Assembly (NCBI RefSeq): GCF_002097715.1
Contig: NZ_CP020738.1
Span: forward strand, 124,001-188,000
DNA length: 64,000 nt
Origin: Burkholderia ubonensis subsp. mesacidophila
Lineage (GTDB): Bacteria; Pseudomonadota; Gammaproteobacteria; Burkholderiales; Burkholderiaceae
Direction: 5' to 3'
Shown one piece after another: positions 1-64,000 of this stretch. Numbering within the stretch: the stretch's first letter is position 1; every line of letters starts with the position of its first letter. The notes below the pieces were generated by a model, which was not told the DNA's origin, ran no database searches, and saw nothing but the letters and a program-made list of their open reading frames with translations. Both the position numbers and the translations under genes were made by a program.

Positions 1-417
1 GCACAAGGCGGTCTGCATGGCTGCGTGGTCTACGACCACCTGCATGAGCACGACGTCACCCGCGACTTCATCGAGCAGATCGAGACCGCGCGCCGCGCAT
101 TGGGCGAGGTGCCGCAGGCCGCTCCGTGGACGGCCGACCAGCGCCTGAAGCTTCAAGCGGAAGCGGACCGCGTGGTGCATGCGCTCGCGGCGCGCTTCGA
201 GATCGCCAACCTGAACCGCGTGAAGCCCGGCATCGCCGAGGCGACGCGCGCCGTCCTGCGCCGCGTGCCCGACCATGTGCTGGTCCGCGATCGCGGCGAC
301 AGCGACGTGCAGTTGCTGTTGCACCTTGCCGAGCGCGCCGGCGTGACCGTCGACGAGGCGGGGGCGGCCCTGGGCCCGTACCGTGCCGTGACCCTGATCC
401 GGGGTGTGCACGGATGA
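1..417 (+). CDS. 3' end of a ter-operon-associated gene (partial)
   Basis: Reading is open to the left edge of the window, so only the last 138 residues are seen. The tail is soluble, charged and mostly helical, with no signal peptide or membrane segment. Its stop codon overlaps the ATG of the next gene (ATGA), so the two are translationally coupled. An HpcH/HpaI-type lyase directly followed by terZAB is the usual arrangement of the biosynthetic module of ter loci, whose other members are HAD phosphatase, ATP-grasp, phosphoribosyltransferase and StiP/PELOTA proteins. This gene is probably one of those, but I cannot tell which from the C-terminus. Function is left open. Confidence 0.6.
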   Translation, partial: AQGGLHGCVVYDHLHEHDVTRDFIEQIETARRALGEVPQAAPWTADQRLKLQAEADRVVHALAARFEIANLNRVKPGIAEATRAVLRRVPDHVLVRDRGDSDVQLLLHLAERAGVTVDEAGAALGPYRAVTLIRGVHG

Positions 418-1361
418 AAGCCATTTCGCCGTTCGCCCTCGGGGCGACCCTGTACATGCCGGCCACCCGCAGCGACATCCTGGAAGTGGTCTTCGGCAGC
501 AAGCTTCCCGAGCTCCGCTCGCTCGTGGTTTGCCTGGAAGATGCCGTGGCCCAGATCGACGTCGAGCGCGCGCTGGCGAACCTGCAGGCGCTGCTCACGC
601 AGATCGACACGCGCGGCGGACGTCCCGCGGAAGGCCCGCTCCTGTTCGTCCGGCCCCGCGACGCGGGAATGGCAGCCGTGCTGAACGACTGGCCGTTGAT
701 GAGGCACGTGGACGGTTTCGTGGTGCCGAAGCTGACCTTGAAGCGCTTGCGTTTCTGGGAGAGCGCGGTCAGCAACCCGGACCTTCTCCTCATGCCCACG
801 CTCGAGACTGCCGACGTCTACAACCCGGGCGCCATGGTGGAGCTGGGCCAGGCGCTGAAAGCCAGCCTGAACGAACGCATCATCGCGCTGCGGATCGGCG
901 GCAACGACCTGATGGGATGCCTCGGGCTGCGCCGCAACCCGACCCGGACGCTCTACGACACCCCGATGAGTTACGTCATCCCGATGCTGGCCGGCGTCAT
1001 GGGCGCTCAAGGTTTTTCGCTGACCGCGCCGGTGTTCGAACAACTGGCCACGCCGGAACTCCTGAAAGCGGAACTGGAGCTGGATATCTGTCACGGCCTG
1101 GTGGGCAAGACGGCCATTCATCCCCGCCAGGTCAGTCTCATCCAGGACACGCTGCGCGTCAGCCTGGAGGATCTCAACGCCGCCAGGCTGATCGTCGATC
1201 AGGGGGCGCAGGCCGTGTTCAAGCACAACAACGCGATGTGCGAACCGGCCACCCATCACAAGTGGGCGACCCACATCCTCGAGCGCGCCAAATGGCTTGG
1301 GGTCAAGCCTGTCGAGGCCGGCGGCGGCGAACCCAACATCCGCCTGGCGGAGGCCAACTGA
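414..1361 (+). CDS. HpcH/HpaI aldolase/citrate lyase-family protein of the ter locus
   Basis: A 315-residue protein of the CitE/HpcH-HpaI TIM-barrel family. Visible family marks are an early VCLEDAV segment, with the acidic residue that usually helps bind Mg2+, an FVRPRD segment with the substrate-contacting Arg, and GGNDLMG and KTAIHPRQV motifs typical of citrate lyase beta-like enzymes. Members catalyse reversible C-C cleavage of acyl-CoA or oxo-acid substrates. In ter loci the substrate is unknown, and the enzyme is thought to belong to a small-molecule or nucleoside-like pathway coupled to the TerD proteins. The start overlaps the upstream stop. A 124-bp gap follows before terZ, so the ter structural genes may also have their own promoter. 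Confidence 0.82.
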   Translation: MKAISPFALGATLYMPATRSDILEVVFGSKLPELRSLVVCLEDAVAQIDVERALANLQALLTQIDTRGGRPAEGPLLFVRPRDAGMAAVLNDWPLMRHVDGFVVPKLTLKRLRFWESAVSNPDLLLMPTLETADVYNPGAMVELGQALKASLNERIIALRIGGNDLMGCLGLRRNPTRTLYDTPMSYVIPMLAGVMGAQGFSLTAPVFEQLATPELLKAELELDICHGLVGKTAIHPRQVSLIQDTLRVSLEDLNAARLIVDQGAQAVFKHNNAMCEPATHHKWATHILERAKWLGVKPVEAGGGEPNIRLAEAN

Positions 1362-1485
1362 TGCCGGCGACGTTGTCATCCCGGGGGGCGGCGAGCCCAC
1401 CCACGGCTCAAAAAAGCGGGCGCCAGGGGAGCGCCTTTGCCTCTGAATTCCAACCGAACACCGAAGATCAACAAGGAGCGTAATC

Positions 1486-2079
1486 ATGGCACTCACCCTG
1501 AGCAAGAATCAGAGCATCTCGCTGGAGAAAACGGCCGGCACCGGCCTGAGCAACGTCAGCCTGGGTCTGGGCTGGGACCCGGTGAAGCCCAGCGGCTTCC
1601 TCTCCAGGCTGATGGGCAGCGGCAACGACTCGATCGACCTCGATGCTTCGTGCATCGTCCTGGATGGCGACTACGCGCCCATCGATGTCGTCTGGTTCCG
1701 CCAGCTGGAATCGAAGGACGGCTCGATCGAACACTCCGGCGACAACCTGACCGGCGAAGGCGACGGCGATGACGAAACCATCTACGTGGACCTGCAGCGC
1801 CTGCCGGCCAACGCGACGCATCTGGTCTTCACCGTGAACAGCTTCCGCGGCCAGACCTTCGATCAGGTCGAGAACGCGTACTGCCGCATCCTGAACGAAG
1901 CCAACGACAGCGAGCTCGCGCGCTTCAATCTGGCCGAGAAAGGCCGCCACACCGGCGTGGTGATGGCCAGCCTGAGCCGTGGGAGCGGCGGCTGGGAGTT
2001 CAAGGCGATCGGACAGTCCACCCACGGCCGCACCGCCGAAGACCTCGTCAACCTGGCCATTCAGGCGGTGCGTGCATGA
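1486..2079 (+). CDS. terZ: TerZ-type TerD-domain protein
   Basis: One TerD domain in 197 residues. The N-terminus carries the family's beta-strand start (LSKNQSISLEK), the GLGWDPVK signature and an inserted SGFLSRLMGSGNDS loop. That loop resembles the Gly-rich insert of TerZ rather than the shorter TerD/TerE form. The Asp-rich SIDLDAS stretch and the EGDGDDE loop match the calcium-binding acidic clusters known in TerD proteins. A clean Shine-Dalgarno (AAGGAG, about 1473-1478) precedes the ATG. The stop overlaps the terA start. TerD proteins are cytosolic or membrane-associated parts of a poorly understood tellurite, colicin and phage stress response. Confidence 0.85.
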   Translation: MALTLSKNQSISLEKTAGTGLSNVSLGLGWDPVKPSGFLSRLMGSGNDSIDLDASCIVLDGDYAPIDVVWFRQLESKDGSIEHSGDNLTGEGDGDDETIYVDLQRLPANATHLVFTVNSFRGQTFDQVENAYCRILNEANDSELARFNLAEKGRHTGVVMASLSRGSGGWEFKAIGQSTHGRTAEDLVNLAIQAVRA

Positions 2080-3260
2080 CCACGCTGCTTCCTGGCGGCA
2101 ATGCGCCGGTCGCCACCGGCCCACTTCGCGTCGACATCAACTACGCGCCGATCCCGGGCGCCGATATCGACATCTCCGCATTCGCGCTGACCACCACGGG
2201 CAAGGTCCGTGGTGACGGCGACATGTGCTTCTACGGCCAGACCAGCATCCTCGGTGGTGCTGTCCAGCTGACCGCCAGCGCCGCAGGTCGTGCCGAGTTC
2301 ACGCTGGACCTCGGTCGTCTCGACCCTGCGGTCGAGAAGGTTGCGTTGACCGCAACCATCTACGAGAACAAGGCGTCGTTCGACCGCGTGTCGACCCTGG
2401 CGCTGGGCGTCACCGGCGGCATCGAGGCCCAGATCCCGACCGGCGGCATGAACGAGACGGCGCTGATCCTCGGCGAGTTCTACCTCCGCCAGGGCGCCTG
2501 GAAGTTCCGCTGCGTCGGTCAAGGCTTCGCAGGTGGCCTGGAGCCGCTGGCGAAGCACTTCGGTGTCGACATTGCCGCGCCGACGCCGGCCCCTGCCGCT
2601 GCGCCGGCCCCGGCGCCTGTTCCGCCGGCACCGCCGAAATCGACGGTCAGCCTGAGCAAGGTCACGCTGGACAAGACGCGCGCCAGCATCAGCCTGGACA
2701 AGCCTGCAGCCGGCTTCGGCGAGATCAAGGTGAACCTGAACTGGAACCGCGGCAGTGGCGGCGGCGGCGGGCTGCTGGGCGGCCTCTTCGGCAAGAGCAA
2801 CGCCGTCGACCTCGACGTCGGCTGCCTGTTCGAGCTGCAGGACGGCTACAAGGGCGTCGTCCAGGCGCTCGGCAACTGCTTCGGCGACCTGAATGACGAG
2901 CCCTACATCCAGCTCATGGGCGACGACCGCACCGGCTCCGTCGCGGGCGGCGAATGGCTGCACATCAACGGCAAGCAGTGGAGCGAGATCAAGCGGATCC
3001 TGGTCTTCGCGTTCATCTACGAAGGCGCCCCCAACTGGAAGGCGACCGACGGCGTGGTGACCGTGTTCGTTCCCGGCCAGCCCGAGATCGAGGTGCGGCT
3101 GAACGAGGAGGGCGGCCGCTACGGCATGTGCGCGATCGCGATGCTTGAAAACGTGGGCGGCGCCGTCAAGGTCACCCGCCGAGTCGACTTCCACCGTGGG
3201 CATGACGACATGGACCGTGCCTACGGATGGGGGATGAACTGGCGCGCCGGCTCCAAGTAA
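2076..3260 (+). CDS. terA: TerA-like protein with two TerD-type domains
   Basis: At 394 residues this is close to TerA of the classical terZABCDEF operon. There are two TerD-like domains. The first (about 1-165) ends in [14 protein letters not shown], as in TerD/TerE. A Pro/Ala linker of about 25 residues follows. The second (about 190-380) has a Gly-rich loop, an NAVDLDVGC acidic strand and a C-terminal GWGMNW. Translation is coupled to terZ (ATGA overlap) and terB follows after 27 bp. In the family, TerA probably works with TerB and TerD in a membrane-linked metal-sensing complex; no enzymatic motif is visible. Confidence 0.85.
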   Translation: MTTLLPGGNAPVATGPLRVDINYAPIPGADIDISAFALTTTGKVRGDGDMCFYGQTSILGGAVQLTASAAGRAEFTLDLGRLDPAVEKVALTATIYENKASFDRVSTLALGVTGGIEAQIPTGGMNETALILGEFYLRQGAWKFRCVGQGFAGGLEPLAKHFGVDIAAPTPAPAAAPAPAPVPPAPPKSTVSLSKVTLDKTRASISLDKPAAGFGEIKVNLNWNRGSGGGGGLLGGLFGKSNAVDLDVGCLFELQDGYKGVVQALGNCFGDLNDEPYIQLMGDDRTGSVAGGEWLHINGKQWSEIKRILVFAFIYEGAPNWKATDGVVTVFVPGQPEIEVRLNEEGGRYGMCAIAMLENVGGAVKVTRRVDFHRGHDDMDRAYGWGMNWRAGSK

Positions 3261-3287
3261 CGACCCGTTCCCAACGACGAGGAAACC

Positions 3288-3737
3288 ATGCTCGAGTGGC
3301 TGAAAACCAACGCGGCGAAAGCGCGCGAAACCTTGACGACGGAAGTCGCCAAGTTCAAGAACCGGACCTTCATGGAAGCGGTGGCCAACGGCTGCGCGCT
3401 CATCGCCGCGGCCGACGGCGTGATCCAGTCCGAGGAGAAGATGAAGATGGTCGGCTTCATCAACCACTCCCCGGAGCTCAAGGTCTTCAACCTGACCGAT
3501 GTGATCAAGGTCTTCACCGACGCCTGCGCGAAGTTCGAGTTCGACTTCCAGATCGGTCAGGCCGAGGCGCTGAAGGCCATCAGCAAGATCAAGGGCAAGG
3601 ACGGCGAAGCGCGCCTGCTGGTGCGGGTGTGCATCGCCATCGGCGGCTCGGACGGCAACTTCGACGACAAGGAGAAGGCCGCCTGTCGCCTGATCTGCCA
3701 GGAGCTGGGCCTGAACCCGGCGGACTTCGAACTCTGA
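3288..3737 (+). CDS. terB: TerB tellurite-resistance protein
   Basis: 149 residues, matching the usual TerB length of about 150. It is predicted to be all-helical, with the family's AAADGVIQSEE and GSDGNFDDKEK acidic helix-loop segments, which are likely metal ligands in the two pseudo-symmetric halves. A GACGAGGAAACC ribosome-binding stretch lies just upstream of the ATG. The gene sits where terB belongs, after terA, but the integral-membrane terC that normally follows is missing; the next gene is a terD paralogue 79 bp away. TerB normally contacts TerC at the inner membrane, so its partner here must be encoded elsewhere or be dispensable. Confidence 0.88.
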   Translation: MLEWLKTNAAKARETLTTEVAKFKNRTFMEAVANGCALIAAADGVIQSEEKMKMVGFINHSPELKVFNLTDVIKVFTDACAKFEFDFQIGQAEALKAISKIKGKDGEARLLVRVCIAIGGSDGNFDDKEKAACRLICQELGLNPADFEL

Positions 3738-3816
3738 CGCACTGTCCACCTGGCCATGCGGAAGCATCGGCCGACAACCCGCACGTAACCCGTAGCAACC
3801 ACAAGGAGCTGTACTC

Positions 3817-4392
3817 ATGGCACTGACTCTTCAAAAAGGCGGCAACCTCTCCCTGTCCAAAGAGGCCCCTGGCTTGACCAAAATCCTGGTCGGCCTCGGC
3901 TGGGACCCGCGCGCCACCGACGGCACCGAGTTCGACCTGGACGCCAGCGCCTTCCTGCTGGGCGCCAACGGCAAGGTCCGCGGCGACGCCGACTTCATCT
4001 TCTACAACCAGCTGAAGAGCGCGGACGGCTCCGTCGAGCACACCGGCGACAACCGCACCGGCGCCGGCGACGGCGACGACGAGGTGATCAAGGTCGACCT
4101 GAGCCGCGTTCCGGCCGACGTCGAAAAAGTGGCCTTCACCGTCACCATCCACGACGCCGACGCGCGCAAGCAGAACTTCGGCCAGGTCAGCAACTCGTTC
4201 ATCCGCATCGTCAACGAGACCAACAGCGCCGAGATCGTCCGCTACGACCTCGCCGAAGACGCGTCGGTCGAAACCGCGATGATCTTCGCCGAGCTGTACC
4301 GCCACAACAACGAGTGGAAGTTCCGCGCCGTGGGCCAAGGCTACGCCGGCGGCCTGCGCGCCGTGGCCAACGGCTATGGCATGAGCTTCTGA
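3817..4392 (+). CDS. terD: TerD-family protein, first copy
   Basis: A single TerD domain of 191 residues. Canonical features are [16 protein letters not shown] at the N-terminus, GLGWDPR, the EFDLDASAF acidic strand, the [15 protein letters not shown] calcium-binding loop and the C-terminal [14 protein letters not shown]. It is highly similar to the following gene, so the two form a tandem duplication equivalent to terD/terE. Which copy is TerD and which TerE cannot be decided by eye. It is preceded by an AAGGAGC ribosome-binding site and follows terB directly. Confidence 0.85.
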
Positions 4393-4429
4393 TCGCTCGA
4401 CTCAACTGAACTGAACAAGGAATTGCACC

Positions 4430-5008
4430 ATGGCTGTGAGTCTGTCCAAAGGCGGTAACGTCTCCCTGTCGAAAGAGGCCCCGGGCCTGAGCGAAGTGCT
4501 GGTCGGCCTGGGCTGGGACCCGCGCGTCACCGACGGCACCGAGTTCGACCTCGACGCGTCCGTCTTCGTCACCGGGGAGAGCGGCAAGGTCCTGAGCGAC
4601 GCCGGCTTCATCTTCTACAACAACAAGAAGTCCGCCGACGGCTCCGTCGAGCACCTCGGCGACAACCGTTCCGGCCAGGGCGAAGGCGATGACGAACAAG
4701 TCGTCGTCAAGCTGACCGGCCTGGCGGCCGACGTGAAGAAGCTGGTCTTCGCCGTGACCATCCACGACGCCGAAAGCCGCAAGCAGTCCTTCGGCCAGGT
4801 CTCCAATGCCTACATCCGCGTGGTGAACAAGGCCGACGGCAAGGAAATCGCGCGCTACGACCTGTCCGAAGATGCGTCGACCGAGACCGCGATGATCTTC
4901 GGCGAGCTGTATCGTCACAACGACGAGTTCAAGTTCAAGGCGATCGGCCAGGGTTTCGCCGGCGGTCTGAAGCCGCTGGCCGAAGCCCATGGCGTGAACA
5001 TCGGCTGA
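4430..5008 (+). CDS. terE: TerD-family protein, second copy (TerE-like)
   Basis: 192 residues with the same domain plan as its upstream neighbour: [38 protein letters not shown], a [13 protein letters not shown] acidic loop and the terminal [11 protein letters not shown]. Spacing to the previous stop is 37 bp with an AAGGAATTG ribosome-binding site, so the two are co-transcribed. It is the last gene of the ter operon, with a hairpin terminator about 55 bp downstream. Function is inferred from the family: calcium-dependent TerD proteins in tellurite and oxidative/envelope stress resistance. Confidence 0.83.
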
Positions 5009-5061
5009 CGACCGTAGATGGAGCAAGCCCCGGCGGTCTGATCCGATTCCGCTGACGGCCG

Positions 5062-5101
5062 GGGCTGAGTTCAGTGTTGCACGGGACTCAGCCCTTTTGG
5101 T
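5062..5101 (+). terminator. Rho-independent terminator of the ter operon
   Basis: An 8-bp perfect stem, GGGCTGAG (5062-5069) and CTCAGCCC (5087-5094), with a 17-nt loop, followed directly by TTTTGGTTTT. A second nested GC-rich pairing (AGCCCCGGC with GCCGGGGCT) starts upstream at about 5025. It lies just after the last terD-type gene and faces the convergent minus-strand oxidoreductase. Confidence 0.8.
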
Positions 5102-5115
5102 TTTGACTGGATCCC

Positions 5116-5742
5116 CTAGCCGCCGACCCGGTGATACACGAAGCCCGCATTCGTTCCGCCACCCCGAACCACCGCGATCTGAATGTTGAGATGCGCCATC
5201 GCCTCGAGATAACGGGCGTTGTTCAACGCTCCGGTAACGAGCGGCGCAAACCCCGCGCTCGCGGCGATCTCCGCGACCGCCGCATTGGCCTCGGCATCGT
5301 CGCCCGCGATGAAAGCGGTCACCGCATGTCCGTCTCGATCGATGCGCTCCGGCGTCATGATGTCGGCGAACACCGTGTTGAAACACTTCACCAGGCGAGC
5401 GCCCGGCAACCAGCGGCCGATCTGCTGCGCGGCGGAGCCGTTCGCGCCCAGCGGGAGAGGCGACCAGTCGTCGCGTAGCGCATTCGTTGCGTCGACAACG
5501 ATCTTGCCGGCCAACTGCCGGGCCAGCGGCGGCAGCACCTCGGCGCATGCCTGATAGAGGACCGCGATGACGACGACGTCTCCGTGCACCGCCGCTTCCT
5601 CCAGCGACGCAACACGGTAACGCGCCCGAGGCCGCGCCCGTCCGGGGTCGCGCAGCCCGACCACCACGTCATGTCCGGCCGCGACGAGCAGCTCGGCCAG
5701 ATTCCCGCCGAAATTTCCGCCACCGAGAAATGCGATCTTCAT
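5116..5742 (-). CDS. NADPH-dependent F420 reductase-like oxidoreductase
   Basis: About 208 residues with an N-terminal Rossmann fold. KIAFLGGGNFGGNL is the GxGxxG-type dinucleotide-binding loop, and the RD pair in GLRDPGRARPR fits NADP(H). This is the F420H2:NADP oxidoreductase / NADP-oxidoreductase coenzyme-F420-dependent family, which in Burkholderia mostly comprises NADPH-binding proteins that do not use F420. The ATG at 5742 is preferred because it begins the conserved MKIAF and lies 9 nt from a GAGG motif; an ATG at 5748 and a GTG at 5757 are in frame. It is transcribed divergently from the HxlR regulator, a common pairing of redox-sensing repressor and target. Confidence 0.75.
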   Translation of the reverse strand: MKIAFLGGGNFGGNLAELLVAAGHDVVVGLRDPGRARPRARYRVASLEEAAVHGDVVVIAVLYQACAEVLPPLARQLAGKIVVDATNALRDDWSPLPLGANGSAAQQIGRWLPGARLVKCFNTVFADIMTPERIDRDGHAVTAFIAGDDAEANAAVAEIAASAGFAPLVTGALNNARYLEAMAHLNIQIAVVRGGGTNAGFVYHRVGG

Positions 5743-5824
5743 GGTCATGTTCCTCACGATTACGTCAGTGGCATCATTCTTTCAATGACGGCTTCCGCAA
5801 TCAATTAGGTACCTGAAGGTAACC
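5743..5824. promoter_or_regulatory. Divergent intergenic region with candidate HxlR operator
   Basis: An 82-bp spacer between two divergent genes, more AT-rich than its surroundings. It holds AGGTACCT (5807-5814, palindromic), then GAA, then GGTAACC (5818-5824), ending at the regulator's ATG. Such a repeated half-site next to a regulator start could be an autoregulatory operator. This is inference from position and symmetry only. Confidence 0.35.
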
Positions 5825-6205
5825 ATGTCGAAGAAGATCGAATTGCCGCCGGATGCGTTCCTGAAGGTTTGCCCGTCCCGCGCGGTGCTGTCGCGCATCG
5901 GGCAGAAATGGACCGTGCTGACCATGGTCGCGCTGCAGAACGGGCCGATGCGTTTCGGCGATATCCGGCGCCGCCTCGAGGGCGTGTCGCAAAAGATGCT
6001 GACCCAGACGCTGCGCGCGATGGAGCGCGACGGCCTGATCGAGCGGAACGTCTATGACGAACTGCCGTTGCGCGTCGAGTACATGCTGAGCGAGCTGGCG
6101 CTCACGCTCGTGCCGCTCGTCGTCGCGCTGAAGGCCTGGGCGGAGGATGCGCTGCACACGATCGAGGCGAACAACGATGCGTTCGATCGCAAATATCCGG
6201 CCTGA
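5825..6205 (+). CDS. HxlR-family winged-helix transcriptional regulator
   Basis: 126 residues, the standard size for HxlR/DUF24 regulators. Typical marks are a Cys near the N-terminus (KVCPSR), the IGQKWTVLTMVAL helix, the MRFGDIRRRLEGVSQKMLTQTLRAMERDGLIER recognition helix and start of the wing (quoted in two parts: MRFGDIRRRLEGVSQK and MLTQTLRAMERDGLIER), and a C-terminal dimerisation helix. Members respond to quinones, aldehydes or other electrophiles, often through the N-terminal Cys, and usually repress a divergent oxidoreductase. The divergent F420-reductase-like gene is the obvious candidate target. An AAGG motif precedes the ATG. Confidence 0.88.
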   Translation: MSKKIELPPDAFLKVCPSRAVLSRIGQKWTVLTMVALQNGPMRFGDIRRRLEGVSQKMLTQTLRAMERDGLIERNVYDELPLRVEYMLSELALTLVPLVVALKAWAEDALHTIEANNDAFDRKYPA

Positions 6206-6259
6206 CGTCGTCGGCGCTGCGCGCAAGCCAATGCGCAGCGCCGACACCCGCCGATACCG

Positions 6260-8008
6260 CTACGGCATCAGCCGGTCCAGCAGCGGCGAGCGGAAGATCC
6301 GCTGCGGGTCGTAGCGCTCGAGGGTCGCACGCGCCGCCTCCCAGTTGCTCGCGGCGGGCTGGCCCGCGCTCTGCAGATTCGGGATCGTGGTGGCGAGCAT
6401 CGTGTCGTCCTGCCATGCGGCCGTGTCGGTGTAGGCCCAGCCCTTCGACCATTCGGGACGCACCGTCGCGTACGCGCCGCTGTAGTTCGAGAGCATCCAC
6501 TGCTCGATCTCGCGATAGAAGCGATCGGCGGCCGGCGTGCCCGGCAGCGTCAGGATGTCGAACCAGACGGCGACGTCCCATTCCGGATGATCAGGCCGCG
6601 GCTTGAGCGCGGACAGCGTGGGGACCACCGCGCCGGCGCCGGCCTCGGCGGGCTTGTCGAGGCCGGTGATGCGGATTTCGACGGGGCCGTTCATCGGGTA
6701 TTCGCCGCGCGCCTTGTACGCGTCGACGCGGTTCTGATAGTACTGGACGAACTCGCTGACCACGCGCTGCACGTCCGCGCGCCGCGCGAGCACCGCGTAG
6801 CCGTTCGCGGTGACGCGCAGCGTCGTCGGGCGAATGTACTGCAGCACGGTGCGCGACCAGCCCCAGATGTCCGCGCTGAGCGTGAGCGCGAGACCGGCGG
6901 TCGTGATCGCGTATTGCGTCTGGCCGAACAGCGGCGTGAGCGCGCCCTCGCCGCCGATGATGATCCGCTTGACGAGATCCGACAGCGATTGCGGGATCGA
7001 ATCGGAGAACGGGTAGTTGTACGGCTGCGTGACGGGGCGCGACAGCAGCGGCTTGCTGGGCTTCAGGGACCAGACCTTGAGCCACGGGCAGGTCGTGAAC
7101 GGGAACCAGATCGCTTCCAGCCGGCCCGACTGATCGAGAAACGACGCGACGGTGCGGCCCTGCGCGGCGTTGGCCGAGAACAGTTCGGAGGCCGGAATGT
7201 CGATGAAGCTCTGGCAGCGCAGCCGCTGGTTCGGCCCTGCCGCGAGCGTGACTTCGACGACGAGCGCCCGGCCGATGTGCGCGAGGAACGCGCCGATATC
7301 GGGATCGTTGCGCTGGAACGTGCGCAGCGCGTATTGCCGGCTGGCGGGATCGAACACGACCGCGGTCAGCGCGATCACCAGGTTGCTCAATGAACCGTAG
7401 GTGTGGCCCGGTTGCAAGGCTTCGCCGACCGCGGGCACGGCGGTGCCGTGCGCGTCGATCGCGAGCGCGCCGCCGAGCGTAATGTCGCCCGGCGCGGGCG
7501 CGGCGACGACGCCGAGGCCGTAATCCTCGAGCTTCGCGAGCAACGTCTCCAGCGAGACGCCCGTTTGCGCGGTGACGCGCGCCGGCCGCGTCGACGTGTC
7601 GACGGACACCGCGGTCAGCGACTTCGTCGTGTCGAGCAGCACGATGTTCGCGGGAGCGGCGCCGGGTTCGAGCGTCAGCGGCGACCAGTTGTGCATGTAG
7701 CCGCGCGGGCGCACCCGGTAGCCGTTCGCGCGCGCCCAGTTGACCGTCGCGACGACGTCGTCGGCGGAGCGCGGCGCGGCGGTCCACACGTCCTGCACGA
7801 CGATCTCGCCGCTCCAGTTCTGGAACGCCTGCTTGTAGAGCGGGATGTCGGCCGGGAAGCCGGGCGGCGTCGCGCCGGCCGTCGCAGCGTTCGCGGCAAC
7901 CTGATAGATCGGCGTCCAGCCGGCAACGACACCGGCGGCCGCGAGCTTGGCCATGTCGGCGAGGAACGCGCGACGCGGCTTGGATTCGTCTTGGAAGTCG
8001 TGATTCAT
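6260..8008 (-). CDS. Secreted VAO-type cholesterol oxidase (FAD-linked)
   Basis: 582 residues. The N-terminus has a twin-arginine-type signal (KPRRAFLADMAKLAAAG), suggesting export in folded form with cofactor. The FAD-binding half has RPRGYMHNWSPLT, in which His106 sits where class II cholesterol oxidases of the vanillyl-alcohol-oxidase family bind FAD covalently. The ALAIDAHGTAVP segment and the substrate-domain C-terminus with NYSGAYATVRPEW also fit that family. It resembles the Burkholderia/Chromobacterium-type enzyme that oxidises and isomerises cholesterol to cholest-4-en-3-one with H2O2 release. A GGAG site precedes the ATG. The gene stands alone and does not belong clearly to either neighbouring cluster. 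Confidence 0.8.
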   Translation of the reverse strand: MNHDFQDESKPRRAFLADMAKLAAAGVVAGWTPIYQVAANAATAGATPPGFPADIPLYKQAFQNWSGEIVVQDVWTAAPRSADDVVATVNWARANGYRVRPRGYMHNWSPLTLEPGAAPANIVLLDTTKSLTAVSVDTSTRPARVTAQTGVSLETLLAKLEDYGLGVVAAPAPGDITLGGALAIDAHGTAVPAVGEALQPGHTYGSLSNLVIALTAVVFDPASRQYALRTFQRNDPDIGAFLAHIGRALVVEVTLAAGPNQRLRCQSFIDIPASELFSANAAQGRTVASFLDQSGRLEAIWFPFTTCPWLKVWSLKPSKPLLSRPVTQPYNYPFSDSIPQSLSDLVKRIIIGGEGALTPLFGQTQYAITTAGLALTLSADIWGWSRTVLQYIRPTTLRVTANGYAVLARRADVQRVVSEFVQYYQNRVDAYKARGEYPMNGPVEIRITGLDKPAEAGAGAVVPTLSALKPRPDHPEWDVAVWFDILTLPGTPAADRFYREIEQWMLSNYSGAYATVRPEWSKGWAYTDTAAWQDDTMLATTIPNLQSAGQPAASNWEAARATLERYDPQRIFRSPLLDRLMP

Positions 8009-9119
8009 GAGTACTCCAGCTCCTGGAATTGTTTTGCGGATGGAAAGGCAAAAGACAACGCGTAGAGACCGCGGATGGTGCTGTTTCAGCGGAACGGATG
8101 CGCGCGCAGATTCGCGCGATGGCTGGCCAGGATTTGAAAAAACGATGTGCTCTGGAATATCTCGCAGACCTATTTCCGGCGGTCGTCGAATAATGATGGT
8201 CCGCGAATGCCTGTTTTCATGTTTTCGGGTTTTTAAATAAAATCCTTGGCAGTTTTAGATCATTCAATAATTCGATTTTTTCAGTTGGTCAAGGTTAGCA
8301 ACTTGTATTCGTTGCGGCAAGTCACGGCGTGATCGAGTGAAATCGGGTTGCCGTTGGTAAATCCTGTCGATTTTCGCCATGATTGTTGCGGTTTGGAGAA
8401 CGCTCAAAACGACCGTTTCCGTTCGGCGTTTTGTGTCAAGAAACGATCACCTGATTTATGCGTGTTCTGCAACGTCAATGTCATATTCATCGGAAATTCT
8501 ATCCGGGGCGTCCCTTGGGGCTCGTGGAGCAATCGTGCCGGCGGCGGGCGGCGGGCGAATATTCATGTCGGATTGCATGGCAGATTGAATCGATCATTGA
8601 GTGAGTCGAAACTGTCGGCCGGAAAGAGACGGCCTGGTGCGTGCCGATGCGTGTCTTATGTGGATCACATCCGATTGTTATCTTGTCGAATAAGACGTCT
8701 CTGAAATGGATGTTTTTACGATTGCACGAGCGTTTTCTACCGATATTCATCACGTGCAGAAGAAAGTTTGCCCGGTGCGGCCTCGGTTGAATGCGTGAAT
8801 CGCTTGTGGATTCTCGGGATCCGGCGGGCGAGTTGTTTAGTTAAATAAAAATAAATGATTTGCTAAATGCAAAATCTTAAATTCGTCGCTATCATGTTCG
8901 CCTAGGGTATACCTGAGCGTCTGCCCGAGTAAAAATTCAATCGGAATAATCGTTTCGTTTTGCGGAAACGATTTTCCGCCTGGCCTTCCGGGCAGGCGGC
9001 CAATCAGCAAAGCTCAATGACGGAAGTCACCTCGTCGGTTTTTCGCAGCATTTGCCAGTAACGATCGTCGATCAATGCGACGCCGCCGGCATGGCGCCGT
9101 CGAACACGGAGGAAACATC
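8009..9119. other. 1.1-kb AT-rich intergenic region without a supportable gene
   Basis: Base composition drops sharply compared with both sides (runs such as TTAAATAAAAATAAATGATT near 8840). The short open frames here lack Burkholderia codon bias and recognisable motifs. The right end holds two adjacent hairpins (see 8948-8999). The stretch probably contains the promoter and leader of the double-thioesterase gene and marks the border of the NRPS/hmq locus. No tRNA, IS element or att site is visible. Confidence 0.6.
8948..8999 (+). promoter_or_regulatory. Two tandem hairpins before the double-thioesterase gene
   Basis: First hairpin: AATCGTTTC (8948-8956) and GAAACGATT (8965-8973), loop 8 nt. 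Second hairpin: CCGCCTG (8976-8982) and CAGGCGG (8993-8999), with a further CC/GG pair around a TTCC loop. No T-tract follows on either strand, so a leader or operator role about 120-170 bp before the GTG start is more likely than termination. Confidence 0.4.
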
Positions 9120-11015
9120 GTGCCTGCTTCACGCTTGTCATCGGGCTTGTCGATCGTCGATGACGGGGCCGCGGTCGCCGCGCCTGAAGATCGATCCCAC
9201 GAGCACTGCGTCTTCTGGATCGCGGGCTATGCGCGCTTGAGCGACGGCGCGCGGCGCGTGTCCGAGCATCTCGGCGCGGGCTGGCGCGTATGCGAACTGG
9301 ACGCCGATCCGTCGTGCGATGGGCCGCCGACCGTCGAATGGCTCGCCGCACGCCTGCTCGAACGCATCGTCGCGCTCCAGCCGCGCGGGCCGTACCGGCT
9401 CGCGGGCTGGGCGTCCGGCGGCGTGCTCGCCTACGAAGTGGCGACCCAGCTGGCCGGGCGGGACGAGACCGTCGCGTTTCTCGGCATCGCGGATGCGTTG
9501 CTGTCGACGGCCCACGCGGCCGCCCGGCCCGGGCATGCCGCCGATGCGCCGGCCGGAGAGCGTCTCGTCGAACTGGTCGCGATGGTCGCGAATGGCGGCG
9601 TGGCCGCCCGTTCGCACGACATGCGGCGGGCCGAATGGCTGCGGCTGTTCGACGGTGAAGCGGACGGCGGCGAAGCGAATGGCGGCGGCGCGCGCGCGAT
9701 CGATCCGCGCGACCTGTTCGCGGACGCGGCAACGCCGGATTTCGCCGAGATCGCGTCCCGGTGTCGCGACGCGGGGCTGCTGCCGCCCGGGTTGCGCGGC
9801 CTGAGCGACGCGCAGCTGCAGCGATGGCTCGACCGCTGGGCGGCGCTCGATCACGCGTTCGCGCACTACGAGCCGTTTTCGCTGTCGATGCCCGTTCACT
9901 GGTTCGAGCTGCGCAGTGCCGGCGCGGACGCCGCCGCGCTGCCGGATCGCGCGGACGGCTGGGCGGCGCGGCTCGAGCCCGGCGAGATTTGCGTCGTCGA
10001 CGTGCCGGCGCGGCACGCGTCGTCGGGCGGCGCCGCGCCGGCGCTCGGCCGCGCGATCGCGCATGCGCTGCAGGACGAGCGCCGCGCGGCCGCCGGCGGC
10101 GGCGAGCGGAAGGCGCCCCCGCCGGAGGCGGGCTATCCGTCGCACCTGCCGATCCAGCGCGGTGCGCCGGGCCGCCAGCCCGTCGTGCTGATTCCGGGCG
10201 CGGGCGACAACGTCGCGACGTTCCTGCCGTTCACGATCGCGGCGGAGCCGGGCTGGCCGATGCACGGCCTGCAGCCGCGCGGCCTCGACGGCGTGCTCGC
10301 GCCGCATGTGAGCGTCGACGCGGCGGCGACGGCATACCTGAGCGTCGTCGAACGGCTGGCGGCCGACGCGCGCGAGCCGGTGCATCTGATCGGCCATTCG
10401 TTCGGCGGCTGGGTCGCGATGGAAATCGCGTGCCGGCTGCAGGCGAGCGGCCGCCCGCCCGCGTCGCTGACGATCGTCGACACCGAGGCGCCGGCGTCGG
10501 CGGGCCGGCTGGGTCGCCAGTACACGTTCGCGAGCGTCGTGTGGAATCTCGTCCGCGCGCTCGAACAGGCGACGGGCCGCGCGCTCGGCATCGAGCGCGA
10601 CGCGCTGTTTCGCGCGGACCGGCGCGGGCAATGGGCGATGCTCCATCGCGGGATGGTCGACGCCCGCATCATCCGCGGCGGCTCCGGGCCGCGCGACGTG
10701 CAGGGCATCGTGCGTACCTACGGGACGGCGCTGCGCACCGCGTACCGGCCGGCCGATGTCTATGCGGGGCGCGCGACGCTCGTGGTCGCCGCCGACGGCG
10801 ACGACGCAGCGCGCGGCTTCGTGCCGGACGACGTGCTGTCCGGCTGGCGGCGCTTCGCGCCGCGGATGGCCATGTGGCGCTGTCCCGGCAATCACTACAC
10901 GATGATCCGGCCGCCGCACGTCGCGCGCTTCGCGCAATGGTGGCAGCAGGCGGTGCGCGGCGACGGCGAGCTTGCCGTCGCCGCCGGGCCCGCGCTCGGG
11001 CAGGCATCGAACTGA
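9120..11015 (+). CDS. Fused double thioesterase of the NRPS locus
   Basis: 631 residues made of two type I/II thioesterase alpha/beta-hydrolase domains. The first (about 25-320) has GWASGG (96-101): the canonical GxSxG nucleophile position is Ala98, and the Ser is shifted by one, so this domain is probably inactive or altered. The second (about 345-610) has an intact GHSFGG (Ser427) and a likely catalytic His592 in GNHYTM. GTG at 9120 was chosen because GGAGGA lies 6 nt upstream; an ATG 45 bp earlier lacks a ribosome-binding site. Likely roles are editing of mis-primed carrier domains or assisting peptide release, since the last NRPS also has its own TE. It is the first gene of the left arm of the NRPS locus. 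Confidence 0.8.
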   Translation: MPASRLSSGLSIVDDGAAVAAPEDRSHEHCVFWIAGYARLSDGARRVSEHLGAGWRVCELDADPSCDGPPTVEWLAARLLERIVALQPRGPYRLAGWASGGVLAYEVATQLAGRDETVAFLGIADALLSTAHAAARPGHAADAPAGERLVELVAMVANGGVAARSHDMRRAEWLRLFDGEADGGEANGGGARAIDPRDLFADAATPDFAEIASRCRDAGLLPPGLRGLSDAQLQRWLDRWAALDHAFAHYEPFSLSMPVHWFELRSAGADAAALPDRADGWAARLEPGEICVVDVPARHASSGGAAPALGRAIAHALQDERRAAAGGGERKAPPPEAGYPSHLPIQRGAPGRQPVVLIPGAGDNVATFLPFTIAAEPGWPMHGLQPRGLDGVLAPHVSVDAAATAYLSVVERLAADAREPVHLIGHSFGGWVAMEIACRLQASGRPPASLTIVDTEAPASAGRLGRQYTFASVVWNLVRALEQATGRALGIERDALFRADRRGQWAMLHRGMVDARIIRGGSGPRDVQGIVRTYGTALRTAYRPADVYAGRATLVVAADGDDAARGFVPDDVLSGWRRFAPRMAMWRCPGNHYTMIRPPHVARFAQWWQQAVRGDGELAVAAGPALGQASN

Positions 11016-11156
11016 ACTGACACGAAGAAAGGGCGCGCGGCCCGGTGCAAGCCGGACGGCGCGCGATGGCAGCGGTGGCGCATCGCGATCCGCGCCGGGC
11101 GCGATTGCGCCGGCGTCGCGCCGCTGCCTTCAGGCACGCAATACAAGGAGAGTCAG

Positions 11157-11990
11157 ATGGTCGAGATCTTCGCGAAGCTCGGAAAGGTGATTTCGAGCGC
11201 GGGCAGCGAGCGGTTCGCATCCGACATGCACGCGCTGCTGGCCGAGTCGATTCCGCTCGCGATCACCGGGATCAGCGAATGGACGCTCAACGAACCGGCC
11301 GGCAAGGTCGTCGACGTGCAATCGCTCGGCGCGTCCGGCGCACCCCGCGACGATCCGCGGATGGTGCCGCCCGCGGCGCAGGCCGAGCGGGACCCGGCCG
11401 GGCATCCGCTGGTGAACTGGATCGTGAGCGCCAGCGACCGGCAACTGATTCACATCAACCCGCCCGCGCGGCGCGGCGACGGCGGCGACGTGATGCCGCT
11501 GCGCGGGACGGGCGCGGGATTCCAGTGTCATCTCGTGTCGCGCAAGGCGAATCGCCGCTACGTGATCTCGCTGCATCGCACGTCGTCGCATTGCGACTTC
11601 TCGTTGCAGGAGATGTCGTTCCTGAAGAACTTCGCCGATACGCTGCTGCCGCTCGTCGAGTGGCACGCGTCGACGTGGCGGCACGGCGCGCTCGCAAGCG
11701 TGGCGCCGCGCGATCCGGCGGCCGGCGCGCCGGGTGTCGAGGCGCTGCGCCGCGACTTCGAATCGCGGCTCGCGCGCGCGGCGGTCGTGCTGTCGGCGCG
11801 CGAACGCGAAGTGTGCCTCGGCCTGCTCGCGGGCAAGATGCTGCGCGAGATGGCGGGCGAGCTCGGCCTGAAGGAGAGCACGGTCGAGACCTACATCAAG
11901 CGCGCGGCGGTCAAGCTCGGCATCAGCGGGCGGCACGGGCTCACGAAATGGATGATCGACGACTGCGCGCCATGCGCGTCGGCCGCGTGA
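11157..11990 (+). CDS. LuxR-type regulator without an obvious AHL-binding domain (copy 1)
   Basis: 277 residues. The C-terminal 65 or so form a LuxR helix-turn-helix: LSAREREVCLGLLAGKMLRE, then ELGLKESTVETYIKRAAVKLGIS (given here as ELGLKES and TVETYIKRAAVKLGIS). The N-terminal half starts MVEIFAKLGKVISSAGSERF and aligns by eye with the second regulator in this locus (13420-14268). I see none of the Trp/Tyr/Asp pattern of acyl-homoserine-lactone pockets. This architecture fits the SalA/SyrF/SyrG and AmbR1/AmbR2 class that controls lipopeptide NRPS genes. An AAGGAG site precedes the ATG. It most likely activates the NRPS genes in this window. Confidence 0.82.
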   Translation: MVEIFAKLGKVISSAGSERFASDMHALLAESIPLAITGISEWTLNEPAGKVVDVQSLGASGAPRDDPRMVPPAAQAERDPAGHPLVNWIVSASDRQLIHINPPARRGDGGDVMPLRGTGAGFQCHLVSRKANRRYVISLHRTSSHCDFSLQEMSFLKNFADTLLPLVEWHASTWRHGALASVAPRDPAAGAPGVEALRRDFESRLARAAVVLSAREREVCLGLLAGKMLREMAGELGLKESTVETYIKRAAVKLGISGRHGLTKWMIDDCAPCASAA

Positions 11991-12062
11991 CGGACGGCGG
12001 CGGCGCGCACGCGCGCCTGCCGGCGCCGTGACGCGGGCGCGGCCGATCGCGACGGCCGCATT

Positions 12063-12086
12063 TGTCCCGGCTTTCCGTTGCAGACA
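12063..12086. promoter_or_regulatory. Imperfect syr-syp-like dyad upstream of the SyrC-like gene
   Basis: TGTCCCG (12063-12069) opens the site and TGCAGACA (12079-12086) closes it, 85 bp before the ATG at 12171. The outer TGTC/GACA arms match the TGTCCC...GACA dyad bound by SalA/SyrF-type LuxR regulators in Pseudomonas syringae, but spacing is 4 bp longer than the 20-bp consensus. The CTTT core resembles the better-conserved site at 14425-14444. Confidence 0.4.
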
Positions 12087-12170
12087 TTCCGGCGCACGGG
12101 TGCTTCAATCGACGTGCCGGGCGGAGCGCCCGGCGCGTCTCTTCCGTCATCGATCGCCTGGAATCCCTTC

Positions 12171-13382
12171 ATGCACGAATCGACCGCCGCCGTACTGGAC
12201 GAATCCGACTCGACCCTCGACTTGCGCGTGCCGAGCACGATCCGCGCGTTCCGGCATCTCGCCGCGAGCCTGCCGGGCCCGGTTCGCCTTTGCCTGTTCG
12301 ACGATGCCTCCGATCGCCCGGCGTCCGGCGCGCGCGACGCGCAGCGCGTCGTCGCGACCGCGTTCGCGCGCATCGGCGCGCGCGACGTGCGGTTCGAGCC
12401 GGACGGCGCGGCAGGCCTGTCGTCGTTCGAACTGTTGATGAGCCGGCGCATCAGCGCGGCGTTCGACTACCGCTACGATCACTTCGACACGCCGCAGCGC
12501 CTGGCCTGCGCGCAGCGCGAGGCGGAAGACTTCGATTTCGATGCGCTGAGCGACGGCGTCGAGCGGGTACGGATCGCGCGCGAAGCGGGCATTGCGCTGT
12601 CCGCGTATGCGGGCTCGCGGCGCGATCTGCCGGCGGTCGTGCTCGCGCTGCCGTGCGGGATGCCGCTCGACCTGTGCCAGCGCTGGTTCGACGCGCTCGC
12701 CGAGCGCCACTTCGTGCTGACCTGGGAGACGCGCGCGCTGTTCGGCACGTGCGACGCGTTCGACGCGGCGCGGACCGACATCGACGCGCAAGTCGACGAC
12801 CTGTTCGCCGTGATGGACCGCTTCGGCGTCGATCGCGCGCACCTGATGGGCATCTGCGGCGGCGCCGTCGTCGCGCTGCAGGCGGCGCTCGCGCAGCCGG
12901 CGCGGGCGGCGTCGCTGAACCTGTGGTACGGCGACTACAACCTGTCGGACGACGCGCTGCGGACGAAGCACCAGCGCAACTACGCGTGGCTGATGGAAGC
13001 CGCGGCGCAAGGGCGCGACGTCGCGCAGGATCTGCAGCGCATGTTCGCCGATCCGTCGACGCTCGTGACCGTGCCCGCCGAGATCGCGCACGCGGCGCTC
13101 TACCCGTATGCGAATGCGGAACTGATGTACCGGTATGCGAAGCTGAGCGATGCGCTCAACAAGGTCGATGCGCTTGCGCTGCTGCCGCGCGTCAGCGTGC
13201 CGACGCTCGTCGTCGCGGGCGACGACGACGAGGTCGCGCATTGCGGCGGGTCGGTGTTCGTCGCCGGGCGGATTCCCGGCGCGCGGCTCGAAGTGGAGGT
13301 GGGCGGCAGTCATCCGAAGCTGTTTCGCGCGTCGCCCGTGTCGGCGGCGCGCGCGCTGCAGTTCCTGGCGGGCCACGCGTGA
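12171..13382 (+). CDS. SyrC-like aminoacyltransferase (alpha/beta-hydrolase with Cys nucleophile)
   Basis: 403 residues with an alpha/beta-hydrolase fold in the second half. The nucleophile elbow reads MGICGG, so Cys229 replaces the usual Ser. The candidate Asp (about 353, in AGDDDE) and His381 (GGSHPK) complete a triad. SyrC of syringomycin and CmaE of coronatine biosynthesis have the same Cys elbow and similar size. They move an aminoacyl group from a free A-T didomain onto the T domain of an A-less NRPS module. Here both expected partners are present: the Thr-activating A-T protein at 14784-16682 and the C-T module at the right edge. ATG 12171 is preferred over upstream TTG. Chain transfer rather than hydrolysis is inferred. 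Confidence 0.78.
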   Translation: MHESTAAVLDESDSTLDLRVPSTIRAFRHLAASLPGPVRLCLFDDASDRPASGARDAQRVVATAFARIGARDVRFEPDGAAGLSSFELLMSRRISAAFDYRYDHFDTPQRLACAQREAEDFDFDALSDGVERVRIAREAGIALSAYAGSRRDLPAVVLALPCGMPLDLCQRWFDALAERHFVLTWETRALFGTCDAFDAARTDIDAQVDDLFAVMDRFGVDRAHLMGICGGAVVALQAALAQPARAASLNLWYGDYNLSDDALRTKHQRNYAWLMEAAAQGRDVAQDLQRMFADPSTLVTVPAEIAHAALYPYANAELMYRYAKLSDALNKVDALALLPRVSVPTLVVAGDDDEVAHCGGSVFVAGRIPGARLEVEVGGSHPKLFRASPVSAARALQFLAGHA

Positions 13383-13419
13383 CGCGCGGAGCGCGGCCGG
13401 GCGCGAGCGTTCGGGTTCC

Positions 13420-14268
13420 TCAGGTTCCGACAAGGGGCGCCGCGCCGTCGCCGGTTTCGTCGAGCATCCAGCGGGTGAGCCCGTGACGTCCGCCGAAGCC
13501 GAGCTTGACCGCCGCCCGCTTCAGATAGGTCTCGACGGTGCTTTCGCGCAGCGCGAAGCGCCCGGCGATGGCGGGCACCGTGTCGCCGGCGAGCAGCGCC
13601 GTGCATGCCTCGATCTCTCGCGTCGACAGCTTGACGCCGGCTTGCCGCAGGCGCTCGGCGAACCGTCGCGCGAGGCGCTCCCTGCCGGATTGCGTCGCCG
13701 CGGATGCGGCTGCGGCGGGACGGCCGGTGGGCGCGTCCGAATCGAGCGCCGCGACATGGCTCGTGACGATCGGGAACAGCACGTGTGCGAAATCCTTCAG
13801 GAAGGTGCGCTCCTGCGGCGAGAAATCGTCGAACGCATTCGCGCGATATAGCGAGATCAGGTAGCAGTGGCCCTGCTTGCGGGTCGCGAGATGGAATTGC
13901 GCGCAGCGCGGCGGCGCGCTTGCCGCATGGGTGTCGAAGAAGCGGTCGAGCAGCGCGTGGGTCTGGCCGTGACCGCTGAGCGTGTCGTCGACATGCAGAT
14001 GGCTTTCGCCGGAAGCCGCCGGCGGAACCGGCGGCCGATAGCCGGCGTCGCCCGCCTGGCCGGATCGCGCGAGCGCCTCGCCGACGGCGCCGATGCTGCG
14101 CACCTTGAGGTCGCCGTCGTGCATGCCGTCGACCGCGAGCTCCGAAATGCGGACCTCGTCCACGGGGACCGCCGCGAAGATCAAGCTGTACATCATCCGG
14201 GGAAAACGTCGGCTGCCGCTGCTCGAGATCGCTTCGCCGACATGTGCGAACAGTCTGCTGAACTCCAT
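13420..14268 (-). CDS. LuxR-type regulator without an obvious AHL-binding domain (copy 2)
   Basis: 282 residues from ATG 14268, which follows AGGA at suitable spacing and begins MEFSRLFAHVGEAISSSGS. The frame stays open much further upstream, but that extension crosses the inverted-repeat element and has no family resemblance. The C-terminal HTH (LSTREIEACTALLAGDTVP, then ESTVETYLKRAAVKLGFGGR) is nearly the same as in copy 1, and the N-terminal domains are recognisably paralogous. It is divergent from the A-T didomain gene across a 515-bp spacer that contains a syr-syp-like dyad. Likely an activator of the NRPS locus, possibly also of itself. Confidence 0.82.
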   Translation of the reverse strand: MEFSRLFAHVGEAISSSGSRRFPRMMYSLIFAAVPVDEVRISELAVDGMHDGDLKVRSIGAVGEALARSGQAGDAGYRPPVPPAASGESHLHVDDTLSGHGQTHALLDRFFDTHAASAPPRCAQFHLATRKQGHCYLISLYRANAFDDFSPQERTFLKDFAHVLFPIVTSHVAALDSDAPTGRPAAAASAATQSGRERLARRFAERLRQAGVKLSTREIEACTALLAGDTVPAIAGRFALRESTVETYLKRAAVKLGFGGRHGLTRWMLDETGDGAAPLVGT

Positions 14269-14424
14269 GAAAGCATTCCTGGTGACGTTGAACCCGCGCT
14301 CGCACGCGGGCTGCCGGCATGATTTAAACACCCGCCCGCGGACGCGTCTGTAACGGATAGCCGGGACAGCCGGTGAATCACCGGTGCGCCGGCGCGGCGG
14401 CGACGATTCCGGCGCGCGAGCGAC

Positions 14425-14444
14425 TGTCCCACTTTTCTGCGACA
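14425..14444. promoter_or_regulatory. syr-syp box-like dyad between the LuxR and A-T genes
   Basis: TGTCCCA-CTTTTC-TGCGACA: 7 + 6 + 7 bp with TGTC/GACA outer arms. This agrees in spacing and outer bases with the consensus TGTCCCG-N6-CGGGACA known upstream of SalA/SyrF-controlled lipopeptide genes. It lies 157 bp before the start of the LuxR copy 2 gene and about 340 bp before the A-T gene. It could serve either promoter. Confidence 0.5.
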
Positions 14445-14488
14445 GACAGCGCGATGCTTCGATGTTCCAATCGATGCATCCGGTGCCA

Positions 14489-14772
14489 AGGGTCTGTTTA
14501 CATATGGAACGCACATGCGAATGCCCGAAATCGCGCGTAGGGCAAGAAGTGAGGAGCGCCGTTTGGCCGAGCCAAACAAGCGACGCGCGACGCCGCCATA
14601 CGGGCGATTTCGGGCATTCCCGTGGAATGAATTTCAAGTTTGGGGTTGCCACGAGAACGGCCGCTCGCCGCGTTGTGCTCCTTGGCGATAGTCCAGTATT
14701 CGCGGCGTCGCACGCCTCGCGAGCGGCCGTTCTCGTGGCAACGCATGTGCGTTCCATATGTAAACAGACCCT
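14489..14772. repeat. 284-bp nested inverted-repeat element (MITE-like)
   Basis: The outer arms are 31-bp perfect inverted repeats (14489-14519, starting AGGGTCTGTTTACATATGGA, and 14742-14772). Inside lie two further perfect palindromic stems. One is 16 bp, GAATGCCCGAAATCGC (14519-14534) with 14604-14619, and holds a mini-hairpin GTTTGGC-CGA-GCCAAAC (14561-14577). The other is 24 bp (14645-14668 with 14719-14742). The arms abut, giving a cloverleaf or cruciform plan. No transposase frame and no clear target-site duplication are seen. It ends one base before the GGGGGA ribosome-binding site of the A-T gene. Candidates are a non-autonomous transposon relic or a structured 5' leader. Confidence 0.8.
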
Positions 14773-14783
14773 GGGGGATCGCA

Positions 14784-16682
14784 GTGCAAGTTTCCGAATC
14801 GACCCGAGATGACCATCGCGTTCCGGAGCGTCATCGTCCTGACGTGCGCTCGCTGCATCACGCGTTCGGCATGCGCGCGCGCGAATTCCCGGATCGCATC
14901 GCGGCGTCCGACGAAACGCGGCGGCTGACCTACGCGGAGCTGGACCGCCTGTCGTCGGCGTTCGCGCGCGAGCTGCGCGACCGGGGCGTCGTGCGCGGCG
15001 CGCTCGTCGGCCTCTACATGACGCGCGGCGTCGACATGCTCGTCGCGCTGCTCGGCATCCTGAAGGCGGGCGGCGCCTATTTGCCGATCGATCCGACCTA
15101 TCCGCGCGAACGCATCGCGCACGTCGTCGCGGACAGCGGCGTCGGGGTCATCGTCTGCACGTCCGATACGATCGAGCGGCTGCCCGACGTGGACGACGCG
15201 AACGTGCGCGTGCTCGCGGCCGATGCGCTGCTGCCCGCGCTCGCGGAGACGGCGGTCGAGGACGGCTACGTCGAACCGGCATCGAGTCCGGACGATCTCG
15301 CCTATGTGATCTACACATCGGGTTCGACCGGCAAGCCGAAGGGCGTGATGGTCGAGCATCGCAACGTGCTGCACCTGATCGAGCAATCGCGCGCGTGGTT
15401 CGAATTCGACGCATCCGACGTGTGGTCGCTGTTCCATTCGATCGGCTTCGACTTCTCGGTGTGGGAAGTGTGGGGCGCATGGCTGACCGGTGCGCAGGTC
15501 GCGGTCGTGCCGTATCCGGTGTCGCGGGAGCCGGCCGCGTTCCACCGCTGGCTCGCGCGCCACCGCGTGACGATCGTCAACCAGACGCCTTCCGCATTTC
15601 GGCAACTCGACGCGGCCGATCGCGGCGCGTCGCAGCCGCTCGCGCTGCGCTACGTGATCTTCGGCGGCGAAGCGCTGCCGCCGTCGCTGGTCGCGCCGTG
15701 GATCGCGCGCCACGGCGACGAGCGCACGCGCCTCATCAACATGTATGGCATCACCGAGACGACCGTGCACGTGTCGTTCAGGCGGATCACGCGGCGCGAC
15801 GCGCAGGCGGCGGCGAGCCCGATCGGCGTGCCGCTGCCGCACCTGCGGCTGCACCTGCTCGACGAGCATGGGCGGCACGTGGCCGACGGCGCGACGGGCG
15901 AGATCTACGTCGAGGGCAAGGGCGTCGCACGCGGTTACCTGAACCGGCCCGAGCTCACCGCGGAACGCTTCGTGCGGCTGCGCTGCCCGCAGACGGGCGA
16001 GCCGGTGCGCGCGTACCGGACCGGCGATCTCGCGACGCGCGGCGAGAACGGCGAATACGTGTACGTCGGCCGCGCCGACGAGCAGCTGAAGATCCGCGGC
16101 TTCCGGATCGAGCCCGGCGAGATCGAGGCGGCGCTGATGCAGGGCGGCGGGCTGGACGCGTGTCACGTGCGCGGCCACGACTATGGCGAAGGCGATTGCC
16201 GGCTCGTCGCGTACGTGGTGCCGGCGCACGACGCGCAGCGCCCGACCGACGCGGCGATCGCCGGCCTGAAGGCGCGCGCGGCCGCGCATCTGTCGGATCA
16301 CATGCGGCCGTCGGCCTACATCGTGCTCGCCGCGCTGCCGCTGACCGCGCACGGCAAGATCGACAAGCGCGCGTTGCCCGCGCCGGAAACGGCCGCGTGG
16401 GCGCCCGCCGCGGAAGCGGACGAGGGCGCGGCGCGCTCCGACGAGCTCGCCGCCGTGCTGCAGGTGTGGCGCGAGCGGCTCGGGCTCAAGGGCATCGGGC
16501 CGGACGACGATTTCTTCGCGTTCGGCGGCACGTCGCTCGCGCTGATTCGTTCGTTCGTCGAACTGAAATCGCGCTATCGCGTCGAGTTCGAACTCGGCGC
16601 GCTCGCGAGCGGCGCGACGGCGGCGGCGCTCGCGGGCTTCATCCGGTCGCGGCGCGTCGATGCGCCGGTTCAGGCTTGCTGA
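14784..16682 (+). CDS. Free-standing NRPS A-T didomain, threonine code (SyrB1-like)
   Basis: 632 residues: an adenylation domain (about 25-525) followed by one carrier domain (about 545-620; GGTSLAL, phosphopantetheine Ser584), with no condensation domain. A-domain motifs are YVIYTSGSTGKPKG, FDFSVWEVW, NMYGITETTVH and YRTGD. Reading the ten specificity positions gives D-F-W-N-I-G-M-V-H-K, the established L-threonine code. A two-domain Thr-activating protein is the architecture of SyrB1, which presents tethered Thr to tailoring enzymes before SyrC hands it on. The start chosen is GTG 14784 behind GGGGGA; an in-frame ATG further up lies inside the repeat element. The stop overlaps the start of the efflux operon. 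Confidence 0.85.
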   Translation: MQVSESTRDDHRVPERHRPDVRSLHHAFGMRAREFPDRIAASDETRRLTYAELDRLSSAFARELRDRGVVRGALVGLYMTRGVDMLVALLGILKAGGAYLPIDPTYPRERIAHVVADSGVGVIVCTSDTIERLPDVDDANVRVLAADALLPALAETAVEDGYVEPASSPDDLAYVIYTSGSTGKPKGVMVEHRNVLHLIEQSRAWFEFDASDVWSLFHSIGFDFSVWEVWGAWLTGAQVAVVPYPVSREPAAFHRWLARHRVTIVNQTPSAFRQLDAADRGASQPLALRYVIFGGEALPPSLVAPWIARHGDERTRLINMYGITETTVHVSFRRITRRDAQAAASPIGVPLPHLRLHLLDEHGRHVADGATGEIYVEGKGVARGYLNRPELTAERFVRLRCPQTGEPVRAYRTGDLATRGENGEYVYVGRADEQLKIRGFRIEPGEIEAALMQGGGLDACHVRGHDYGEGDCRLVAYVVPAHDAQRPTDAAIAGLKARAAAHLSDHMRPSAYIVLAALPLTAHGKIDKRALPAPETAAWAPAAEADEGAARSDELAAVLQVWRERLGLKGIGPDDDFFAFGGTSLALIRSFVELKSRYRVEFELGALASGATAAALAGFIRSRRVDAPVQAC

Positions 16683-18304
16683 CGGATGCGCGCGCGACGC
16701 GCCGCCGCCGTCACGCGCGCGCGGTGTCGTGCGCGCTGCTCGCCGTGCTGTCCGGCTGCATGCTCGGGCCGACCTACCGGCCGCCCGACGCGGCGTCGCT
16801 GAAGATCCCCGCCGCGTGGCACGCGACGCTGCCGCACGACGGCAGCGTCGTCGCGCTCGCGCACTGGTGGCAACAGTTCGACGATCCGGCGCTGTCGGCG
16901 CTGATCGACGCGGCGCAGGCGGACAGCCCGACGATCGACGCGGCGGTCGCGCGGATGCGGCAGGCGCGGGCAAGCCGCGCGACCAGCGTGGCCGGCCTGC
17001 TGCCGAAACTCGACGGCATCGCGTCGTTCAACCGGTCGAACGCGAACACGCAGGCGGTGACGTCGAACGACGTGAGCCAGTCGACATCGGTGCAGAGCGG
17101 CGAGCTGGATACGTCGCGCGCCGGCCTGCAGGCGTCGTGGGAACTCGATCTGTTCGGCAAGGCGCGGCGCGGGCTGCAGGCCGACACCGCGCGCGTCGAA
17201 TCGCGCATCGACGAGTGGCATGACGCGCGCGTGAGCGTCGCATCCGACGTGGCCGATGCGTACTTCCGCACCCGTGCGTGCGAATCGCTCGTCACCGCGC
17301 AGGAGGACGAGCAGCGCTCGCGGATCGCGACGGATGAGGTGACGCGCCAGCGCGTCACGGCCGGGTTCCTGTCGCCGTCGGATGCGGCGCTGCCGAAGGC
17401 GTCGATCGCGGAAGGCGAAGACCTGCTCGCGCGCCAGCGCGCCGAGTGCGAAGTCGATCGCAACGAGCTCGTCGCATTGACCGGCCTGTCGCGCGACGCG
17501 CTCGACGCGCGGCTCGCAGCGGGCTACGCAACGGTGCCCGAGCCGCGCGGCGGCGTGCTCGCCGCGCTGCCGGCGCGCACGATCGAGCAGCGCCCCGACG
17601 TGCGCGCGTCGGAGCGCGCGCTCGCCGCGGCCAATGCGGAAATCGGCGCGGCGATTGCGGCGCGCTTGCCGTCGGTGTCGCTGTCCGGATCGATCGAGAT
17701 CGACCGCTACCAGGTGAGCGGGCAGGGCTTGACGCTGCGGCCGTGGATGTTCGGCCCGACGCTCACCGTGCCGGTGTTCGACGGCGGCAGCGGCGCGGCC
17801 CGCGTCGAAGGTGCGCGCGGGCGTTATGACGAGGCGCTCGCGAACTACAAACGAAAGGTCAGGCAGGCAGTGATGGAAGTCGAAAACGCGTTGGTGCGGG
17901 TCGATGCGTCGGTCGGGCGGGAACGCGCCGCGCTCGTCGCGCAGGAGAACTACAAGCGCTACGCGCAGACCGTCGAGCGGCGGTTTCGCGTGGGTACGAG
18001 CGACGTGCTCGAAGTCGAGACCGCGCGCCGGCAGTACGTGACGAGCCGGCAGTCGGTCGCGTCCGCGCGGCTCGAGCGCGCGCAGGCGTGGGTCGCGCTG
18101 TATCGCGCGGTCGGCGGCGGCTGGCAGGCGGGGGATGCGACGGGCGATGGGCAGGCGGCGACGGATGCGGATACGGCAAAGGGTGCGCCCGCGGCGCGGG
18201 ATGTGCATGCGACGCGGGATGCGCACGCTGCGGGCGACGCGCATGCGGCGGGCGATGCGCATGCGGCGAGTGGCGCGCGGATCGTGAGCGAGGCGGTGCG
18301 ATGA
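16676..18304 (+). CDS. NodT-family outer-membrane efflux lipoprotein
   Basis: About 542 residues. The N-terminus has a basic stretch, a short hydrophobic core and the lipobox LSGC, followed by MLGPTYRPPD, the standard opening of mature NodT/OprM proteins. Two OEP repeats span the body (AYFRTRACESLVTAQ and the later ALVAQENYKRYAQTVERRF region). No ATG gives a full signal peptide, so TTG 16676, overlapping the upstream stop, is proposed; GTG 16724 leaves too short a leader. The C-terminus has an unusual low-complexity tail of DAHAAG-type repeats. This is the outer-membrane channel of the tripartite pump encoded with the next two genes. In P. syringae the similar pump PseABC exports syringomycin-type peptides. 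Confidence 0.82.
   Translation: MLTDARATRRRRHARAVSCALLAVLSGCMLGPTYRPPDAASLKIPAAWHATLPHDGSVVALAHWWQQFDDPALSALIDAAQADSPTIDAAVARMRQARASRATSVAGLLPKLDGIASFNRSNANTQAVTSNDVSQSTSVQSGELDTSRAGLQASWELDLFGKARRGLQADTARVESRIDEWHDARVSVASDVADAYFRTRACESLVTAQEDEQRSRIATDEVTRQRVTAGFLSPSDAALPKASIAEGEDLLARQRAECEVDRNELVALTGLSRDALDARLAAGYATVPEPRGGVLAALPARTIEQRPDVRASERALAAANAEIGAAIAARLPSVSLSGSIEIDRYQVSGQGLTLRPWMFGPTLTVPVFDGGSGAARVEGARGRYDEALANYKRKVRQAVMEVENALVRVDASVGRERAALVAQENYKRYAQTVERRFRVGTSDVLEVETARRQYVTSRQSVASARLERAQAWVALYRAVGGGWQAGDATGDGQAATDADTAKGAPAARDVHATRDAHAAGDAHAAGDAHAASGARIVSEAVR
18200..18276 (+). repeat. Short tandem repeat at the 3' end of the channel gene
   Basis: Imperfect repeats of a 15-bp unit like GCGGGCGATGCGCAT encode DAHA(A/T)(G/R) repeats in the last 30 residues of the NodT protein. 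The repeat lies just before the overlapping start of the adaptor gene. Repeat number may vary between strains. Confidence 0.6.
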
Positions 18305-19545
18305 GCGGCGGGCACTTTACGTGTGTTCTCCGGTGCGCGGCAGCGCTCGCCGTTGTCGCCGCGGTGCTCGCGGGCGGGTGCGGACCGTCGCAGCCGTCCG
18401 CGCCGCGTGCCGATCCGGCCGCGAAGCAAACCGCGAACCCGGCAGCAAACCAGGCCGCTGCCCGAACCGGCGATCCGACCGATTCCGCAACCGCCGTCCA
18501 CGCCGCGCTTGGCGTGACCGTCGTCGCGCCCGACGTGCGGGACTGGGAGACGCGCGAGCAGGCGAGCGGCGCCGTCGCCGCGTACGACGAGATCGAGTTG
18601 ACGGCGCCCGGCGACTTGCCGCTCGCGGCCGTCGACGCGCGCGTCGGCGACCGGGTCCGCAAAGGGCAGGCGCTCGCGCGCTTCGACACGGCCGGCCTCG
18701 CGGTGAAGCGCGCCGATGCCGATGCGGCCGTCGCCGAGGCGAATGCGCGGCTCGCGCAGGCGAGCGCGCAGCTCGAAGGCGCCAGGGCGCTCGACGCAAC
18801 CGGCTCGATCAGCCGGCAGGAGCTGATCAAGGCGCAAACGCAGGAGAAGGTGAGCATCGCCCAGCTGGCGGGCGCGCGGGCGCGTCTCGCGGGCATCGAG
18901 CTGCAGTTGCGCCGCGCGACGGTGCGGGCGCCCGACGACGGCGTGGTCGCGGCCAGCAAGGCGATCGAAGGCGCGGTGCCCGCCGCCGGCGCGACGCTGT
19001 TCAAGCTGATCCGCGGCGGCCGGCTCGAATGGCGCGCGCAGCTGGGCGCGAACGCGCTCGCCGCGGTGCGCCCGGGGCAGCCCGCCGAACTCGCGCGCGC
19101 GGACGGCGGCGCCGCGCGCGGCATCGTCCGCCAGGTGTCGCCCGTGCTCGACAAGGCGACGCTCGCGGGCATCGTCTACGTCGACCTGCCGGCGGACGCC
19201 GGCTTGCAGGCGGGCGGCTTCGTGTCCGGCGCGATCGTGACGGGGCGCACGCAAGCGCTCACGCTGCCCGATTCGGCGGTGGTCGCGCGCGACGGCTTTC
19301 ATTACGCATGGACGGTCGACGCGCGCCATCGCGTGCACGCGGTCAAGCTCGTGCGCGGCCGCGCGCAGGGTGGGCGCGTCGAGGTGCTCGCGGGCTTGCG
19401 GCCGGACGAGCGCGTCGTCGCGTCGGGCGCGGGCCTGCTCGACGAAGGCGACGTGGTGACGATCGTCGCGCACGGCGCGCCCATCGCCGCAAGCGCGCCT
19501 GCGTCCGCACCCGTGCGCGTCGCCGGGAACGGGAGCGCGCCGTGA
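18301..19545 (+). CDS. RND periplasmic adaptor (membrane-fusion) lipoprotein
   Basis: 414 residues. A signal peptide with lipobox LAGGC is followed by an Ala/Pro-rich linker. The core is HlyD/AcrA-like: a lipoyl half (GDRVRKGQALARFD), an alpha-hairpin rich in Ala/Gln (about 120-190) and the second lipoyl half (LRRATVRAPDDGVVAASKA), then beta-barrel and membrane-proximal domains. The start overlaps the channel gene stop (ATGA) and the stop overlaps the pump start (GTGA), so the three genes are one translationally coupled unit. The adaptor links inner-membrane pump and outer-membrane channel. The substrate is inferred from context (NRPS product and/or alkylquinolones). Confidence 0.85.
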   Translation: MSGGHFTCVLRCAAALAVVAAVLAGGCGPSQPSAPRADPAAKQTANPAANQAAARTGDPTDSATAVHAALGVTVVAPDVRDWETREQASGAVAAYDEIELTAPGDLPLAAVDARVGDRVRKGQALARFDTAGLAVKRADADAAVAEANARLAQASAQLEGARALDATGSISRQELIKAQTQEKVSIAQLAGARARLAGIELQLRRATVRAPDDGVVAASKAIEGAVPAAGATLFKLIRGGRLEWRAQLGANALAAVRPGQPAELARADGGAARGIVRQVSPVLDKATLAGIVYVDLPADAGLQAGGFVSGAIVTGRTQALTLPDSAVVARDGFHYAWTVDARHRVHAVKLVRGRAQGGRVEVLAGLRPDERVVASGAGLLDEGDVVTIVAHGAPIAASAPASAPVRVAGNGSAP

Positions 19546-22500
19546 ACTTTCTCGAATGGTCGGTGCGCCGGCCGCTGCCGACGATCCTGCTGTTCGCGCT
19601 GCTGTGCATCGGCGGCGCGCTCGGCTTTCGCGCGCTGCCGGTCGCCGAGCTGCCGAGCGTCGATGCGCCCGTCATCGCGATCGACGCGAGCCTGCCCGGC
19701 GCGACGCCGTCGCAGCTCGAGCGCGACGTGACGCGGCCGATCGAGCAGGGCGTCGCGGGGCTCGGCGCGGTCAAGCGCGTGCTGTCGCGCGTAACGGACG
19801 GCCGGTCGCACACGACGGTCCAGTTCGCGCTCGAAGCCGACCCGCGCGACGCGCTCGAGCGCGTGCGCGCCGCGGTCGGCCGCATGCGCGGCCGCCTGCC
19901 GCCGGACATGCCGGAGCCCGTCGTCGCGCAGGAGCGCATCGAGCGCGTGCTGCTCGTCTACGCGGTGTCGTCGGCGCGGCTCGATCCGGTGGACCTGTCG
20001 TGGTTCGTCGACTCGACGCTCAGCAAGGCGCTGCTCGCGGTGCCGGGCGTCGCGCGGGTCGTGCGGCAGGGCGGCGTGGACCGGCAGATCGACGTCGCGT
20101 TGAATCCCGTCGCGCTGCAGGGGCTGCGCATCGATGCGGGCGACGTCGCGAAGCAGGTGCGCGCGCGGCTCGCGGATACGCCCGCCGCGCGCGTCGACAT
20201 CGACGGCCGCGCGCAATCGGTGCGGATGGCGCAGGCGGGCGGCGGCGTCGCGGCGCTCGGCGCGCTCGACCTGCCGCTGGGCGACAGCCGGCGCGCGACG
20301 CTCGCCGACCTCGCGACGATCCGCGACGCGATCGCGAACCCGACGCAGATCACGCTTCTCGACGGCCGGCCGGTGGTCGGCGTGCAGGTGATGCAGGCGC
20401 CGGGCGCGGACGAGGTGCGCGTCGCGCAGGGCGTGCGCGACGCGATCGAGCGGCTGCGGCGCGCGCACCCGGGCGTCGACGTGCGCGGCGTCGCGGACTA
20501 CGTCGAGCCGATCCAGCGCGTGTTCGACGGCGCGATGTCCGCGCTGTACGAAGGCTGCGTGCTCGCCGTCGTGATCGTGTGGCTGTTCCTGCGAGACTGG
20601 CGCGCGACGCTCGTGTCGGCGTCGGCGCTGCCGCTGTCGATCCTGCCGGCGTTTCTCGCGATGGCGTGGCTCGGCTTCTCGCTCAACCAGTTGACGATGC
20701 TCTCGCTGATTCTCGTGATCGGCGTGCTCGTCGACGACGCGATCGTCGAAGTCGAGAACATCGCGCGCCACCTCGGCGACGGCAAGCCGCCGCGCGTTGC
20801 CGCGCTCGACGGCGCGCGCGAGATCGGCGTCGCGGTGATCGCGACGTCGCTCACGCTCGTCGCGGTGTTCCTGCCGACCGCGTTCATGAACGGCGCGATC
20901 GGACGCTACTTCAAGCAGTTCGGCTGGACCGCGGCGGCCGCCGTGCTCGCGTCGCTCGCGGTCGCGCGGATGCTCACGCCGATGATGGCCGCGTACGGGC
21001 TGCGCCGCGCGCCGCCGCCACACGACGACAGCCGGGCGATGCGCGGCTATCTCGCCTGCGTGCGCTGGTGCGTCGCGCGGCCGTGGCGCTGCCTGCTGGT
21101 CGGCGCGGCGTTCGTCTGCGCGTCGGTCGTGGCGCTCGCGGCGCTGCCGAAGGCGTTCCTGCCTGCGCAGGATCGTGCGGAAATCGTCGTCGGCGTGCAG
21201 GCGCCGCCCGGCAGCGATCTCGACGCGACGCGCGCGGCGGTCGATGCGGCGCGGCGCGCGGCGGCGGGCATGACCGAGATCGCGTCGGTGTACGCGACGA
21301 TCGGCGAGCGCGGCGCGGCGGGCGACGCGACCGATTCGGCCGTGCTGACGTTCGCGCTGACGCCGGCCGGCTCGCGCGCGCGCTCGCAGGCGCAGGTCGA
21401 GGCGGCGCTCGCGGGCCGCTTCGCCGCGGTGCCGGGCGTGCGCTTCACGGTCGGCGACAAGCAGACGGACAAGGTGATGTCGATCGTGCTGTCGAGCCGC
21501 GACGGCGGCCTGCTCGACGAGACCGCGCGCCGCGTCGAGCGGGCGCTGCGCGCGGCGCCCGGGCTCGGCGCGGTCGCGTCGACGGCGGCCGCGCGCCGGC
21601 CGGCGCTTGGCGTCGTGCTCGACGGGCCGCGCGCCGCCGCGCTCGGCGTCACGCGCGAAGCGGCGGCCGACGCGCTGCGGGTCGCGACCGCGGGCGACGC
21701 GCCCGAACGCCTGCCGCGGCTCGACGTCGGCGGCAGGCAGGTGCCGGTGCGCGTGCATGTGGCGGACAGGGCGAACGGGGGGCTCGACGCCGGCGACTGG
21801 CTGTCCCGGCTGCCCGTGCCGGGGCGCGACGGCAGCGTGCCGCTGTCGAGCGTCGCGCGGCTCGTCGAAGACAGCGAGCCCGCGCAGATCGACCGTCGCG
21901 AAGGCGAGCGCTACGTGACGCTCGACGTCGGGCTCGCGGGCCGCCCGCTCGGCGACGTGATCGCGCAGGTCGACCGGCTGCCGGCGCTGCGCGACCTGCC
22001 GGCCGGCGTGCGCCGCAGCGCGAGCGGCGACGCGGAATCGCTCGACGAGCTGTTCGGCGGCTTCTATTACGCGATGCTGTTCGGTCTCGCCAGCGTGTAC
22101 GCGATCCTCGTGCTGCTGTTCGGCGGCTTCGTGCTGCCGGCGACGGTGCTGGTCGCGCTGCCGCTGTCGCTCGGCGGCGCGGCCGCGATGCTCGCGCTGT
22201 GCGGGCTCAGCCTGTCGCTCGCGTCGCTCGTCGGCCTGCTGATGCTGATGGGCCTGTGCACGAAGAACTCGATCCTGCTGGTGCAGTACGTGCTCGTCGC
22301 GCGCGAGCGGCAGCGGCTGTCGCGCGTCGACGCGATCGTCGACGCGTGCCGCAAGCGCGCGCGGCCGATCGCGATGACGACGTTCGCGATGATGGGTGGG
22401 CTGCTGCCGCTCGCGTTCGATGCGCAGGGCGACGTGTTCCGCTCGGCGATGGCGATCACCGTGATCGGCGGCCTCGTCACGTCGACCGCGCTGAGCCTGC

Positions 22501-22685
22501 TGCTCGTGCCCGTTGCGTTCGTGCTGCTCGACGCGTTGCAGGCGGGGCTCGCGAGGCGGCTCGCGTCGCGTGCTGGCGAAGCGGCGCATGGCGGGGTTCG
22601 TGAAGGCGCGGATCATCTGGACGATCGCGACGCTCACGGCGAGCGCGCACGTGGTCTTGCCGTGTCACAAGACCACGTGCAGTAG
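19542..22685 (+). CDS. RND-family inner-membrane efflux pump
   Basis: 1047 residues, the usual RND pump size. It begins with the typical NFLEWSVRRP, a first transmembrane segment and a large periplasmic loop. Four motifs follow: LPSVDAPVIAIDASLPGA near the N-terminus, GVLVDDAIVEVENIARH in TM4 with the proton-relay Asp pair, LFGGFVLPATVLVALPLSLGG, and MGLCTKNSILLVQY in the C-terminal half. The sequence is closer to the MdtB/MexF-like multidrug group than to heavy-metal pumps. GTG 19542 overlaps the adaptor stop. The C-terminal tail, after LLVPVAFVLLD, is long and hydrophilic and is encoded partly by a strong hairpin. Confidence 0.88.
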   Translation: MNFLEWSVRRPLPTILLFALLCIGGALGFRALPVAELPSVDAPVIAIDASLPGATPSQLERDVTRPIEQGVAGLGAVKRVLSRVTDGRSHTTVQFALEADPRDALERVRAAVGRMRGRLPPDMPEPVVAQERIERVLLVYAVSSARLDPVDLSWFVDSTLSKALLAVPGVARVVRQGGVDRQIDVALNPVALQGLRIDAGDVAKQVRARLADTPAARVDIDGRAQSVRMAQAGGGVAALGALDLPLGDSRRATLADLATIRDAIANPTQITLLDGRPVVGVQVMQAPGADEVRVAQGVRDAIERLRRAHPGVDVRGVADYVEPIQRVFDGAMSALYEGCVLAVVIVWLFLRDWRATLVSASALPLSILPAFLAMAWLGFSLNQLTMLSLILVIGVLVDDAIVEVENIARHLGDGKPPRVAALDGAREIGVAVIATSLTLVAVFLPTAFMNGAIGRYFKQFGWTAAAAVLASLAVARMLTPMMAAYGLRRAPPPHDDSRAMRGYLACVRWCVARPWRCLLVGAAFVCASVVALAALPKAFLPAQDRAEIVVGVQAPPGSDLDATRAAVDAARRAAAGMTEIASVYATIGERGAAGDATDSAVLTFALTPAGSRARSQAQVEAALAGRFAAVPGVRFTVGDKQTDKVMSIVLSSRDGGLLDETARRVERALRAAPGLGAVASTAAARRPALGVVLDGPRAAALGVTREAAADALRVATAGDAPERLPRLDVGGRQVPVRVHVADRANGGLDAGDWLSRLPVPGRDGSVPLSSVARLVEDSEPAQIDRREGERYVTLDVGLAGRPLGDVIAQVDRLPALRDLPAGVRRSASGDAESLDELFGGFYYAMLFGLASVYAILVLLFGGFVLPATVLVALPLSLGGAAAMLALCGLSLSLASLVGLLMLMGLCTKNSILLVQYVLVARERQRLSRVDAIVDACRKRARPIAMTTFAMMGGLLPLAFDAQGDVFRSAMAITVIGGLVTSTALSLLLVPVAFVLLDALQAGLARRLASRAGEAAHGGVREGADHLDDRDAHGERARGLAVSQDHVQ
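22647..22680 (+). terminator. 13-bp perfect hairpin at the 3' end of the RND operon
   Basis: GCACGTGGTCTTG (22647-22659) and CAAGACCACGTGC (22668-22680) form a perfect stem with an 8-nt loop, ending a few bases before the pump's stop codon. There is no T-tract, so efficient intrinsic termination is uncertain. It could protect the 3' end, act with Rho, or be a protein-binding palindrome (CACGTG ends). Confidence 0.5.
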
Positions 22686-23193
22686 ATGAGAAAAATCCTG
22701 CGAAACGGCCGATCGATCAATCATTGTTCCGGCTTTGAGAAATAATTTAATTCAGTAGTGCGATCCGTAATTTTTTTGATTTTAATGATATCGGTTCCGC
22801 GCAAAGATTTGAATGATCCATCTAGCTTCACATGCGCCATGCATTTAAAATGCCGCTAAGCTTGCAAGATCATTACTTCGAATTCGAAATTGTTTACTTT
22901 AGAATTCGGAATCCTGAGTTTGTTGCGTTGAAATGAATTGATTGAATTGCTTTCGTCGTGCTCGTTTGTTTTTCAAGAAAAGTGCGACGGAATACCTGCA
23001 AGTGAATCAACGGGTTGTCATGTGATCGACCGGGCGCGCACTGCGTCGCTCGGCGATGACACACGCCTGCCGCTTCGACAACACCTTTTTGCCATCGCGA
23101 TTCAGGCTGCACGGGACGGGCGCGCGCATCGTGCCCGGCCGGTGCCATGCCGTTATCGCGGACTTTGAACTCACACTCTTGCGAGCGCTGACA
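22686..23193. promoter_or_regulatory. AT-rich promoter region of the hmq operon
   Basis: 508 bp clearly poorer in GC than the genes beside it. It holds a perfect 12-bp palindrome, TTCGAATTCGAA (22877-22888), followed by AT-rich DNA that could contain promoter elements; I could not place -35/-10 boxes with confidence. No open frame with coding bias is seen. No MvfR/PqsR-type regulator gene is adjacent, so how hmq is switched on is not visible here. Confidence 0.45.
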
Positions 23194-24852
23194 ATGGACG
23201 ACTTTTGCCGCGCGAACTTGCCCCCGATCGAGGATTGGCCGAAATTCGTCCTTGATTTGCCGGGGCTGCAGTTTCCGCAATTTCTCAATTGCGCCGCCGC
23301 GCTGCTGGATGCCGCAGTCGAGGACCGGGGCTGGGCGGATCGCGTTGCGATCAGGACCGAGTCGGGCGTGACGTGGTCGTATCGCGAATTGCGCGATACG
23401 AGCAACCGGATCGCCAGCATGCTGGTCCACGATGCCGGCCTGGTGGCCGGCAACCGGGTGCTGTTGCACGGCACCAACCACCCGTTCCTCGCCGCGGCGT
23501 GGTTCGGCGTGGTCAAGGCGGGCGGCGTGGTCGTCACGACGATGCCGAAGCTGCGCGCGGGCGAACTGTCGACCGTCATCGACCGGGCCAAGGTCACGCA
23601 CGCGATCTGCGAAGGCGCGCTGTCGGCCGAACTCGACGCGGCGATGACGCGCATGCAATGGCGCGGCGATGTCCGGCGCTACGAGACGGAGGACGCCGGT
23701 CCGCACGCGGGCTGGCTCAACGACTATTCCGCTGCATTCACGGCCGCCGAGACGCGCGCGGACGATCCTTGCCTCATCGCGTTCACGTCGGGGACGACCG
23801 GGGAACCGAAGGCGACCGTCCATTTTCATCGCGACGTGATGGCGGCCTGCCACTGCTTTCCGCAGCACGTGCTCAAGCCCACCGCCGACGACGTCTTCTG
23901 CGGATCGCCGCCGCTCGCGTTCACGTTCGGCCTCGGCGCGCTGCTGCTGTTTCCGGTCAGCGTCGGCGCGAGCGTCGTGCTGTTGCCGAAAGCCAACCCG
24001 GAACGTCTGCTGGCGGCCGTCGCCCGGCATCGGGTCAGCATCCTGTTTACGGCGCCGGCGGCCTATCGGGTCATGCTCGACCATCTCGACGATCACGACC
24101 TCTCGTCGCTGCGCAAATGCGTGGCGGCCGGTGAAGCGCTGCCGCCCTGGACGCGCGAGGCTTGGCGCGAGCGGACCGGGATGCACCTGATCGACGGGAT
24201 CGGGGCGACCGAGATGCTGCATATCTTTGCGTCGACGGGCGACACCGAATCCAGGGCAGGCACGCTCGGCAAGGCGGTGCCCGGCTACCGCCTGGCCATC
24301 CTGGACGAGCAGGGCCGATGCCTGCCGCCCAATCAGATCGGCTTTCTGGCCGTGCAGGGGCCGACCGGGTGCCGCTACCTGAACGACGCGCGGCAACGCG
24401 ACTACGTCAAGCACGGCTGGAACCTGACGGGGGACGCCGCCTACCTGGACGACGAAGGCTATCTGTTCTATCAGGCGCGCGCGGACGACATGATCATCAC
24501 GTCCGGCTACACGGTGTCGCCCGGCGAAGTGGAGCAAGCGCTGCTGCGCCATCCCGATGTCGCCGAATGCGCGGTCGTCGGACAGATCGACGAATGGGGC
24601 GGCACGCTCATCTGCGCGCACGTCGTGCTGCAGCCGGGAATCGACGGCTCGGAGGCGTTGACGACGCAGCTGCAGCAGCACGTCAAGGGCGTGATCGCGT
24701 CGTACAAATGTCCGCATCGGGTCGCGTACCACACCGGCGGTTTGCCGCGCAACGAATCGGGCAAGTTGCGCCGCGCCGCGCTCAGGCAGGAGGCCAATGG
24801 CGCGATGCGTTCTCCGAATCACTCCGTCCGAAACGAGCTCGTCACCCTATGA
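23194..24852 (+). CDS. hmqA: Anthranilate-CoA ligase of alkylquinolone synthesis
   Basis: 552 residues of the ANL superfamily: P-loop IAFTSGTTGEPKATVHFH, GIGATEMLHIF and a C-terminal LPRNESGKLRRA with the catalytic Lys. It is closest in pattern to benzoate and 2-aminobenzoate CoA ligases. It heads an operon whose order (ligase, three KAS III-like genes, metallo-beta-lactamase, FAAL fusion, methyltransferase) is that of hmqABCDEFG, with the first five equivalent to pqsABCDE. It activates anthranilate to anthraniloyl-CoA for HmqD. ATG 23194 starts the conserved MDDFCRANLPPIEDW; an in-frame ATG 138 bp upstream lacks family support. The stop overlaps the hmqB start. Confidence 0.88.
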   Translation: MDDFCRANLPPIEDWPKFVLDLPGLQFPQFLNCAAALLDAAVEDRGWADRVAIRTESGVTWSYRELRDTSNRIASMLVHDAGLVAGNRVLLHGTNHPFLAAAWFGVVKAGGVVVTTMPKLRAGELSTVIDRAKVTHAICEGALSAELDAAMTRMQWRGDVRRYETEDAGPHAGWLNDYSAAFTAAETRADDPCLIAFTSGTTGEPKATVHFHRDVMAACHCFPQHVLKPTADDVFCGSPPLAFTFGLGALLLFPVSVGASVVLLPKANPERLLAAVARHRVSILFTAPAAYRVMLDHLDDHDLSSLRKCVAAGEALPPWTREAWRERTGMHLIDGIGATEMLHIFASTGDTESRAGTLGKAVPGYRLAILDEQGRCLPPNQIGFLAVQGPTGCRYLNDARQRDYVKHGWNLTGDAAYLDDEGYLFYQARADDMIITSGYTVSPGEVEQALLRHPDVAECAVVGQIDEWGGTLICAHVVLQPGIDGSEALTTQLQQHVKGVIASYKCPHRVAYHTGGLPRNESGKLRRAALRQEANGAMRSPNHSVRNELVTL

Positions 24853-25736
24853 AAATTCTTGGAGCCGCGGTGGCCCTGCCGGGTGCAGCGACCGCTGCGC
24901 AACCCTATGCCAACGATTACGCCGTCAAGGCAGCCCGGCAGGCGCTGCTGCAAGCCGGTTGCCTGCCGTCGGAACTGGATCTGATCGTCAGCCTGTCGAT
25001 TTCGCCCAGCCGGATGGCGGACGCGCCGGCGATCGCCGGGCCGCGGCTGGCGCACCCCGTGCAGCGCGACCTGCGTGCGCGCCATGCGGCCGTGTTCGAC
25101 CTGCTCGACGCGGACTGGACGCTCGCGCTCGATCTCGCGCAGAGCCATTGCCGGCAGCTCGGCTATCGACGCGCGCTCGTGGTTCGCGCGGAAGCGCTCG
25201 CGGATGTCGAGCAGGTCGCCACGAGCGGCTTCGCCGACGGCGCGGGGGCGATCGTCCTGACGCCTTCCGCCCATGACCGCGGCCATGCCAGCAGCTACGC
25301 GGACCTCGAGTCGCCCCCGTTCGCGACGCTCGACGCGATTCCCGCGCGGCGCGTGAACGGCGCCCTGTCGCTGGCCCGGTTCGAGAGCCGGTTCGATCAC
25401 GCCACCGGCCGATTCGACGTTGAACCGGTCAATGCGGCCGCCGCGGTGCGCGCGATGGTCGACGACGTGCAAAGCCGCATCGACCGGCCCGTCGCCAGGC
25501 TGTTTTGCGAATCGTGGATGAGCGGATGGCCGTCGATCGCCGCCGGCGCGGGGGGCGATTGCCGCGTCGAGGTCGTCGCCGGGTCGGCTGACATCCCGAA
25601 CCCGTTCCAGCTGCCCGCGTGGCTCGCGTCCCGCGTCGCAGCTTCGATGTCGTTGCGTGACGATGAACATACGGTGGTCGCCATGACGCTGGATCCGTTC
25701 AGGCCGCGCATCGCCTGCAGCACGATGGAGGTCTGA
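24849..25736 (+). CDS. hmqB: PqsB-like KAS III partner subunit
   Basis: 295 residues, a shortened thiolase/KAS III fold. The position where KAS III enzymes carry the nucleophile Cys is occupied by a FDLLDADWTLALD segment without Cys, as expected for PqsB, the catalytically silent partner of PqsC. It overlaps hmqA (ATGA) and hmqC (TGATG), consistent with equal production of the two subunits. With HmqC it would condense a fatty-acyl thioester with 2-aminobenzoylacetate to form the quinolone ring. The call rests mainly on operon position and the lost active site. Confidence 0.82.
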   Translation: MKILGAAVALPGAATAAQPYANDYAVKAARQALLQAGCLPSELDLIVSLSISPSRMADAPAIAGPRLAHPVQRDLRARHAAVFDLLDADWTLALDLAQSHCRQLGYRRALVVRAEALADVEQVATSGFADGAGAIVLTPSAHDRGHASSYADLESPPFATLDAIPARRVNGALSLARFESRFDHATGRFDVEPVNAAAAVRAMVDDVQSRIDRPVARLFCESWMSGWPSIAAGAGGDCRVEVVAGSADIPNPFQLPAWLASRVAASMSLRDDEHTVVAMTLDPFRPRIACSTMEV

Positions 25737-26845
25737 TGGTGCACAACGTCCGAATCGCAAGTCTCGCGTGCCGCTTGCCGGCACGCCAGGTCCCCAACGA
25801 CGATCCCGTGTTCGCGGGCGTCGAGCCCATTCCGGCGGAGTGGTGGCAATTCTGGGGCATCGAATCGCGCTACATGATCGATCCCGATGCCGGCGAATCC
25901 GAGCTTGCGCTGGCCGAGCGCACGGCGCGCGACGCGCTCGCCCGCGCCGGCGTGGAGCCCGCCGAACTCGATCTGGTGCTGTTCAACATGACGTCGCCGT
26001 TCGTCACGCACGCCGACGGCCGGCGCCGTTTCGCGCCGCGGCTGGCCCGTGCGCTGCGCGACCGGCTCGGCGCCACGCGCGCGCTCGACGCCGACGTCGA
26101 GATGGAATGCGCGAGCTTCGTGCTGCAACTGCAGATCGCCACCAACCTCATCAAGCAGGGACGGGTGAAGCGGGCGCTGGTGTGCTCGTCGGAGCGCATG
26201 TCGGCGGTGGTCGACTACACCACCAAGTCGTCGACGAACTTCGGCGACGGCGCGGCCGCGGCCGTGCTCGTCGCCGAGCCGGCCAATCCCCAAGGTGCGA
26301 ATTGGCTGGATGCCGCGTATCACAGCGATGGAACGCGCTACGACCTTGCGACGATACAGTGGCGCAACGCCCGGGCCCCGGCAGACGACGATGCGGCGAG
26401 CGACGCCGACAACCCGTTCGGTGCGTATTTCACGCTCAAGCCCGAAGCGCAGGAGGCGATCTCGCGTTTCATGCCCCTGGCCATTCCCGATATCGTCGAG
26501 CGGCTGTTGCACCGGAGCGGGATCGCCATCGCCGACATCGACGCGATGGTGTTCCACCAGCCGTCGGCGCTGCTCGTGCGTTCATGGGCGCAGCGGCTCG
26601 GGCTCAAGCCGGATCAATTCGTGATACGCGTGGCCGATTGCGCGTGCCTCGTGTCGGCCGCCGTGCCGTTCGCGCTGTATGAGTCGATCCGGCAGGGCGT
26701 GATCCGGCCGGGATCGCTGGTGGTGCTTGCCGGTGCGGGCGCCGGCTGGGGCTTCGGCGCGCAATTGTGGCGCTGGGGCGAAACCGTCGTGACCGATGCG
26801 GACGACGCCGTCGCCGCCGTGACCGAACAGGAGGTCCGGGCATGA
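25736..26845 (+). CDS. hmqC: PqsC-like KAS III condensing enzyme
   Basis: 369 residues. Cys125 in DVEMECASFVLQ is the expected acyl-accepting nucleophile and His274 in MVFHQPSALL the partner. The KAS III Asn is not in its usual GNM context, as in the atypical Cys-His site of PqsC. It forms a heterodimer with HmqB. In the pathway the enzyme carries the acyl chain that becomes the 2-alkenyl group and joins it to 2-aminobenzoylacetate. In this operon the acyl donor is probably supplied by HmqF. Translation is coupled on both sides. Confidence 0.88.
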   Translation: MVHNVRIASLACRLPARQVPNDDPVFAGVEPIPAEWWQFWGIESRYMIDPDAGESELALAERTARDALARAGVEPAELDLVLFNMTSPFVTHADGRRRFAPRLARALRDRLGATRALDADVEMECASFVLQLQIATNLIKQGRVKRALVCSSERMSAVVDYTTKSSTNFGDGAAAAVLVAEPANPQGANWLDAAYHSDGTRYDLATIQWRNARAPADDDAASDADNPFGAYFTLKPEAQEAISRFMPLAIPDIVERLLHRSGIAIADIDAMVFHQPSALLVRSWAQRLGLKPDQFVIRVADCACLVSAAVPFALYESIRQGVIRPGSLVVLAGAGAGWGFGAQLWRWGETVVTDADDAVAAVTEQEVRA

Positions 26846-27840
26846 GCGCCAGACTCGTCATCGCCGGGATGGGCCACGCGCTGCCGGAACGGATCGTCAG
26901 CAACGACGAGGTCGCCGGCATGATCGACACCAGCGACGCGTTCATTCGCGAACGCACCGGCGTCGTGGCGCGACGCTATCTCGCCCCCGACCAGCATCTG
27001 GCGGATCTCGCGTGCCCGGCCGCCGAACGGGCGATGGCCGACGCCGGCGTGACGCCGCACGACGTCGACCTGCTGATCGTCAATACGCTGTCGCCGGATC
27101 ATCACGACCCGTCGCAAGCGTGCTACATCCAGCCCCGGCTCGGCTTGCGCGAGGTGCCGTGCTTCGACATCCGCGCGCAATGCAGCGGCGGGCTCTACGG
27201 GATCGAGATCGCGCGCCATTTCCTCGCGAGCGGCCTGTATCGCAACGTGCTGCTGATTTGCGCCGAGGCGTTGTCGCGTCGGATCGACACCAGCAACGCC
27301 GGCCGCAACCTGTCGATCCTGCTGAGCGACGGCGCCGCCGCGCTGCTGCTGCAGGCGACGGACGACCCGGCGCGCGGCCTGATCGACCTGTCGCTCGGCG
27401 CCGACGGCACCCAGTTCGACCTGCTCATCACCGAGGCGCCCGGCGCGCGCCGCCCGCGCTTCATCGACGGCGACGACATCGCGGCCGGCCGGCATCATTT
27501 CCGGATGAAGGGCGGGCCGATGTTCGAGGACGCGACGCGGCGGATCGTCGACGCGTGCCGGCAGATGCTCGACAAGCACCGGCTGACGACCGGGGATATA
27601 GGCCTGGTCGTGCCGCACCAGCCGAACCTGCGCATCCTCGACGCGGTCATCGGGCAACTCGGGCTGCCCCGCGAGCGCTGCATGATTTCCGTCGACCAGC
27701 TGGGCAACATGGCGAGCGCGGCGTTTCCGGTCGCGCTGGCCCTCGCGCGCGAGCAAGGCCGCATGCCGGCCGGACAGCTCAATCTCCTGGTGACCTACGG
27801 CGCGGGCGCGACCTGGGCCTGTGCCCTCTATCGGAGCTGA
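26842..27840 (+). CDS. hmqD: PqsD-like anthraniloyl-CoA condensing enzyme
   Basis: 332 residues with a complete KAS III triad: Cys114 (RAQCSGGLYG), His259 (VVPHQPNLR) and Asn289 (LGNMASAAFP). The triad is offset by two residues from PqsD (Cys112, His257, Asn287). In the pqs/hmq pathway it takes anthranilate from the CoA ester onto Cys114 and condenses it with malonyl thioester to 2-aminobenzoylacetyl-CoA. The start overlaps the hmqC stop (ATGA); hmqE follows 5 bp after the stop. Confidence 0.9.
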   Translation: MSARLVIAGMGHALPERIVSNDEVAGMIDTSDAFIRERTGVVARRYLAPDQHLADLACPAAERAMADAGVTPHDVDLLIVNTLSPDHHDPSQACYIQPRLGLREVPCFDIRAQCSGGLYGIEIARHFLASGLYRNVLLICAEALSRRIDTSNAGRNLSILLSDGAAALLLQATDDPARGLIDLSLGADGTQFDLLITEAPGARRPRFIDGDDIAAGRHHFRMKGGPMFEDATRRIVDACRQMLDKHRLTTGDIGLVVPHQPNLRILDAVIGQLGLPRERCMISVDQLGNMASAAFPVALALAREQGRMPAGQLNLLVTYGAGATWACALYRS

Positions 27841-27845
27841 ACGAC

Positions 27846-28742
27846 ATGCTGAACGATTCCCCGGGGTGGATCGATTCGCGGCTGGCGCTCATCGGCACGG
27901 CGGACGTGCCGCTGTACGTGATCGTCAACGACGAGGCCGCGACGCTGATCGAGGGCGGCCTGAGCGGGATGACGGAGCTCGTATGGCGGCAGCTTCACGA
28001 CCTGCTGCGGGACTTCGGCGGCATCCGGCATTTGCGCTACTGGTTCGTCACCCACTCGCACTATGACCACTGCAGCTTGCTGACGACGCTCAAGTCGCGC
28101 ATGCCGTGGGTTCATGTATCCGGGTCTCCCGACACCTACGATGCGTTCCAGAGTCCGTCGGCCTGCCGGACCATCCGCCAGCTCGACGCGCACGCATCGC
28201 AGTCCTGGGACCCGCCCGTCGGCATCGATCTCACCGAGTTGCCCGAGCTGCTGTTCTACCCCGTCAATCCGGGCACGCGGCTCGACATCGGCGACGGCAT
28301 GGAGATTCGGGCGATCGCGCTCCCGGGCCACAGCCGCTGCCAGTTCGGCTACTACTGCCCGCAACTGGACATCGGCTTCGTGTCGGATGCCCTCGGCGAG
28401 TTTCACGGCCCCACCACCTGGTTGCCGCTGGTCTTTCAGGATCTGTTCGCGTATCGGCACTCGCTGGACGTCATCGAGCAACTGGAGGCGCCGCGGCTCG
28501 CGTTGGGCCACCACGGCATCCTCACGGGCGAGCTCGCGCGGTCGGCCGTGCGGCAGGCGCGCGCTTGTCTCGATGCGCGCGAGACCGACGCGCGCGCCGT
28601 GCGCGGCAATGCCACCGCCGCGCATGAGCTGGCCCATGAATGGACTGCGCGATACGCGGCAAGGAGTGAACGCGTGGTGCCGCGCGCGCTGCATCTCAAA
28701 AGCATGATGCGCATGATCGATCTGTTCCATCGCGCCGAATAG
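27846..28742 (+). CDS. hmqE: PqsE-like metallo-beta-lactamase-fold thioesterase
   Basis: 298 residues with the metal motif THSHYDHC (His70, His72, Asp74, His75), nearly identical to THKHYDHC of PqsE. Later ligands are GHSRCQ, SDALGEFHG and GHHG. The C-terminal half keeps the PqsE-like ALHLKSMMRMIDLFHR ending. In the pathway PqsE hydrolyses 2-aminobenzoylacetyl-CoA, while in Pseudomonas it also works as a partner of RhlR; whether HmqE has a second regulatory role cannot be seen. A 5-bp gap after hmqD indicates the same transcript. Confidence 0.9.
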   Translation: MLNDSPGWIDSRLALIGTADVPLYVIVNDEAATLIEGGLSGMTELVWRQLHDLLRDFGGIRHLRYWFVTHSHYDHCSLLTTLKSRMPWVHVSGSPDTYDAFQSPSACRTIRQLDAHASQSWDPPVGIDLTELPELLFYPVNPGTRLDIGDGMEIRAIALPGHSRCQFGYYCPQLDIGFVSDALGEFHGPTTWLPLVFQDLFAYRHSLDVIEQLEAPRLALGHHGILTGELARSAVRQARACLDARETDARAVRGNATAAHELAHEWTARYAARSERVVPRALHLKSMMRMIDLFHRAE

Positions 28743-28831
28743 CCGTATCGGGATTCCCGCCGCAGCAAGGCATGGGCGCCGGCCGGCGCCGGGCCGCTGC
28801 TCGCTGTTTTCATTCCTCTTCCGACGACATC

Positions 28832-31800
28832 ATGACCACTGCGACCTTGCCGACCACGCTGAGCGAATTGCTCCAGACCCGAGCCGCCACGCTCGGCGAC
28901 CAAACCGCCTACGTGTTCCTGAGCGGCCCGCCCGAACAGGAACAGGCCGACTCGATGACCTTCGCGGAGCTCGACGCCCGCGCCCGCCGGGTCGCCGCGC
29001 TGCTGCAGCAGAATGCGGTCGACATCGGCGACCGGGTCCTGCTGCTGTGCCGGCCGGGGCTCGACTACGTCAGCGCCTTCATGGGGTGCCTGTATGCGGG
29101 CGCCGTCGCGGTGCCGGCATACCCGCCGCGCAACAAGCAACATATGGTGCGGATCGCCGGCATCGTCAGGAACGCAGGCGCGAACACGATTCTGTGCTCG
29201 CCCGAAGACCTGGAGCGTTGCACGACATGGATCGCCGATACCGAAGCATCCGGCAGCACGCTGCTCGATGTCGGGGCCGCCGAGGCGATTGCGTTCCTGC
29301 CCGCGCCCGCCAGCGTGCCGCCGTCCCACGTCGCCTTCCTGCAATACACGTCGGGGACCACCGGCACGCCCAAGGGCGTGATGGTGTCGCACGGCAACCT
29401 GATGCATAACCTGGGGATGCTGCGCGAATGGTTCGGCTATGACGAGCGGAGCACGATGGTCAGCTGGCTGCCGCCGTACCACGACATGGGCCTGATCGGC
29501 GTGATCCTGACGTCGCTCTACGGTGGCTTCCGGTGCGTCCTGATGGCCCCGGAGCGTTTCATCCAGCATCCGTACCTGTGGTTGCGCGCCATCAGCCAAT
29601 ATCGCGCGGATCTGACGGGCGCGCCGGATTTTGCTTACCGGATGGCCTGCCGGCGAGTCTCCGACGAACAACTGGCGACGCTCGACCTGTCGTGTATCCG
29701 GACCGCCTATAACGGTGCCGAATCCGTACGCGCCAGTACCTTGTCGGATTTTGCAAAACGCTTCGCCGCCGCGGGCTTCTCCGCCGGGAGTTTTCGACCG
29801 TGTTACGGGCTGGCGGAGGGGACGCTGTTCGTCGCCGGCCGCACGGCGCAGCAGCCGATCCGGACGGTGTGCGTCGACCAGGCCGCGCTCCAGCGGCAAT
29901 CCGTGGTGATCTGCGGCGAGTTCGCGGGGGTCTCGCCGGCGTCCCTGGATCGCCCGGGCGAACGTGTGCTGGTCAGCGTGGGCCGTCCCGCGGGCGACCA
30001 GCGCGTGGTCGTGCGCGATCTGCAGGCGAACGCGCATTGCGTCGACGGGGCCATCGGCGAAATCTGCGTGGCCGGCCCAAGCGTCGCCGCCGGATACTGG
30101 CAGCTGGACGAGCAGACGCAATCGACCTTCCGGCACACGCTGGCGGGCAATCCGGATCAGGCGTTCATGCGGACCGGCGATCTCGGCTTCATGCTGGGCG
30201 GCGAGCTCTACGTCACCGGCCGGCTCAAGGACATGGTCATCCTGGCCGGCCGCAACTACTACTCGGAAGACATCGAGTACGCGCTGATCGTCGGCGTGCC
30301 GGAACTGGTGCCGAACGGCTGCGCGGCCTTCATGGACGACCAGGTCGGTGCGGAGCGCCTGATCGTCGTGGCGGAAGTCGAGCGCACGCAGCGCAAGGGC
30401 AATCTCGACGGCTTCATCGACGCGATTCGCAAGGCGATCTGGAATCGCCTCGACATCGGCCCGAGCGCGATCGTGCTGGTGTCGCCCGGCAGCGTGCCGA
30501 AAACGTCGAGCGGCAAGGTGCGCCGCAGCACGTGCCGCACGCAGCTGCGCGACGGCGAGCTGACGATCCTCGCGCAGTGGGACGTCGATGCGGGCGCGCA
30601 AACGCCGGAGCCGGAGCGCCGGCAACCCGCGCGCCCGGCCGCCGCCATCGACGTGTCGCCGGCCGGCGGTCACCGGCGGCATGACGCTGCCACCGTCGAC
30701 GAACTGAACGACTGGCTCAGGCACTACGCACGCACACGGATCGATTCGCGCACCATCGACGAGCGTCGGACCATTCCGCCGCACGTCGTGCTCGATTTCG
30801 GCAACCAGGGCCTCCTCGGCATGCCGATCGACCGTTCGTATGGCGGCCTTGGCCTCACGCATCGCGACACGTTGCGCGTGATCTCGCAACTGGCCGCGAT
30901 CGATTCGACACTGGCTTTCTTCGTCGGCCTGAACAACACGCTCGGGATCCTGCCGATCATGCAGCATGCGCAGGCGCCGCTGCGCGACGAATTGTTGCCG
31001 AGCCTCGCGAGCGGCCGGATGCTCGCCGCCTTCGCGATGAGCGAATCGGCAGCGGGCTCCCATCCGCGCGCGATCACCTCGCGCGCGCAGCGCATCGACA
31101 CCGGTGACTGGCTGGTCTCCGGAAACAAGCGCTGGAGCGGCTCATCCGCGTGGGCGGGGATCATCAACGTGTTCGCCAAGCAGGCCGACGGCACCGGGAT
31201 GGTCGGACTGGCGGTGCGCCCCGGCACGCCGGGCGTGCGGATCGGCGCCGAGGAGCTGACGATGGGCGTGCGCGGCATGATCCAGAATTCGCTGCACCTG
31301 GACCGCGCACGGATCAGCGACGCGTACCGGCTCGGCGGCATCGGACAGGGCATGCCCGTCGCGCAGCAGGCCATGAACATTGCGCGCCTCGCGATCGCGG
31401 CCGTCTGCCTGGGCGGAATGAAACGCTGTGCGCAGCTGATGCATCGCTACGGGGCGCGGCGCCAGATCGGCACCGGCCTGCTGCTGGACAATCCGCTGAG
31501 CCGCCTGCGCCTGGGCGAGCTGCGGCACCGCATCGACGGACTCAACGCGCTGGTCGAGCACCTGGCCGCCGAGCTGGACCTCGGCGTCGAGGTGCCGGAG
31601 GACTGCCTGCTGGTTTCGAAGATTCTCGGCTCCGAGCTGCTGTCGCAATCGGCCGACGAGATGATGCAGTTTCTCGGCGGCCGGGGCTATATCGAAACCA
31701 ACCTGGCGCCGCAGATCTTCCGGGACGCGCGCCTGACCCGCATCTTCGAGGGGCCGACCGAAACGCTGCTGGTGCACCTGGGCAGCCGTCTGCTCAACGG

Positions 31801-32632
31801 CAGCGACGACTTGCCGCGCTATCTGGAGCGTGCGCTGGGCGCCGGCGTGCTGGCCAGGGAGCTGCGCCAGCTGGGCGAGCAGCTGGCGGAAGACGGGCTC
31901 GCCAATGCGTCGAAACTCGACGGCGCCGCGCACGCCGCCGTCTGGGTCAATTACTGGCTCGGCTCGGTCGCGCAATGGGGATTGCTGCTGGCGGTGATCG
32001 AGCGCGCGGCTGCGCAGCAGCGCATCGACGACGGGGCGCTGCGCTGGGTGCAGAGCCAGTACGAACGCGCGATCGAGGCGGCCCAGCGGCAGGTCGGCCT
32101 GCGCGCCGCGCTGTCCACGACGGCGGAATTGAACGACTGGGCCGAGCGCAACGGCTTCGAGATCGGCTCGATCGACCAGACAGTCCCGGCTGCAAGCCAA
32201 CCCGTCGATCCGCTGCTGGGCGCCGAGGCCGGCGCGCCTGACGAACCCGCCGGCGAAGACGCCGGTCCAGTGGCGGAACCGATCGTGACCGAGCCGGCGA
32301 GCCGGATCGATCGCGAGCGGGCCGACTCCGTCGAACAATGGCTCATCGCGTGGCTGGGCGAGCGCCTCAAGCAGCGCAAGCTTCGTTTGACGCGTGAGAC
32401 GACGTTCGCCGAGATCGGCCTCGACTCGATCCTCGCCGTCGAAATGACGATGGTGGTCAGTGAAACGTTCAGCGTGACCGTCGATCCGTCGGCGGTCTGG
32501 GATTACCCGTCCATCTGCACGTTGGCCGCCCATGTCGCGCCCCGCATTCGCGGCGCTGCGCCGGCGGCGGCCGTTGCGCACGCCGATTCGGATGCCCCTT
32601 CGCCCATTGCAGCCCAACCTTCGACCTTGTGA
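28832..32632 (+). CDS. hmqF: FAAL-acyl-CoA dehydrogenase-ACP fusion forming the 2-alkenyl chain
   Basis: 1266 residues in three blocks. The first (about 1-590) is a fatty-acyl-AMP ligase: LQYTSGTTGTPKGVMVSHGN, SWLPPYHDMGLIG, CYGLAEGTLF. The second (about 620-1010) is an acyl-CoA dehydrogenase domain with AMSESAAGSHPRA, KRWSGSSAWAGI and QFLGGRGYIE. The third (about 1170-1245) is an ACP with GLDSILAVE, phosphopantetheine Ser1199. The layout fits loading a fatty acid onto the fused ACP and introducing the trans-2 double bond found in HMAQ side chains. The ATG at 28832 is used; an earlier GTG-type extension shows no homology. It belongs to the hmq operon. Confidence 0.88.
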   Translation: MTTATLPTTLSELLQTRAATLGDQTAYVFLSGPPEQEQADSMTFAELDARARRVAALLQQNAVDIGDRVLLLCRPGLDYVSAFMGCLYAGAVAVPAYPPRNKQHMVRIAGIVRNAGANTILCSPEDLERCTTWIADTEASGSTLLDVGAAEAIAFLPAPASVPPSHVAFLQYTSGTTGTPKGVMVSHGNLMHNLGMLREWFGYDERSTMVSWLPPYHDMGLIGVILTSLYGGFRCVLMAPERFIQHPYLWLRAISQYRADLTGAPDFAYRMACRRVSDEQLATLDLSCIRTAYNGAESVRASTLSDFAKRFAAAGFSAGSFRPCYGLAEGTLFVAGRTAQQPIRTVCVDQAALQRQSVVICGEFAGVSPASLDRPGERVLVSVGRPAGDQRVVVRDLQANAHCVDGAIGEICVAGPSVAAGYWQLDEQTQSTFRHTLAGNPDQAFMRTGDLGFMLGGELYVTGRLKDMVILAGRNYYSEDIEYALIVGVPELVPNGCAAFMDDQVGAERLIVVAEVERTQRKGNLDGFIDAIRKAIWNRLDIGPSAIVLVSPGSVPKTSSGKVRRSTCRTQLRDGELTILAQWDVDAGAQTPEPERRQPARPAAAIDVSPAGGHRRHDAATVDELNDWLRHYARTRIDSRTIDERRTIPPHVVLDFGNQGLLGMPIDRSYGGLGLTHRDTLRVISQLAAIDSTLAFFVGLNNTLGILPIMQHAQAPLRDELLPSLASGRMLAAFAMSESAAGSHPRAITSRAQRIDTGDWLVSGNKRWSGSSAWAGIINVFAKQADGTGMVGLAVRPGTPGVRIGAEELTMGVRGMIQNSLHLDRARISDAYRLGGIGQGMPVAQQAMNIARLAIAAVCLGGMKRCAQLMHRYGARRQIGTGLLLDNPLSRLRLGELRHRIDGLNALVEHLAAELDLGVEVPEDCLLVSKILGSELLSQSADEMMQFLGGRGYIETNLAPQIFRDARLTRIFEGPTETLLVHLGSRLLNGSDDLPRYLERALGAGVLARELRQLGEQLAEDGLANASKLDGAAHAAVWVNYWLGSVAQWGLLLAVIERAAAQQRIDDGALRWVQSQYERAIEAAQRQVGLRAALSTTAELNDWAERNGFEIGSIDQTVPAASQPVDPLLGAEAGAPDEPAGEDAGPVAEPIVTEPASRIDRERADSVEQWLIAWLGERLKQRKLRLTRETTFAEIGLDSILAVEMTMVVSETFSVTVDPSAVWDYPSICTLAAHVAPRIRGAAPAAAVAHADSDAPSPIAAQPSTL

Positions 32633-32643
32633 GACCGTCCAAC

Positions 32644-34776
32644 ATGCACACCCGCTTCGACTTTGGTGAATCCCCCACCGCGCTGGCCAGGCAGCTCGAA
32701 CATTATCTCGACGCGTATCCCAACGAAACGCGCTCGTTGCTCGGCCTGTCGGCCGGCACCGCGATCGGCGTCGAGGTGCTCGACAAGGAGTTGCCGGTCA
32801 AGCTCGAGCAGCACACGCATGCGGCAACGCTGCGCATCGGCCGCCGCGACGCGCAGCGCGTGATGGCCTATACGCGCAGCTGCAACTGGGCGAACGGCAT
32901 CGTGCTGGTGCCGACGCTGGCGCGTCTGGTATTTGCCGGCGCGTTCCGCGGCCTGCGGGCCGGGACGCCGCGTGCGATGCGCGCGTTCGCGATGTCCCGC
33001 CGGTCCGACCCGACCCGCAACCTGGGGGTGCTGTGGGGCGCCTTCAACCTGTTGAGCCTGGCCGGCTGGCTGACCCTCGATCGCGGCGACGAAGACGCCG
33101 AATATGCGCTCACCCCGGCCGGCGAATATGTCGTCGCGTGCGTCGAGCGCACCCGGCCGCTGTTCGAGCAGCTGGCGAATGCCACGTCGGTGCTCCAGCA
33201 TCTGCACGCGCTGTGCCATCGAAAACGCGCGGCGGCCGACGACAGCGTGCTGTATGCGCAGCTCGCGCGGATCTGCGTCGCGGGGTGGCCGGAGCTGCCG
33301 GCCCCGGCGAGCGATCTGGAGCGCCAGGTGAATGGACAGCTGCGCACGGCGATGGACGGCCTGCTGCTCGGTCCGACCTGGGTCGCGCTCGATATGCCGG
33401 TGTTCGACAAGCAGCCGGATGGCCAGTATTCGCAGTCGGCGCCCGGCATCTTCGAGAAGCTCGACGAGCAGCCCGGCGGGGTCGCGGTCGGCGCGTGGTC
33501 GCATGCGGACCCGGTCGTCCTGCACGCGGCGTGGTCGCTGATGTGCAAGTTCGGCATGGCGGAAATCGATCGGGAAAAGGTGCGCCTCACCGAGTCGGGC
33601 CGGATTCACCGGCCGATCGCCGCCCCTTACGCGGGGCTGCCCGCGTCCTACCTGCGTTCGTACGCGCTCCTCGACGAACTCCTGTTCGGCAATCCCGATC
33701 CGCTCGACATCGACAGCGACGGCCACATCGATCGCGTGATGAACGTGTATGCGTCGAGCGGCGCCGGGTCGGGGCCGGCGTCGCAGGAAATCACGACGAA
33801 AATCCTGCACAAGCTGTTCGACGACACGCCGCTCGATCGCCAGCCGGCCGGCATCGCCGACATGGGCTGCGGCGACGGCAGCGCGGTGAAGCGCCTGGCC
33901 GAGTACGTCATCCACTCGACGCGGCGCGGCCGGCACCTCGCGGACTATCCGCTGCTCGTGATCGGCGCGGACTACAACGAATCCGCGCGAGGCCGGGCCG
34001 CCGCCACCCTGTCCGCGCTGAAGGACATACCCGGCGTCCAGGTGCGCGTGATCGCCGCCGACATTTCCCAGCCCGACCGCTACGACGAAGCGGTGGCCGA
34101 AAGCGGCCTGACCGTCCGGCAGCCGGACGGCAGCGTGCGCCCGGTGCGGCTGAGCGACCTGTTGCATACCTTCATGTTCCTGGTCCACAACCGCCGGCTG
34201 AGCATCCGGCGCGAGGACGCCGCCGAAGCGATACTCGAGCGCCACCTGCGCACCGTCGATCGGTCCCGCCTGCGCATGGTCGTCGACCAGTACTATCCGG
34301 GCCGCCTGACGGTGTCGGACCAGGCCGAATACCCGATTGCGCCCGACGAGATCAAGCGTGCGTTCAAGGTCGCGTACAGCGATGCGGAAGGGCTCGTGCC
34401 CGGCTACGTGGCGGCGGCGGACCTGATCGATTTCCTGACCCGCTGGAAGCGCCATGCGAAGCACGGCTTTCTCATCGTCGAAGGCCATAGCCCGTGGGCG
34501 GAAAACCTCTGCGCGAACGCGCAGGGCGGACCGGACACGTGGTTGCGCACCGAGCAGCTGCCGTCGGTGTTCAACTGGGGCATGCATTTCGTGTCGCGCC
34601 AGTTCATGGCGCCGTTCAATGAATTCATGCTCGCGCTGACGCTGGCCGGCCTGCGTCCCGACAGCCCGATCTACGGGCGGATTCATCCGGAGGGGTTCCC
34701 GGGGCCGGATTTGCTGAGCGACTATCGCTTTTTCAGCATTGCAAATTACGTGGCCGATATCGGGATGAATCGCTAG
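32644..34776 (+). CDS. hmqG: SAM-dependent methyltransferase for the quinolone 3-methyl group
   Basis: 710 residues, long for a single methyltransferase. SAM motif I is GIADMGCGDGSAVKRL at about 400, with a conventional class I domain continuing to the C-terminus. The N-terminal 380 residues form a separate domain of unclear role, possibly acceptor recognition or a winged-helix-like dimerisation region. It is the last hmq gene. In Burkholderia HMAQs the ring carries a 3-methyl group that Pseudomonas HAQs lack, and hmqG is the gene assigned to it. ATG 32644 is preferred; a GTG 15 bp earlier overlaps the hmqF stop. Confidence 0.85.
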   Translation: MHTRFDFGESPTALARQLEHYLDAYPNETRSLLGLSAGTAIGVEVLDKELPVKLEQHTHAATLRIGRRDAQRVMAYTRSCNWANGIVLVPTLARLVFAGAFRGLRAGTPRAMRAFAMSRRSDPTRNLGVLWGAFNLLSLAGWLTLDRGDEDAEYALTPAGEYVVACVERTRPLFEQLANATSVLQHLHALCHRKRAAADDSVLYAQLARICVAGWPELPAPASDLERQVNGQLRTAMDGLLLGPTWVALDMPVFDKQPDGQYSQSAPGIFEKLDEQPGGVAVGAWSHADPVVLHAAWSLMCKFGMAEIDREKVRLTESGRIHRPIAAPYAGLPASYLRSYALLDELLFGNPDPLDIDSDGHIDRVMNVYASSGAGSGPASQEITTKILHKLFDDTPLDRQPAGIADMGCGDGSAVKRLAEYVIHSTRRGRHLADYPLLVIGADYNESARGRAAATLSALKDIPGVQVRVIAADISQPDRYDEAVAESGLTVRQPDGSVRPVRLSDLLHTFMFLVHNRRLSIRREDAAEAILERHLRTVDRSRLRMVVDQYYPGRLTVSDQAEYPIAPDEIKRAFKVAYSDAEGLVPGYVAAADLIDFLTRWKRHAKHGFLIVEGHSPWAENLCANAQGGPDTWLRTEQLPSVFNWGMHFVSRQFMAPFNEFMLALTLAGLRPDSPIYGRIHPEGFPGPDLLSDYRFFSIANYVADIGMNR

Positions 34777-34879
34777 GCGCGGTCGCGGCCGGTGTCGCGC
34801 ATGTCCCGTCATTCGGTGGCAGACGCGCGCCGGCGCGCGCTCTACGATGGATCGGATCGAACCCATCCGCGAGGACATC

Positions 34880-35614
34880 GTGAACCGGCCCATCCCGAAG
34901 ACGCTTCATCAGATCTGGTATCAGGGCGAGCATGCGCTGCCCGACAAGTACCGGCGCTACCACGCGTCGTGGCGGCGCCATCATCCCGACTGGACGCTGC
35001 GCGTGTGGGATGCGCACACGCTGCGCGAGCACGTGGCCACGCACCAGCGCTGGTTCCTGCCGCGCTACGACGCGTTCGCGCACGACATCCAGCGCATCGA
35101 CAGCGCGCGCTACTGCGTGCTCGATACGTTAGGCGGCCTGTATGCCGACATGGACATCGAAAGCCTGCGGCCGGTCGACGCGCTGCTCGACGGCCGCGAG
35201 CTCGTGCTGTCGGCCACGCGCGGCTACAACAATGCGCTGATCGGCAGCGCACCCGGCCATCCGCTGTGGCATGCCGTGCACGACGCGCTGCGCGACGGCG
35301 CGACCGCGCAGCTCGACGACCTGCCGGCGCGCATGCGCGCGAGCGCGGCGGTGCAGATCGCGGCGACGACGGGGCCGCGCTTCTTCACGATGTGCATCGA
35401 ACGCAGCGGCGTGGCCGCGTGGCCGACGACGCTGTGCTGCCCCGGCGACTATTTCGAGCCGGAGGCTGCATCCGCGCAGGCGGCGGCCGACGCGGGCGCG
35501 TACGGCCGTCACGACATGGATCTGAACTGGCAGCCGCCGCACGTGCGGCTGCTGTCGCGGTTCACGCGCGCGGTGTTCGCGGCGCAGGCCAGGATGCGCG
35601 GCGCGCGCCGCTGA
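34880..35614 (+). CDS. GT32-type glycosyltransferase
   Basis: 244 residues with the glycosyltransferase DXD sugar-binding region: IPKTLHQIWYQGE at the N-terminus, RYCVLDTLGGLYADMDIE with the DMD metal-binding motif, and a later HDMDLNW. The family transfers hexoses or hexosamines from nucleotide sugars, in the cytosol or at the inner membrane. GTG 34880 follows GAGGA and starts directly before the domain; ATG 34847 is an alternative. It sits between hmqG and the convergent NRPS operon and is read with hmq. Glycosylated lipopeptides such as occidiofungin have a GT in the cluster, so the acceptor may be the NRPS product, but a cell-surface target is equally possible. Confidence 0.75.
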   Translation: MNRPIPKTLHQIWYQGEHALPDKYRRYHASWRRHHPDWTLRVWDAHTLREHVATHQRWFLPRYDAFAHDIQRIDSARYCVLDTLGGLYADMDIESLRPVDALLDGRELVLSATRGYNNALIGSAPGHPLWHAVHDALRDGATAQLDDLPARMRASAAVQIAATTGPRFFTMCIERSGVAAWPTTLCCPGDYFEPEAASAQAAADAGAYGRHDMDLNWQPPHVRLLSRFTRAVFAAQARMRGARR

Positions 35615-35635
35615 ACGCGCGGGCGCGGCCTGTGA

Positions 35636-35659
35636 AGCCGGCGCCCGCGGGCGCCGGCT
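35636..35659. terminator. Perfect GC palindrome between convergent genes
   Basis: A 24-bp fully self-complementary sequence with half-site AGCCGGCGCCCG, placed between the stops of the glycosyltransferase (35614) and the aspartyl hydroxylase (35663). There is no T-tract on either strand. Position and symmetry suggest a bidirectional transcription barrier for the hmq-side and NRPS operons. Confidence 0.6.
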
Positions 35660-35662
35660 CGC

Positions 35663-36187
35663 TCAGTAGGTATAGAACTCGGCGGGGAACGTGACGGCGC
35701 GCGACGGATCGCGCTTGAAATCGAACAGCAGCACGACCCGCGTCTTCGTGCCGCGATTCCATGCTTCGTGCTCGGTGGTGTCGTCGAACACGAGGCACGA
35801 GCCGGCGCTCCAGCTGCGCACGTCCGGGCCGACGCGGATCGCGCAGTTCTCGGACGGCTTCAGGCCGATATGGCAGCGCAGCACTTCGTTCGTGTAGCCG
35901 TAGTGCGGGCCGATGTAGGTGCCCGGCGCGAGCGACGAGAAGCCGGCGTTCACGAGGCCCGGCACCGTCTCCAGCAGGCGCGTCGTCTCCGGGCACAGCA
36001 GGCAGTTCTGCTCGACGCGCTGTTCGGCCTTGATGAGCGGAAAGACCGTCCAGTTGCCGTCGTAGATGTTCGTCTCGGGCCACTTGACGAAGGCGGCCTG
36101 CGCGAGCTCGTCGAGCTCGCGCAGGATGGTTTCCCAGCCCTGCGCGACAGCGTGGAGCGCAGGGAACTGCTCGGGCGGAAAGAACAT
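35663..36187 (-). CDS. Aspartyl/asparaginyl beta-hydroxylase-family dioxygenase
   Basis: 174 residues, the cupin-type catalytic core. Iron ligands appear as GPHYGYTNEVLRCHIGL (first His, plus the Arg/His that bind 2-oxoglutarate) and EHEAWN (second His); VVLLFDF closes the fold. Members (AspH, LpxO and NRPS-associated hydroxylases) use Fe(II), O2 and 2-oxoglutarate to beta-hydroxylate Asp/Asn residues or acyl chains. GAGGAG lies 8 nt before the ATG. It is the last gene of the minus-strand NRPS operon, 40 bp after the terminal NRPS gene, and is the best candidate tailoring enzyme in view. None of the visible A domains has an Asp/Asn code, so its substrate may be in unseen modules or elsewhere on the peptide. 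Confidence 0.82.
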   Translation of the reverse strand: MFFPPEQFPALHAVAQGWETILRELDELAQAAFVKWPETNIYDGNWTVFPLIKAEQRVEQNCLLCPETTRLLETVPGLVNAGFSSLAPGTYIGPHYGYTNEVLRCHIGLKPSENCAIRVGPDVRSWSAGSCLVFDDTTEHEAWNRGTKTRVVLLFDFKRDPSRAVTFPAEFYTY

Positions 36188-36226
36188 GGGCGTTGCTCCT
36201 CGGCGTTGAAAAAATGCATGAAAGGA

Positions 36227-39200
36227 TCAGCTTGCATCGGCGCGCGGCGCGGCATCGAGCACCGCGTCGATGCGTGCGGCGATCGCGTTGGCGAGCGGGG
36301 CCAGGTGCGCGCCGCGCGCCATGCTCAGGTGGTCGCCCGCCGCGCGATGGAGCGAGACGCCCGCCGACGTGTGCGCCGACCAGCCGAGATCCGCGCCGCC
36401 GCCGGCCGGATGCGCGCCGGCGTCGCTGATCCAGACGGCGACGGGCGTGCCGATCGGCGCGGGCGCCGGCCGGCCGGCGAGCGTCTTGTCGGCCGCGAGG
36501 TTCGCGCGGTACACGTCGACCATCCGCGCGATCCGGCTCGCGGGCACGTCGGGCGGCACGACGCCGCTTGCCCTGAGCCGCGCGGCGAACGCGTCGATCC
36601 GCTGCGCGTGCGTGAGCGGCGCGAGTGTCGCCGCGTCGATCCGCAGGTCGCGGCCGAGCGATTCGGCGAGCGCGGTCGTCATGTATTCGAGCAGGCCCGG
36701 CTCGTCGGCGGGCAGTTGCGCGGCGAACCCGGCATCGCTGACCGGCGGCGCGTCGAGCGCGACGACGAGGCGCGGCGTCGCGCCGTCGCGTTCGAGCGCG
36801 CGCGCGACCCACGCCGCGACGCTCGCGCCCCACGAATACCCGACGAGAATGAGCGGCGCGTTGGTTGCACCCGCCGCGCCCGCGTCGGCGAGCGCGCGCG
36901 CATGCGCGGCGGCGATCGCCTCGACGTCGGTGAGCGGCGTCGCGTGTTCGTCGAGCCCGGCCGCCTGCAGCCCGAGCACGCGATAGCGCGCGCCGAGGGC
37001 CGTGGCGAGCGGCACGAGCGACACGACGAGCCCGGAGATGTCGGGCAGCAGCGCGATCGTCGCGCGGTGCGCATGCGCGTCGCCGCCGAGCGGGATCACC
37101 GCGGCGCCGGACGCGATGTCCGCGCGCACGGGCGTCGCGTCGGGCGTGCTCGCCGCGGTTGCGGCGCGATCGACGGCCGCGGCGAGCGCTGCGATGCCCG
37201 CGTGCGAGAACAGCGTGGCGAGCGGCAGCGCGACGCCGAAGCGGCGCTCGATCTGCGCGACCAGCTTGACTGCGAGCAGCGAATCGCCGCCGAGCGTGAA
37301 GAAGTCCGCGTGCAGCGAGTCGACCGGATGGCCGAGCAGGTCCTCCCACAGCGCGCGCATCGCGGCTTCGGTCGGGCTGCCCGCGGCGTCGCGCGCGACG
37401 GCGCGGGCCTGCTCGGGCGCGGGCAGGCGGTCGCGGTCGAGCTTGCCGTTCGCGTTGACGGGCAGCGCGTCGATCGCGAGCACGCGTGCCGGCACGACGG
37501 CGGCGGGCAGGTGCGCGGCGAGATGCGCGCGCAGTACGTCGCTCGCGTCATGCGCGCCGACGTCGTCGGTCAGCACCGCGTAGGCGATCAGCTCCTGCCG
37601 GTCGTCCCCATGCGTGACGACGCGCGCGGCCGCCTGTCGAACCCACGGATGCGCCGCGAGGCACGCGTCGATCTCGGTCAGCTCGATCCGGATGCCGCGC
37701 AGCTTGACCTGCGCGTCGCGCCGGCCGAGGAAGTCGAGCGTGCCGTCGCGTCGCCAGCGGACCCGGTCGCCGGTTCGGTACAGCCGTTCGCCGTGTGCGA
37801 ACGGGTCCGGCACGAAGCGCGCGGCGGTGAGCCCGGCGCGGCCCAGGTAGCCGCGCGCGACGCCGGCGCCGCCGATGTACAGCTCGCCTTCGACGCCGAC
37901 GGGCGCGAGCGCGCCACGGGCGTCGAGCACGACGAGGCGGCTGCCCGCGATCGGCGCGCCGATCGGGACAGAGGCGGGGACAGATGCGGGCGCAGATGCG
38001 GGCATGGCGGCGGCCGGCGCGCGGCCGACGAACTGCAGGCTGGCCCAGACGGTCGCCTCGGTCGGGCCGTATTCGTTCGCGAGCGTGCACGCGGGGCCGT
38101 GCCGGTAGTGCGCATCGACGACGTTCGCGGTCAGCGTCTCGCCCGCGAGCACGACGACTTCGAGCGGCGCGAGCGACGCCGCGCACAGGTCCACCGCGAG
38201 CTTGTACAGCGACGGCACGCCGAGCCAGCCCGCGACGCGGCCGCGCTCGACCACGGCGGCGAGCGCACGCGGGTCGCGCGCGCCTTGCGCATCGGGGATG
38301 TGCAGCGTGCCGCCGCTCGCGAGCATCCAGAACAGCGTCGCGATCGAGCTGTCGAACGCGAGCGACGGCACGAGCAGCATGCTCGGGACCGGCGGGTACG
38401 CGGCGACGCGCGCGGCGGTCGACGCGGCGAGGCTGCGATGGCTGATCGCGACGCCCTTCGGCACGCCGGTCGAGCCGGACGTGAAGATCGCGTATGCCAG
38501 CGCGTCCGGATGCACGGGCGAATCGACCGGCGACGCGTCGCGCGCGGCGATGTCGGCTGCGTCGCGATCGACGAGCAGCATGGCGCGGGCCGCGTCGGCG
38601 AAGCGCGGCGCGAGCCCGGTGCGCGAGATCACGAGCGCGGGCTGCGCCTCGGCGAGGATCGTCGCCGCGCGCGCGGGCGGCTGCTCCGGATCGACCGGCA
38701 CGTACACGCCGCCCGCGCGCAGGATCGCGACGAGCGCGACCACGGCGTCGATCGAGCGTTCGAGCGCGACGGCGACGACGGTCTCGGGGCCGACGCCCAG
38801 CGCGCGCAACTGGCGCGCGAGCCGGTTCGCGGCGGCGTCGAGTTCGGCGTAGCCGAGCGTGCGATCGGCGGCGACGAGCGCCGGATGCTCGGGCGCGGCG
38901 AGCGCGTGTCGTGCGATCGCGTCGTGCACGAGCGGCGCATCGAGCCGCGCCGCGCGACGGTCGCCGAACGCGAGCAGCTGCGTGCGCGCCGCGTCGTCGA
39001 GGCCGTCGAGCCGGGCGAGCGGCGCGTCCGGCAGGCGCGCGATGTCGGCGTACAGCCGCCGCAGCCGCCCGCTCAGCGCGTCGATCGTCTCGCGGTCGAA
39101 CAGGTCCGCATCGTATTGCCAGTCGAGCCGCAGCCGGCCGGACGCCGTGTCCTCGTGCGCGAACAGCGTCAGCTCGAACTGCGCGGCCGTCTCGTCGTCG

Positions 39201-42200
39201 TCGAACGCGTCGATCTCGAGCCCCGGCAGCCGCAGCGCATGCTGCGGCGCGCTCTGCAGCACGAGCATCGCCTGGAACAGCGGCGTGCGGTCGAGCGTGC
39301 GCGCGTGGCCCGACGCGGCGACGATCGTCTCGAACGGCACGTCCTGCCATTCGAACGCGTCGAGCACGACGTCGCGCAGGCGGGCGAGCGCGTCGCGCGC
39401 GCTCGGCTCGCCGCGGAAGTCGCAGCGCAGCGGCAGCGTGTTCAGGAAGCAGCCGATCATGCGCTCGGCGTCGCGCGACGGCCGCTGCGCGATCGGGCTG
39501 CCGATCACGACTTCGTCCTGGGCGGCGTCGCGCGCGAGGAGCCATGCGTAGCCCGCGAGCAGCACGACGAACAGCGTCGTGTCGGCCTGCCGCGCGAGCG
39601 CGCGCAGCGCGGCCGTTTCGGCGGCGTCCAGCGTGAACGACACCTTGCCGCCCGCATGGCTGCGCTGTGCGCGCCGCGGCCGATCGGTCGCGAGCGCGAG
39701 GGCGTCGGGCGCGCCCGCGAGCCGCTGCCGCCAGCGCTCGAGCGCCGCGTCGAGGCGCGCGCCGGACGCCGCCGCGCGCTGGCGCGACGCGTAGTCGGCA
39801 TAGCCGAACGGCAGCGGTTCGAGCGGCGCGCCGTTCGCATAGCCATGCGCGAACTCGCGCGCGAACAGGCCGAGCGACCAGCCGTCGCAGACGATGTGAT
39901 GCATCGCGACGACCAGCAGCGCGTCGTGCGCGCCGAGCGTCAGCAGGCCGACGCGCAGCGGCGGCTCGGCGGCGAGATCGAAGCGCTCGAGCGCGAAGCG
40001 GCGGGCGGCGTCGCGCACGGCCGCGTCGTCCGCGCCCGCGAGATCGACGATGCGCAGTTCGGGGCGCCAGCCGGCGTGCACGCGCTGGCGCGGCGCGTCG
40101 CCTTCGAGCGCGAACGTCGTGCGCAGGCTGTCGTGCCGCGCGACGATCGCGTCGATCGCGCGCCGCGCGGCGGCGACGTCGAGCGGCCCGCGCAGGCGCA
40201 GCGCGGACGCGATGTGATAGAGCGCGCTGTCGCCGCCCGCGAGGCGGTCGAGGAACCAGAAGCGTTGCTGCGCGAACGACAGCGGGGCGGCGGGGCCGAT
40301 GGCGGGCGTTTGCGCAGTCGCGTGCGTCTGCGAGGCCGGGGCGGCGTGTGCGTCGTCGCGATCGCCCGGCGGTTGCGCGCTCGGCTGTTCGCCGGCCGGC
40401 TCGCCGATCGGGGCGGCCGCGTCGATTTCCGCCGCGAGGCCCTGCACGGTCGGATGGTCGAAGATCGTCCGCAGCCGCAGGTCGATCCCGTGTTCGTCGC
40501 GCAGCCGCGCAGCCACCTGCGTCGCGAGCAGCGAATGGCCGCCGAGCTCGAAGAAGTGGCCGGCGCGGCCCACGCGCGCGATACCGAGCACTTCCGCATA
40601 GACCGATGCGACCAGGTGCTCGGTCGCGCTCACCGCGTCGCGCGTGTCGCCGCCTGCCGGCTCCGCGACGGCGGCCGCCTGCTGCGCGGACGGCAGCGCG
40701 GCACGGTCGAGCTTGCCGTTCGGCGTGAGCGGCAGGCGGTCGAGCAGCAGCACGGTCGACGGCACCATGTGCGCGGGCAGGCGCTTTTGCAGATGCGCGC
40801 GCAACGTGCGCGGCAGGTCGTCGGTCTGGCGGAACGGCACGTTGAAGAAGCGCAGCAGGTCGGCGTCGGCGGACAGCGGGACGGTATGGGGGCCGGACAC
40901 ACGCGATACACCGGGCGCATTCGCCGTCGTCACGTGCAGCGCGGCGTGCGCAGCCTCAGTGGGTCCGACGAACGCATCGAACGCGCCGCGTGCGTCGCCC
41001 TCCGACCAGCGCAGCCGGCACGCAGCACCCGCCGCCGACGCAGCCGCATCGACGGCGGCAGGATCGACCGCATCGTCGTGCGCGGTCGTCGCGAACCCCT
41101 CGGGCAGCAGCGCGCCGTCGTCATCGGCGTCGAGCCACGCGAGGAACGCATTCGCCTGCGCGACGCGGGCATTCGGAATCCGCCGGACGACGATGCCCGC
41201 TTCCGCGCGCAGCGCGTCGTCGCACAGCGCGCGGAGGTCGGCCGTGGCTGCTGTCTCGACATCGCGCGGCGCAGCGCCCGCGCTTGCGTCGCCGCCTGTC
41301 TTCGTGATGACCGCGTCGTAGCGGTACGCCGCAAGCTCGTTGCCGCACGCGAAGTGCTTCAGCCGCACGTCGACGTCGGCCACATCGTCGCGCCGGCTGG
41401 CGAGCGCATCGAAGAACGCCGGATCGAACAGCAGCTCGGGCTCGTGCGCGACGAGCCGCTGCAATTGCGCGCGCAGCGTCGCGCGGTCGCGCGCGCTGTC
41501 GGGCCGGCGCAGCAGCTTCGTCGCGTGGAACTGGCGCAGCAGCGGCAGGCTGCGCAGGTCGCCGACGATCAGCCGGCCACCCGGCGCGAGATGGTCGAGC
41601 GCGCGTTCGATGACGCGCAGCGCATACGCGGCGTCGGGAAAGTACTGCGCGACCGAGTTGACGACGATCGTGTCGAAATCGCGATCGAGACCGTCGAGCG
41701 CGGCGGCTTCACGCTCGACGAGCGTCACCGTGCGCAGCCCGCGCCGCTCGACGACGCTGCCGAGCCGCGCGATCGCCTGCGCGGAGAAGTCGAGCCCGAC
41801 GTAGCGTTCGCACGACGCGGCGAGCGGCAGCAGCAGCATGCCGCTGCCGCAGCCGATCTCGAGCACGCGGCGCGTCGGCCGCTCGCGGATGCGCGCGAGC
41901 ATTTCGTCGCGCCACATCCGCATCTCGTCGCGCGGGATCGGCTCGCCGTCGTAGCTGTCGGTCCAGCCGACGATGTCGAGCAGCTCGTCGTCGGCCGCGT
42001 CGGCGCTGTAGATCATGTCGAAGCTGTCGCGCCAGCCGGGCGCGGCGTCGGACCCGGCGTCGGACCCGGCCGACGCCGCAGGTGCGCCGGCGTCGTCGGT
42101 GCGCGGCACCGCATACGCGGCGAGTTGCGCGGCGTCGCCCGCGCCCGTCACGACGATCGCGCAGTCGGCGACGGCCGGATGCTCGCGCAGCGCCGCCTCG

Positions 42201-44956
42201 ATGTCGCCGAGCTCGATCCGGAACCCGCGCAGCTTGACCTGCTGATCCGCGCGGCCCCGGTATTCGAGCCGGCCGTGCGCGTCGAGGCGGCCGAGGTCGC
42301 CGCTGCGGTAGAGCCGGCTGCCGGCGGCGTCGACGATGAAGCGCTCGGCCGTCAGCGCGTCGCGGCCAAGGTAGCCGCGCGCGACGCCCGCGCCGCCGAC
42401 CAGGATCTCGCCGACCATGCCGGGCGGCACCGGCTGCAGGTGCGGGTCGACGAGCCGGATCGTCATGTCGGGCAGCGGCTCGCCGATCAGGCTGCCGTTG
42501 CGGCCGCGCACGTCGGCGAGCGTGATGCGCCGGTAGGTGACGTGCACGGTCGTCTCGGTGATGCCGTACATGTTGACGAGCACCGGCGCGTCGTCGCCGT
42601 GGCGGTCGATCCAGCCGCGCAGGCTCGACAGCTCCAGCGCCTCGCCGCCGAAGATCACGTGGCGCAGCGCGAGCTCCGCCTCGCGGCCGTTGCGCTCCTC
42701 CTCGGCGATCAGCTGGCGGAACGCCGACGGCGTCTGGTTCAGCACGGTCACGCGCGCGTCGCAGAGCAGGTCGTAGAACGCGTCGGCCGTGCGGCGCACC
42801 GCCTCGGGCACGATCACGAGCTCGCCGCCGTGCGCGAGCGCGCCCCAGATTTCCCACACCGAGAAGTCGAACGCGCTCGAGTGGAACAGCGTCCACACGT
42901 CGGTCTCGTCGAAGCCGAACAGCGGCTCCGTCGACGTGAACAGCCGCGCGAGGTTGCCGGCCGTCACGCACACGCCCTTCGGGCGGCCCGTCGAGCCCGA
43001 CGTGAAGATCACGTACGCGAGCGCGCCGGGGTCGGGCGCGGGGAGCGGCTGCGGCGCGACGGGCGGCGCGTCGTCGTCGACCGACCAGACCGCCGACGTC
43101 GCGTGCGCGGCGGCGGGCAGCGTCGCCGCGAGCGCGCGCTCGGTGAGCACGACGGCGGGCCGCGCGTCTTCCAGCACCGTCAGCACGCGCGCTTCCGGAT
43201 AGCCGGGGTCGAGCGGAATGTACGCGGCGCCCGCGCGCAGCACGGCGAGCATCGCGACGATCGTGTCGAAGCCGGGCCGGAACCACAGGCCGACGCGCGC
43301 GCCCGGGCCGAGGCCGGCGGCGACGAGCCGGTGCGCGAGCGCATCGGCGCGCGCGTCGAGCGCGCCGTAATGGAGCGTCGCATCGCCGAAACGCAGCGCG
43401 ACCGCGTCGGGCCGGGCGCGCGCGTGTGCGCGCACGCGCTCGCAGACGGGCGCGAAGCGCGTGTCGGGCGATGCGGCACCGGGCGCCGTGGCGTCGATCG
43501 CGGAATCGTTCGATAAGGCGAGCTTTGACACCGGCAGGTCCGGCGCGCGCGCCGCGTGTTCGAGCAGCGCGCCGAACTGCGCGGCAAGCCGCTCGACCGA
43601 CGCGCGCTCGAACAGGTCCGCGTCGAACGACAACGCGAGCGCAAGCCCGTCGCCGTCGCGCGCGAAGAACAGTTCGAGATCGAAGCGCGACGCCTCCTGC
43701 GCGACGATCGGCTCGACCGTCAGGCCGCCGAGCGCGAACGTCGCGTCGGGCGCCTGGTCGAGCATCGTGACCGCGACCTGGAACAGCGGATTGCGGCCCG
43801 CTTCGCGCGGCACGCGCAGCTCGTCGACGAGCTTGTCGTACGGCAGCGCCGCGTGGCTCATCGCGTCGCGGATCACGGTGGTTTGCCGGCGCGTCAGCTC
43901 GCGCAGGCCCGGGTCGCCGGACAGGTCGCCGCGCAGCACCACCATGTTCGCGAAGAAGCCGACCAGCGCCTGCGTCTCGACGCGATCGCGGCCGGACACC
44001 GACGTGCCGATCACGACGTCGTCCTGTCGCGCGTGGCGCGCGAGCAGCGCCATCAGGCCGGCGACGAGCACGGTAAACAGCGTCGTGCGCTCGTCGCGCG
44101 CGATGCGTTCGAGCGCCGTCACGGTGCCGGAGGGAATCGCGGCCGACAGCAGGCGCTCGGCCGGCGCCGCGTGGCGCCGCTTGTTGTTGCGGATGCCGCG
44201 CACGCCGTCGAGCGGCAGCTCCAGCGGCGTCGCGCCCGCGAGCTGGGTGCGCCAGTACGCGCGCTCGCGCGCCCAGTCCTCGCCGCCCGCGCGCTGCCAC
44301 GCGGCGAAATCGCCATAGGTGATGCCGAGCGGCGGCAGCGCGTGCGGCCGGCCCGCGCGCCGCGCGTCGTACAGGCCGATCAGCTCGCGCAGCAGGATGC
44401 TCATCGACGTCGCGTCGCCGAACAGGTGATCGAGATGCATCAGCACCGCATGCTCTGCGGCCGACAGCCGCACGATGCGCAGCCGGAACGGGCGTCCGGC
44501 CGCGAGATCGAACGGCGTCGCGAACAGCGCGCGCGCGGCGTCGACGAGCGTCGCGTGCTGCGCGGCGTCGGGGCGGCCGGTCCAGTCCTCGACCGCGATG
44601 TCGGCGCCGCCGGGCGCGCCCACCTGCTGCTCGGGCACGCCGTCGCGCACGCGGATCGCGGTGCGCAGCGCGTCGTGGCGGCGCACCAGTTCGTCGACGC
44701 AGTCGACGAACAGCGTCTCGTCGAGCGCGCCGCGCAGCCGGAACGCGCTGCCGATCGTGTAGCCGCTGCCGCTTTCGTTCAGCTCGTGCAGGAACCACAG
44801 GCGCTGCTGCGCGAACGACAGCGGCGCGGCCGCGCCGGGCGGCCTGCGCGGAATCGCGCGGTCGGGGGCGAGCGCGGCGACGTCGTCGCCTGCAAGGGAT
44901 TTCAGCAACGCGAGATCGAGATCGAAATCGAGATCAAGACCGGTATCGTGGGTCAT
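36227..44956 (-). CDS. Terminal NRPS: C-A(Thr)-nMT-T-C-A-T-TE
   Basis: 2909 residues, two modules and a release domain. Module 1: C (motif altered to DHLFGDA, catalytic second His kept), A with specificity positions D-F-W-N-I-G-M-V-H-K (Thr), an embedded methyltransferase (RRVLEIGCGSGMLLLP, about 41290-42060) placed between A-core motifs as in N-methylating A domains, and T (FFELGGHSLLA). Module 2: C (HHIVCDG), A with D-S-A-L-V-A-E-V-W-K (no confident substrate) and T (FFTLGGDSLLA). The TE has GYSWGA, so the chain ends here. Predicted contribution: N-methyl-Thr plus one unassigned residue, then hydrolysis or macrocyclisation. The MbtH-like gene directly precedes it. Confidence 0.9.
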   Translation of the reverse strand: MTHDTGLDLDFDLDLALLKSLAGDDVAALAPDRAIPRRPPGAAAPLSFAQQRLWFLHELNESGSGYTIGSAFRLRGALDETLFVDCVDELVRRHDALRTAIRVRDGVPEQQVGAPGGADIAVEDWTGRPDAAQHATLVDAARALFATPFDLAAGRPFRLRIVRLSAAEHAVLMHLDHLFGDATSMSILLRELIGLYDARRAGRPHALPPLGITYGDFAAWQRAGGEDWARERAYWRTQLAGATPLELPLDGVRGIRNNKRRHAAPAERLLSAAIPSGTVTALERIARDERTTLFTVLVAGLMALLARHARQDDVVIGTSVSGRDRVETQALVGFFANMVVLRGDLSGDPGLRELTRRQTTVIRDAMSHAALPYDKLVDELRVPREAGRNPLFQVAVTMLDQAPDATFALGGLTVEPIVAQEASRFDLELFFARDGDGLALALSFDADLFERASVERLAAQFGALLEHAARAPDLPVSKLALSNDSAIDATAPGAASPDTRFAPVCERVRAHARARPDAVALRFGDATLHYGALDARADALAHRLVAAGLGPGARVGLWFRPGFDTIVAMLAVLRAGAAYIPLDPGYPEARVLTVLEDARPAVVLTERALAATLPAAAHATSAVWSVDDDAPPVAPQPLPAPDPGALAYVIFTSGSTGRPKGVCVTAGNLARLFTSTEPLFGFDETDVWTLFHSSAFDFSVWEIWGALAHGGELVIVPEAVRRTADAFYDLLCDARVTVLNQTPSAFRQLIAEEERNGREAELALRHVIFGGEALELSSLRGWIDRHGDDAPVLVNMYGITETTVHVTYRRITLADVRGRNGSLIGEPLPDMTIRLVDPHLQPVPPGMVGEILVGGAGVARGYLGRDALTAERFIVDAAGSRLYRSGDLGRLDAHGRLEYRGRADQQVKLRGFRIELGDIEAALREHPAVADCAIVVTGAGDAAQLAAYAVPRTDDAGAPAASAGSDAGSDAAPGWRDSFDMIYSADAADDELLDIVGWTDSYDGEPIPRDEMRMWRDEMLARIRERPTRRVLEIGCGSGMLLLPLAASCERYVGLDFSAQAIARLGSVVERRGLRTVTLVEREAAALDGLDRDFDTIVVNSVAQYFPDAAYALRVIERALDHLAPGGRLIVGDLRSLPLLRQFHATKLLRRPDSARDRATLRAQLQRLVAHEPELLFDPAFFDALASRRDDVADVDVRLKHFACGNELAAYRYDAVITKTGGDASAGAAPRDVETAATADLRALCDDALRAEAGIVVRRIPNARVAQANAFLAWLDADDDGALLPEGFATTAHDDAVDPAAVDAAASAAGAACRLRWSEGDARGAFDAFVGPTEAAHAALHVTTANAPGVSRVSGPHTVPLSADADLLRFFNVPFRQTDDLPRTLRAHLQKRLPAHMVPSTVLLLDRLPLTPNGKLDRAALPSAQQAAAVAEPAGGDTRDAVSATEHLVASVYAEVLGIARVGRAGHFFELGGHSLLATQVAARLRDEHGIDLRLRTIFDHPTVQGLAAEIDAAAPIGEPAGEQPSAQPPGDRDDAHAAPASQTHATAQTPAIGPAAPLSFAQQRFWFLDRLAGGDSALYHIASALRLRGPLDVAAARRAIDAIVARHDSLRTTFALEGDAPRQRVHAGWRPELRIVDLAGADDAAVRDAARRFALERFDLAAEPPLRVGLLTLGAHDALLVVAMHHIVCDGWSLGLFAREFAHGYANGAPLEPLPFGYADYASRQRAAASGARLDAALERWRQRLAGAPDALALATDRPRRAQRSHAGGKVSFTLDAAETAALRALARQADTTLFVVLLAGYAWLLARDAAQDEVVIGSPIAQRPSRDAERMIGCFLNTLPLRCDFRGEPSARDALARLRDVVLDAFEWQDVPFETIVAASGHARTLDRTPLFQAMLVLQSAPQHALRLPGLEIDAFDDDETAAQFELTLFAHEDTASGRLRLDWQYDADLFDRETIDALSGRLRRLYADIARLPDAPLARLDGLDDAARTQLLAFGDRRAARLDAPLVHDAIARHALAAPEHPALVAADRTLGYAELDAAANRLARQLRALGVGPETVVAVALERSIDAVVALVAILRAGGVYVPVDPEQPPARAATILAEAQPALVISRTGLAPRFADAARAMLLVDRDAADIAARDASPVDSPVHPDALAYAIFTSGSTGVPKGVAISHRSLAASTAARVAAYPPVPSMLLVPSLAFDSSIATLFWMLASGGTLHIPDAQGARDPRALAAVVERGRVAGWLGVPSLYKLAVDLCAASLAPLEVVVLAGETLTANVVDAHYRHGPACTLANEYGPTEATVWASLQFVGRAPAAAMPASAPASVPASVPIGAPIAGSRLVVLDARGALAPVGVEGELYIGGAGVARGYLGRAGLTAARFVPDPFAHGERLYRTGDRVRWRRDGTLDFLGRRDAQVKLRGIRIELTEIDACLAAHPWVRQAAARVVTHGDDRQELIAYAVLTDDVGAHDASDVLRAHLAAHLPAAVVPARVLAIDALPVNANGKLDRDRLPAPEQARAVARDAAGSPTEAAMRALWEDLLGHPVDSLHADFFTLGGDSLLAVKLVAQIERRFGVALPLATLFSHAGIAALAAAVDRAATAASTPDATPVRADIASGAAVIPLGGDAHAHRATIALLPDISGLVVSLVPLATALGARYRVLGLQAAGLDEHATPLTDVEAIAAAHARALADAGAAGATNAPLILVGYSWGASVAAWVARALERDGATPRLVVALDAPPVSDAGFAAQLPADEPGLLEYMTTALAESLGRDLRIDAATLAPLTHAQRIDAFAARLRASGVVPPDVPASRIARMVDVYRANLAADKTLAGRPAPAPIGTPVAVWISDAGAHPAGGGADLGWSAHTSAGVSLHRAAGDHLSMARGAHLAPLANAIAARIDAVLDAAPRADAS

Positions 44957-44999
44957 GTACGGCTCCGTCGGTTCGGCATCGGGATCGGCAGAGCCGTGC

Positions 45000-45218
45000 T
45001 TACGACTGCGGCTGCGCTTGTTCGAGGAAGCGCCGCAGGCTGAGCGGGCGCATGTCGGTCCACACCTCGTCGACGTACGCGATGCATTCGTCCTCGGTGC
45101 CGGTCTTGCCGGCTTCGCGCCAGCCGGCGGGCACGGGCCGGTAGGTCGGCCAGATCGAATACTGTTCTTCGTCGTTGATGACGACCGTGTAGACGGTGTC
45201 GTGATCGATGTCTGCCAT
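45000..45218 (-). CDS. MbtH-like protein
   Basis: 72 residues starting MADIDHDTVYTVVINDEEQYSIWPT, with the family's conserved Trp residues in SIWP, PAGW and EVWTDMRP. MbtH proteins bind the N-subdomain of A domains and are needed for their folding or activity. AGGAG lies 7 nt before the ATG. It sits 43 bp upstream of the terminal NRPS gene and downstream of the SDR, in the same operon, so it probably serves some of the A domains here, including possibly the free-standing Thr didomain. Confidence 0.92.
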   Translation of the reverse strand: MADIDHDTVYTVVINDEEQYSIWPTYRPVPAGWREAGKTGTEDECIAYVDEVWTDMRPLSLRRFLEQAQPQS

Positions 45219-45285
45219 GAGCGTTCTCCTGGTGAAAGTGCTGTAAATCGAAAAATCCGTCATCCGAATCAAAAAAGCGCGGCGC

Positions 45286-46056
45286 TCAACCGAACGCGGC
45301 GCCGCCGTCGATCGCGAGCGTGCGGCCGACATACGCGTCGCATTCGATGATGAAGCGCAGCCCGAGCCAGATCTCGTCGGTCGACACCATTCGCTTGAGC
45401 GGCATCTCGTCGATCAGCCGCGCGCGGGTCGCGGCGTCGAGCGTGGCCGCCATCGGCGTGTCGGTGAGGCCGGGCGCGAGGCCCGCGACGCGCACGCGGT
45501 GCTCGGCGAGCTCGAGCGCCCAGGTGCGGGTCAGCGCGTCGAGGCCCGCCTTCGCGGCCGCGTAGTTCGACTGCCCCGCGTTGCCGGCGCTGCTGACCGA
45601 CGAGATGTTGACGATCAGGCCGTCATGCGTCGCGCCGGCTTCGAGCCGCGCCGCGACGAACTCGCGCGCGAGCAGGAACGGCCCCGTCAGGTTGATGCCG
45701 ATCACGCTGCCCCATTGCGCGGTGGGCAGCTTGCGCGCGTAGCGGTGCGCGTCGAGCGTCGCGAGCCGGCCGTCGCGCAGCACGCCCGCGTTGTTGACGA
45801 GCAGGTCGGGCACCGCGTCGTCGTCGACCAGCTCGGCCATCGCGGCCGCGACCGCGCGCTCCTGGCTCACGTCGACCGCCATCGTGCGCAGCCGCGCGGG
45901 TGTGGCGAGCGCGTCGGCGAGCGCGCGCAGGCCGGCCGCGTGGTGGTCGAGCGCGATCACGCGCGCCGCGCCCGCCGCGAGCAGCGCCTCGCAGAAGCGC
46001 TTGCCGATGCCGCTTGCCGCGCCCGTCACGAGCGCCGTGGTTCCTTCAATTCGCAT
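45286..46056 (-). CDS. Short-chain dehydrogenase/reductase in the NRPS operon
   Basis: 256 residues, classical SDR: cofactor loop TGAASGIGK, NNAGV, catalytic Ser in NISSVSSAG and SNYAAAK (Tyr-x3-Lys). The acidic residue at the end of beta-2 (ALDHH) suggests NAD(H) preference. The start overlaps the 3' end of the large NRPS gene by 11 bp, so it is translationally coupled. A likely role is oxidation or reduction of a hydroxyl/keto group on a building block, a tethered residue or the lipid tail. Occidiofungin-type clusters also carry an SDR, but the substrate cannot be read from sequence. Confidence 0.85.
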   Translation of the reverse strand: MRIEGTTALVTGAASGIGKRFCEALLAAGAARVIALDHHAAGLRALADALATPARLRTMAVDVSQERAVAAAMAELVDDDAVPDLLVNNAGVLRDGRLATLDAHRYARKLPTAQWGSVIGINLTGPFLLAREFVAARLEAGATHDGLIVNISSVSSAGNAGQSNYAAAKAGLDALTRTWALELAEHRVRVAGLAPGLTDTPMAATLDAATRARLIDEMPLKRMVSTDEIWLGLRFIIECDAYVGRTLAIDGGAAFG

Positions 46057-49000
46057 CGCCGATCTCCTCGTTGACGACGTCGGTTTCCGATTGCGCCGCC
46101 GGTTGTGTTGCCGATTTTGCTGCGGTTTGCGCCGCCTGCTGCCGGCGCAGCGCGTCGCGTTCGGCGGGCGTCATGTCGCGCAGCCGCAGCCACGCGGCCG
46201 CGACTTTCGCCGCCGCGCCCGGCGACGTTTCGTGGCGCTCGATCAGCGCGGCCATGTCGGCCGGCGTGCGGCTCGCGAGCATCTCGCCGAGCGGCGGCTC
46301 GACGCCGAACAGCTGGATCACGCGCGCGTGAATCCGCGTGAGCAGCAGCGAATTGCCGCCGAGCTCGAAGAAGTCGCTGTCGGGCGCGATCGACGCGTCG
46401 TCGAACACGCGGCGCCACAGCGCGCACACCATGTCCTCGAGCGCGTTCGCGGCCGTGCGCGCCGGTGTGGCGGCGCGCGGGCGCGCGGGCGCCGCTGCCG
46501 CCGCGAGCGCGCGGCGGTCGAGCTTGCCGTTCGCGGTGCGCGGCAGCGCGTCGTGCAGCGCGAACATCTGCGGCACCATGTACGCGGGCAGCTGGCGCGC
46601 GAGCGCGTCGCGCAGCGGCGCGTCGTCGAACGGCCGCGCCGGGTCGCGCAGCACCAGGTGCGCCTCGAGCCCCCACGCGCGGCCGTCGAGCCCGCGCCGC
46701 ACCGTCGCGGCCGCGTCGGCGATGTTGTCGAGCGCGCGCAGGTGGGCTTCGACGTCGCCGAGCTCGATCCGGTAGCCGTTGATCTTTACCTGATCGTCCG
46801 CGCGGCCGAGCAGCAGCAGCGTGCCGTCCTCGTTGCGCACCGCGAGGTCGCCGGTCGCATACAGGCGCGCGCCCGGCTCGGGCGACAGCGGATCGGGGCG
46901 GAAGCTGCGCGCGGTGCGGCCGGGCGCGCGCGTATAGCCTTGCGCGAGACCCGCGCCGGCGATCGTCAGTTCGCCGACGACGCCGGGCGGCGTCTCGTGG
47001 CCGTCCGCATCGACGACGCGCAGGCGCGTCGCGTCGAGCGCGCCGCCGATCCGGCCGGCGACGGCCGCGTCGGCGACGGGCTGCGCGGCCGACCAGATCG
47101 TCGTCTCGGTCGGCCCGTAGACGTTCAGCAGCGCGACGCCGCGCGCGAGCAGCGCGCCGGCCAGGTCGGCCGGCAGCGCCTCGCCGCCGCACCACGCATG
47201 GAAGCCCGGCTGCGGACGCCAGTCGGCCGACAGCAGCAGGCGCCACGTGAGCGGCGTCGCCTGCAGCACGGTGGTCCGCTGGTCGGCGAGCGCGCGCGCG
47301 AGCGCGACGCCGTTCGCGGCCGTCTCGGCGGACGCGATCGCGAGGTGCGCGCGGGTCACGAGCGGCAGGAAGAGTTCCAGCGCGGCGATGTCGAACGACA
47401 CCGTCGTCACGCTCGTCAGCACGTCGTCCGCGCCGAGCGGGAAGCGCGCGGCGAAGCTGCGCAGCAGGTTGGCGAGGCCGCCGCGGCGCACGTCGACGCC
47501 CTTCGGGCGGCCCGTGCTGCCCGACGTGAAGATCGTGTACGCGAGCGCGTCCGGGTGCAGGCGTCGGGCGCGGGCGAGCGCGGTTTGCGCGGCGTCCAGG
47601 GTTTCGCCGCAGGCGGACGCGCCGGTACGCGCCGGCGTGATGACCGGCACGCCCGCATCGCCGACCTCGACGTCGGGATGCGCGACGATCGCGACCGGCT
47701 TCGCGTCGGCGAGCATCATCGCGCGGCGCTCGGCGGGCAGCAGCGGGTCGATCGGCACGTAGGCGGCGCCCGCGAGCAGCGCGCCGGCGAGCGCGGCGAG
47801 CAGATCGACGCCGCGCGGCAGGCAGACGGCGACCGTCGCGCCGGGGCCCGCGCCGGCCGCCGCGAGCCGGTCGGCGAGCTCGCCCGCTTCGGCGAACAGC
47901 GCGGCTCGCGTGATCGTGCGGTCCGGGCCGCGAATCTCGCTGGTCGGCGTGGCGTCGAGCGCGCGGGCGAACAGGTCGATCAGCGTGTCGGCGCCTGCAT
48001 TCGCGAGCGGCGCGGACGGCGCGACTTCAGGCGCGGCGCAAGACGCGAGCGCTCCGATCGTGTCGCCGCGCTCATGCGCGATGCCGGCCGCAAGCTCGAC
48101 GAGCGCGTCGACCAGCGCGTTCGCGCGCGCTGCCGGCAGCCGCGCCGCGTCGTGCACCGCGTCGATGACGAGGCCGTCCGCGTTCGGCTTCACGTACAGC
48201 ATCAGCGGATAGTTCGGCGCCTCGTTCGCTTCGATCGCGCCGATCCGCAGGCCGTCCGCGTGCGCGCCCGCGTCTCGGTCGAGCGGATAGTTCTCGTAGA
48301 CGAACACGCTGTCGAACAGCGGCTGCTGCGCGCTCGCGCCGCTCCACCGCTGCACGTCGACGAGGCTGCAATGCTCGTGCCGCGCGATGGCCGACTGCGC
48401 GGCGAACAGCTGGCGCAGGAACGTGCCGACGGGCAGCGCGGGCCGGCAGTCGACGCGCACGGGCAGCGTCGAGATCAGCGCGCCGACCATGCGCTCGACG
48501 TCGGCAATCTCGGCCCCGCGCCCGGCGAACGTGACGCCGAACGTGACGTCGCGGGTGCGCGCGACGCGCGACAGCAGCAGCGCATACGCACCTTCGATGA
48601 CGGTGTTGAGCGTCACGCGCTCGCGCGCGGCGACGGCGTTCAGCGCGGCCGTCAGCTCGGGCGGCAGACGGCGGCGCACCGTGCCCGGCGCCGCCGCGTG
48701 CGCGCCCGCGCCGGCGGCAGGTGTCAGGCCGAGATCGAGCGGCACGTGGCGCGGGCCGAGCGTCGCGCGCCAGAATGCCTCGGCGTCGCGCAGGTCCTGC
48801 TGCGCGCGCAACCGTGCGGCGACGAAGCGTCCGTAGGACGGCGCGGCGGGCAGCGAAGGCGCGCGGCCGGCCGCGTCCGCTGCATAGCAGTGCGCGACTT
48901 CGCCGAGCAGGATCGCCATCGACCAGCCGTCGAGCAGCGCGTGATGATGGGTCCACACGAGTCGCCACGGCGCGCCGTCGCGGCGCAGCAGCGTGATGCG

Positions 49001-52000
49001 CATCAGCGGCGGCCGCGCGAGATCGACGCCGCGCGCGCGATCCTCGGCGAGGAACGCGGCGAGCGCGTGCTCGGGATCGCCATGCGCGCCGATCTCGCGG
49101 ACTTCGAGCGCGAGCGGCCGCGGCGCGTGCACGCGCTGCACCGGCTCGTCCAGATCGCGCCACGCGAAGCTCACGCGCAGCGCGTCGTGCCGCGCGTAGA
49201 CATGCGACCACGCGCGTTCGAGGCGCGCCGGATCGCACTCGCCGTCGATCGCCGCGACGATCTGCTCCAGATAGACGCCCGCCGACGCAGCGGCGGCGCG
49301 CGCGTGGTACAGCATCCCTTGCTGGGTCGACGTCAGGCTCCAGATGTCGACGACGGGCGGCTCGGCGTCGAGCAGCGCCGGCAGCGCATCCGCCGGCACG
49401 CGCGCGAGCGGGAAATCGCTCGGCGCCACCGCGGGCCGCGCGTCGCTCGCGGCGAGCAGCGCATGCAGCTCGGCCTGTGCGCGGGCGGCCAGCGTGCGCG
49501 CCTGCGCGTCGTCGAAGCGCCGCGCGTCGTAGTTCCAGCGCACGACGAGCCGGCCGTTCGCGACGAACGACACGACGTCGAGCGCGAAGCCGCGATCGTT
49601 GTCGTCGGCGGCGACGGGGCCGCAGTCTTCGCCGGCGAGCCGGATGCGCGATGCGGCGGGCAGCGCGCCGTCGGTCTGGCCGAGATAGTTGAAGCACACG
49701 TCGGGCAGCGCGCTCGTCGCGAGCGGATCGTCCGGCTGCGCGGCCGCAGCCGCGTCATGCAGCCATCCGTAGCCGCGGCCGTGCGCGGGCACCGCGCGCA
49801 GCGCGTCCTTCGCCGCGCGCAGGCGCGCGAGCGGCGACGGCGCGTCGAGCCGCTCGACGGCGAGCGGGTAGAGCGTCGTGAACCAGCCGAGCGCGCGCAC
49901 GAGCGTCGCGTCCGAGCCGTCGCCGCGGCCGTGGTGCTCGACCGTCACGCCGACGCTGTTCGTGCCGGCCGTCTCGGCGAGCGCCGTCGCGAGCGCGGCG
50001 AGCAGCAATTCCTGCGCGCTCGCATGCAGCCGCGTCGCGCCGTCCTGCAGCAGGCGCGTCGTCGCGTCGGCGTCGAGCGCGTGCTCGACGGTGCGCTGGT
50101 CCGCGTAGCGCGCCGCGCCCGACGGCGCGAGCCGGCCCGCGCGGGCGGCGCGCGGCGCGGCCTCGCGCCAGTAGCGCCGTTCGGCGTCGTCGATCGCGGC
50201 GGCCGCCTGCGCGCGCGCCCAGGCGACGAAGCCGGACGGCGGCGCGGCGACCGGCTGCCCGTGCAGCGCGTCGTGCAGGTCGCGCGTCAGCACGCGCCAC
50301 GACACGCCGTCGACGATCAGGTGGTGCATCACGAGCAGCAGGCGCGCGGAGCCGTCCGCGAAGCCGCGCACGTGGAGCGCGCGGAACAGCGGCGGCGCGG
50401 CGAGGTCGAGGCTGCGCTGCGCGTCGCGGGCAAGCGCCGCGAGCGCGTCGGCGGCGCCGTCGGCCGGCACGCGCGCGGTGTGGAACCACACCGCCGGCGC
50501 GCCCGCTTCGGCCAGCAATTCCTGCGTGACGCCGGCGTCGCCGGCCGTGAAGCGCACGCGAAACACGTCGTGCGCGGCAACGACGGCGGCGAGCGCGTCG
50601 CGCACCGTGTCGTCGGCGAGCTCGCCCGGCACGTCGAGCATCAGCGCCTGGTTCCAGTGCGCGGGCGCCGGCTGGCGCAGCGCGAAGAACCGCGCCTGCG
50701 CGGGCGTGAGCGGCACCGGGCCCGGCAGCGCGGCGGCCGTGGCGCCGGCCTCGGCGCCGACGCGCACCGCGATGCGCGCGAGCGCCGCGATCGTCGGATG
50801 TTCGAACACGTCACGCGGCGAGATCTGCCAGCCGCGCTGGCGGGCGCGCGCGCTCACCTGCAAGCTGACGATCGAGTCGCCGCCGAGCGCGAGGAAGTCG
50901 TCGTCCGCGCCGATCGCCGCGCGGCCGGGCAGCAGCTCGCGCCAGATGTCCGCGAGCATGTGCTCGACGGGCGTCGCGGGCGCGCGCGACGGCGCGGCGC
51001 GGCCGGCTGGATCGCCGGCCGGATCGATGGACGGAAAGCCGTTGCGGTCGGTCTTGCCGTTCGGCAGCAGCGGCCAGTCGACGGTTTCGACGAAGGCGCC
51101 CGGCACGAGCGACGCGGGCAGCCGCTCGCCGAGGAAGCGCCGGTAGTCGGCCGGCGCGGTATCGGCGGCGGCGCCGGCGTGCCGTTCGATCCACGCGACG
51201 AGGCGCACGCTGCCGTCCGGCATCGCGCGCGGCAGCACCGCGCAGCGCCGCACGGCCGGGTGCGCCGCGAGCAGGCTTTCGATCTCACCCGGCTCGACCC
51301 GCCAGCCGCGCAGCTTCAGCTGCTGATCGCCACGGCCGAGATAGTCGAGCCGGCCGTCGGGCAGGCGGCGCGCGAGGTCGCTGGTGCGGTACAGGCGGCC
51401 GCCGGCCGCGCCCGGCAGCGGATTCGGCCGGAAGCGTCGCGCGGTTTCGCCGGGGCGGCCGTGATAGCCGCGCGCGAGCCCCGCGCCGCCGATCCAGATC
51501 TCGCCGGCGACGCCGGCCGGCACGGGTTCCATGTGCTCGTCGAGGATGAACACGCTGACGTTGTCGATCGGCGTGCCGAGCGACGGCGGTGCGTCGTCGG
51601 TCGCGCCGTCTGCATCGACGGTATCTACGGTATCTACGATTACGCAGCTCGTCGCATCGACGGTCGTCTCGGCCGGGCCGTACAGGTTGATCAGCCGTGC
51701 GCGCCAGGTCTGCCGGAAGCGCTCGGCTGTCGCGCCGCGCAGCGCCTCGCCGCCGACGAACACGCGCGTCACGCGGCGCATCCGGGTGATCGCGGCCGGG
51801 TCGTCGAGGATCACGTCGAGCAGGCTCGGCACGAGCTGCACGACCGTCGCGCCGTTTTGCTCGACGGCGTCGGCGAGCGCGTTCACGTCGCGCGACGCAT
51901 CGGCGGGCGCGAGCGCGAGCGTCGCGCCGCTCGCGAGCGGCGCCCAGAATTCCCACACCGATGCGTCGAAGCTCACCGGCGTCTTTTGCAGCACGACGTC

Positions 52001-55000
52001 CGTTGCGTCGAGCGGGAAGCGGCGCGCCATCCAGTGCATGTGGTTCGCGAGCGCGCCGCGCGACACCGCGATCGGCTTGGGCCGTCCGGTCGAGCCGGAC
52101 GTGAAGACGAGGTACGCGAGCGCGTCGTCGGGCACGTCGCGCGCGATCGGCGCGGCATCGGCCGCCACGGCACCGGCCGCCGCGGCAATGGCCGCCACAC
52201 GGAAGTCGTCGAGCAGCAGCAGGTCGGCGCGCGGCGTCGGCAGTTGCGCGGCCGTCGCCTCGGTCGCGACGACGAGCGCGGGCCGCGCATCGTCGAGCGT
52301 CATCTGCAGCCGCGCGGCGGGCAGGCCCACGTCGAGCAGGCAATACGCGCCGCCGGCCTTCAGCACGCCGACGAGCGCGACCGCGAGCCGTACGTCGCCC
52401 GGCGTGAGCGCGATCGCGACGACCGTGTCCGCGCCGACGCCCCGCTGGACGAGGCGCGCGGCGAGCGCGTCCGACGCGGCGTCGAGCGCGGCGAAGTCGA
52501 GTTCCGCGTCGACGCCGCGCACCGCGCAGCGCTGCGGATGCGCGCGCGCCGCGGCGCGCACGCGCGCGAGCAGGTCGCCCGCCGGCACGTCGACCGGCTC
52601 GCCGTGCGACGCACGCAACGCGGCGTCGTCGGCGGCGGCGAAGCGCGCGCCGGCATCGTCCGGCCGCGCCGCGAAATGCTCGGCCGCCTGCGCATAGCGA
52701 TCCGCGAGCCATGCGATCTGCGCGTCGGAGAACGCGTCGCGGTCATAGGACAGCGACACCGTCATCCCGCGCGCGCCGTCGTTCGTGCGCGTGACGGCGA
52801 ACGTCGTCGCGCACGGAATCTCGACCGCTTCGTGGCTGCGGGCCTCGAAGACCGTCAGCGCGCCGTCGCGCCGCAGGTCGTCATACGCATGGAAGTCGAC
52901 GAAATTGAACGACGTGTCGAACAGCGCCGCGCCGTCGCCGGCCGCGCGCAGGCTCGCGATCGCGGCCATCGGGTAGCGGCGGTGCGCGAACAGGTCGGCT
53001 TCGGCGGCGGCGACCGCGCGCGCGAGGTTCGTCCAGCCGCGCGCCTCGACGCCGAGCCGGAACGGCAGCGTGTTGAGGAACAGGCCGACCATCGCCGCGC
53101 CGTCGGCTTCGGCCGGGCGGCCGTTCGACACGAGGCCCGTCACGACGTCGCGCGCGCCGTTCGCGAGCGACAGCACCTGCAGGTGGATCGCGAGCAGCAG
53201 CGCCTTGAGCGGCAGGCCGTTGCGCTCCGCATGCGCGCGCAGCGCGGCGACGGTCGCCGCCGGCAGCGTGCGATCGTGCCGGCCCGCGCGCGGCGTGTGC
53301 GGATCGCGCGCCGCGCGCGGCCAGCGCGGCAGCGCGGTCGACGGCGCGCCGGCGAGCCGTTCCGTCCAGAAGCGCCGCGTGTCGGCGTCGTCGAGCGCGG
53401 CTTGCTCCAGCCGCACGAATTCGCGATACGGCGTGGCCGGCGCGACGATCTCGCCGCCGCCGACGAGCGTCGCGAAATCGGCGAGCAGCCGCGCGACGCT
53501 CCAGCCGTCGAGGATCGCGTGATGGAACGCGATGCCGACCTGCCATTCGTCGTCGCCCAGCGCCTGCAGCACGATGCGCAGCAGCGACGGCTGCCGCGGG
53601 TCGCAGCGCTCGGCGCGCAGCCGCGCGAGCAGGTCGGTGAAGCGACGCTCGCGTTCGAGCGGGTCGAGCGCGCTCAGGTCCTCGATGTCGGCCTGCGGCG
53701 TCGCGCGCGCATGGACGAGCTGCAGCGGCCGCTCGACGCCGTCGAGCAGGAAGCGCGTGCGCAGCGCCGGATGCGCGGCGGCGAGCGCGTCGAGCGCGGC
53801 CGGAACGCGTGCGATGTCGATTGGCGCCCGCACGTGGAAGCACATCGCGTCGTAGTACAGGTCCCGCTCGTCGCCGGATTCCGCGTGATGCAGCATGCCC
53901 GCCTGCAGGCGGGCGAGCGGGTACGCATCCTCGACGTCCGCCGGCAGGCGGCGGCGCTCGTCGTCGCTGATCAGCGAGAACGGCGCGGCGAGCGGCGCGC
54001 GTTCGCGCGGCGCCTGGGCGTCCTGCCGGTCGCGCGGCTTCGCGGCCAGCAGCGCCTCGATCGTCCGGTGCCGAAACAGGTCCGCGATGTCGAGCGCGAA
54101 GCCGCGCTCGCGCGCGAGGCCGGCCACGCGGATGCTGCGGATCGAATCGCCGCCGAGCGCGAAGTAGTCGTCGCGCACGCCGACCGCGTCGACGCCGAGC
54201 GCTTCGCGCCAGATGTCCGCGAGCGCCGCCTCGTCGGCGTTGCGCGGCGCGACGTGCGCATCCGCCGCGCGGGCCGGCGCGGGCAGCGCGCGCCGGTCGA
54301 GCTTGCCGTTCGACGTCAGCGCGAACGCGCTCGTCGCGATCAGGAACGACGGCACTTCGTGCGCGGGCAGCCGCGCGTCGAGATGGCGGCGCAGCGCGTC
54401 GACGTCGACCGTGACGCCGGGCCGCGCGACGAACCATGCGCACAGGCGCGCGTCCTGCATGTCCTGCGTGTCCGCTCGGCTGCGCTCGGCCGCGACGAAC
54501 GCGTCGGCGACGCCCGGATGCGCGAGCAGCGCCGCGCGGACTTCATTCGGCTCGATCCGGTGGCCGCGGATCTTGAGCGCGTCGTCGCCCCGGCCGACGT
54601 ACACGAGCTCGCCGTGCGCGTCGCGCCGCGCGAGGTCGCCCGAATGGTAGACGCGCGCCGCGCCGACGCCGGTGAAGCGCTGCGCGGTGAGCTCGGGCCG
54701 GTTCAGGTAGCCGAGCGCGACGCCCGCGCCGCCGACCACGATCTCGCCCGTCGCGCCGTCGGGAACGTCGTGGCCGCAGGCGTCGACGACGCGCAGCGTG
54801 AGGTCCGCGAGCGGCTCGCCGATCGGCGACGCGTCGGCGTCCACGTCACGCGCGTGCATCGTGCGCAGCGTCGCGTGCACGGTGATCTCGGTGATCCCGT
54901 ACATGTTGTTCAGGCGCGGCGTCGCGTCGCCGCGCCGCGCGATCCAGCCGGCGAGGTCGCGCGGGTGGAGCGCCTCGCCGCCGAACACGACGTGGCGCAG

Positions 55001-57175
55001 CGCGAGCGCGAGCCGCAGCCGCGCGTCGGCCGCATCGAGCATCCGGAACGACGACGGCGTCTGGCTCAGCATCGTCACGCGCTCGGCGCCGAGCAGCGCG
55101 AGGAGCGCGTGCGGATCGCGCGCGCTCTCCCGCGACGCGATCACGACGCGCCCGCCATGCAGCAGCCCGCCCCACAGCTCCCACACCGAGAAATCGAACG
55201 CGAACGAATGCGTGCAGCTCCACGTGTCGTGCGGGCCGAAGCCGAAGTGCGCGCGCGTCACGGCGAACAGGCGGCTCACGTTGTCGTGGCTGACGAGCAC
55301 GCCTTTCGGCTGGCCGGTCGAGCCCGACGTGTAGATCACGTAGGCCGGCTGGTCGCGCTCGACCGGCTCGAACGCCGTGTCGTCGGCCGGCGCCGGCCAG
55401 GCGTCGACGTCGTCGATCAGCAGCAGGTCGCAGCCTTGCGGCGCGCGCGCGGCGGTCGAGCGCACGGCGAGCAGCTGGCGCGCGCCGCTGTCGGCGACGA
55501 GGTACGCGAGCCGTTCGTCCGGATGCGTGCTGTCGAGCGGCACGTAGCAGCCGCCCGCGAGCAGCACGCCGAGCATCGCGGCGACGGCCGACGCGTCGCG
55601 CTCGAGCAGCAGCGCGACGCGATCGCCGCGCGCGAGCCCCGCGGCGCGCAGCCGGGCGGCAATCGCGCGCGCATGCGCGGCGAGCTGCGCATACGATGCG
55701 CGCCCGCCCGAATGCGTGACGGCGATGCGCTCGCCGGCATCGGCTGCGATCGCGAGAAATTGTTGCGCGAGGCCGGGGGCATGACGCTCATCGGCGGCAG
55801 CCGACGGCAACGCCAGCCGTTCCGGCCGCAGCCCGACGTCGCGCAGCGGCGCCGCCGCGTGTTCGACGAACGCCTGCACGACATGCAGCACCGCGTCGAG
55901 CACGCCCTGCGCGGCGTGCGCGTCGATGCGCGCCTCGTCGAAGCCGAGCTTCACGCCGATCTGCTCGGGGCCCGGCGCGAAGCTCAGCGTCAGCGGCAGG
56001 TGCGTATGCTCTTCCTGCTGGACCTCCGAGATCCGGAAGCCGACGTCGGCCGTCTCCAGCGCGTCCTGCAGCGGGAAATTGTCGACCGCGACGAGGCATT
56101 CGAACAGCGGCCGGTCCGGCGCGACGCCGGCCGCGTCGCGCACGTCGGGCAGCGCGCAGTGCGCGAGCCGCAGCAGGCCGTGCTGGCCGCGCTGCACGTC
56201 GCCGAGCCACTCCACGACGCTGAGCCCGTCCGGCACCGCGATCCGGAACGGCACGGTGTTCGCGAGCAGCCCGACCATCTGCTGGATGCCGTCGACGGGC
56301 GCGGTGCGGCCCGACAGCACGAGCCCGAACACGGCTTCGTCCGCGCGCGCGAGACGGCTCAGCACGAATGCGCACGCGCCGATCAGCACGGTGCCGGCCG
56401 TCACGCGCGCCGCCGCCGCGAGCCGCACGACGTCCGCCGCGGGCAGCGTGGCGCGCAGCGCGCGCATGCGCCGGCCGTCTTCGCCGGGCCGCGCCGGGCG
56501 ATCGACGCCGAGCGGCATCGGCAGGCTCGCGCCGTCGAGCAGGGTGCGCCACGCGTCGACGTCGCGCGCGCGATCCTGCGCGCCGAGCCAGTCGACGTAA
56601 TCGGAGAAACGCGCGGCGGCGGGCTGCGCCGCGTGCGCCGGGTTCGCGTAGAGCGCGAAGAAATCCTTCAGCACGAGCGGCAGCGACCAGCCGTCGATGA
56701 TCACGTGATGATGGGTCCACACGAGTGTCCAGCGCGCGTCGTCGTCGCGGATCAACGCGACGCGCATCAGCGGCGGACGGTTCAGCCGGAAGCCCTGCCG
56801 GCGCTGTTCGTCGGCGAAGCGGGCCAGCGCGTCGGCGCGCGTGCCGGCGGGGCGGCCACGCCAGTCTTCGACGATCAGCGGCACCGTCGCGTCGGCGAAC
56901 ACGACTTGCCGCGGCTCGGACTGTCCGCGCGTGACGAACGCGCTGCGCAGCGTTTCGTGACGGCGTACCAGCGCCGCGAGCGCGGCCCGGAAGCGCTCGG
57001 GGTCGACGTCGCCGTCGAGCCGGCAGACGATCTGCTCGAGATAGGCGGGGCTGTCGGGCGTCGCGAGCGCGTGGAACAGCATGCCGCGCTGCAGCGGCGA
57101 CAGGCCGATGATGCGCTCCACGGCAGGGGTGGCGCGCGGGTCGGAAACGGCGGGGCGGGTCTGAGCTTGGCTCAT
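46046..57175 (-). CDS. NRPS, three modules: C-A-T-C-A-T-E-C-A-T
   Basis: 3709 residues. Module 1: C with HHVIIDGWS, of the type that follows an E domain; A positions D-F-W-S-V-G-M-V-H-K, Thr-like; T. Module 2: C opening with VEDAYPLARLQAGML and HHAILDG, reminiscent of C domains that act on modified residues such as dehydrating modAA types; A positions D-A-W-Q-F-G-L-V-D-K, one change from a known Gln code; T; then E (HHLIVDGVSW, FNYLGQ). Module 3: C; A positions D-I-L-Q-W-G-V-I-W-K, closest to Gly codes; T. ATG 57175 overlaps the stop of the upstream NRPS (ATGA). Predicted segment: Thr (perhaps dehydrobutyrine), D-Gln, Gly. No TE, so the chain passes to the terminal NRPS. Confidence 0.9.
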   Translation of the reverse strand: MSQAQTRPAVSDPRATPAVERIIGLSPLQRGMLFHALATPDSPAYLEQIVCRLDGDVDPERFRAALAALVRRHETLRSAFVTRGQSEPRQVVFADATVPLIVEDWRGRPAGTRADALARFADEQRRQGFRLNRPPLMRVALIRDDDARWTLVWTHHHVIIDGWSLPLVLKDFFALYANPAHAAQPAAARFSDYVDWLGAQDRARDVDAWRTLLDGASLPMPLGVDRPARPGEDGRRMRALRATLPAADVVRLAAAARVTAGTVLIGACAFVLSRLARADEAVFGLVLSGRTAPVDGIQQMVGLLANTVPFRIAVPDGLSVVEWLGDVQRGQHGLLRLAHCALPDVRDAAGVAPDRPLFECLVAVDNFPLQDALETADVGFRISEVQQEEHTHLPLTLSFAPGPEQIGVKLGFDEARIDAHAAQGVLDAVLHVVQAFVEHAAAPLRDVGLRPERLALPSAAADERHAPGLAQQFLAIAADAGERIAVTHSGGRASYAQLAAHARAIAARLRAAGLARGDRVALLLERDASAVAAMLGVLLAGGCYVPLDSTHPDERLAYLVADSGARQLLAVRSTAARAPQGCDLLLIDDVDAWPAPADDTAFEPVERDQPAYVIYTSGSTGQPKGVLVSHDNVSRLFAVTRAHFGFGPHDTWSCTHSFAFDFSVWELWGGLLHGGRVVIASRESARDPHALLALLGAERVTMLSQTPSSFRMLDAADARLRLALALRHVVFGGEALHPRDLAGWIARRGDATPRLNNMYGITEITVHATLRTMHARDVDADASPIGEPLADLTLRVVDACGHDVPDGATGEIVVGGAGVALGYLNRPELTAQRFTGVGAARVYHSGDLARRDAHGELVYVGRGDDALKIRGHRIEPNEVRAALLAHPGVADAFVAAERSRADTQDMQDARLCAWFVARPGVTVDVDALRRHLDARLPAHEVPSFLIATSAFALTSNGKLDRRALPAPARAADAHVAPRNADEAALADIWREALGVDAVGVRDDYFALGGDSIRSIRVAGLARERGFALDIADLFRHRTIEALLAAKPRDRQDAQAPRERAPLAAPFSLISDDERRRLPADVEDAYPLARLQAGMLHHAESGDERDLYYDAMCFHVRAPIDIARVPAALDALAAAHPALRTRFLLDGVERPLQLVHARATPQADIEDLSALDPLERERRFTDLLARLRAERCDPRQPSLLRIVLQALGDDEWQVGIAFHHAILDGWSVARLLADFATLVGGGEIVAPATPYREFVRLEQAALDDADTRRFWTERLAGAPSTALPRWPRAARDPHTPRAGRHDRTLPAATVAALRAHAERNGLPLKALLLAIHLQVLSLANGARDVVTGLVSNGRPAEADGAAMVGLFLNTLPFRLGVEARGWTNLARAVAAAEADLFAHRRYPMAAIASLRAAGDGAALFDTSFNFVDFHAYDDLRRDGALTVFEARSHEAVEIPCATTFAVTRTNDGARGMTVSLSYDRDAFSDAQIAWLADRYAQAAEHFAARPDDAGARFAAADDAALRASHGEPVDVPAGDLLARVRAAARAHPQRCAVRGVDAELDFAALDAASDALAARLVQRGVGADTVVAIALTPGDVRLAVALVGVLKAGGAYCLLDVGLPAARLQMTLDDARPALVVATEATAAQLPTPRADLLLLDDFRVAAIAAAAGAVAADAAPIARDVPDDALAYLVFTSGSTGRPKPIAVSRGALANHMHWMARRFPLDATDVVLQKTPVSFDASVWEFWAPLASGATLALAPADASRDVNALADAVEQNGATVVQLVPSLLDVILDDPAAITRMRRVTRVFVGGEALRGATAERFRQTWRARLINLYGPAETTVDATSCVIVDTVDTVDADGATDDAPPSLGTPIDNVSVFILDEHMEPVPAGVAGEIWIGGAGLARGYHGRPGETARRFRPNPLPGAAGGRLYRTSDLARRLPDGRLDYLGRGDQQLKLRGWRVEPGEIESLLAAHPAVRRCAVLPRAMPDGSVRLVAWIERHAGAAADTAPADYRRFLGERLPASLVPGAFVETVDWPLLPNGKTDRNGFPSIDPAGDPAGRAAPSRAPATPVEHMLADIWRELLPGRAAIGADDDFLALGGDSIVSLQVSARARQRGWQISPRDVFEHPTIAALARIAVRVGAEAGATAAALPGPVPLTPAQARFFALRQPAPAHWNQALMLDVPGELADDTVRDALAAVVAAHDVFRVRFTAGDAGVTQELLAEAGAPAVWFHTARVPADGAADALAALARDAQRSLDLAAPPLFRALHVRGFADGSARLLLVMHHLIVDGVSWRVLTRDLHDALHGQPVAAPPSGFVAWARAQAAAAIDDAERRYWREAAPRAARAGRLAPSGAARYADQRTVEHALDADATTRLLQDGATRLHASAQELLLAALATALAETAGTNSVGVTVEHHGRGDGSDATLVRALGWFTTLYPLAVERLDAPSPLARLRAAKDALRAVPAHGRGYGWLHDAAAAAQPDDPLATSALPDVCFNYLGQTDGALPAASRIRLAGEDCGPVAADDNDRGFALDVVSFVANGRLVVRWNYDARRFDDAQARTLAARAQAELHALLAASDARPAVAPSDFPLARVPADALPALLDAEPPVVDIWSLTSTQQGMLYHARAAAASAGVYLEQIVAAIDGECDPARLERAWSHVYARHDALRVSFAWRDLDEPVQRVHAPRPLALEVREIGAHGDPEHALAAFLAEDRARGVDLARPPLMRITLLRRDGAPWRLVWTHHHALLDGWSMAILLGEVAHCYAADAAGRAPSLPAAPSYGRFVAARLRAQQDLRDAEAFWRATLGPRHVPLDLGLTPAAGAGAHAAAPGTVRRRLPPELTAALNAVAARERVTLNTVIEGAYALLLSRVARTRDVTFGVTFAGRGAEIADVERMVGALISTLPVRVDCRPALPVGTFLRQLFAAQSAIARHEHCSLVDVQRWSGASAQQPLFDSVFVYENYPLDRDAGAHADGLRIGAIEANEAPNYPLMLYVKPNADGLVIDAVHDAARLPAARANALVDALVELAAGIAHERGDTIGALASCAAPEVAPSAPLANAGADTLIDLFARALDATPTSEIRGPDRTITRAALFAEAGELADRLAAAGAGPGATVAVCLPRGVDLLAALAGALLAGAAYVPIDPLLPAERRAMMLADAKPVAIVAHPDVEVGDAGVPVITPARTGASACGETLDAAQTALARARRLHPDALAYTIFTSGSTGRPKGVDVRRGGLANLLRSFAARFPLGADDVLTSVTTVSFDIAALELFLPLVTRAHLAIASAETAANGVALARALADQRTTVLQATPLTWRLLLSADWRPQPGFHAWCGGEALPADLAGALLARGVALLNVYGPTETTIWSAAQPVADAAVAGRIGGALDATRLRVVDADGHETPPGVVGELTIAGAGLAQGYTRAPGRTARSFRPDPLSPEPGARLYATGDLAVRNEDGTLLLLGRADDQVKINGYRIELGDVEAHLRALDNIADAAATVRRGLDGRAWGLEAHLVLRDPARPFDDAPLRDALARQLPAYMVPQMFALHDALPRTANGKLDRRALAAAAAPARPRAATPARTAANALEDMVCALWRRVFDDASIAPDSDFFELGGNSLLLTRIHARVIQLFGVEPPLGEMLASRTPADMAALIERHETSPGAAAKVAAAWLRLRDMTPAERDALRRQQAAQTAAKSATQPAAQSETDVVNEEIGDAN

Positions 57176-60100
57176 TCGGTATCCGTAAGGTCGAGAAGCA
57201 GGGCGTCGAGTTCGGCGGGCCGCAAATGTTCGCCGCCCGGCAGCGGCGACGATGGCGGCTGCGACGCGGTAGGCGTCGCGTCGAGTCGTGCGGCGAGATG
57301 CGCGCACAGCGAGCGGAGCGCGTCGTCGGTCAGCGCGGCGAGGCGGTCGATGTCGGGCGGTGCGGTGGTGTCGCACGGCGCGCCGCTGTATGCGAAGCGG
57401 ATCGACAGCGCGCCGGCCGCGATCGCCGCGTCGATCGCGAGCGGATGCGGCACCGGGTCGTCTGGCGCGCGGCCGTCGGGCAGGCCGCCCGCCGCGATGC
57501 GCGCGCCGAGCTCGGGCAGCGCGCCGGCGTCGCCGTCGGCGGCCGTGCCGAGATAGTTCCAGCTGACCGCGCGCGGGCGCGCATCGGCGAGCGTGCCGTG
57601 CTGCGTCAGCACGCCGAAGCCGACGCCGCCGTCGGGCACCGCGCGCAGCAGCGCCTTCGCGCGCGCGATCGCGGCGTTCCAGTCGTCGTCGGACTCGATG
57701 CGCAACGGATAGACGCAGGTGAACCAGCCGACCGTCTGCGACACGTCGGCGTCGACGCCTGCCGGCACCTGCCGGCCGTGGCCTTCGACGTCGAGCCGCA
57801 GCGCGGCGTCGCCGGTCCAGTCGCGCCAGGCGCGTGCGAGCGCGGTGAGCAGCAGTTCGTGCGTGCGGGTGTCGTGCACGCGATTGAGCGGGCCGTTCAG
57901 TTGAGCGGTGAGGTCGGCGTCGAACGCGAGCCGCACGATGTCGAGCGCGTCGACGCGGCCCGCTGCGCCGAGCGTGTCGGCGGCATCACCGGCCGTGGCG
58001 GCCAGCATCGATTCCCAGAAGCCGCGCTCGGTCTCGCGGGCGGCCGCGGTCGCGGCGAGCGCGCCGTTCCAGCGGCGGTAGCTCGTCGAGCGCGGCGCGG
58101 CCGGCATCGGTTCGCCGCGCCGCGCGGCGCGGTAGTACGCGTCGAGATCGGCGAGCAGGATGCGCCACGACGCGACGTCCATCACCAGGTGGTGGGCGAC
58201 GACGATCAGCTCCGGCGCGCCGGTCGGGCCGTGCGGCACGTAGGCGGCATGCGCGACGGGGCCGTGCACCGGATCGAGCGTCGCCTGCAGCGTGGCCGCG
58301 TATGCATTGAGCGCCGCGTCGTCCGCGAGCGCGCCGGATGTGATTGCAAGCGGCAGCAGCGCCGCACCGTCGCGCGGCGCATAGCGCTGCCGCCAGCCGT
58401 TCGCGTCACGTTCGACGCGCAGCCGCAGTGCGTCGTGACGCAGCGCGAGCGCGGCCAGCGCGCGGGTGAGCGCGTCGGGATCGAGCGGCGCCGCGAGCGC
58501 GAGCCGCACGTCGATCGTGAAGCGTCGGGGCGCGTCACCACTGCGTTCGAGGAACCAGCGCTGGATCGGCGCGAGCGGGACCTCGGCTACGTCGGGTTCC
58601 GGCTCGGGCGCAAGCGTGCGAGCTTCGACAGCGACGCGCGCGCGGCAGACGTCGGCGATCGCGCGCGGCGTGCGCAGCTCCAGCACCTCGCCCGCGCCGA
58701 TCTTGACGCCGTGCCGCAGCAGCGTCGCGCCGACCTGCAGCGCGAGGATCGAGTCGCCGCCGAGCGCGAAGTAGTCGTCGTCGACGCGCGCGTCGGGCAC
58801 GCCGAGCACCTGGCGGAACGCGTCGCGCACCCAGCGCTCGACGTCGTCGCGCGGTGAGTCGGCCACAGCATCGGCCACCGCGTCGCCGGCTGGGCGCGGC
58901 GCCGGCGCGTGCGCGTCGCGCAGCGTCGCGCGATCGATCTTGCCCGACGACGTGAGCGGCCAGTCCGTCACGGCGACGAAGCGCGCCGGCACCTCGTGCG
59001 GCGCGAGCGCGCGAGCCGCATGCGCGCGCAGCGCGTCGGCGTCGAACGTGGCGGCGTCGCGCGGAATCACGAACGCGGTCAATTCCGGGCGGCGCCCGGA
59101 TTCGGTCACGTCGACCAGCGCCTCGCGCACCGACGGATCGCGCAGCAGCACGCCGGCGATGCCGTCCGGATCGATCCGGTAGCCGCGCAGCTTCACGTGG
59201 CCGCCCGCGCGGCCGAGATAGCGGATCGAACCGTCGGCGAGCATGACGCCGCGATCGCCGGTCCGGTACAGGCGCGCGCCCGGCTGGGCCGACGTCGGGT
59301 CCGGCACGAAGCTCGCGGCGGTGAGCCCGGGGCGGCCGAGATAGCCGCGCGCGAGCGCGGGCCCGCCGACGCAGATCTCGCCCGCGACGCCGGCCGGCGC
59401 CACGCCGAGCCATTCGTCGAGCACGACGGTCCGTACGCCTGAGATGCCCGCGCCGATCGGCGGCAGCGGCTCGTGGGCGTCGCACGCGTGCATATTCGTG
59501 CAGACGGTCGCTTCGCTCGGCCCGTACGCGTTGACGACCCGGCGGCCGCGCGCCCAGCGCGCGAGCAGCCCGGCGGGCGCGGCCTCGCCGGCGGCGACGA
59601 TCGTCCGGACGCCGGCGAGATCGGCGTCGTCGAGCGCCGCGAGGAGCGACGGCGGCAGCGTGACGTGCGTGATGCTGCCCGCGCGGGCGGCGTCGATCAG
59701 CGCATCCGACGTGCCGCTCTGCTTCGCGCCTTCGGGCGGCAGCACGAGCGCGGCGCCGCTCGACAGCGCCGTGAAGATCTCCGCGACCGACGCATCGAAC
59801 GTGAGCGGCGGGAACAGGAAGATCCGGCTGTGCGCGTCGACCGCGAACCCCGCGTGCATCGCGCGGCACATGTTCGCGATGCCCGCGTGCGTGACGCCGA
59901 CGCCTTTCGGCTCGCCGGTCGAGCCCGACGTGTAGATCACGTAGGCGAGGCTCGACGGCGGCGGCGCTGCGTGCTCTGCCGCCGCGTCGCCGGCTGCTTC
60001 GAGCAGGTCGGCGATGCGCAGCGCGGTGATACCGTCCGCGCCGTCCGCATCGGTCGGCGTCGATTCGTCCGCGACGATCACGAAGCGCGCGCCGGCGTCG

Positions 60101-63100
60101 CGCAGCATGTAGCTCAGGCGGGCGGGCGGATAGTGCGGATCGAGCGGCAGGTAAGCGGCGCCCGCCTTGAGGATGCCGAGGAGCGCCGCGATCGCGTGCG
60201 CGCCGCGCGGCAGCATCATCCCGACGATCGTCTCCGGTCCGGCGCCGAGCCGGCGCAGGTGCGCGGCGATCGTGTCGGCCCGGCGCGCGAGCGCCGCGTA
60301 GGTCAGCGTGTCGGTCGGCGTGATCAGCGCGGGCGCGTCGGGTTGGCGTGAGGCCGTGCGCTCGAACAGTTCATGCGCGAGCGGCGCGTCGGGCGCGGCG
60401 AGCGCGGAGTCGGGCCGCGCGGCCGGCTCGTCGCCGATTTCGGCGAGCGTCGCGTCGGGCGTCGCGGCGAACCGCTCGACGAGCCGTGCAAGCCGTTCGA
60501 CGAGCGCCGCCGCCTGCGCGTCCGGATAGCGGTTCGCGTCGTATTCGAGCCGCAGCGTGAAGCGCTCGCCGGGAATGATCGCGAGCGTGACCGGGTAGTT
60601 CGTGTGCTCGTGATAGTCGGGCCGTGCGAACACGAGGCCGTCGGGCGCGGCGAAGTCGCCGTCGACCGGATAGTTCTCGAACACGACGAGCGTGTCGAAC
60701 AGGTCGTTCGTCTCCGCGCCGGCCGCGCGCAGGATGTCGGGCAGGCGCTCGTGCTCGCTCGAGAGCAGCTCGGCGAGCGCCTGCTGCACGCGGCCGAGCA
60801 GCGTGCGGACGGTCTGCGCCGGGGCGAGCGTCACGCGCAGCGGCAGCGTGTTGATGAAGAGGCCGATCATCGCGTCGGCGCCCGGCGCGCCGCTCGATCG
60901 GCCCGACAGCGTGACGCCGAATGCGACGTCCGCGCCGACGCCGCTGCGCGCGAGCAGCAGCGCCCACGCGGCGTCGAACACGGTGCTCGGCGTCACGCCG
61001 GCATCGCGTGCAAGCCGCTCGATCGCGTCGCTCGCCACGCGCGTCAGCGCGATGTCGTGGCGCGCCTGGCGCGCCGGGCCTCGCGCAGGGGCGGCGAGGC
61101 GCGCAGGCGCCAGCCCCGCGAGGCGGGCGCGCCACGCGTCATGCGTTGCGCCCGCCTCGCGCAGCGCGAGCCACGCGAGATGGTCGGCGAAACGGCGCGG
61201 CGCGGGCAGCGCGGCGTCGCGGCCCGTATAGATCGCGATCAGCTCGCGGAAGAACACCGGAATCGACCAGCCGTCGAGCAGGATGTGATGGAAGCTCCAC
61301 AGCCAGCGGTGGCGTTGCGGGCCGAGCGCGGCAACTGCCAGGCGCATCAGCGGCGGGCGCGCCAGGTCGAACGGCTGCGCGGCGTCGTCGCGCAGCCATT
61401 GCGCGAGCCGCGCGTCCTGCTCGGCCGGCGTGGCGGCGTCGGACCAGTCGAGCCACGCGACGGGCAGCGTCGGCTGCGCATCGACGAACTGGATCGGCCG
61501 GCCGGCCGCGCGCGCGACGAAGCCCGCGCGCAGCGCATCGTGCCGCGCGAGCATCGCCTGCCACGCGGCCGCGAAACGCGGCAGGTCGAGCGGGCCGTCG
61601 ACGACCGCCGTGATCTGCTCGTGGAACGCGGTCGATGCGCGATGCGCGCTCGTCTCGAACAGCATGCCCTCCTGCAACGGCGTGAGGCTCGCGAGCGTCG
61701 CCGCGTCGGCGACCTCGGGGGCGAGTTCGTCCATCTCGTGCTGCGCGAGGCGCGCGAGCGGATGGTCGGCCGCGAGCCGCGGCGCGGCGGCGATCGCGTC
61801 GAGCAGCGCGTCGAGCCGCGCGATCCAGCGCTGCGCCGCGTCGTGCACGCGCTGCGGATCGAGCACCTGCGGCGCATAGCGCCAGTCCATCCGCAGCTCG
61901 CCGTCGATCACGCTCGCGACCACGTCGAGCGTGAAGCTGCGGCGGTTCGCGGCGGCGCGCTCGCCGACGATCAGGTCCGGGCGCAACGCGAACGCGCCGT
62001 TCGCCGGGCGGCCGATCACGCCGAGGAAGTTGAAGCTGATCTCCGGCAGCCCGGCGGCGTCGAGCCGCTGCCGGGCGTCGGGCGATGCGCCGAGCCAGCG
62101 CGCGAGGCCGTATTCGTGCCGGCGCGGCGCGAGCGCGGCGAGCGCGTGCGCGGCGCTCGCGAGCAGGTCGAGCGGCGCGTCGTCGCGCAGGCAGCCGTCG
62201 AGCACGATCGGGCTGAGCGCGGTGAACCAGCCGACGAGCGACGACGCGTCGACGCCGTATTCGCCATCCCGGCCGTGATGTTCGAGCGTCAGCGCGACGC
62301 GCTCGCTGTCGAGCGCGGGCGCGAGCGCCGCGCACAGCGACGCGATCAGGATCGCCTGGGTGCGCGAGCGGCGGCCGGCCGGGCCGCTGTCGAGCAGGCG
62401 CGCGGTTTGCTGCGGTGACAGGCGCCACGTGTCGACGCGCGTGTCGGCTTCAAGCCCCGGGGCCTTGGTATCCGCACGCGTTGGCAGCGTCGCGAAGCCG
62501 CGCTCGGCGAGCGCGAGCCACGGCGCGGGGTCGGCCGCCAGCGCGGCGGCGCTCGCCGCGCGATGCCAGTCCGCGAGCGACACGGCCGGGGCGGGCGGCG
62601 GCGCGTCGCCCGCGAGCGACGCGGCGAGCTGGTGCAGCAGCACCGACCACGAGAACGCGTCGACGGCGACGTGATGCACGGCGAGCGCGAGCAGTGCCGG
62701 CGCGCCGTCGCGGCGGATCAGCGCGGCGCGCGCGAGCGGGCCGTTTCGCAGGTCGAGCCGCGCGGCGAGCGACGCGATCGCCGAGCGCGCGTCGTCGTCG
62801 TTCGCGGCCGTGCGGACGTCGAGCGGAAAGCGCTCCGGCGCGTCGTCCGGCGCGAACGCGACGCTCGCGCGGCCCGCGTCGAGCGTCACGCGCTGGCGCA
62901 GCGCCGCGTGCTGCGCGGCCAGCTGCCGCAACGCGTCGCGCAGCGGCTCGGGTGCGATCGCGTGGGTCGTCTCGACGACGATCGTCTGCGCCCAGTGATT
63001 CGGCTCGGCGAGACCGAGCTGCGCGAACCACGCGACGATCGGCGTCGGCGGCAGCGCGTCGTCCACGTGCGGCTCGCCGGCGGCTTGCGTCGCGGCAAGC

Positions 63101-64000
63101 GGCGCGTGAGCGCGCGGCGCGCGATCGAGTGCTTCCGCGAGCGCGCGCAGGCTGGCGCCGCCGAGCATCTGGGCGGGCGTCAGGTGTAGTCCCTTGCCGC
63201 GCGCCTCGACGATCGCGCGCAGCGCGCTCAGGCTGTCGCCGCCGAGCGAGAAGAAGCTGTCGTCGCGGCCGGGCTCGCGGCCGAGGATGCGGGCCCAGAC
63301 TTCGGCGAGCGCTTGCTCGGTCGGGGTGGCGGGCGGCGTGGGCGCGGCGTCGGCGTGGCAGGCGTCGTCGCTTTCGTGCGTCGTCGCGTCAGCGGCCGGC
63401 GCGATCGGCTGCGGCGCCGCGAGTCCCGGCAGCGGCAATTGCGCGATCGGCGCGTGCGGATCGCGCAGCGCCGCGTCGAGCAGCTCGGCGAAGCTTGCGA
63501 GCCAGGTGTCGGCGGCCTGCGCGTCGAGCACGTCGCAGCGATGCTCGAGCGCCGCATGCAGCGCGTCCGCGCGCGGCTCGACCATCATCGTCAGGTCGAA
63601 TTTCGCGGTGGCCGGATACACGGGCACGACGTCGATCGACAGCGTGCCGAGCCGCGGCGCGCGCAGCGGCGCGCTCTGCAGCGCGAACAGCGCGTGGAAG
63701 AGCGGCGTGTCGACCGCGTCGCGCGCATGCCGCCGCGCGACCTCGTCGAACGGCGCGCGCGAATGCGCGAACGCCTCGAGCACGACGCCGCGGCAGCGCG
63801 CGACCAGCGTCGCGAAATCGGGCTCGCCCGACACGTCGATGTCGAGCACGAGCGTATTCGCGAAGAAGCCGATCATCGGCTCGAACTCCGGGCGCAGCCG
63901 GTTCGCGACCGGCGTGCCGATCGCGAGCCGCGTCGCGCCGCTCGCGCGATGCAGCAGCGCGGCGAACGCGGCGAGCAGCACGACGAACGGCGTCGTGTCG
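57172..64000 (-). CDS. NRPS with an A-less C-T-E module, then C-A-T-E (partial)
   Basis: The gene runs off the right edge; about 2275 residues are visible. Order: C domain (C-terminal half, 63400-64000); directly after it T (SFFSLGGDSLSA, about 63130-63330) with no adenylation domain between; E (HHVAVDAFSW, FNFLGV; about 61700-63080); C (HHILLDGWS); A with positions D-A-A-T-V-A-A-V-C-K, resembling aromatic (Tyr/Phe-like) codes; T (DDYFALGGDSILA); E (HHLVMDVASW, WNYLG). The C-T-E module cannot load itself and matches the SyrE arrangement filled in trans by SyrB1/SyrC. Both E domains predict D-residues. The C-terminus ends at the overlapping start of the next NRPS. Confidence 0.88.
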   Translation of the reverse strand, partial: DTTPFVVLLAAFAALLHRASGATRLAIGTPVANRLRPEFEPMIGFFANTLVLDIDVSGEPDFATLVARCRGVVLEAFAHSRAPFDEVARRHARDAVDTPLFHALFALQSAPLRAPRLGTLSIDVVPVYPATAKFDLTMMVEPRADALHAALEHRCDVLDAQAADTWLASFAELLDAALRDPHAPIAQLPLPGLAAPQPIAPAADATTHESDDACHADAAPTPPATPTEQALAEVWARILGREPGRDDSFFSLGGDSLSALRAIVEARGKGLHLTPAQMLGGASLRALAEALDRAPRAHAPLAATQAAGEPHVDDALPPTPIVAWFAQLGLAEPNHWAQTIVVETTHAIAPEPLRDALRQLAAQHAALRQRVTLDAGRASVAFAPDDAPERFPLDVRTAANDDDARSAIASLAARLDLRNGPLARAALIRRDGAPALLALAVHHVAVDAFSWSVLLHQLAASLAGDAPPPAPAVSLADWHRAASAAALAADPAPWLALAERGFATLPTRADTKAPGLEADTRVDTWRLSPQQTARLLDSGPAGRRSRTQAILIASLCAALAPALDSERVALTLEHHGRDGEYGVDASSLVGWFTALSPIVLDGCLRDDAPLDLLASAAHALAALAPRRHEYGLARWLGASPDARQRLDAAGLPEISFNFLGVIGRPANGAFALRPDLIVGERAAANRRSFTLDVVASVIDGELRMDWRYAPQVLDPQRVHDAAQRWIARLDALLDAIAAAPRLAADHPLARLAQHEMDELAPEVADAATLASLTPLQEGMLFETSAHRASTAFHEQITAVVDGPLDLPRFAAAWQAMLARHDALRAGFVARAAGRPIQFVDAQPTLPVAWLDWSDAATPAEQDARLAQWLRDDAAQPFDLARPPLMRLAVAALGPQRHRWLWSFHHILLDGWSIPVFFRELIAIYTGRDAALPAPRRFADHLAWLALREAGATHDAWRARLAGLAPARLAAPARGPARQARHDIALTRVASDAIERLARDAGVTPSTVFDAAWALLLARSGVGADVAFGVTLSGRSSGAPGADAMIGLFINTLPLRVTLAPAQTVRTLLGRVQQALAELLSSEHERLPDILRAAGAETNDLFDTLVVFENYPVDGDFAAPDGLVFARPDYHEHTNYPVTLAIIPGERFTLRLEYDANRYPDAQAAALVERLARLVERFAATPDATLAEIGDEPAARPDSALAAPDAPLAHELFERTASRQPDAPALITPTDTLTYAALARRADTIAAHLRRLGAGPETIVGMMLPRGAHAIAALLGILKAGAAYLPLDPHYPPARLSYMLRDAGARFVIVADESTPTDADGADGITALRIADLLEAAGDAAAEHAAPPPSSLAYVIYTSGSTGEPKGVGVTHAGIANMCRAMHAGFAVDAHSRIFLFPPLTFDASVAEIFTALSSGAALVLPPEGAKQSGTSDALIDAARAGSITHVTLPPSLLAALDDADLAGVRTIVAAGEAAPAGLLARWARGRRVVNAYGPSEATVCTNMHACDAHEPLPPIGAGISGVRTVVLDEWLGVAPAGVAGEICVGGPALARGYLGRPGLTAASFVPDPTSAQPGARLYRTGDRGVMLADGSIRYLGRAGGHVKLRGYRIDPDGIAGVLLRDPSVREALVDVTESGRRPELTAFVIPRDAATFDADALRAHAARALAPHEVPARFVAVTDWPLTSSGKIDRATLRDAHAPAPRPAGDAVADAVADSPRDDVERWVRDAFRQVLGVPDARVDDDYFALGGDSILALQVGATLLRHGVKIGAGEVLELRTPRAIADVCRARVAVEARTLAPEPEPDVAEVPLAPIQRWFLERSGDAPRRFTIDVRLALAAPLDPDALTRALAALALRHDALRLRVERDANGWRQRYAPRDGAALLPLAITSGALADDAALNAYAATLQATLDPVHGPVAHAAYVPHGPTGAPELIVVAHHLVMDVASWRILLADLDAYYRAARRGEPMPAAPRSTSYRRWNGALAATAAARETERGFWESMLAATAGDAADTLGAAGRVDALDIVRLAFDADLTAQLNGPLNRVHDTRTHELLLTALARAWRDWTGDAALRLDVEGHGRQVPAGVDADVSQTVGWFTCVYPLRIESDDDWNAAIARAKALLRAVPDGGVGFGVLTQHGTLADARPRAVSWNYLGTAADGDAGALPELGARIAAGGLPDGRAPDDPVPHPLAIDAAIAAGALSIRFAYSGAPCDTTAPPDIDRLAALTDDALRSLCAHLAARLDATPTASQPPSSPLPGGEHLRPAELDALLLDLTDTE

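Follow-up and report, generated by a model that had tools for sequence, protein, structure and literature searches.

An NRPS module without its own adenylation domain in Burkholderia ubonensis subsp. mesacidophila and a candidate SyrB1/SyrC-type relay for its loading

The synthetase NRPS2 of a Burkholderia ubonensis subsp. mesacidophila peptide cluster opens with a C-T-E module that has no adenylation (A) domain of its own, and this is confirmed for the complete gene. The window, by which we mean the whole 64,000-nucleotide stretch of DNA that was analysed, also encodes a stand-alone A-T didomain and a SyrC-family transferase, and we consider it likely that the A-T protein activates Thr, that the SyrC relative carries it to the A-less carrier of NRPS2, and that this module condenses the residue and inverts it with its E domain. 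What was computed here is the order of the domains, the motifs, the selection acting on them, the co-occurrence and shared absence of the components, and the class of the downstream C domain; from these we infer Thr activation, transfer by SyrC, the identity of the acceptor, and epimerization.

NRPS1-NRPS4 hold nine modules (two, two, three and two per protein), with nine T domains and eight cis A domains, plus the one lone A-T, which would act as the ninth A domain of the line. It would activate L-Thr and charge its own carrier, the Cys of the SyrC-family protein would accept the threonyl group and pass it to the first carrier of NRPS2, where the A-less module's C domain would couple the upstream chain to it. 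The E domain would then invert the Thr alpha-carbon and the following C domain would take the D residue, the predicted product feature being D-allo-Thr at position 3. Feature coordinates are given in Table 1.

Table 1. Cluster features in window coordinates, with strand and basis of assignment
Feature	Position	Strand	Basis
Protein encoded upstream of SyrC, two thioesterase-like stretches	9075..11015	+	
SyrC-family Cys alpha/beta-hydrolase, proposed threonyl shuttle	12078..13382	+	similarity, conserved residues
Stand-alone A-T didomain, SyrB1 family, code DFWNIGMVHK	14640..16682	+	code, similarity
Aspartyl/asparaginyl beta-hydroxylase	35663..36187	-	
NRPS4, C-A-MT-T C-A-T-TE, chain termination	36227..44956	-	HMM
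MbtH-like protein	45000..45218	-	by eye and position in B. stagnalis YJ-2
Short-chain dehydrogenase (SDR) between NRPS4 and NRPS3	45286..46056	-	
NRPS3, C-A-T C-A-T-E C-A-T	46046..57376	-	HMM; true start inside ORF
NRPS2, remainder of module 2, A-T-E, code DAATVAAVCK	57172..60315	-	HMM, code
NRPS2, C domain after E	60451..61710	-	HMM, tree
NRPS2, E domain of A-less module	61801..63096	-	HMM, motifs
NRPS2, T (carrier), FSLGGDSLSA, proposed acceptor for trans-loaded Thr	63136..63336	-	HMM, motif
NRPS2, 38-residue linker at the usual A-domain place	63337..63450	-	HMM; core 481-508
NRPS2, C domain of A-less module	63451..64000, on past window to about 64719	-	residues 50-472, HMM; outside after-E clade

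The A-less module of NRPS2

NRPS2 spans window positions 57172-63999 and runs on past the window to about 64866; the full gene, recovered from the host genome (L031), encodes 2564 residues counted from the first start codon of its ORF. The first-pass annotation had reported only a short Ala/Pro/Thr linker and no A domain between C and T, and had called for HMM annotation of the whole gene, including the part right of the window. That annotation, with HMMs built in this analysis, gives the order C-T-E-C-A-T-E with no A domain in the linker, and it agrees with Pfam, which finds four condensation-type stretches, two carriers and a single AMP-binding match (residues 1501-1843), in module 2. In module 1 these HMMs place the end of C at residue 472 and the start of the carrier at 511, leaving an Ala-, Pro- and Thr-rich stretch of 38 residues between the two, and the linker as first described stands. 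The C motif (HHIACDGWS) and T motif (FSLGGDSL) are both intact, as are the E motifs HHVAVDAFSW, EHHGR, VGWFTALSP and FNFLG, which include the HHxxxDxxSW and E(G/H)HGR motifs of an active E domain.

The A-less C-T-E is present in six further proteins (P0060-P0065, three with Burkholderia names), which cover 99-100% of the query stretch at 60-87% identity, and because the same layout is kept in them it is not a chance arrangement. One of them, P0065 of B. gladioli, has EQHGR as its second E motif. The C, T and E domains of the module are under purifying selection, with dN/dS of 0.20 for C, 0.13 for T (residues 509-580) and 0.32 for E when our sequence is compared with that of B. stagnalis; the same comparison gives 0.73 for the linker core (residues 481-508) and 0.27 for the A-T didomain.

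In the tree, the C domain 3' of the E domain belongs to a clade with support of 0.991 that contains every one of the seven after-E C domains sampled; the A-less module's own C domain lies outside it. By this grouping the next C domain in line is assigned to the D-accepting class, as would follow an active E domain, and because of it the residue on the A-less module is probably epimerized by the adjacent E domain, much as the first pass had suggested. Module skipping is a known phenomenon in NRPSs, and the A-less module might simply be idle or skipped; its purifying selection, the motifs conserved in its homologues and the after-E class of the C domain downstream make this extremely improbable.

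The A-T didomain, the SyrC relative and comparable systems

The A-T didomain is 53-60% identical to proteins named SyrB1, and its code is one that we take to specify Thr; its true start is probably later than that of the ORF, at about 14844 as judged from the 612-residue P0180. The SyrC-family protein, whose true start is probably at about 12186, where its relatives start, is 49-51% identical to proteins named SyrC and contains GICGGA and Cys260. Cys260, Asp384 and His412 are invariant across 19 SyrC-family sequences and are candidate catalytic residues, with the Cys as putative nucleophile. The lone Thr A-T and SyrC-like transferase recognized in the first pass are borne out as a SyrB1-family protein and a true SyrC relative that co-occur with the C-T-E module, the A-less candidate acceptor in the same cluster.

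The syringomycin SyrB1-SyrB2-SyrC-SyrE system of Pseudomonas likewise has a lone Thr A-T, a SyrC-family Cys transferase and an A-less acceptor (PMC8949500), and SyrC is described as shuttling threonyl and chlorothreonyl residues (title of Singh 2007, cited in PMC8748450). The acceptor there is a terminal C-T-TE, whereas the candidate here is an internal C-T-E opening a middle NRPS, and there is no SyrB2-type Fe/2-oxoglutarate halogenase beside A-T and SyrC (PMC8949500 for syringomycin). Similarity searches found no SyrB2-like halogenase in the 108-kb neighbourhood of the cluster, and none of the four Pfam PhyH matches in the whole genome lies within C2:112000-220000, the nearest on C2 by contig coordinate being about 939 kb off and another about 172 kb off if C2 is circular. 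At SyrC loci from named genomes such a halogenase is present in 53 of 58 cases, all 53 with HQA, and many of these loci also carry an A-T ORF.

The rotihibin system (RthB/RthD/RthA) likewise combines a lone Thr A-T with a shuttle and an A-less module, but there the shuttle is type II thioesterase-like, the A-less module is a C-T without E, and the residue is L-allo-Thr (PMC8552735). Lone A-T proteins trans-load A-less modules in WS9326A too, but with TEII shuttles and a downstream module described as C-T-C-A-T (PMC8748450, PMC7539972). In the coronamic acid system (CmaA/CmaE/CmaD) the same kind of transferase moves aminoacyl groups between carriers, although its acceptor is a lone carrier and not an NRPS module (PMC8748450). 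The trans-loading relay is itself known, and the differences here are the lack of a nearby halogenase and the proposed internal, epimerizing acceptor. If the relay works as proposed, SyrC-type shuttles are tied neither to halogenation nor to chain-terminal modules, and the A-T/SyrC pair could be a portable feed of a chosen residue, later D, into an internal module.

A tailoring enzyme, in the form of the halogenase, accompanies SyrC at most loci, and our cluster encodes an SDR and an Asp/Asn beta-hydroxylase, either of which might modify Thr on the A-T carrier before SyrC delivers the modified residue. Neither gene adjoins that for A-T, however, and Asp/Asn hydroxylases are expected to act on residues other than Thr, and we regard such a step as highly improbable.

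Occurrence of the relay components

Among 65 Burkholderia genomes (cut-offs E <= 1e-150 for C-T-E, E <= 1e-200 for A-T and E <= 1e-60 for SyrC), C-T-E matches occur in two and A-T in the same two, whereas SyrC occurs in four, these two and two more; the full A-T, SyrC and C-T-E association is present in only 2/65. SyrC, A-T and the NRPS lie on one replicon of B. stagnalis YJ-2, in a single cluster. In the two further SyrC genomes, G205 and G328, neither A-T nor C-T-E was found: similarity in G205 ends past a methyltransferase gene, ahead of the NRPS, and G328 has scraps of a LuxR gene at the place of the absent A-T block. A protein-database A-T cluster, P0182, bears the name B. ubonensis, and if this name is right the loss in G328 is therefore not species-wide.

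SyrC is nonetheless kept intact and constrained in G205 and G328 (dN/dS 0.17; 10 nonsynonymous and 20 synonymous changes), which counts against the proposed relay, and it lies there directly upstream of an ACS-KSIII-FAAL-ACAD-ACP operon. SyrC might accordingly work with this operon, with the A-T protein feeding the A-less module directly or via another carrier, although the SyrC of B. stagnalis adjoins A-T in a cluster that lacks the operon, and the SyrC loci of named genomes mostly carry a halogenase and often an A-T ORF. We find this division of labour quite unlikely. These two genomes, with SyrC kept and A-T and NRPS absent, offer a natural test of the partner that SyrC needs. It is conceivable, if rather doubtful, that the SyrB1/SyrC relay of this Burkholderia lineage has lost its tie to halogenation and become a general aminoacyl shuttle that delivers Thr to an internal epimerizing module, giving D-allo-Thr, with SyrC kept in relatives for the ACS-KSIII-FAAL-ACAD-ACP fatty-acyl pathway and one shuttle perhaps serving two lines in the genome studied here. 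No paper on this Burkholderia cluster was noticed among those that the literature searches listed.

Neighbouring A domains and other acceptors

A-domain specificity codes were located by motif, and the amino-acid meanings given to them, in the NRPSs as in A-T, are those we presume. By HMM, NRPS1 ends in C-A-T, and both of its A domains have the Thr-like code DFWSVGMVHK; that they could themselves charge the A-less carrier is a further point against the relay. The last of them is the likeliest source if one neighbouring cis A domain charges two carriers, its own and the A-less one, with A-T and SyrC serving something else. The A-less C-T-E does come after a C-A-T, as in the mannopeptimycin line, [C-A-T-E-C-A-T-C-T-E], for which charging of both carriers by the preceding A domain has been proposed (PMC8949500), and an A-less C-T-E is therefore not new by itself; but NRPS1 is a separate protein and the A-less module opens a new one, whereas it follows C-A-T in-chain in the mannopeptimycin line and in P0097. 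An A-T/SyrC pair is not described for mannopeptimycin in the available part of that source. Loading from NRPS1 would also leave A-T with no known acceptor, though A-T and C-T-E share the same 2/65 genomes and are both absent from G205 and G328, and we judge it unlikely even with Sorangium C-T-E homologues that occur without SyrC.

Those homologues count against the relay as well. Sorangium, in which A-T, SyrC and C-T-E at first look seemed to share one genome, was dropped as an independent case after a census of six genomes: five have C-T-E homologues and only two have SyrC (E <= 1e-40), and C-T-E therefore needs no SyrC in general. The first-pass annotation had held that the module must be loaded in trans by a complete set as in syringomycin. 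The module does lack an A domain, and A-T, SyrC and an A-less module are all there; "must" and "complete set" are nevertheless too strong, because SyrB2 is missing nearby, the carrier could be charged by an adjacent Thr-like A domain in the way proposed for mannopeptimycin (PMC8949500), and SyrC survives without A-T or C-T-E.

As an alternative A-less acceptor, a C-A-T-C-T protein encoded on C1 of the genome studied here was set aside, being common to all four genomes compared, including the two without A-T. We presume that it resembles an ornibactin-type line. A protein encoded on C3 of the genome studied here has the order T-T-C-T and the appearance of a hybrid line.

A-less module of NRPS2

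The host genome comprises 7.84 Mb in four contigs, with the window at C2:124001-188000 (C2 being NZ_CP020738.1), and the NRPS genes act in the biosynthetic order NRPS1, NRPS2, NRPS3, NRPS4. By domain scan the four proteins carry nine carriers against eight cis A domains. The first-pass annotation had described the first NRPS2 module as an A-less C-T-E, and this is borne out, as the sole AMP-binding domain that Pfam finds in NRPS2 lies at residues 1501-1843 and HMM borders leave 38 residues between C and T. The first C domain of NRPS4 has HLDHLFGD in place of the usual HHxxxD, with the second His retained (window 44414-44437).

Table. Features of the cluster (window coordinates, except for L031, a fetched stretch of the same genome)
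Feature	Position	Strand	Content
NRPS1	L031:8749-15258, right of the window	-	C-A-T-C-A-T (domain scan)
NRPS2	57172 to about 64866	-	C-T-E-C-A-T-E (domain scan and Pfam)
NRPS3	46046-57376	-	C-A-T-C-A-T-E-C-A-T (domain scan and Pfam)
NRPS4	36227-44956	-	C-A-MT-T-C-A-T-TE (domain scan and Pfam)
Thioesterase-like stretches	9075-11015		two stretches, one chain
SyrC-family ORF	12078-13382		alpha/beta hydrolase
A-T ORF	14640-16682		A-T didomain, code DFWNIGMVHK
Operon	23056-34776		acyl-CoA ligase, three KSIII-like proteins, MBL-fold protein, FAAL-acyl-CoA dehydrogenase-ACP fusion, AprA MT2-like methyltransferase
Glycosyltransferase-NRPS4 gap	35614-36227		space for hydroxylase alone

The module was compared with that of B. 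stagnalis using borders of 56-480, 481-508, 509-580 and 600-1030, giving dN/dS values of 0.20 for C, 0.73 for the linker (28 codons), 0.13 for T and 0.32 for E; the value for A-T is 0.27. In a tree built from 56 C and E domains, taken from fetched stretches of the host genome, B. stagnalis LMG 28156 and a further Burkholderia relative (G205), each of the seven C domains that come after an E domain in the same protein falls within one clade of 12 (support 0.991). These seven include the C domain following the A-less module, and the C domain of the module itself lies outside the clade, placements that fit a predicted L donor entering the A-less module and a D residue leaving it. In both NRPS1 and NRPS3 the second C domain has no preceding E domain yet branches beside this clade, and is possibly of a modified-residue type.

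Candidate loading partners

The same annotation proposed that this module is loaded in trans with Thr, in the manner of syringomycin, by an A-T protein and a SyrC-like protein, and both candidate partners are indeed encoded in the window. The A-T didomain is 53-60% identical to proteins named SyrB1, and the hydrolase has among its relatives proteins that bear the SyrC name (49-51% identity), with Cys260, Asp384 and His412 invariant across 19 aligned relatives. The best explanation, which we hold to be fairly probable, is that A-T would load Thr, SyrC would shuttle it to the C-T-E module, and the module would incorporate and then epimerise it. We noticed no description of the cluster, or of any A-T/SyrC pair feeding a C-T-E module, in our searches of open-licence papers.

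Loading by a neighboring A domain has to be weighed against this. Both NRPS1 A domains have the code DFWSVGMVHK, which we take to be Thr-like, and a shared A domain would therefore yield a similar residue. An A-less C-T-E module is already known from the mannopeptimycin line, where the preceding A domain is the proposed loader of both carriers (PMC8949500). Among six Sorangium genomes, C-T-E homologues are present in five and SyrC in two; A-less C-T-E homologues lie at L168:17877-20000 and in G405-G408.

The comparison with syringomycin differs in two respects, as the proposed acceptor is an internal C-T-E module and no SyrB2-like halogenase was found at the Burkholderia loci examined. When 58 SyrC-family loci in named genomes were searched with a P. 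citri SyrB2-like protein, 53 had a homologue, all 53 with HQA replacing HxD, and Pfam assigns all three of the SyrB2-like proteins tested (two Pseudomonas, one Sorangium) to PhyH. The five loci lacking one are the two Burkholderia loci of the set, one on a 4-kb contig (L071) and two from actinomycetes (L077 and L098). No such homologue was found in the 108-kb neighborhood in the host genome, the fetched B. stagnalis LMG 28156 and G205 stretches, or the B. stagnalis YJ-2 cluster, and at these loci the putative Burkholderia relay looks halogenase-free. Both threonyl and chlorothreonyl groups are moved by SyrC, according to a title cited in PMC8748450, and use without a halogenase is therefore plausible.

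Distribution among Burkholderia genomes

Among 65 Burkholderia genomes, C-T-E (E <= 1e-150) and A-T (E <= 1e-200) match the identical two, the host and B. stagnalis LMG 28156, and SyrC (E <= 1e-60) matches four. A draw of 398 genomes from the family gives seven SyrC matches at E <= 1e-20, of which four are near full length with 80-100% identity and belong to the same four genomes, the other three spanning about 250 residues at 29%.

The YJ-2 replicon has the gene order thioesterase, HTH regulator, SyrC, LuxR, A-T, RND pump, glycosyltransferase and sugar genes, followed by a hydroxylase, NRPS, MbtH, SDR and three further NRPS genes, with the C-T-E module inside one of the NRPS genes (97% covered, 80% identity). 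No ACS-KSIII-FAAL genes are listed within this cluster; an acyl-CoA synthetase and two more fatty-acid genes lie at its far end, beyond an MFS gene. A UDP-glucuronate decarboxylase, an epimerase/dehydratase and a second glycosyltransferase-like gene (L186:17155-21133) suggest that the YJ-2 product may be glycosylated.

In the protein database, C-T-E is present in 10 of the 120 matches listed (of 259), including six more proteins, P0060-P0065, that keep the A-less form; the three with named sources are from Burkholderia sp. BCC0405, B. stagnalis and B. gladioli. The source contigs of P0060 and P0061 equal in size the SyrC-bearing contigs of P0007 and P0006, which suggests possible linkage. Proteins named B. 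gladioli include SyrC (P0048), A-T (P0195) and C-T-E (P0065); those named B. oklahomensis include SyrC (P0010) and A-T (P0183), with no C-T-E among the 120 of 259 matches listed.

Joint absence of A-T and NRPS2 with SyrC retained

G205 and B. ubonensis LMG 20358 (G328) both keep the thioesterase, LuxR, SyrC and ACS-KSIII-MBL-FAAL genes. The methyltransferase gene is also present in G205; the LMG 20358 stretch (L041) covers the locus only up to inside FAAL. Between SyrC and ACS, both lack the second LuxR, A-T and RND genes, and whole-genome searches of the two found no NRPS2 or A-T ortholog. In the SyrC-ACS gap of LMG 20358 (L041:11302-11747) the second LuxR gene survives as two scraps, matching window 13667-13703 and 14336-14376, and the A-T/RND block has therefore been deleted in this strain. 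Similarity of G205 to the window ends just past the methyltransferase gene, and is followed by a 462-codon ORF equal in size (the sole basis of the match) to the permease gene right of the host NRPS cluster. From the scraps and this endpoint, A-T and the NRPS are missing together. An A-T protein cluster, P0182, is named B. ubonensis, and the A-T loss is thus not species-wide if that name is right.

SyrC of G205 and LMG 20358 differs by 20 synonymous and 10 nonsynonymous changes (dN/dS 0.17), a departure from neutrality with a binomial P of about 3e-6 that holds only if the deletion predates the split of the two. This constraint in genomes lacking A-T and the NRPS is evidence that SyrC has, or once had, another use. 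The operon listed in the Table lies directly downstream of SyrC in both genomes and did not turn up in the cluster of B. stagnalis. Both genomes also have an NRPS line with an A-less C-T-TE end, at G205 C1:41245-50907 (L129/L130) and G328 C3:195288-204803 (L121/L122), with C-to-T gaps of about 40-45 residues. In each of the four genomes compared, the protein with the two thioesterase-like stretches lies upstream of SyrC.
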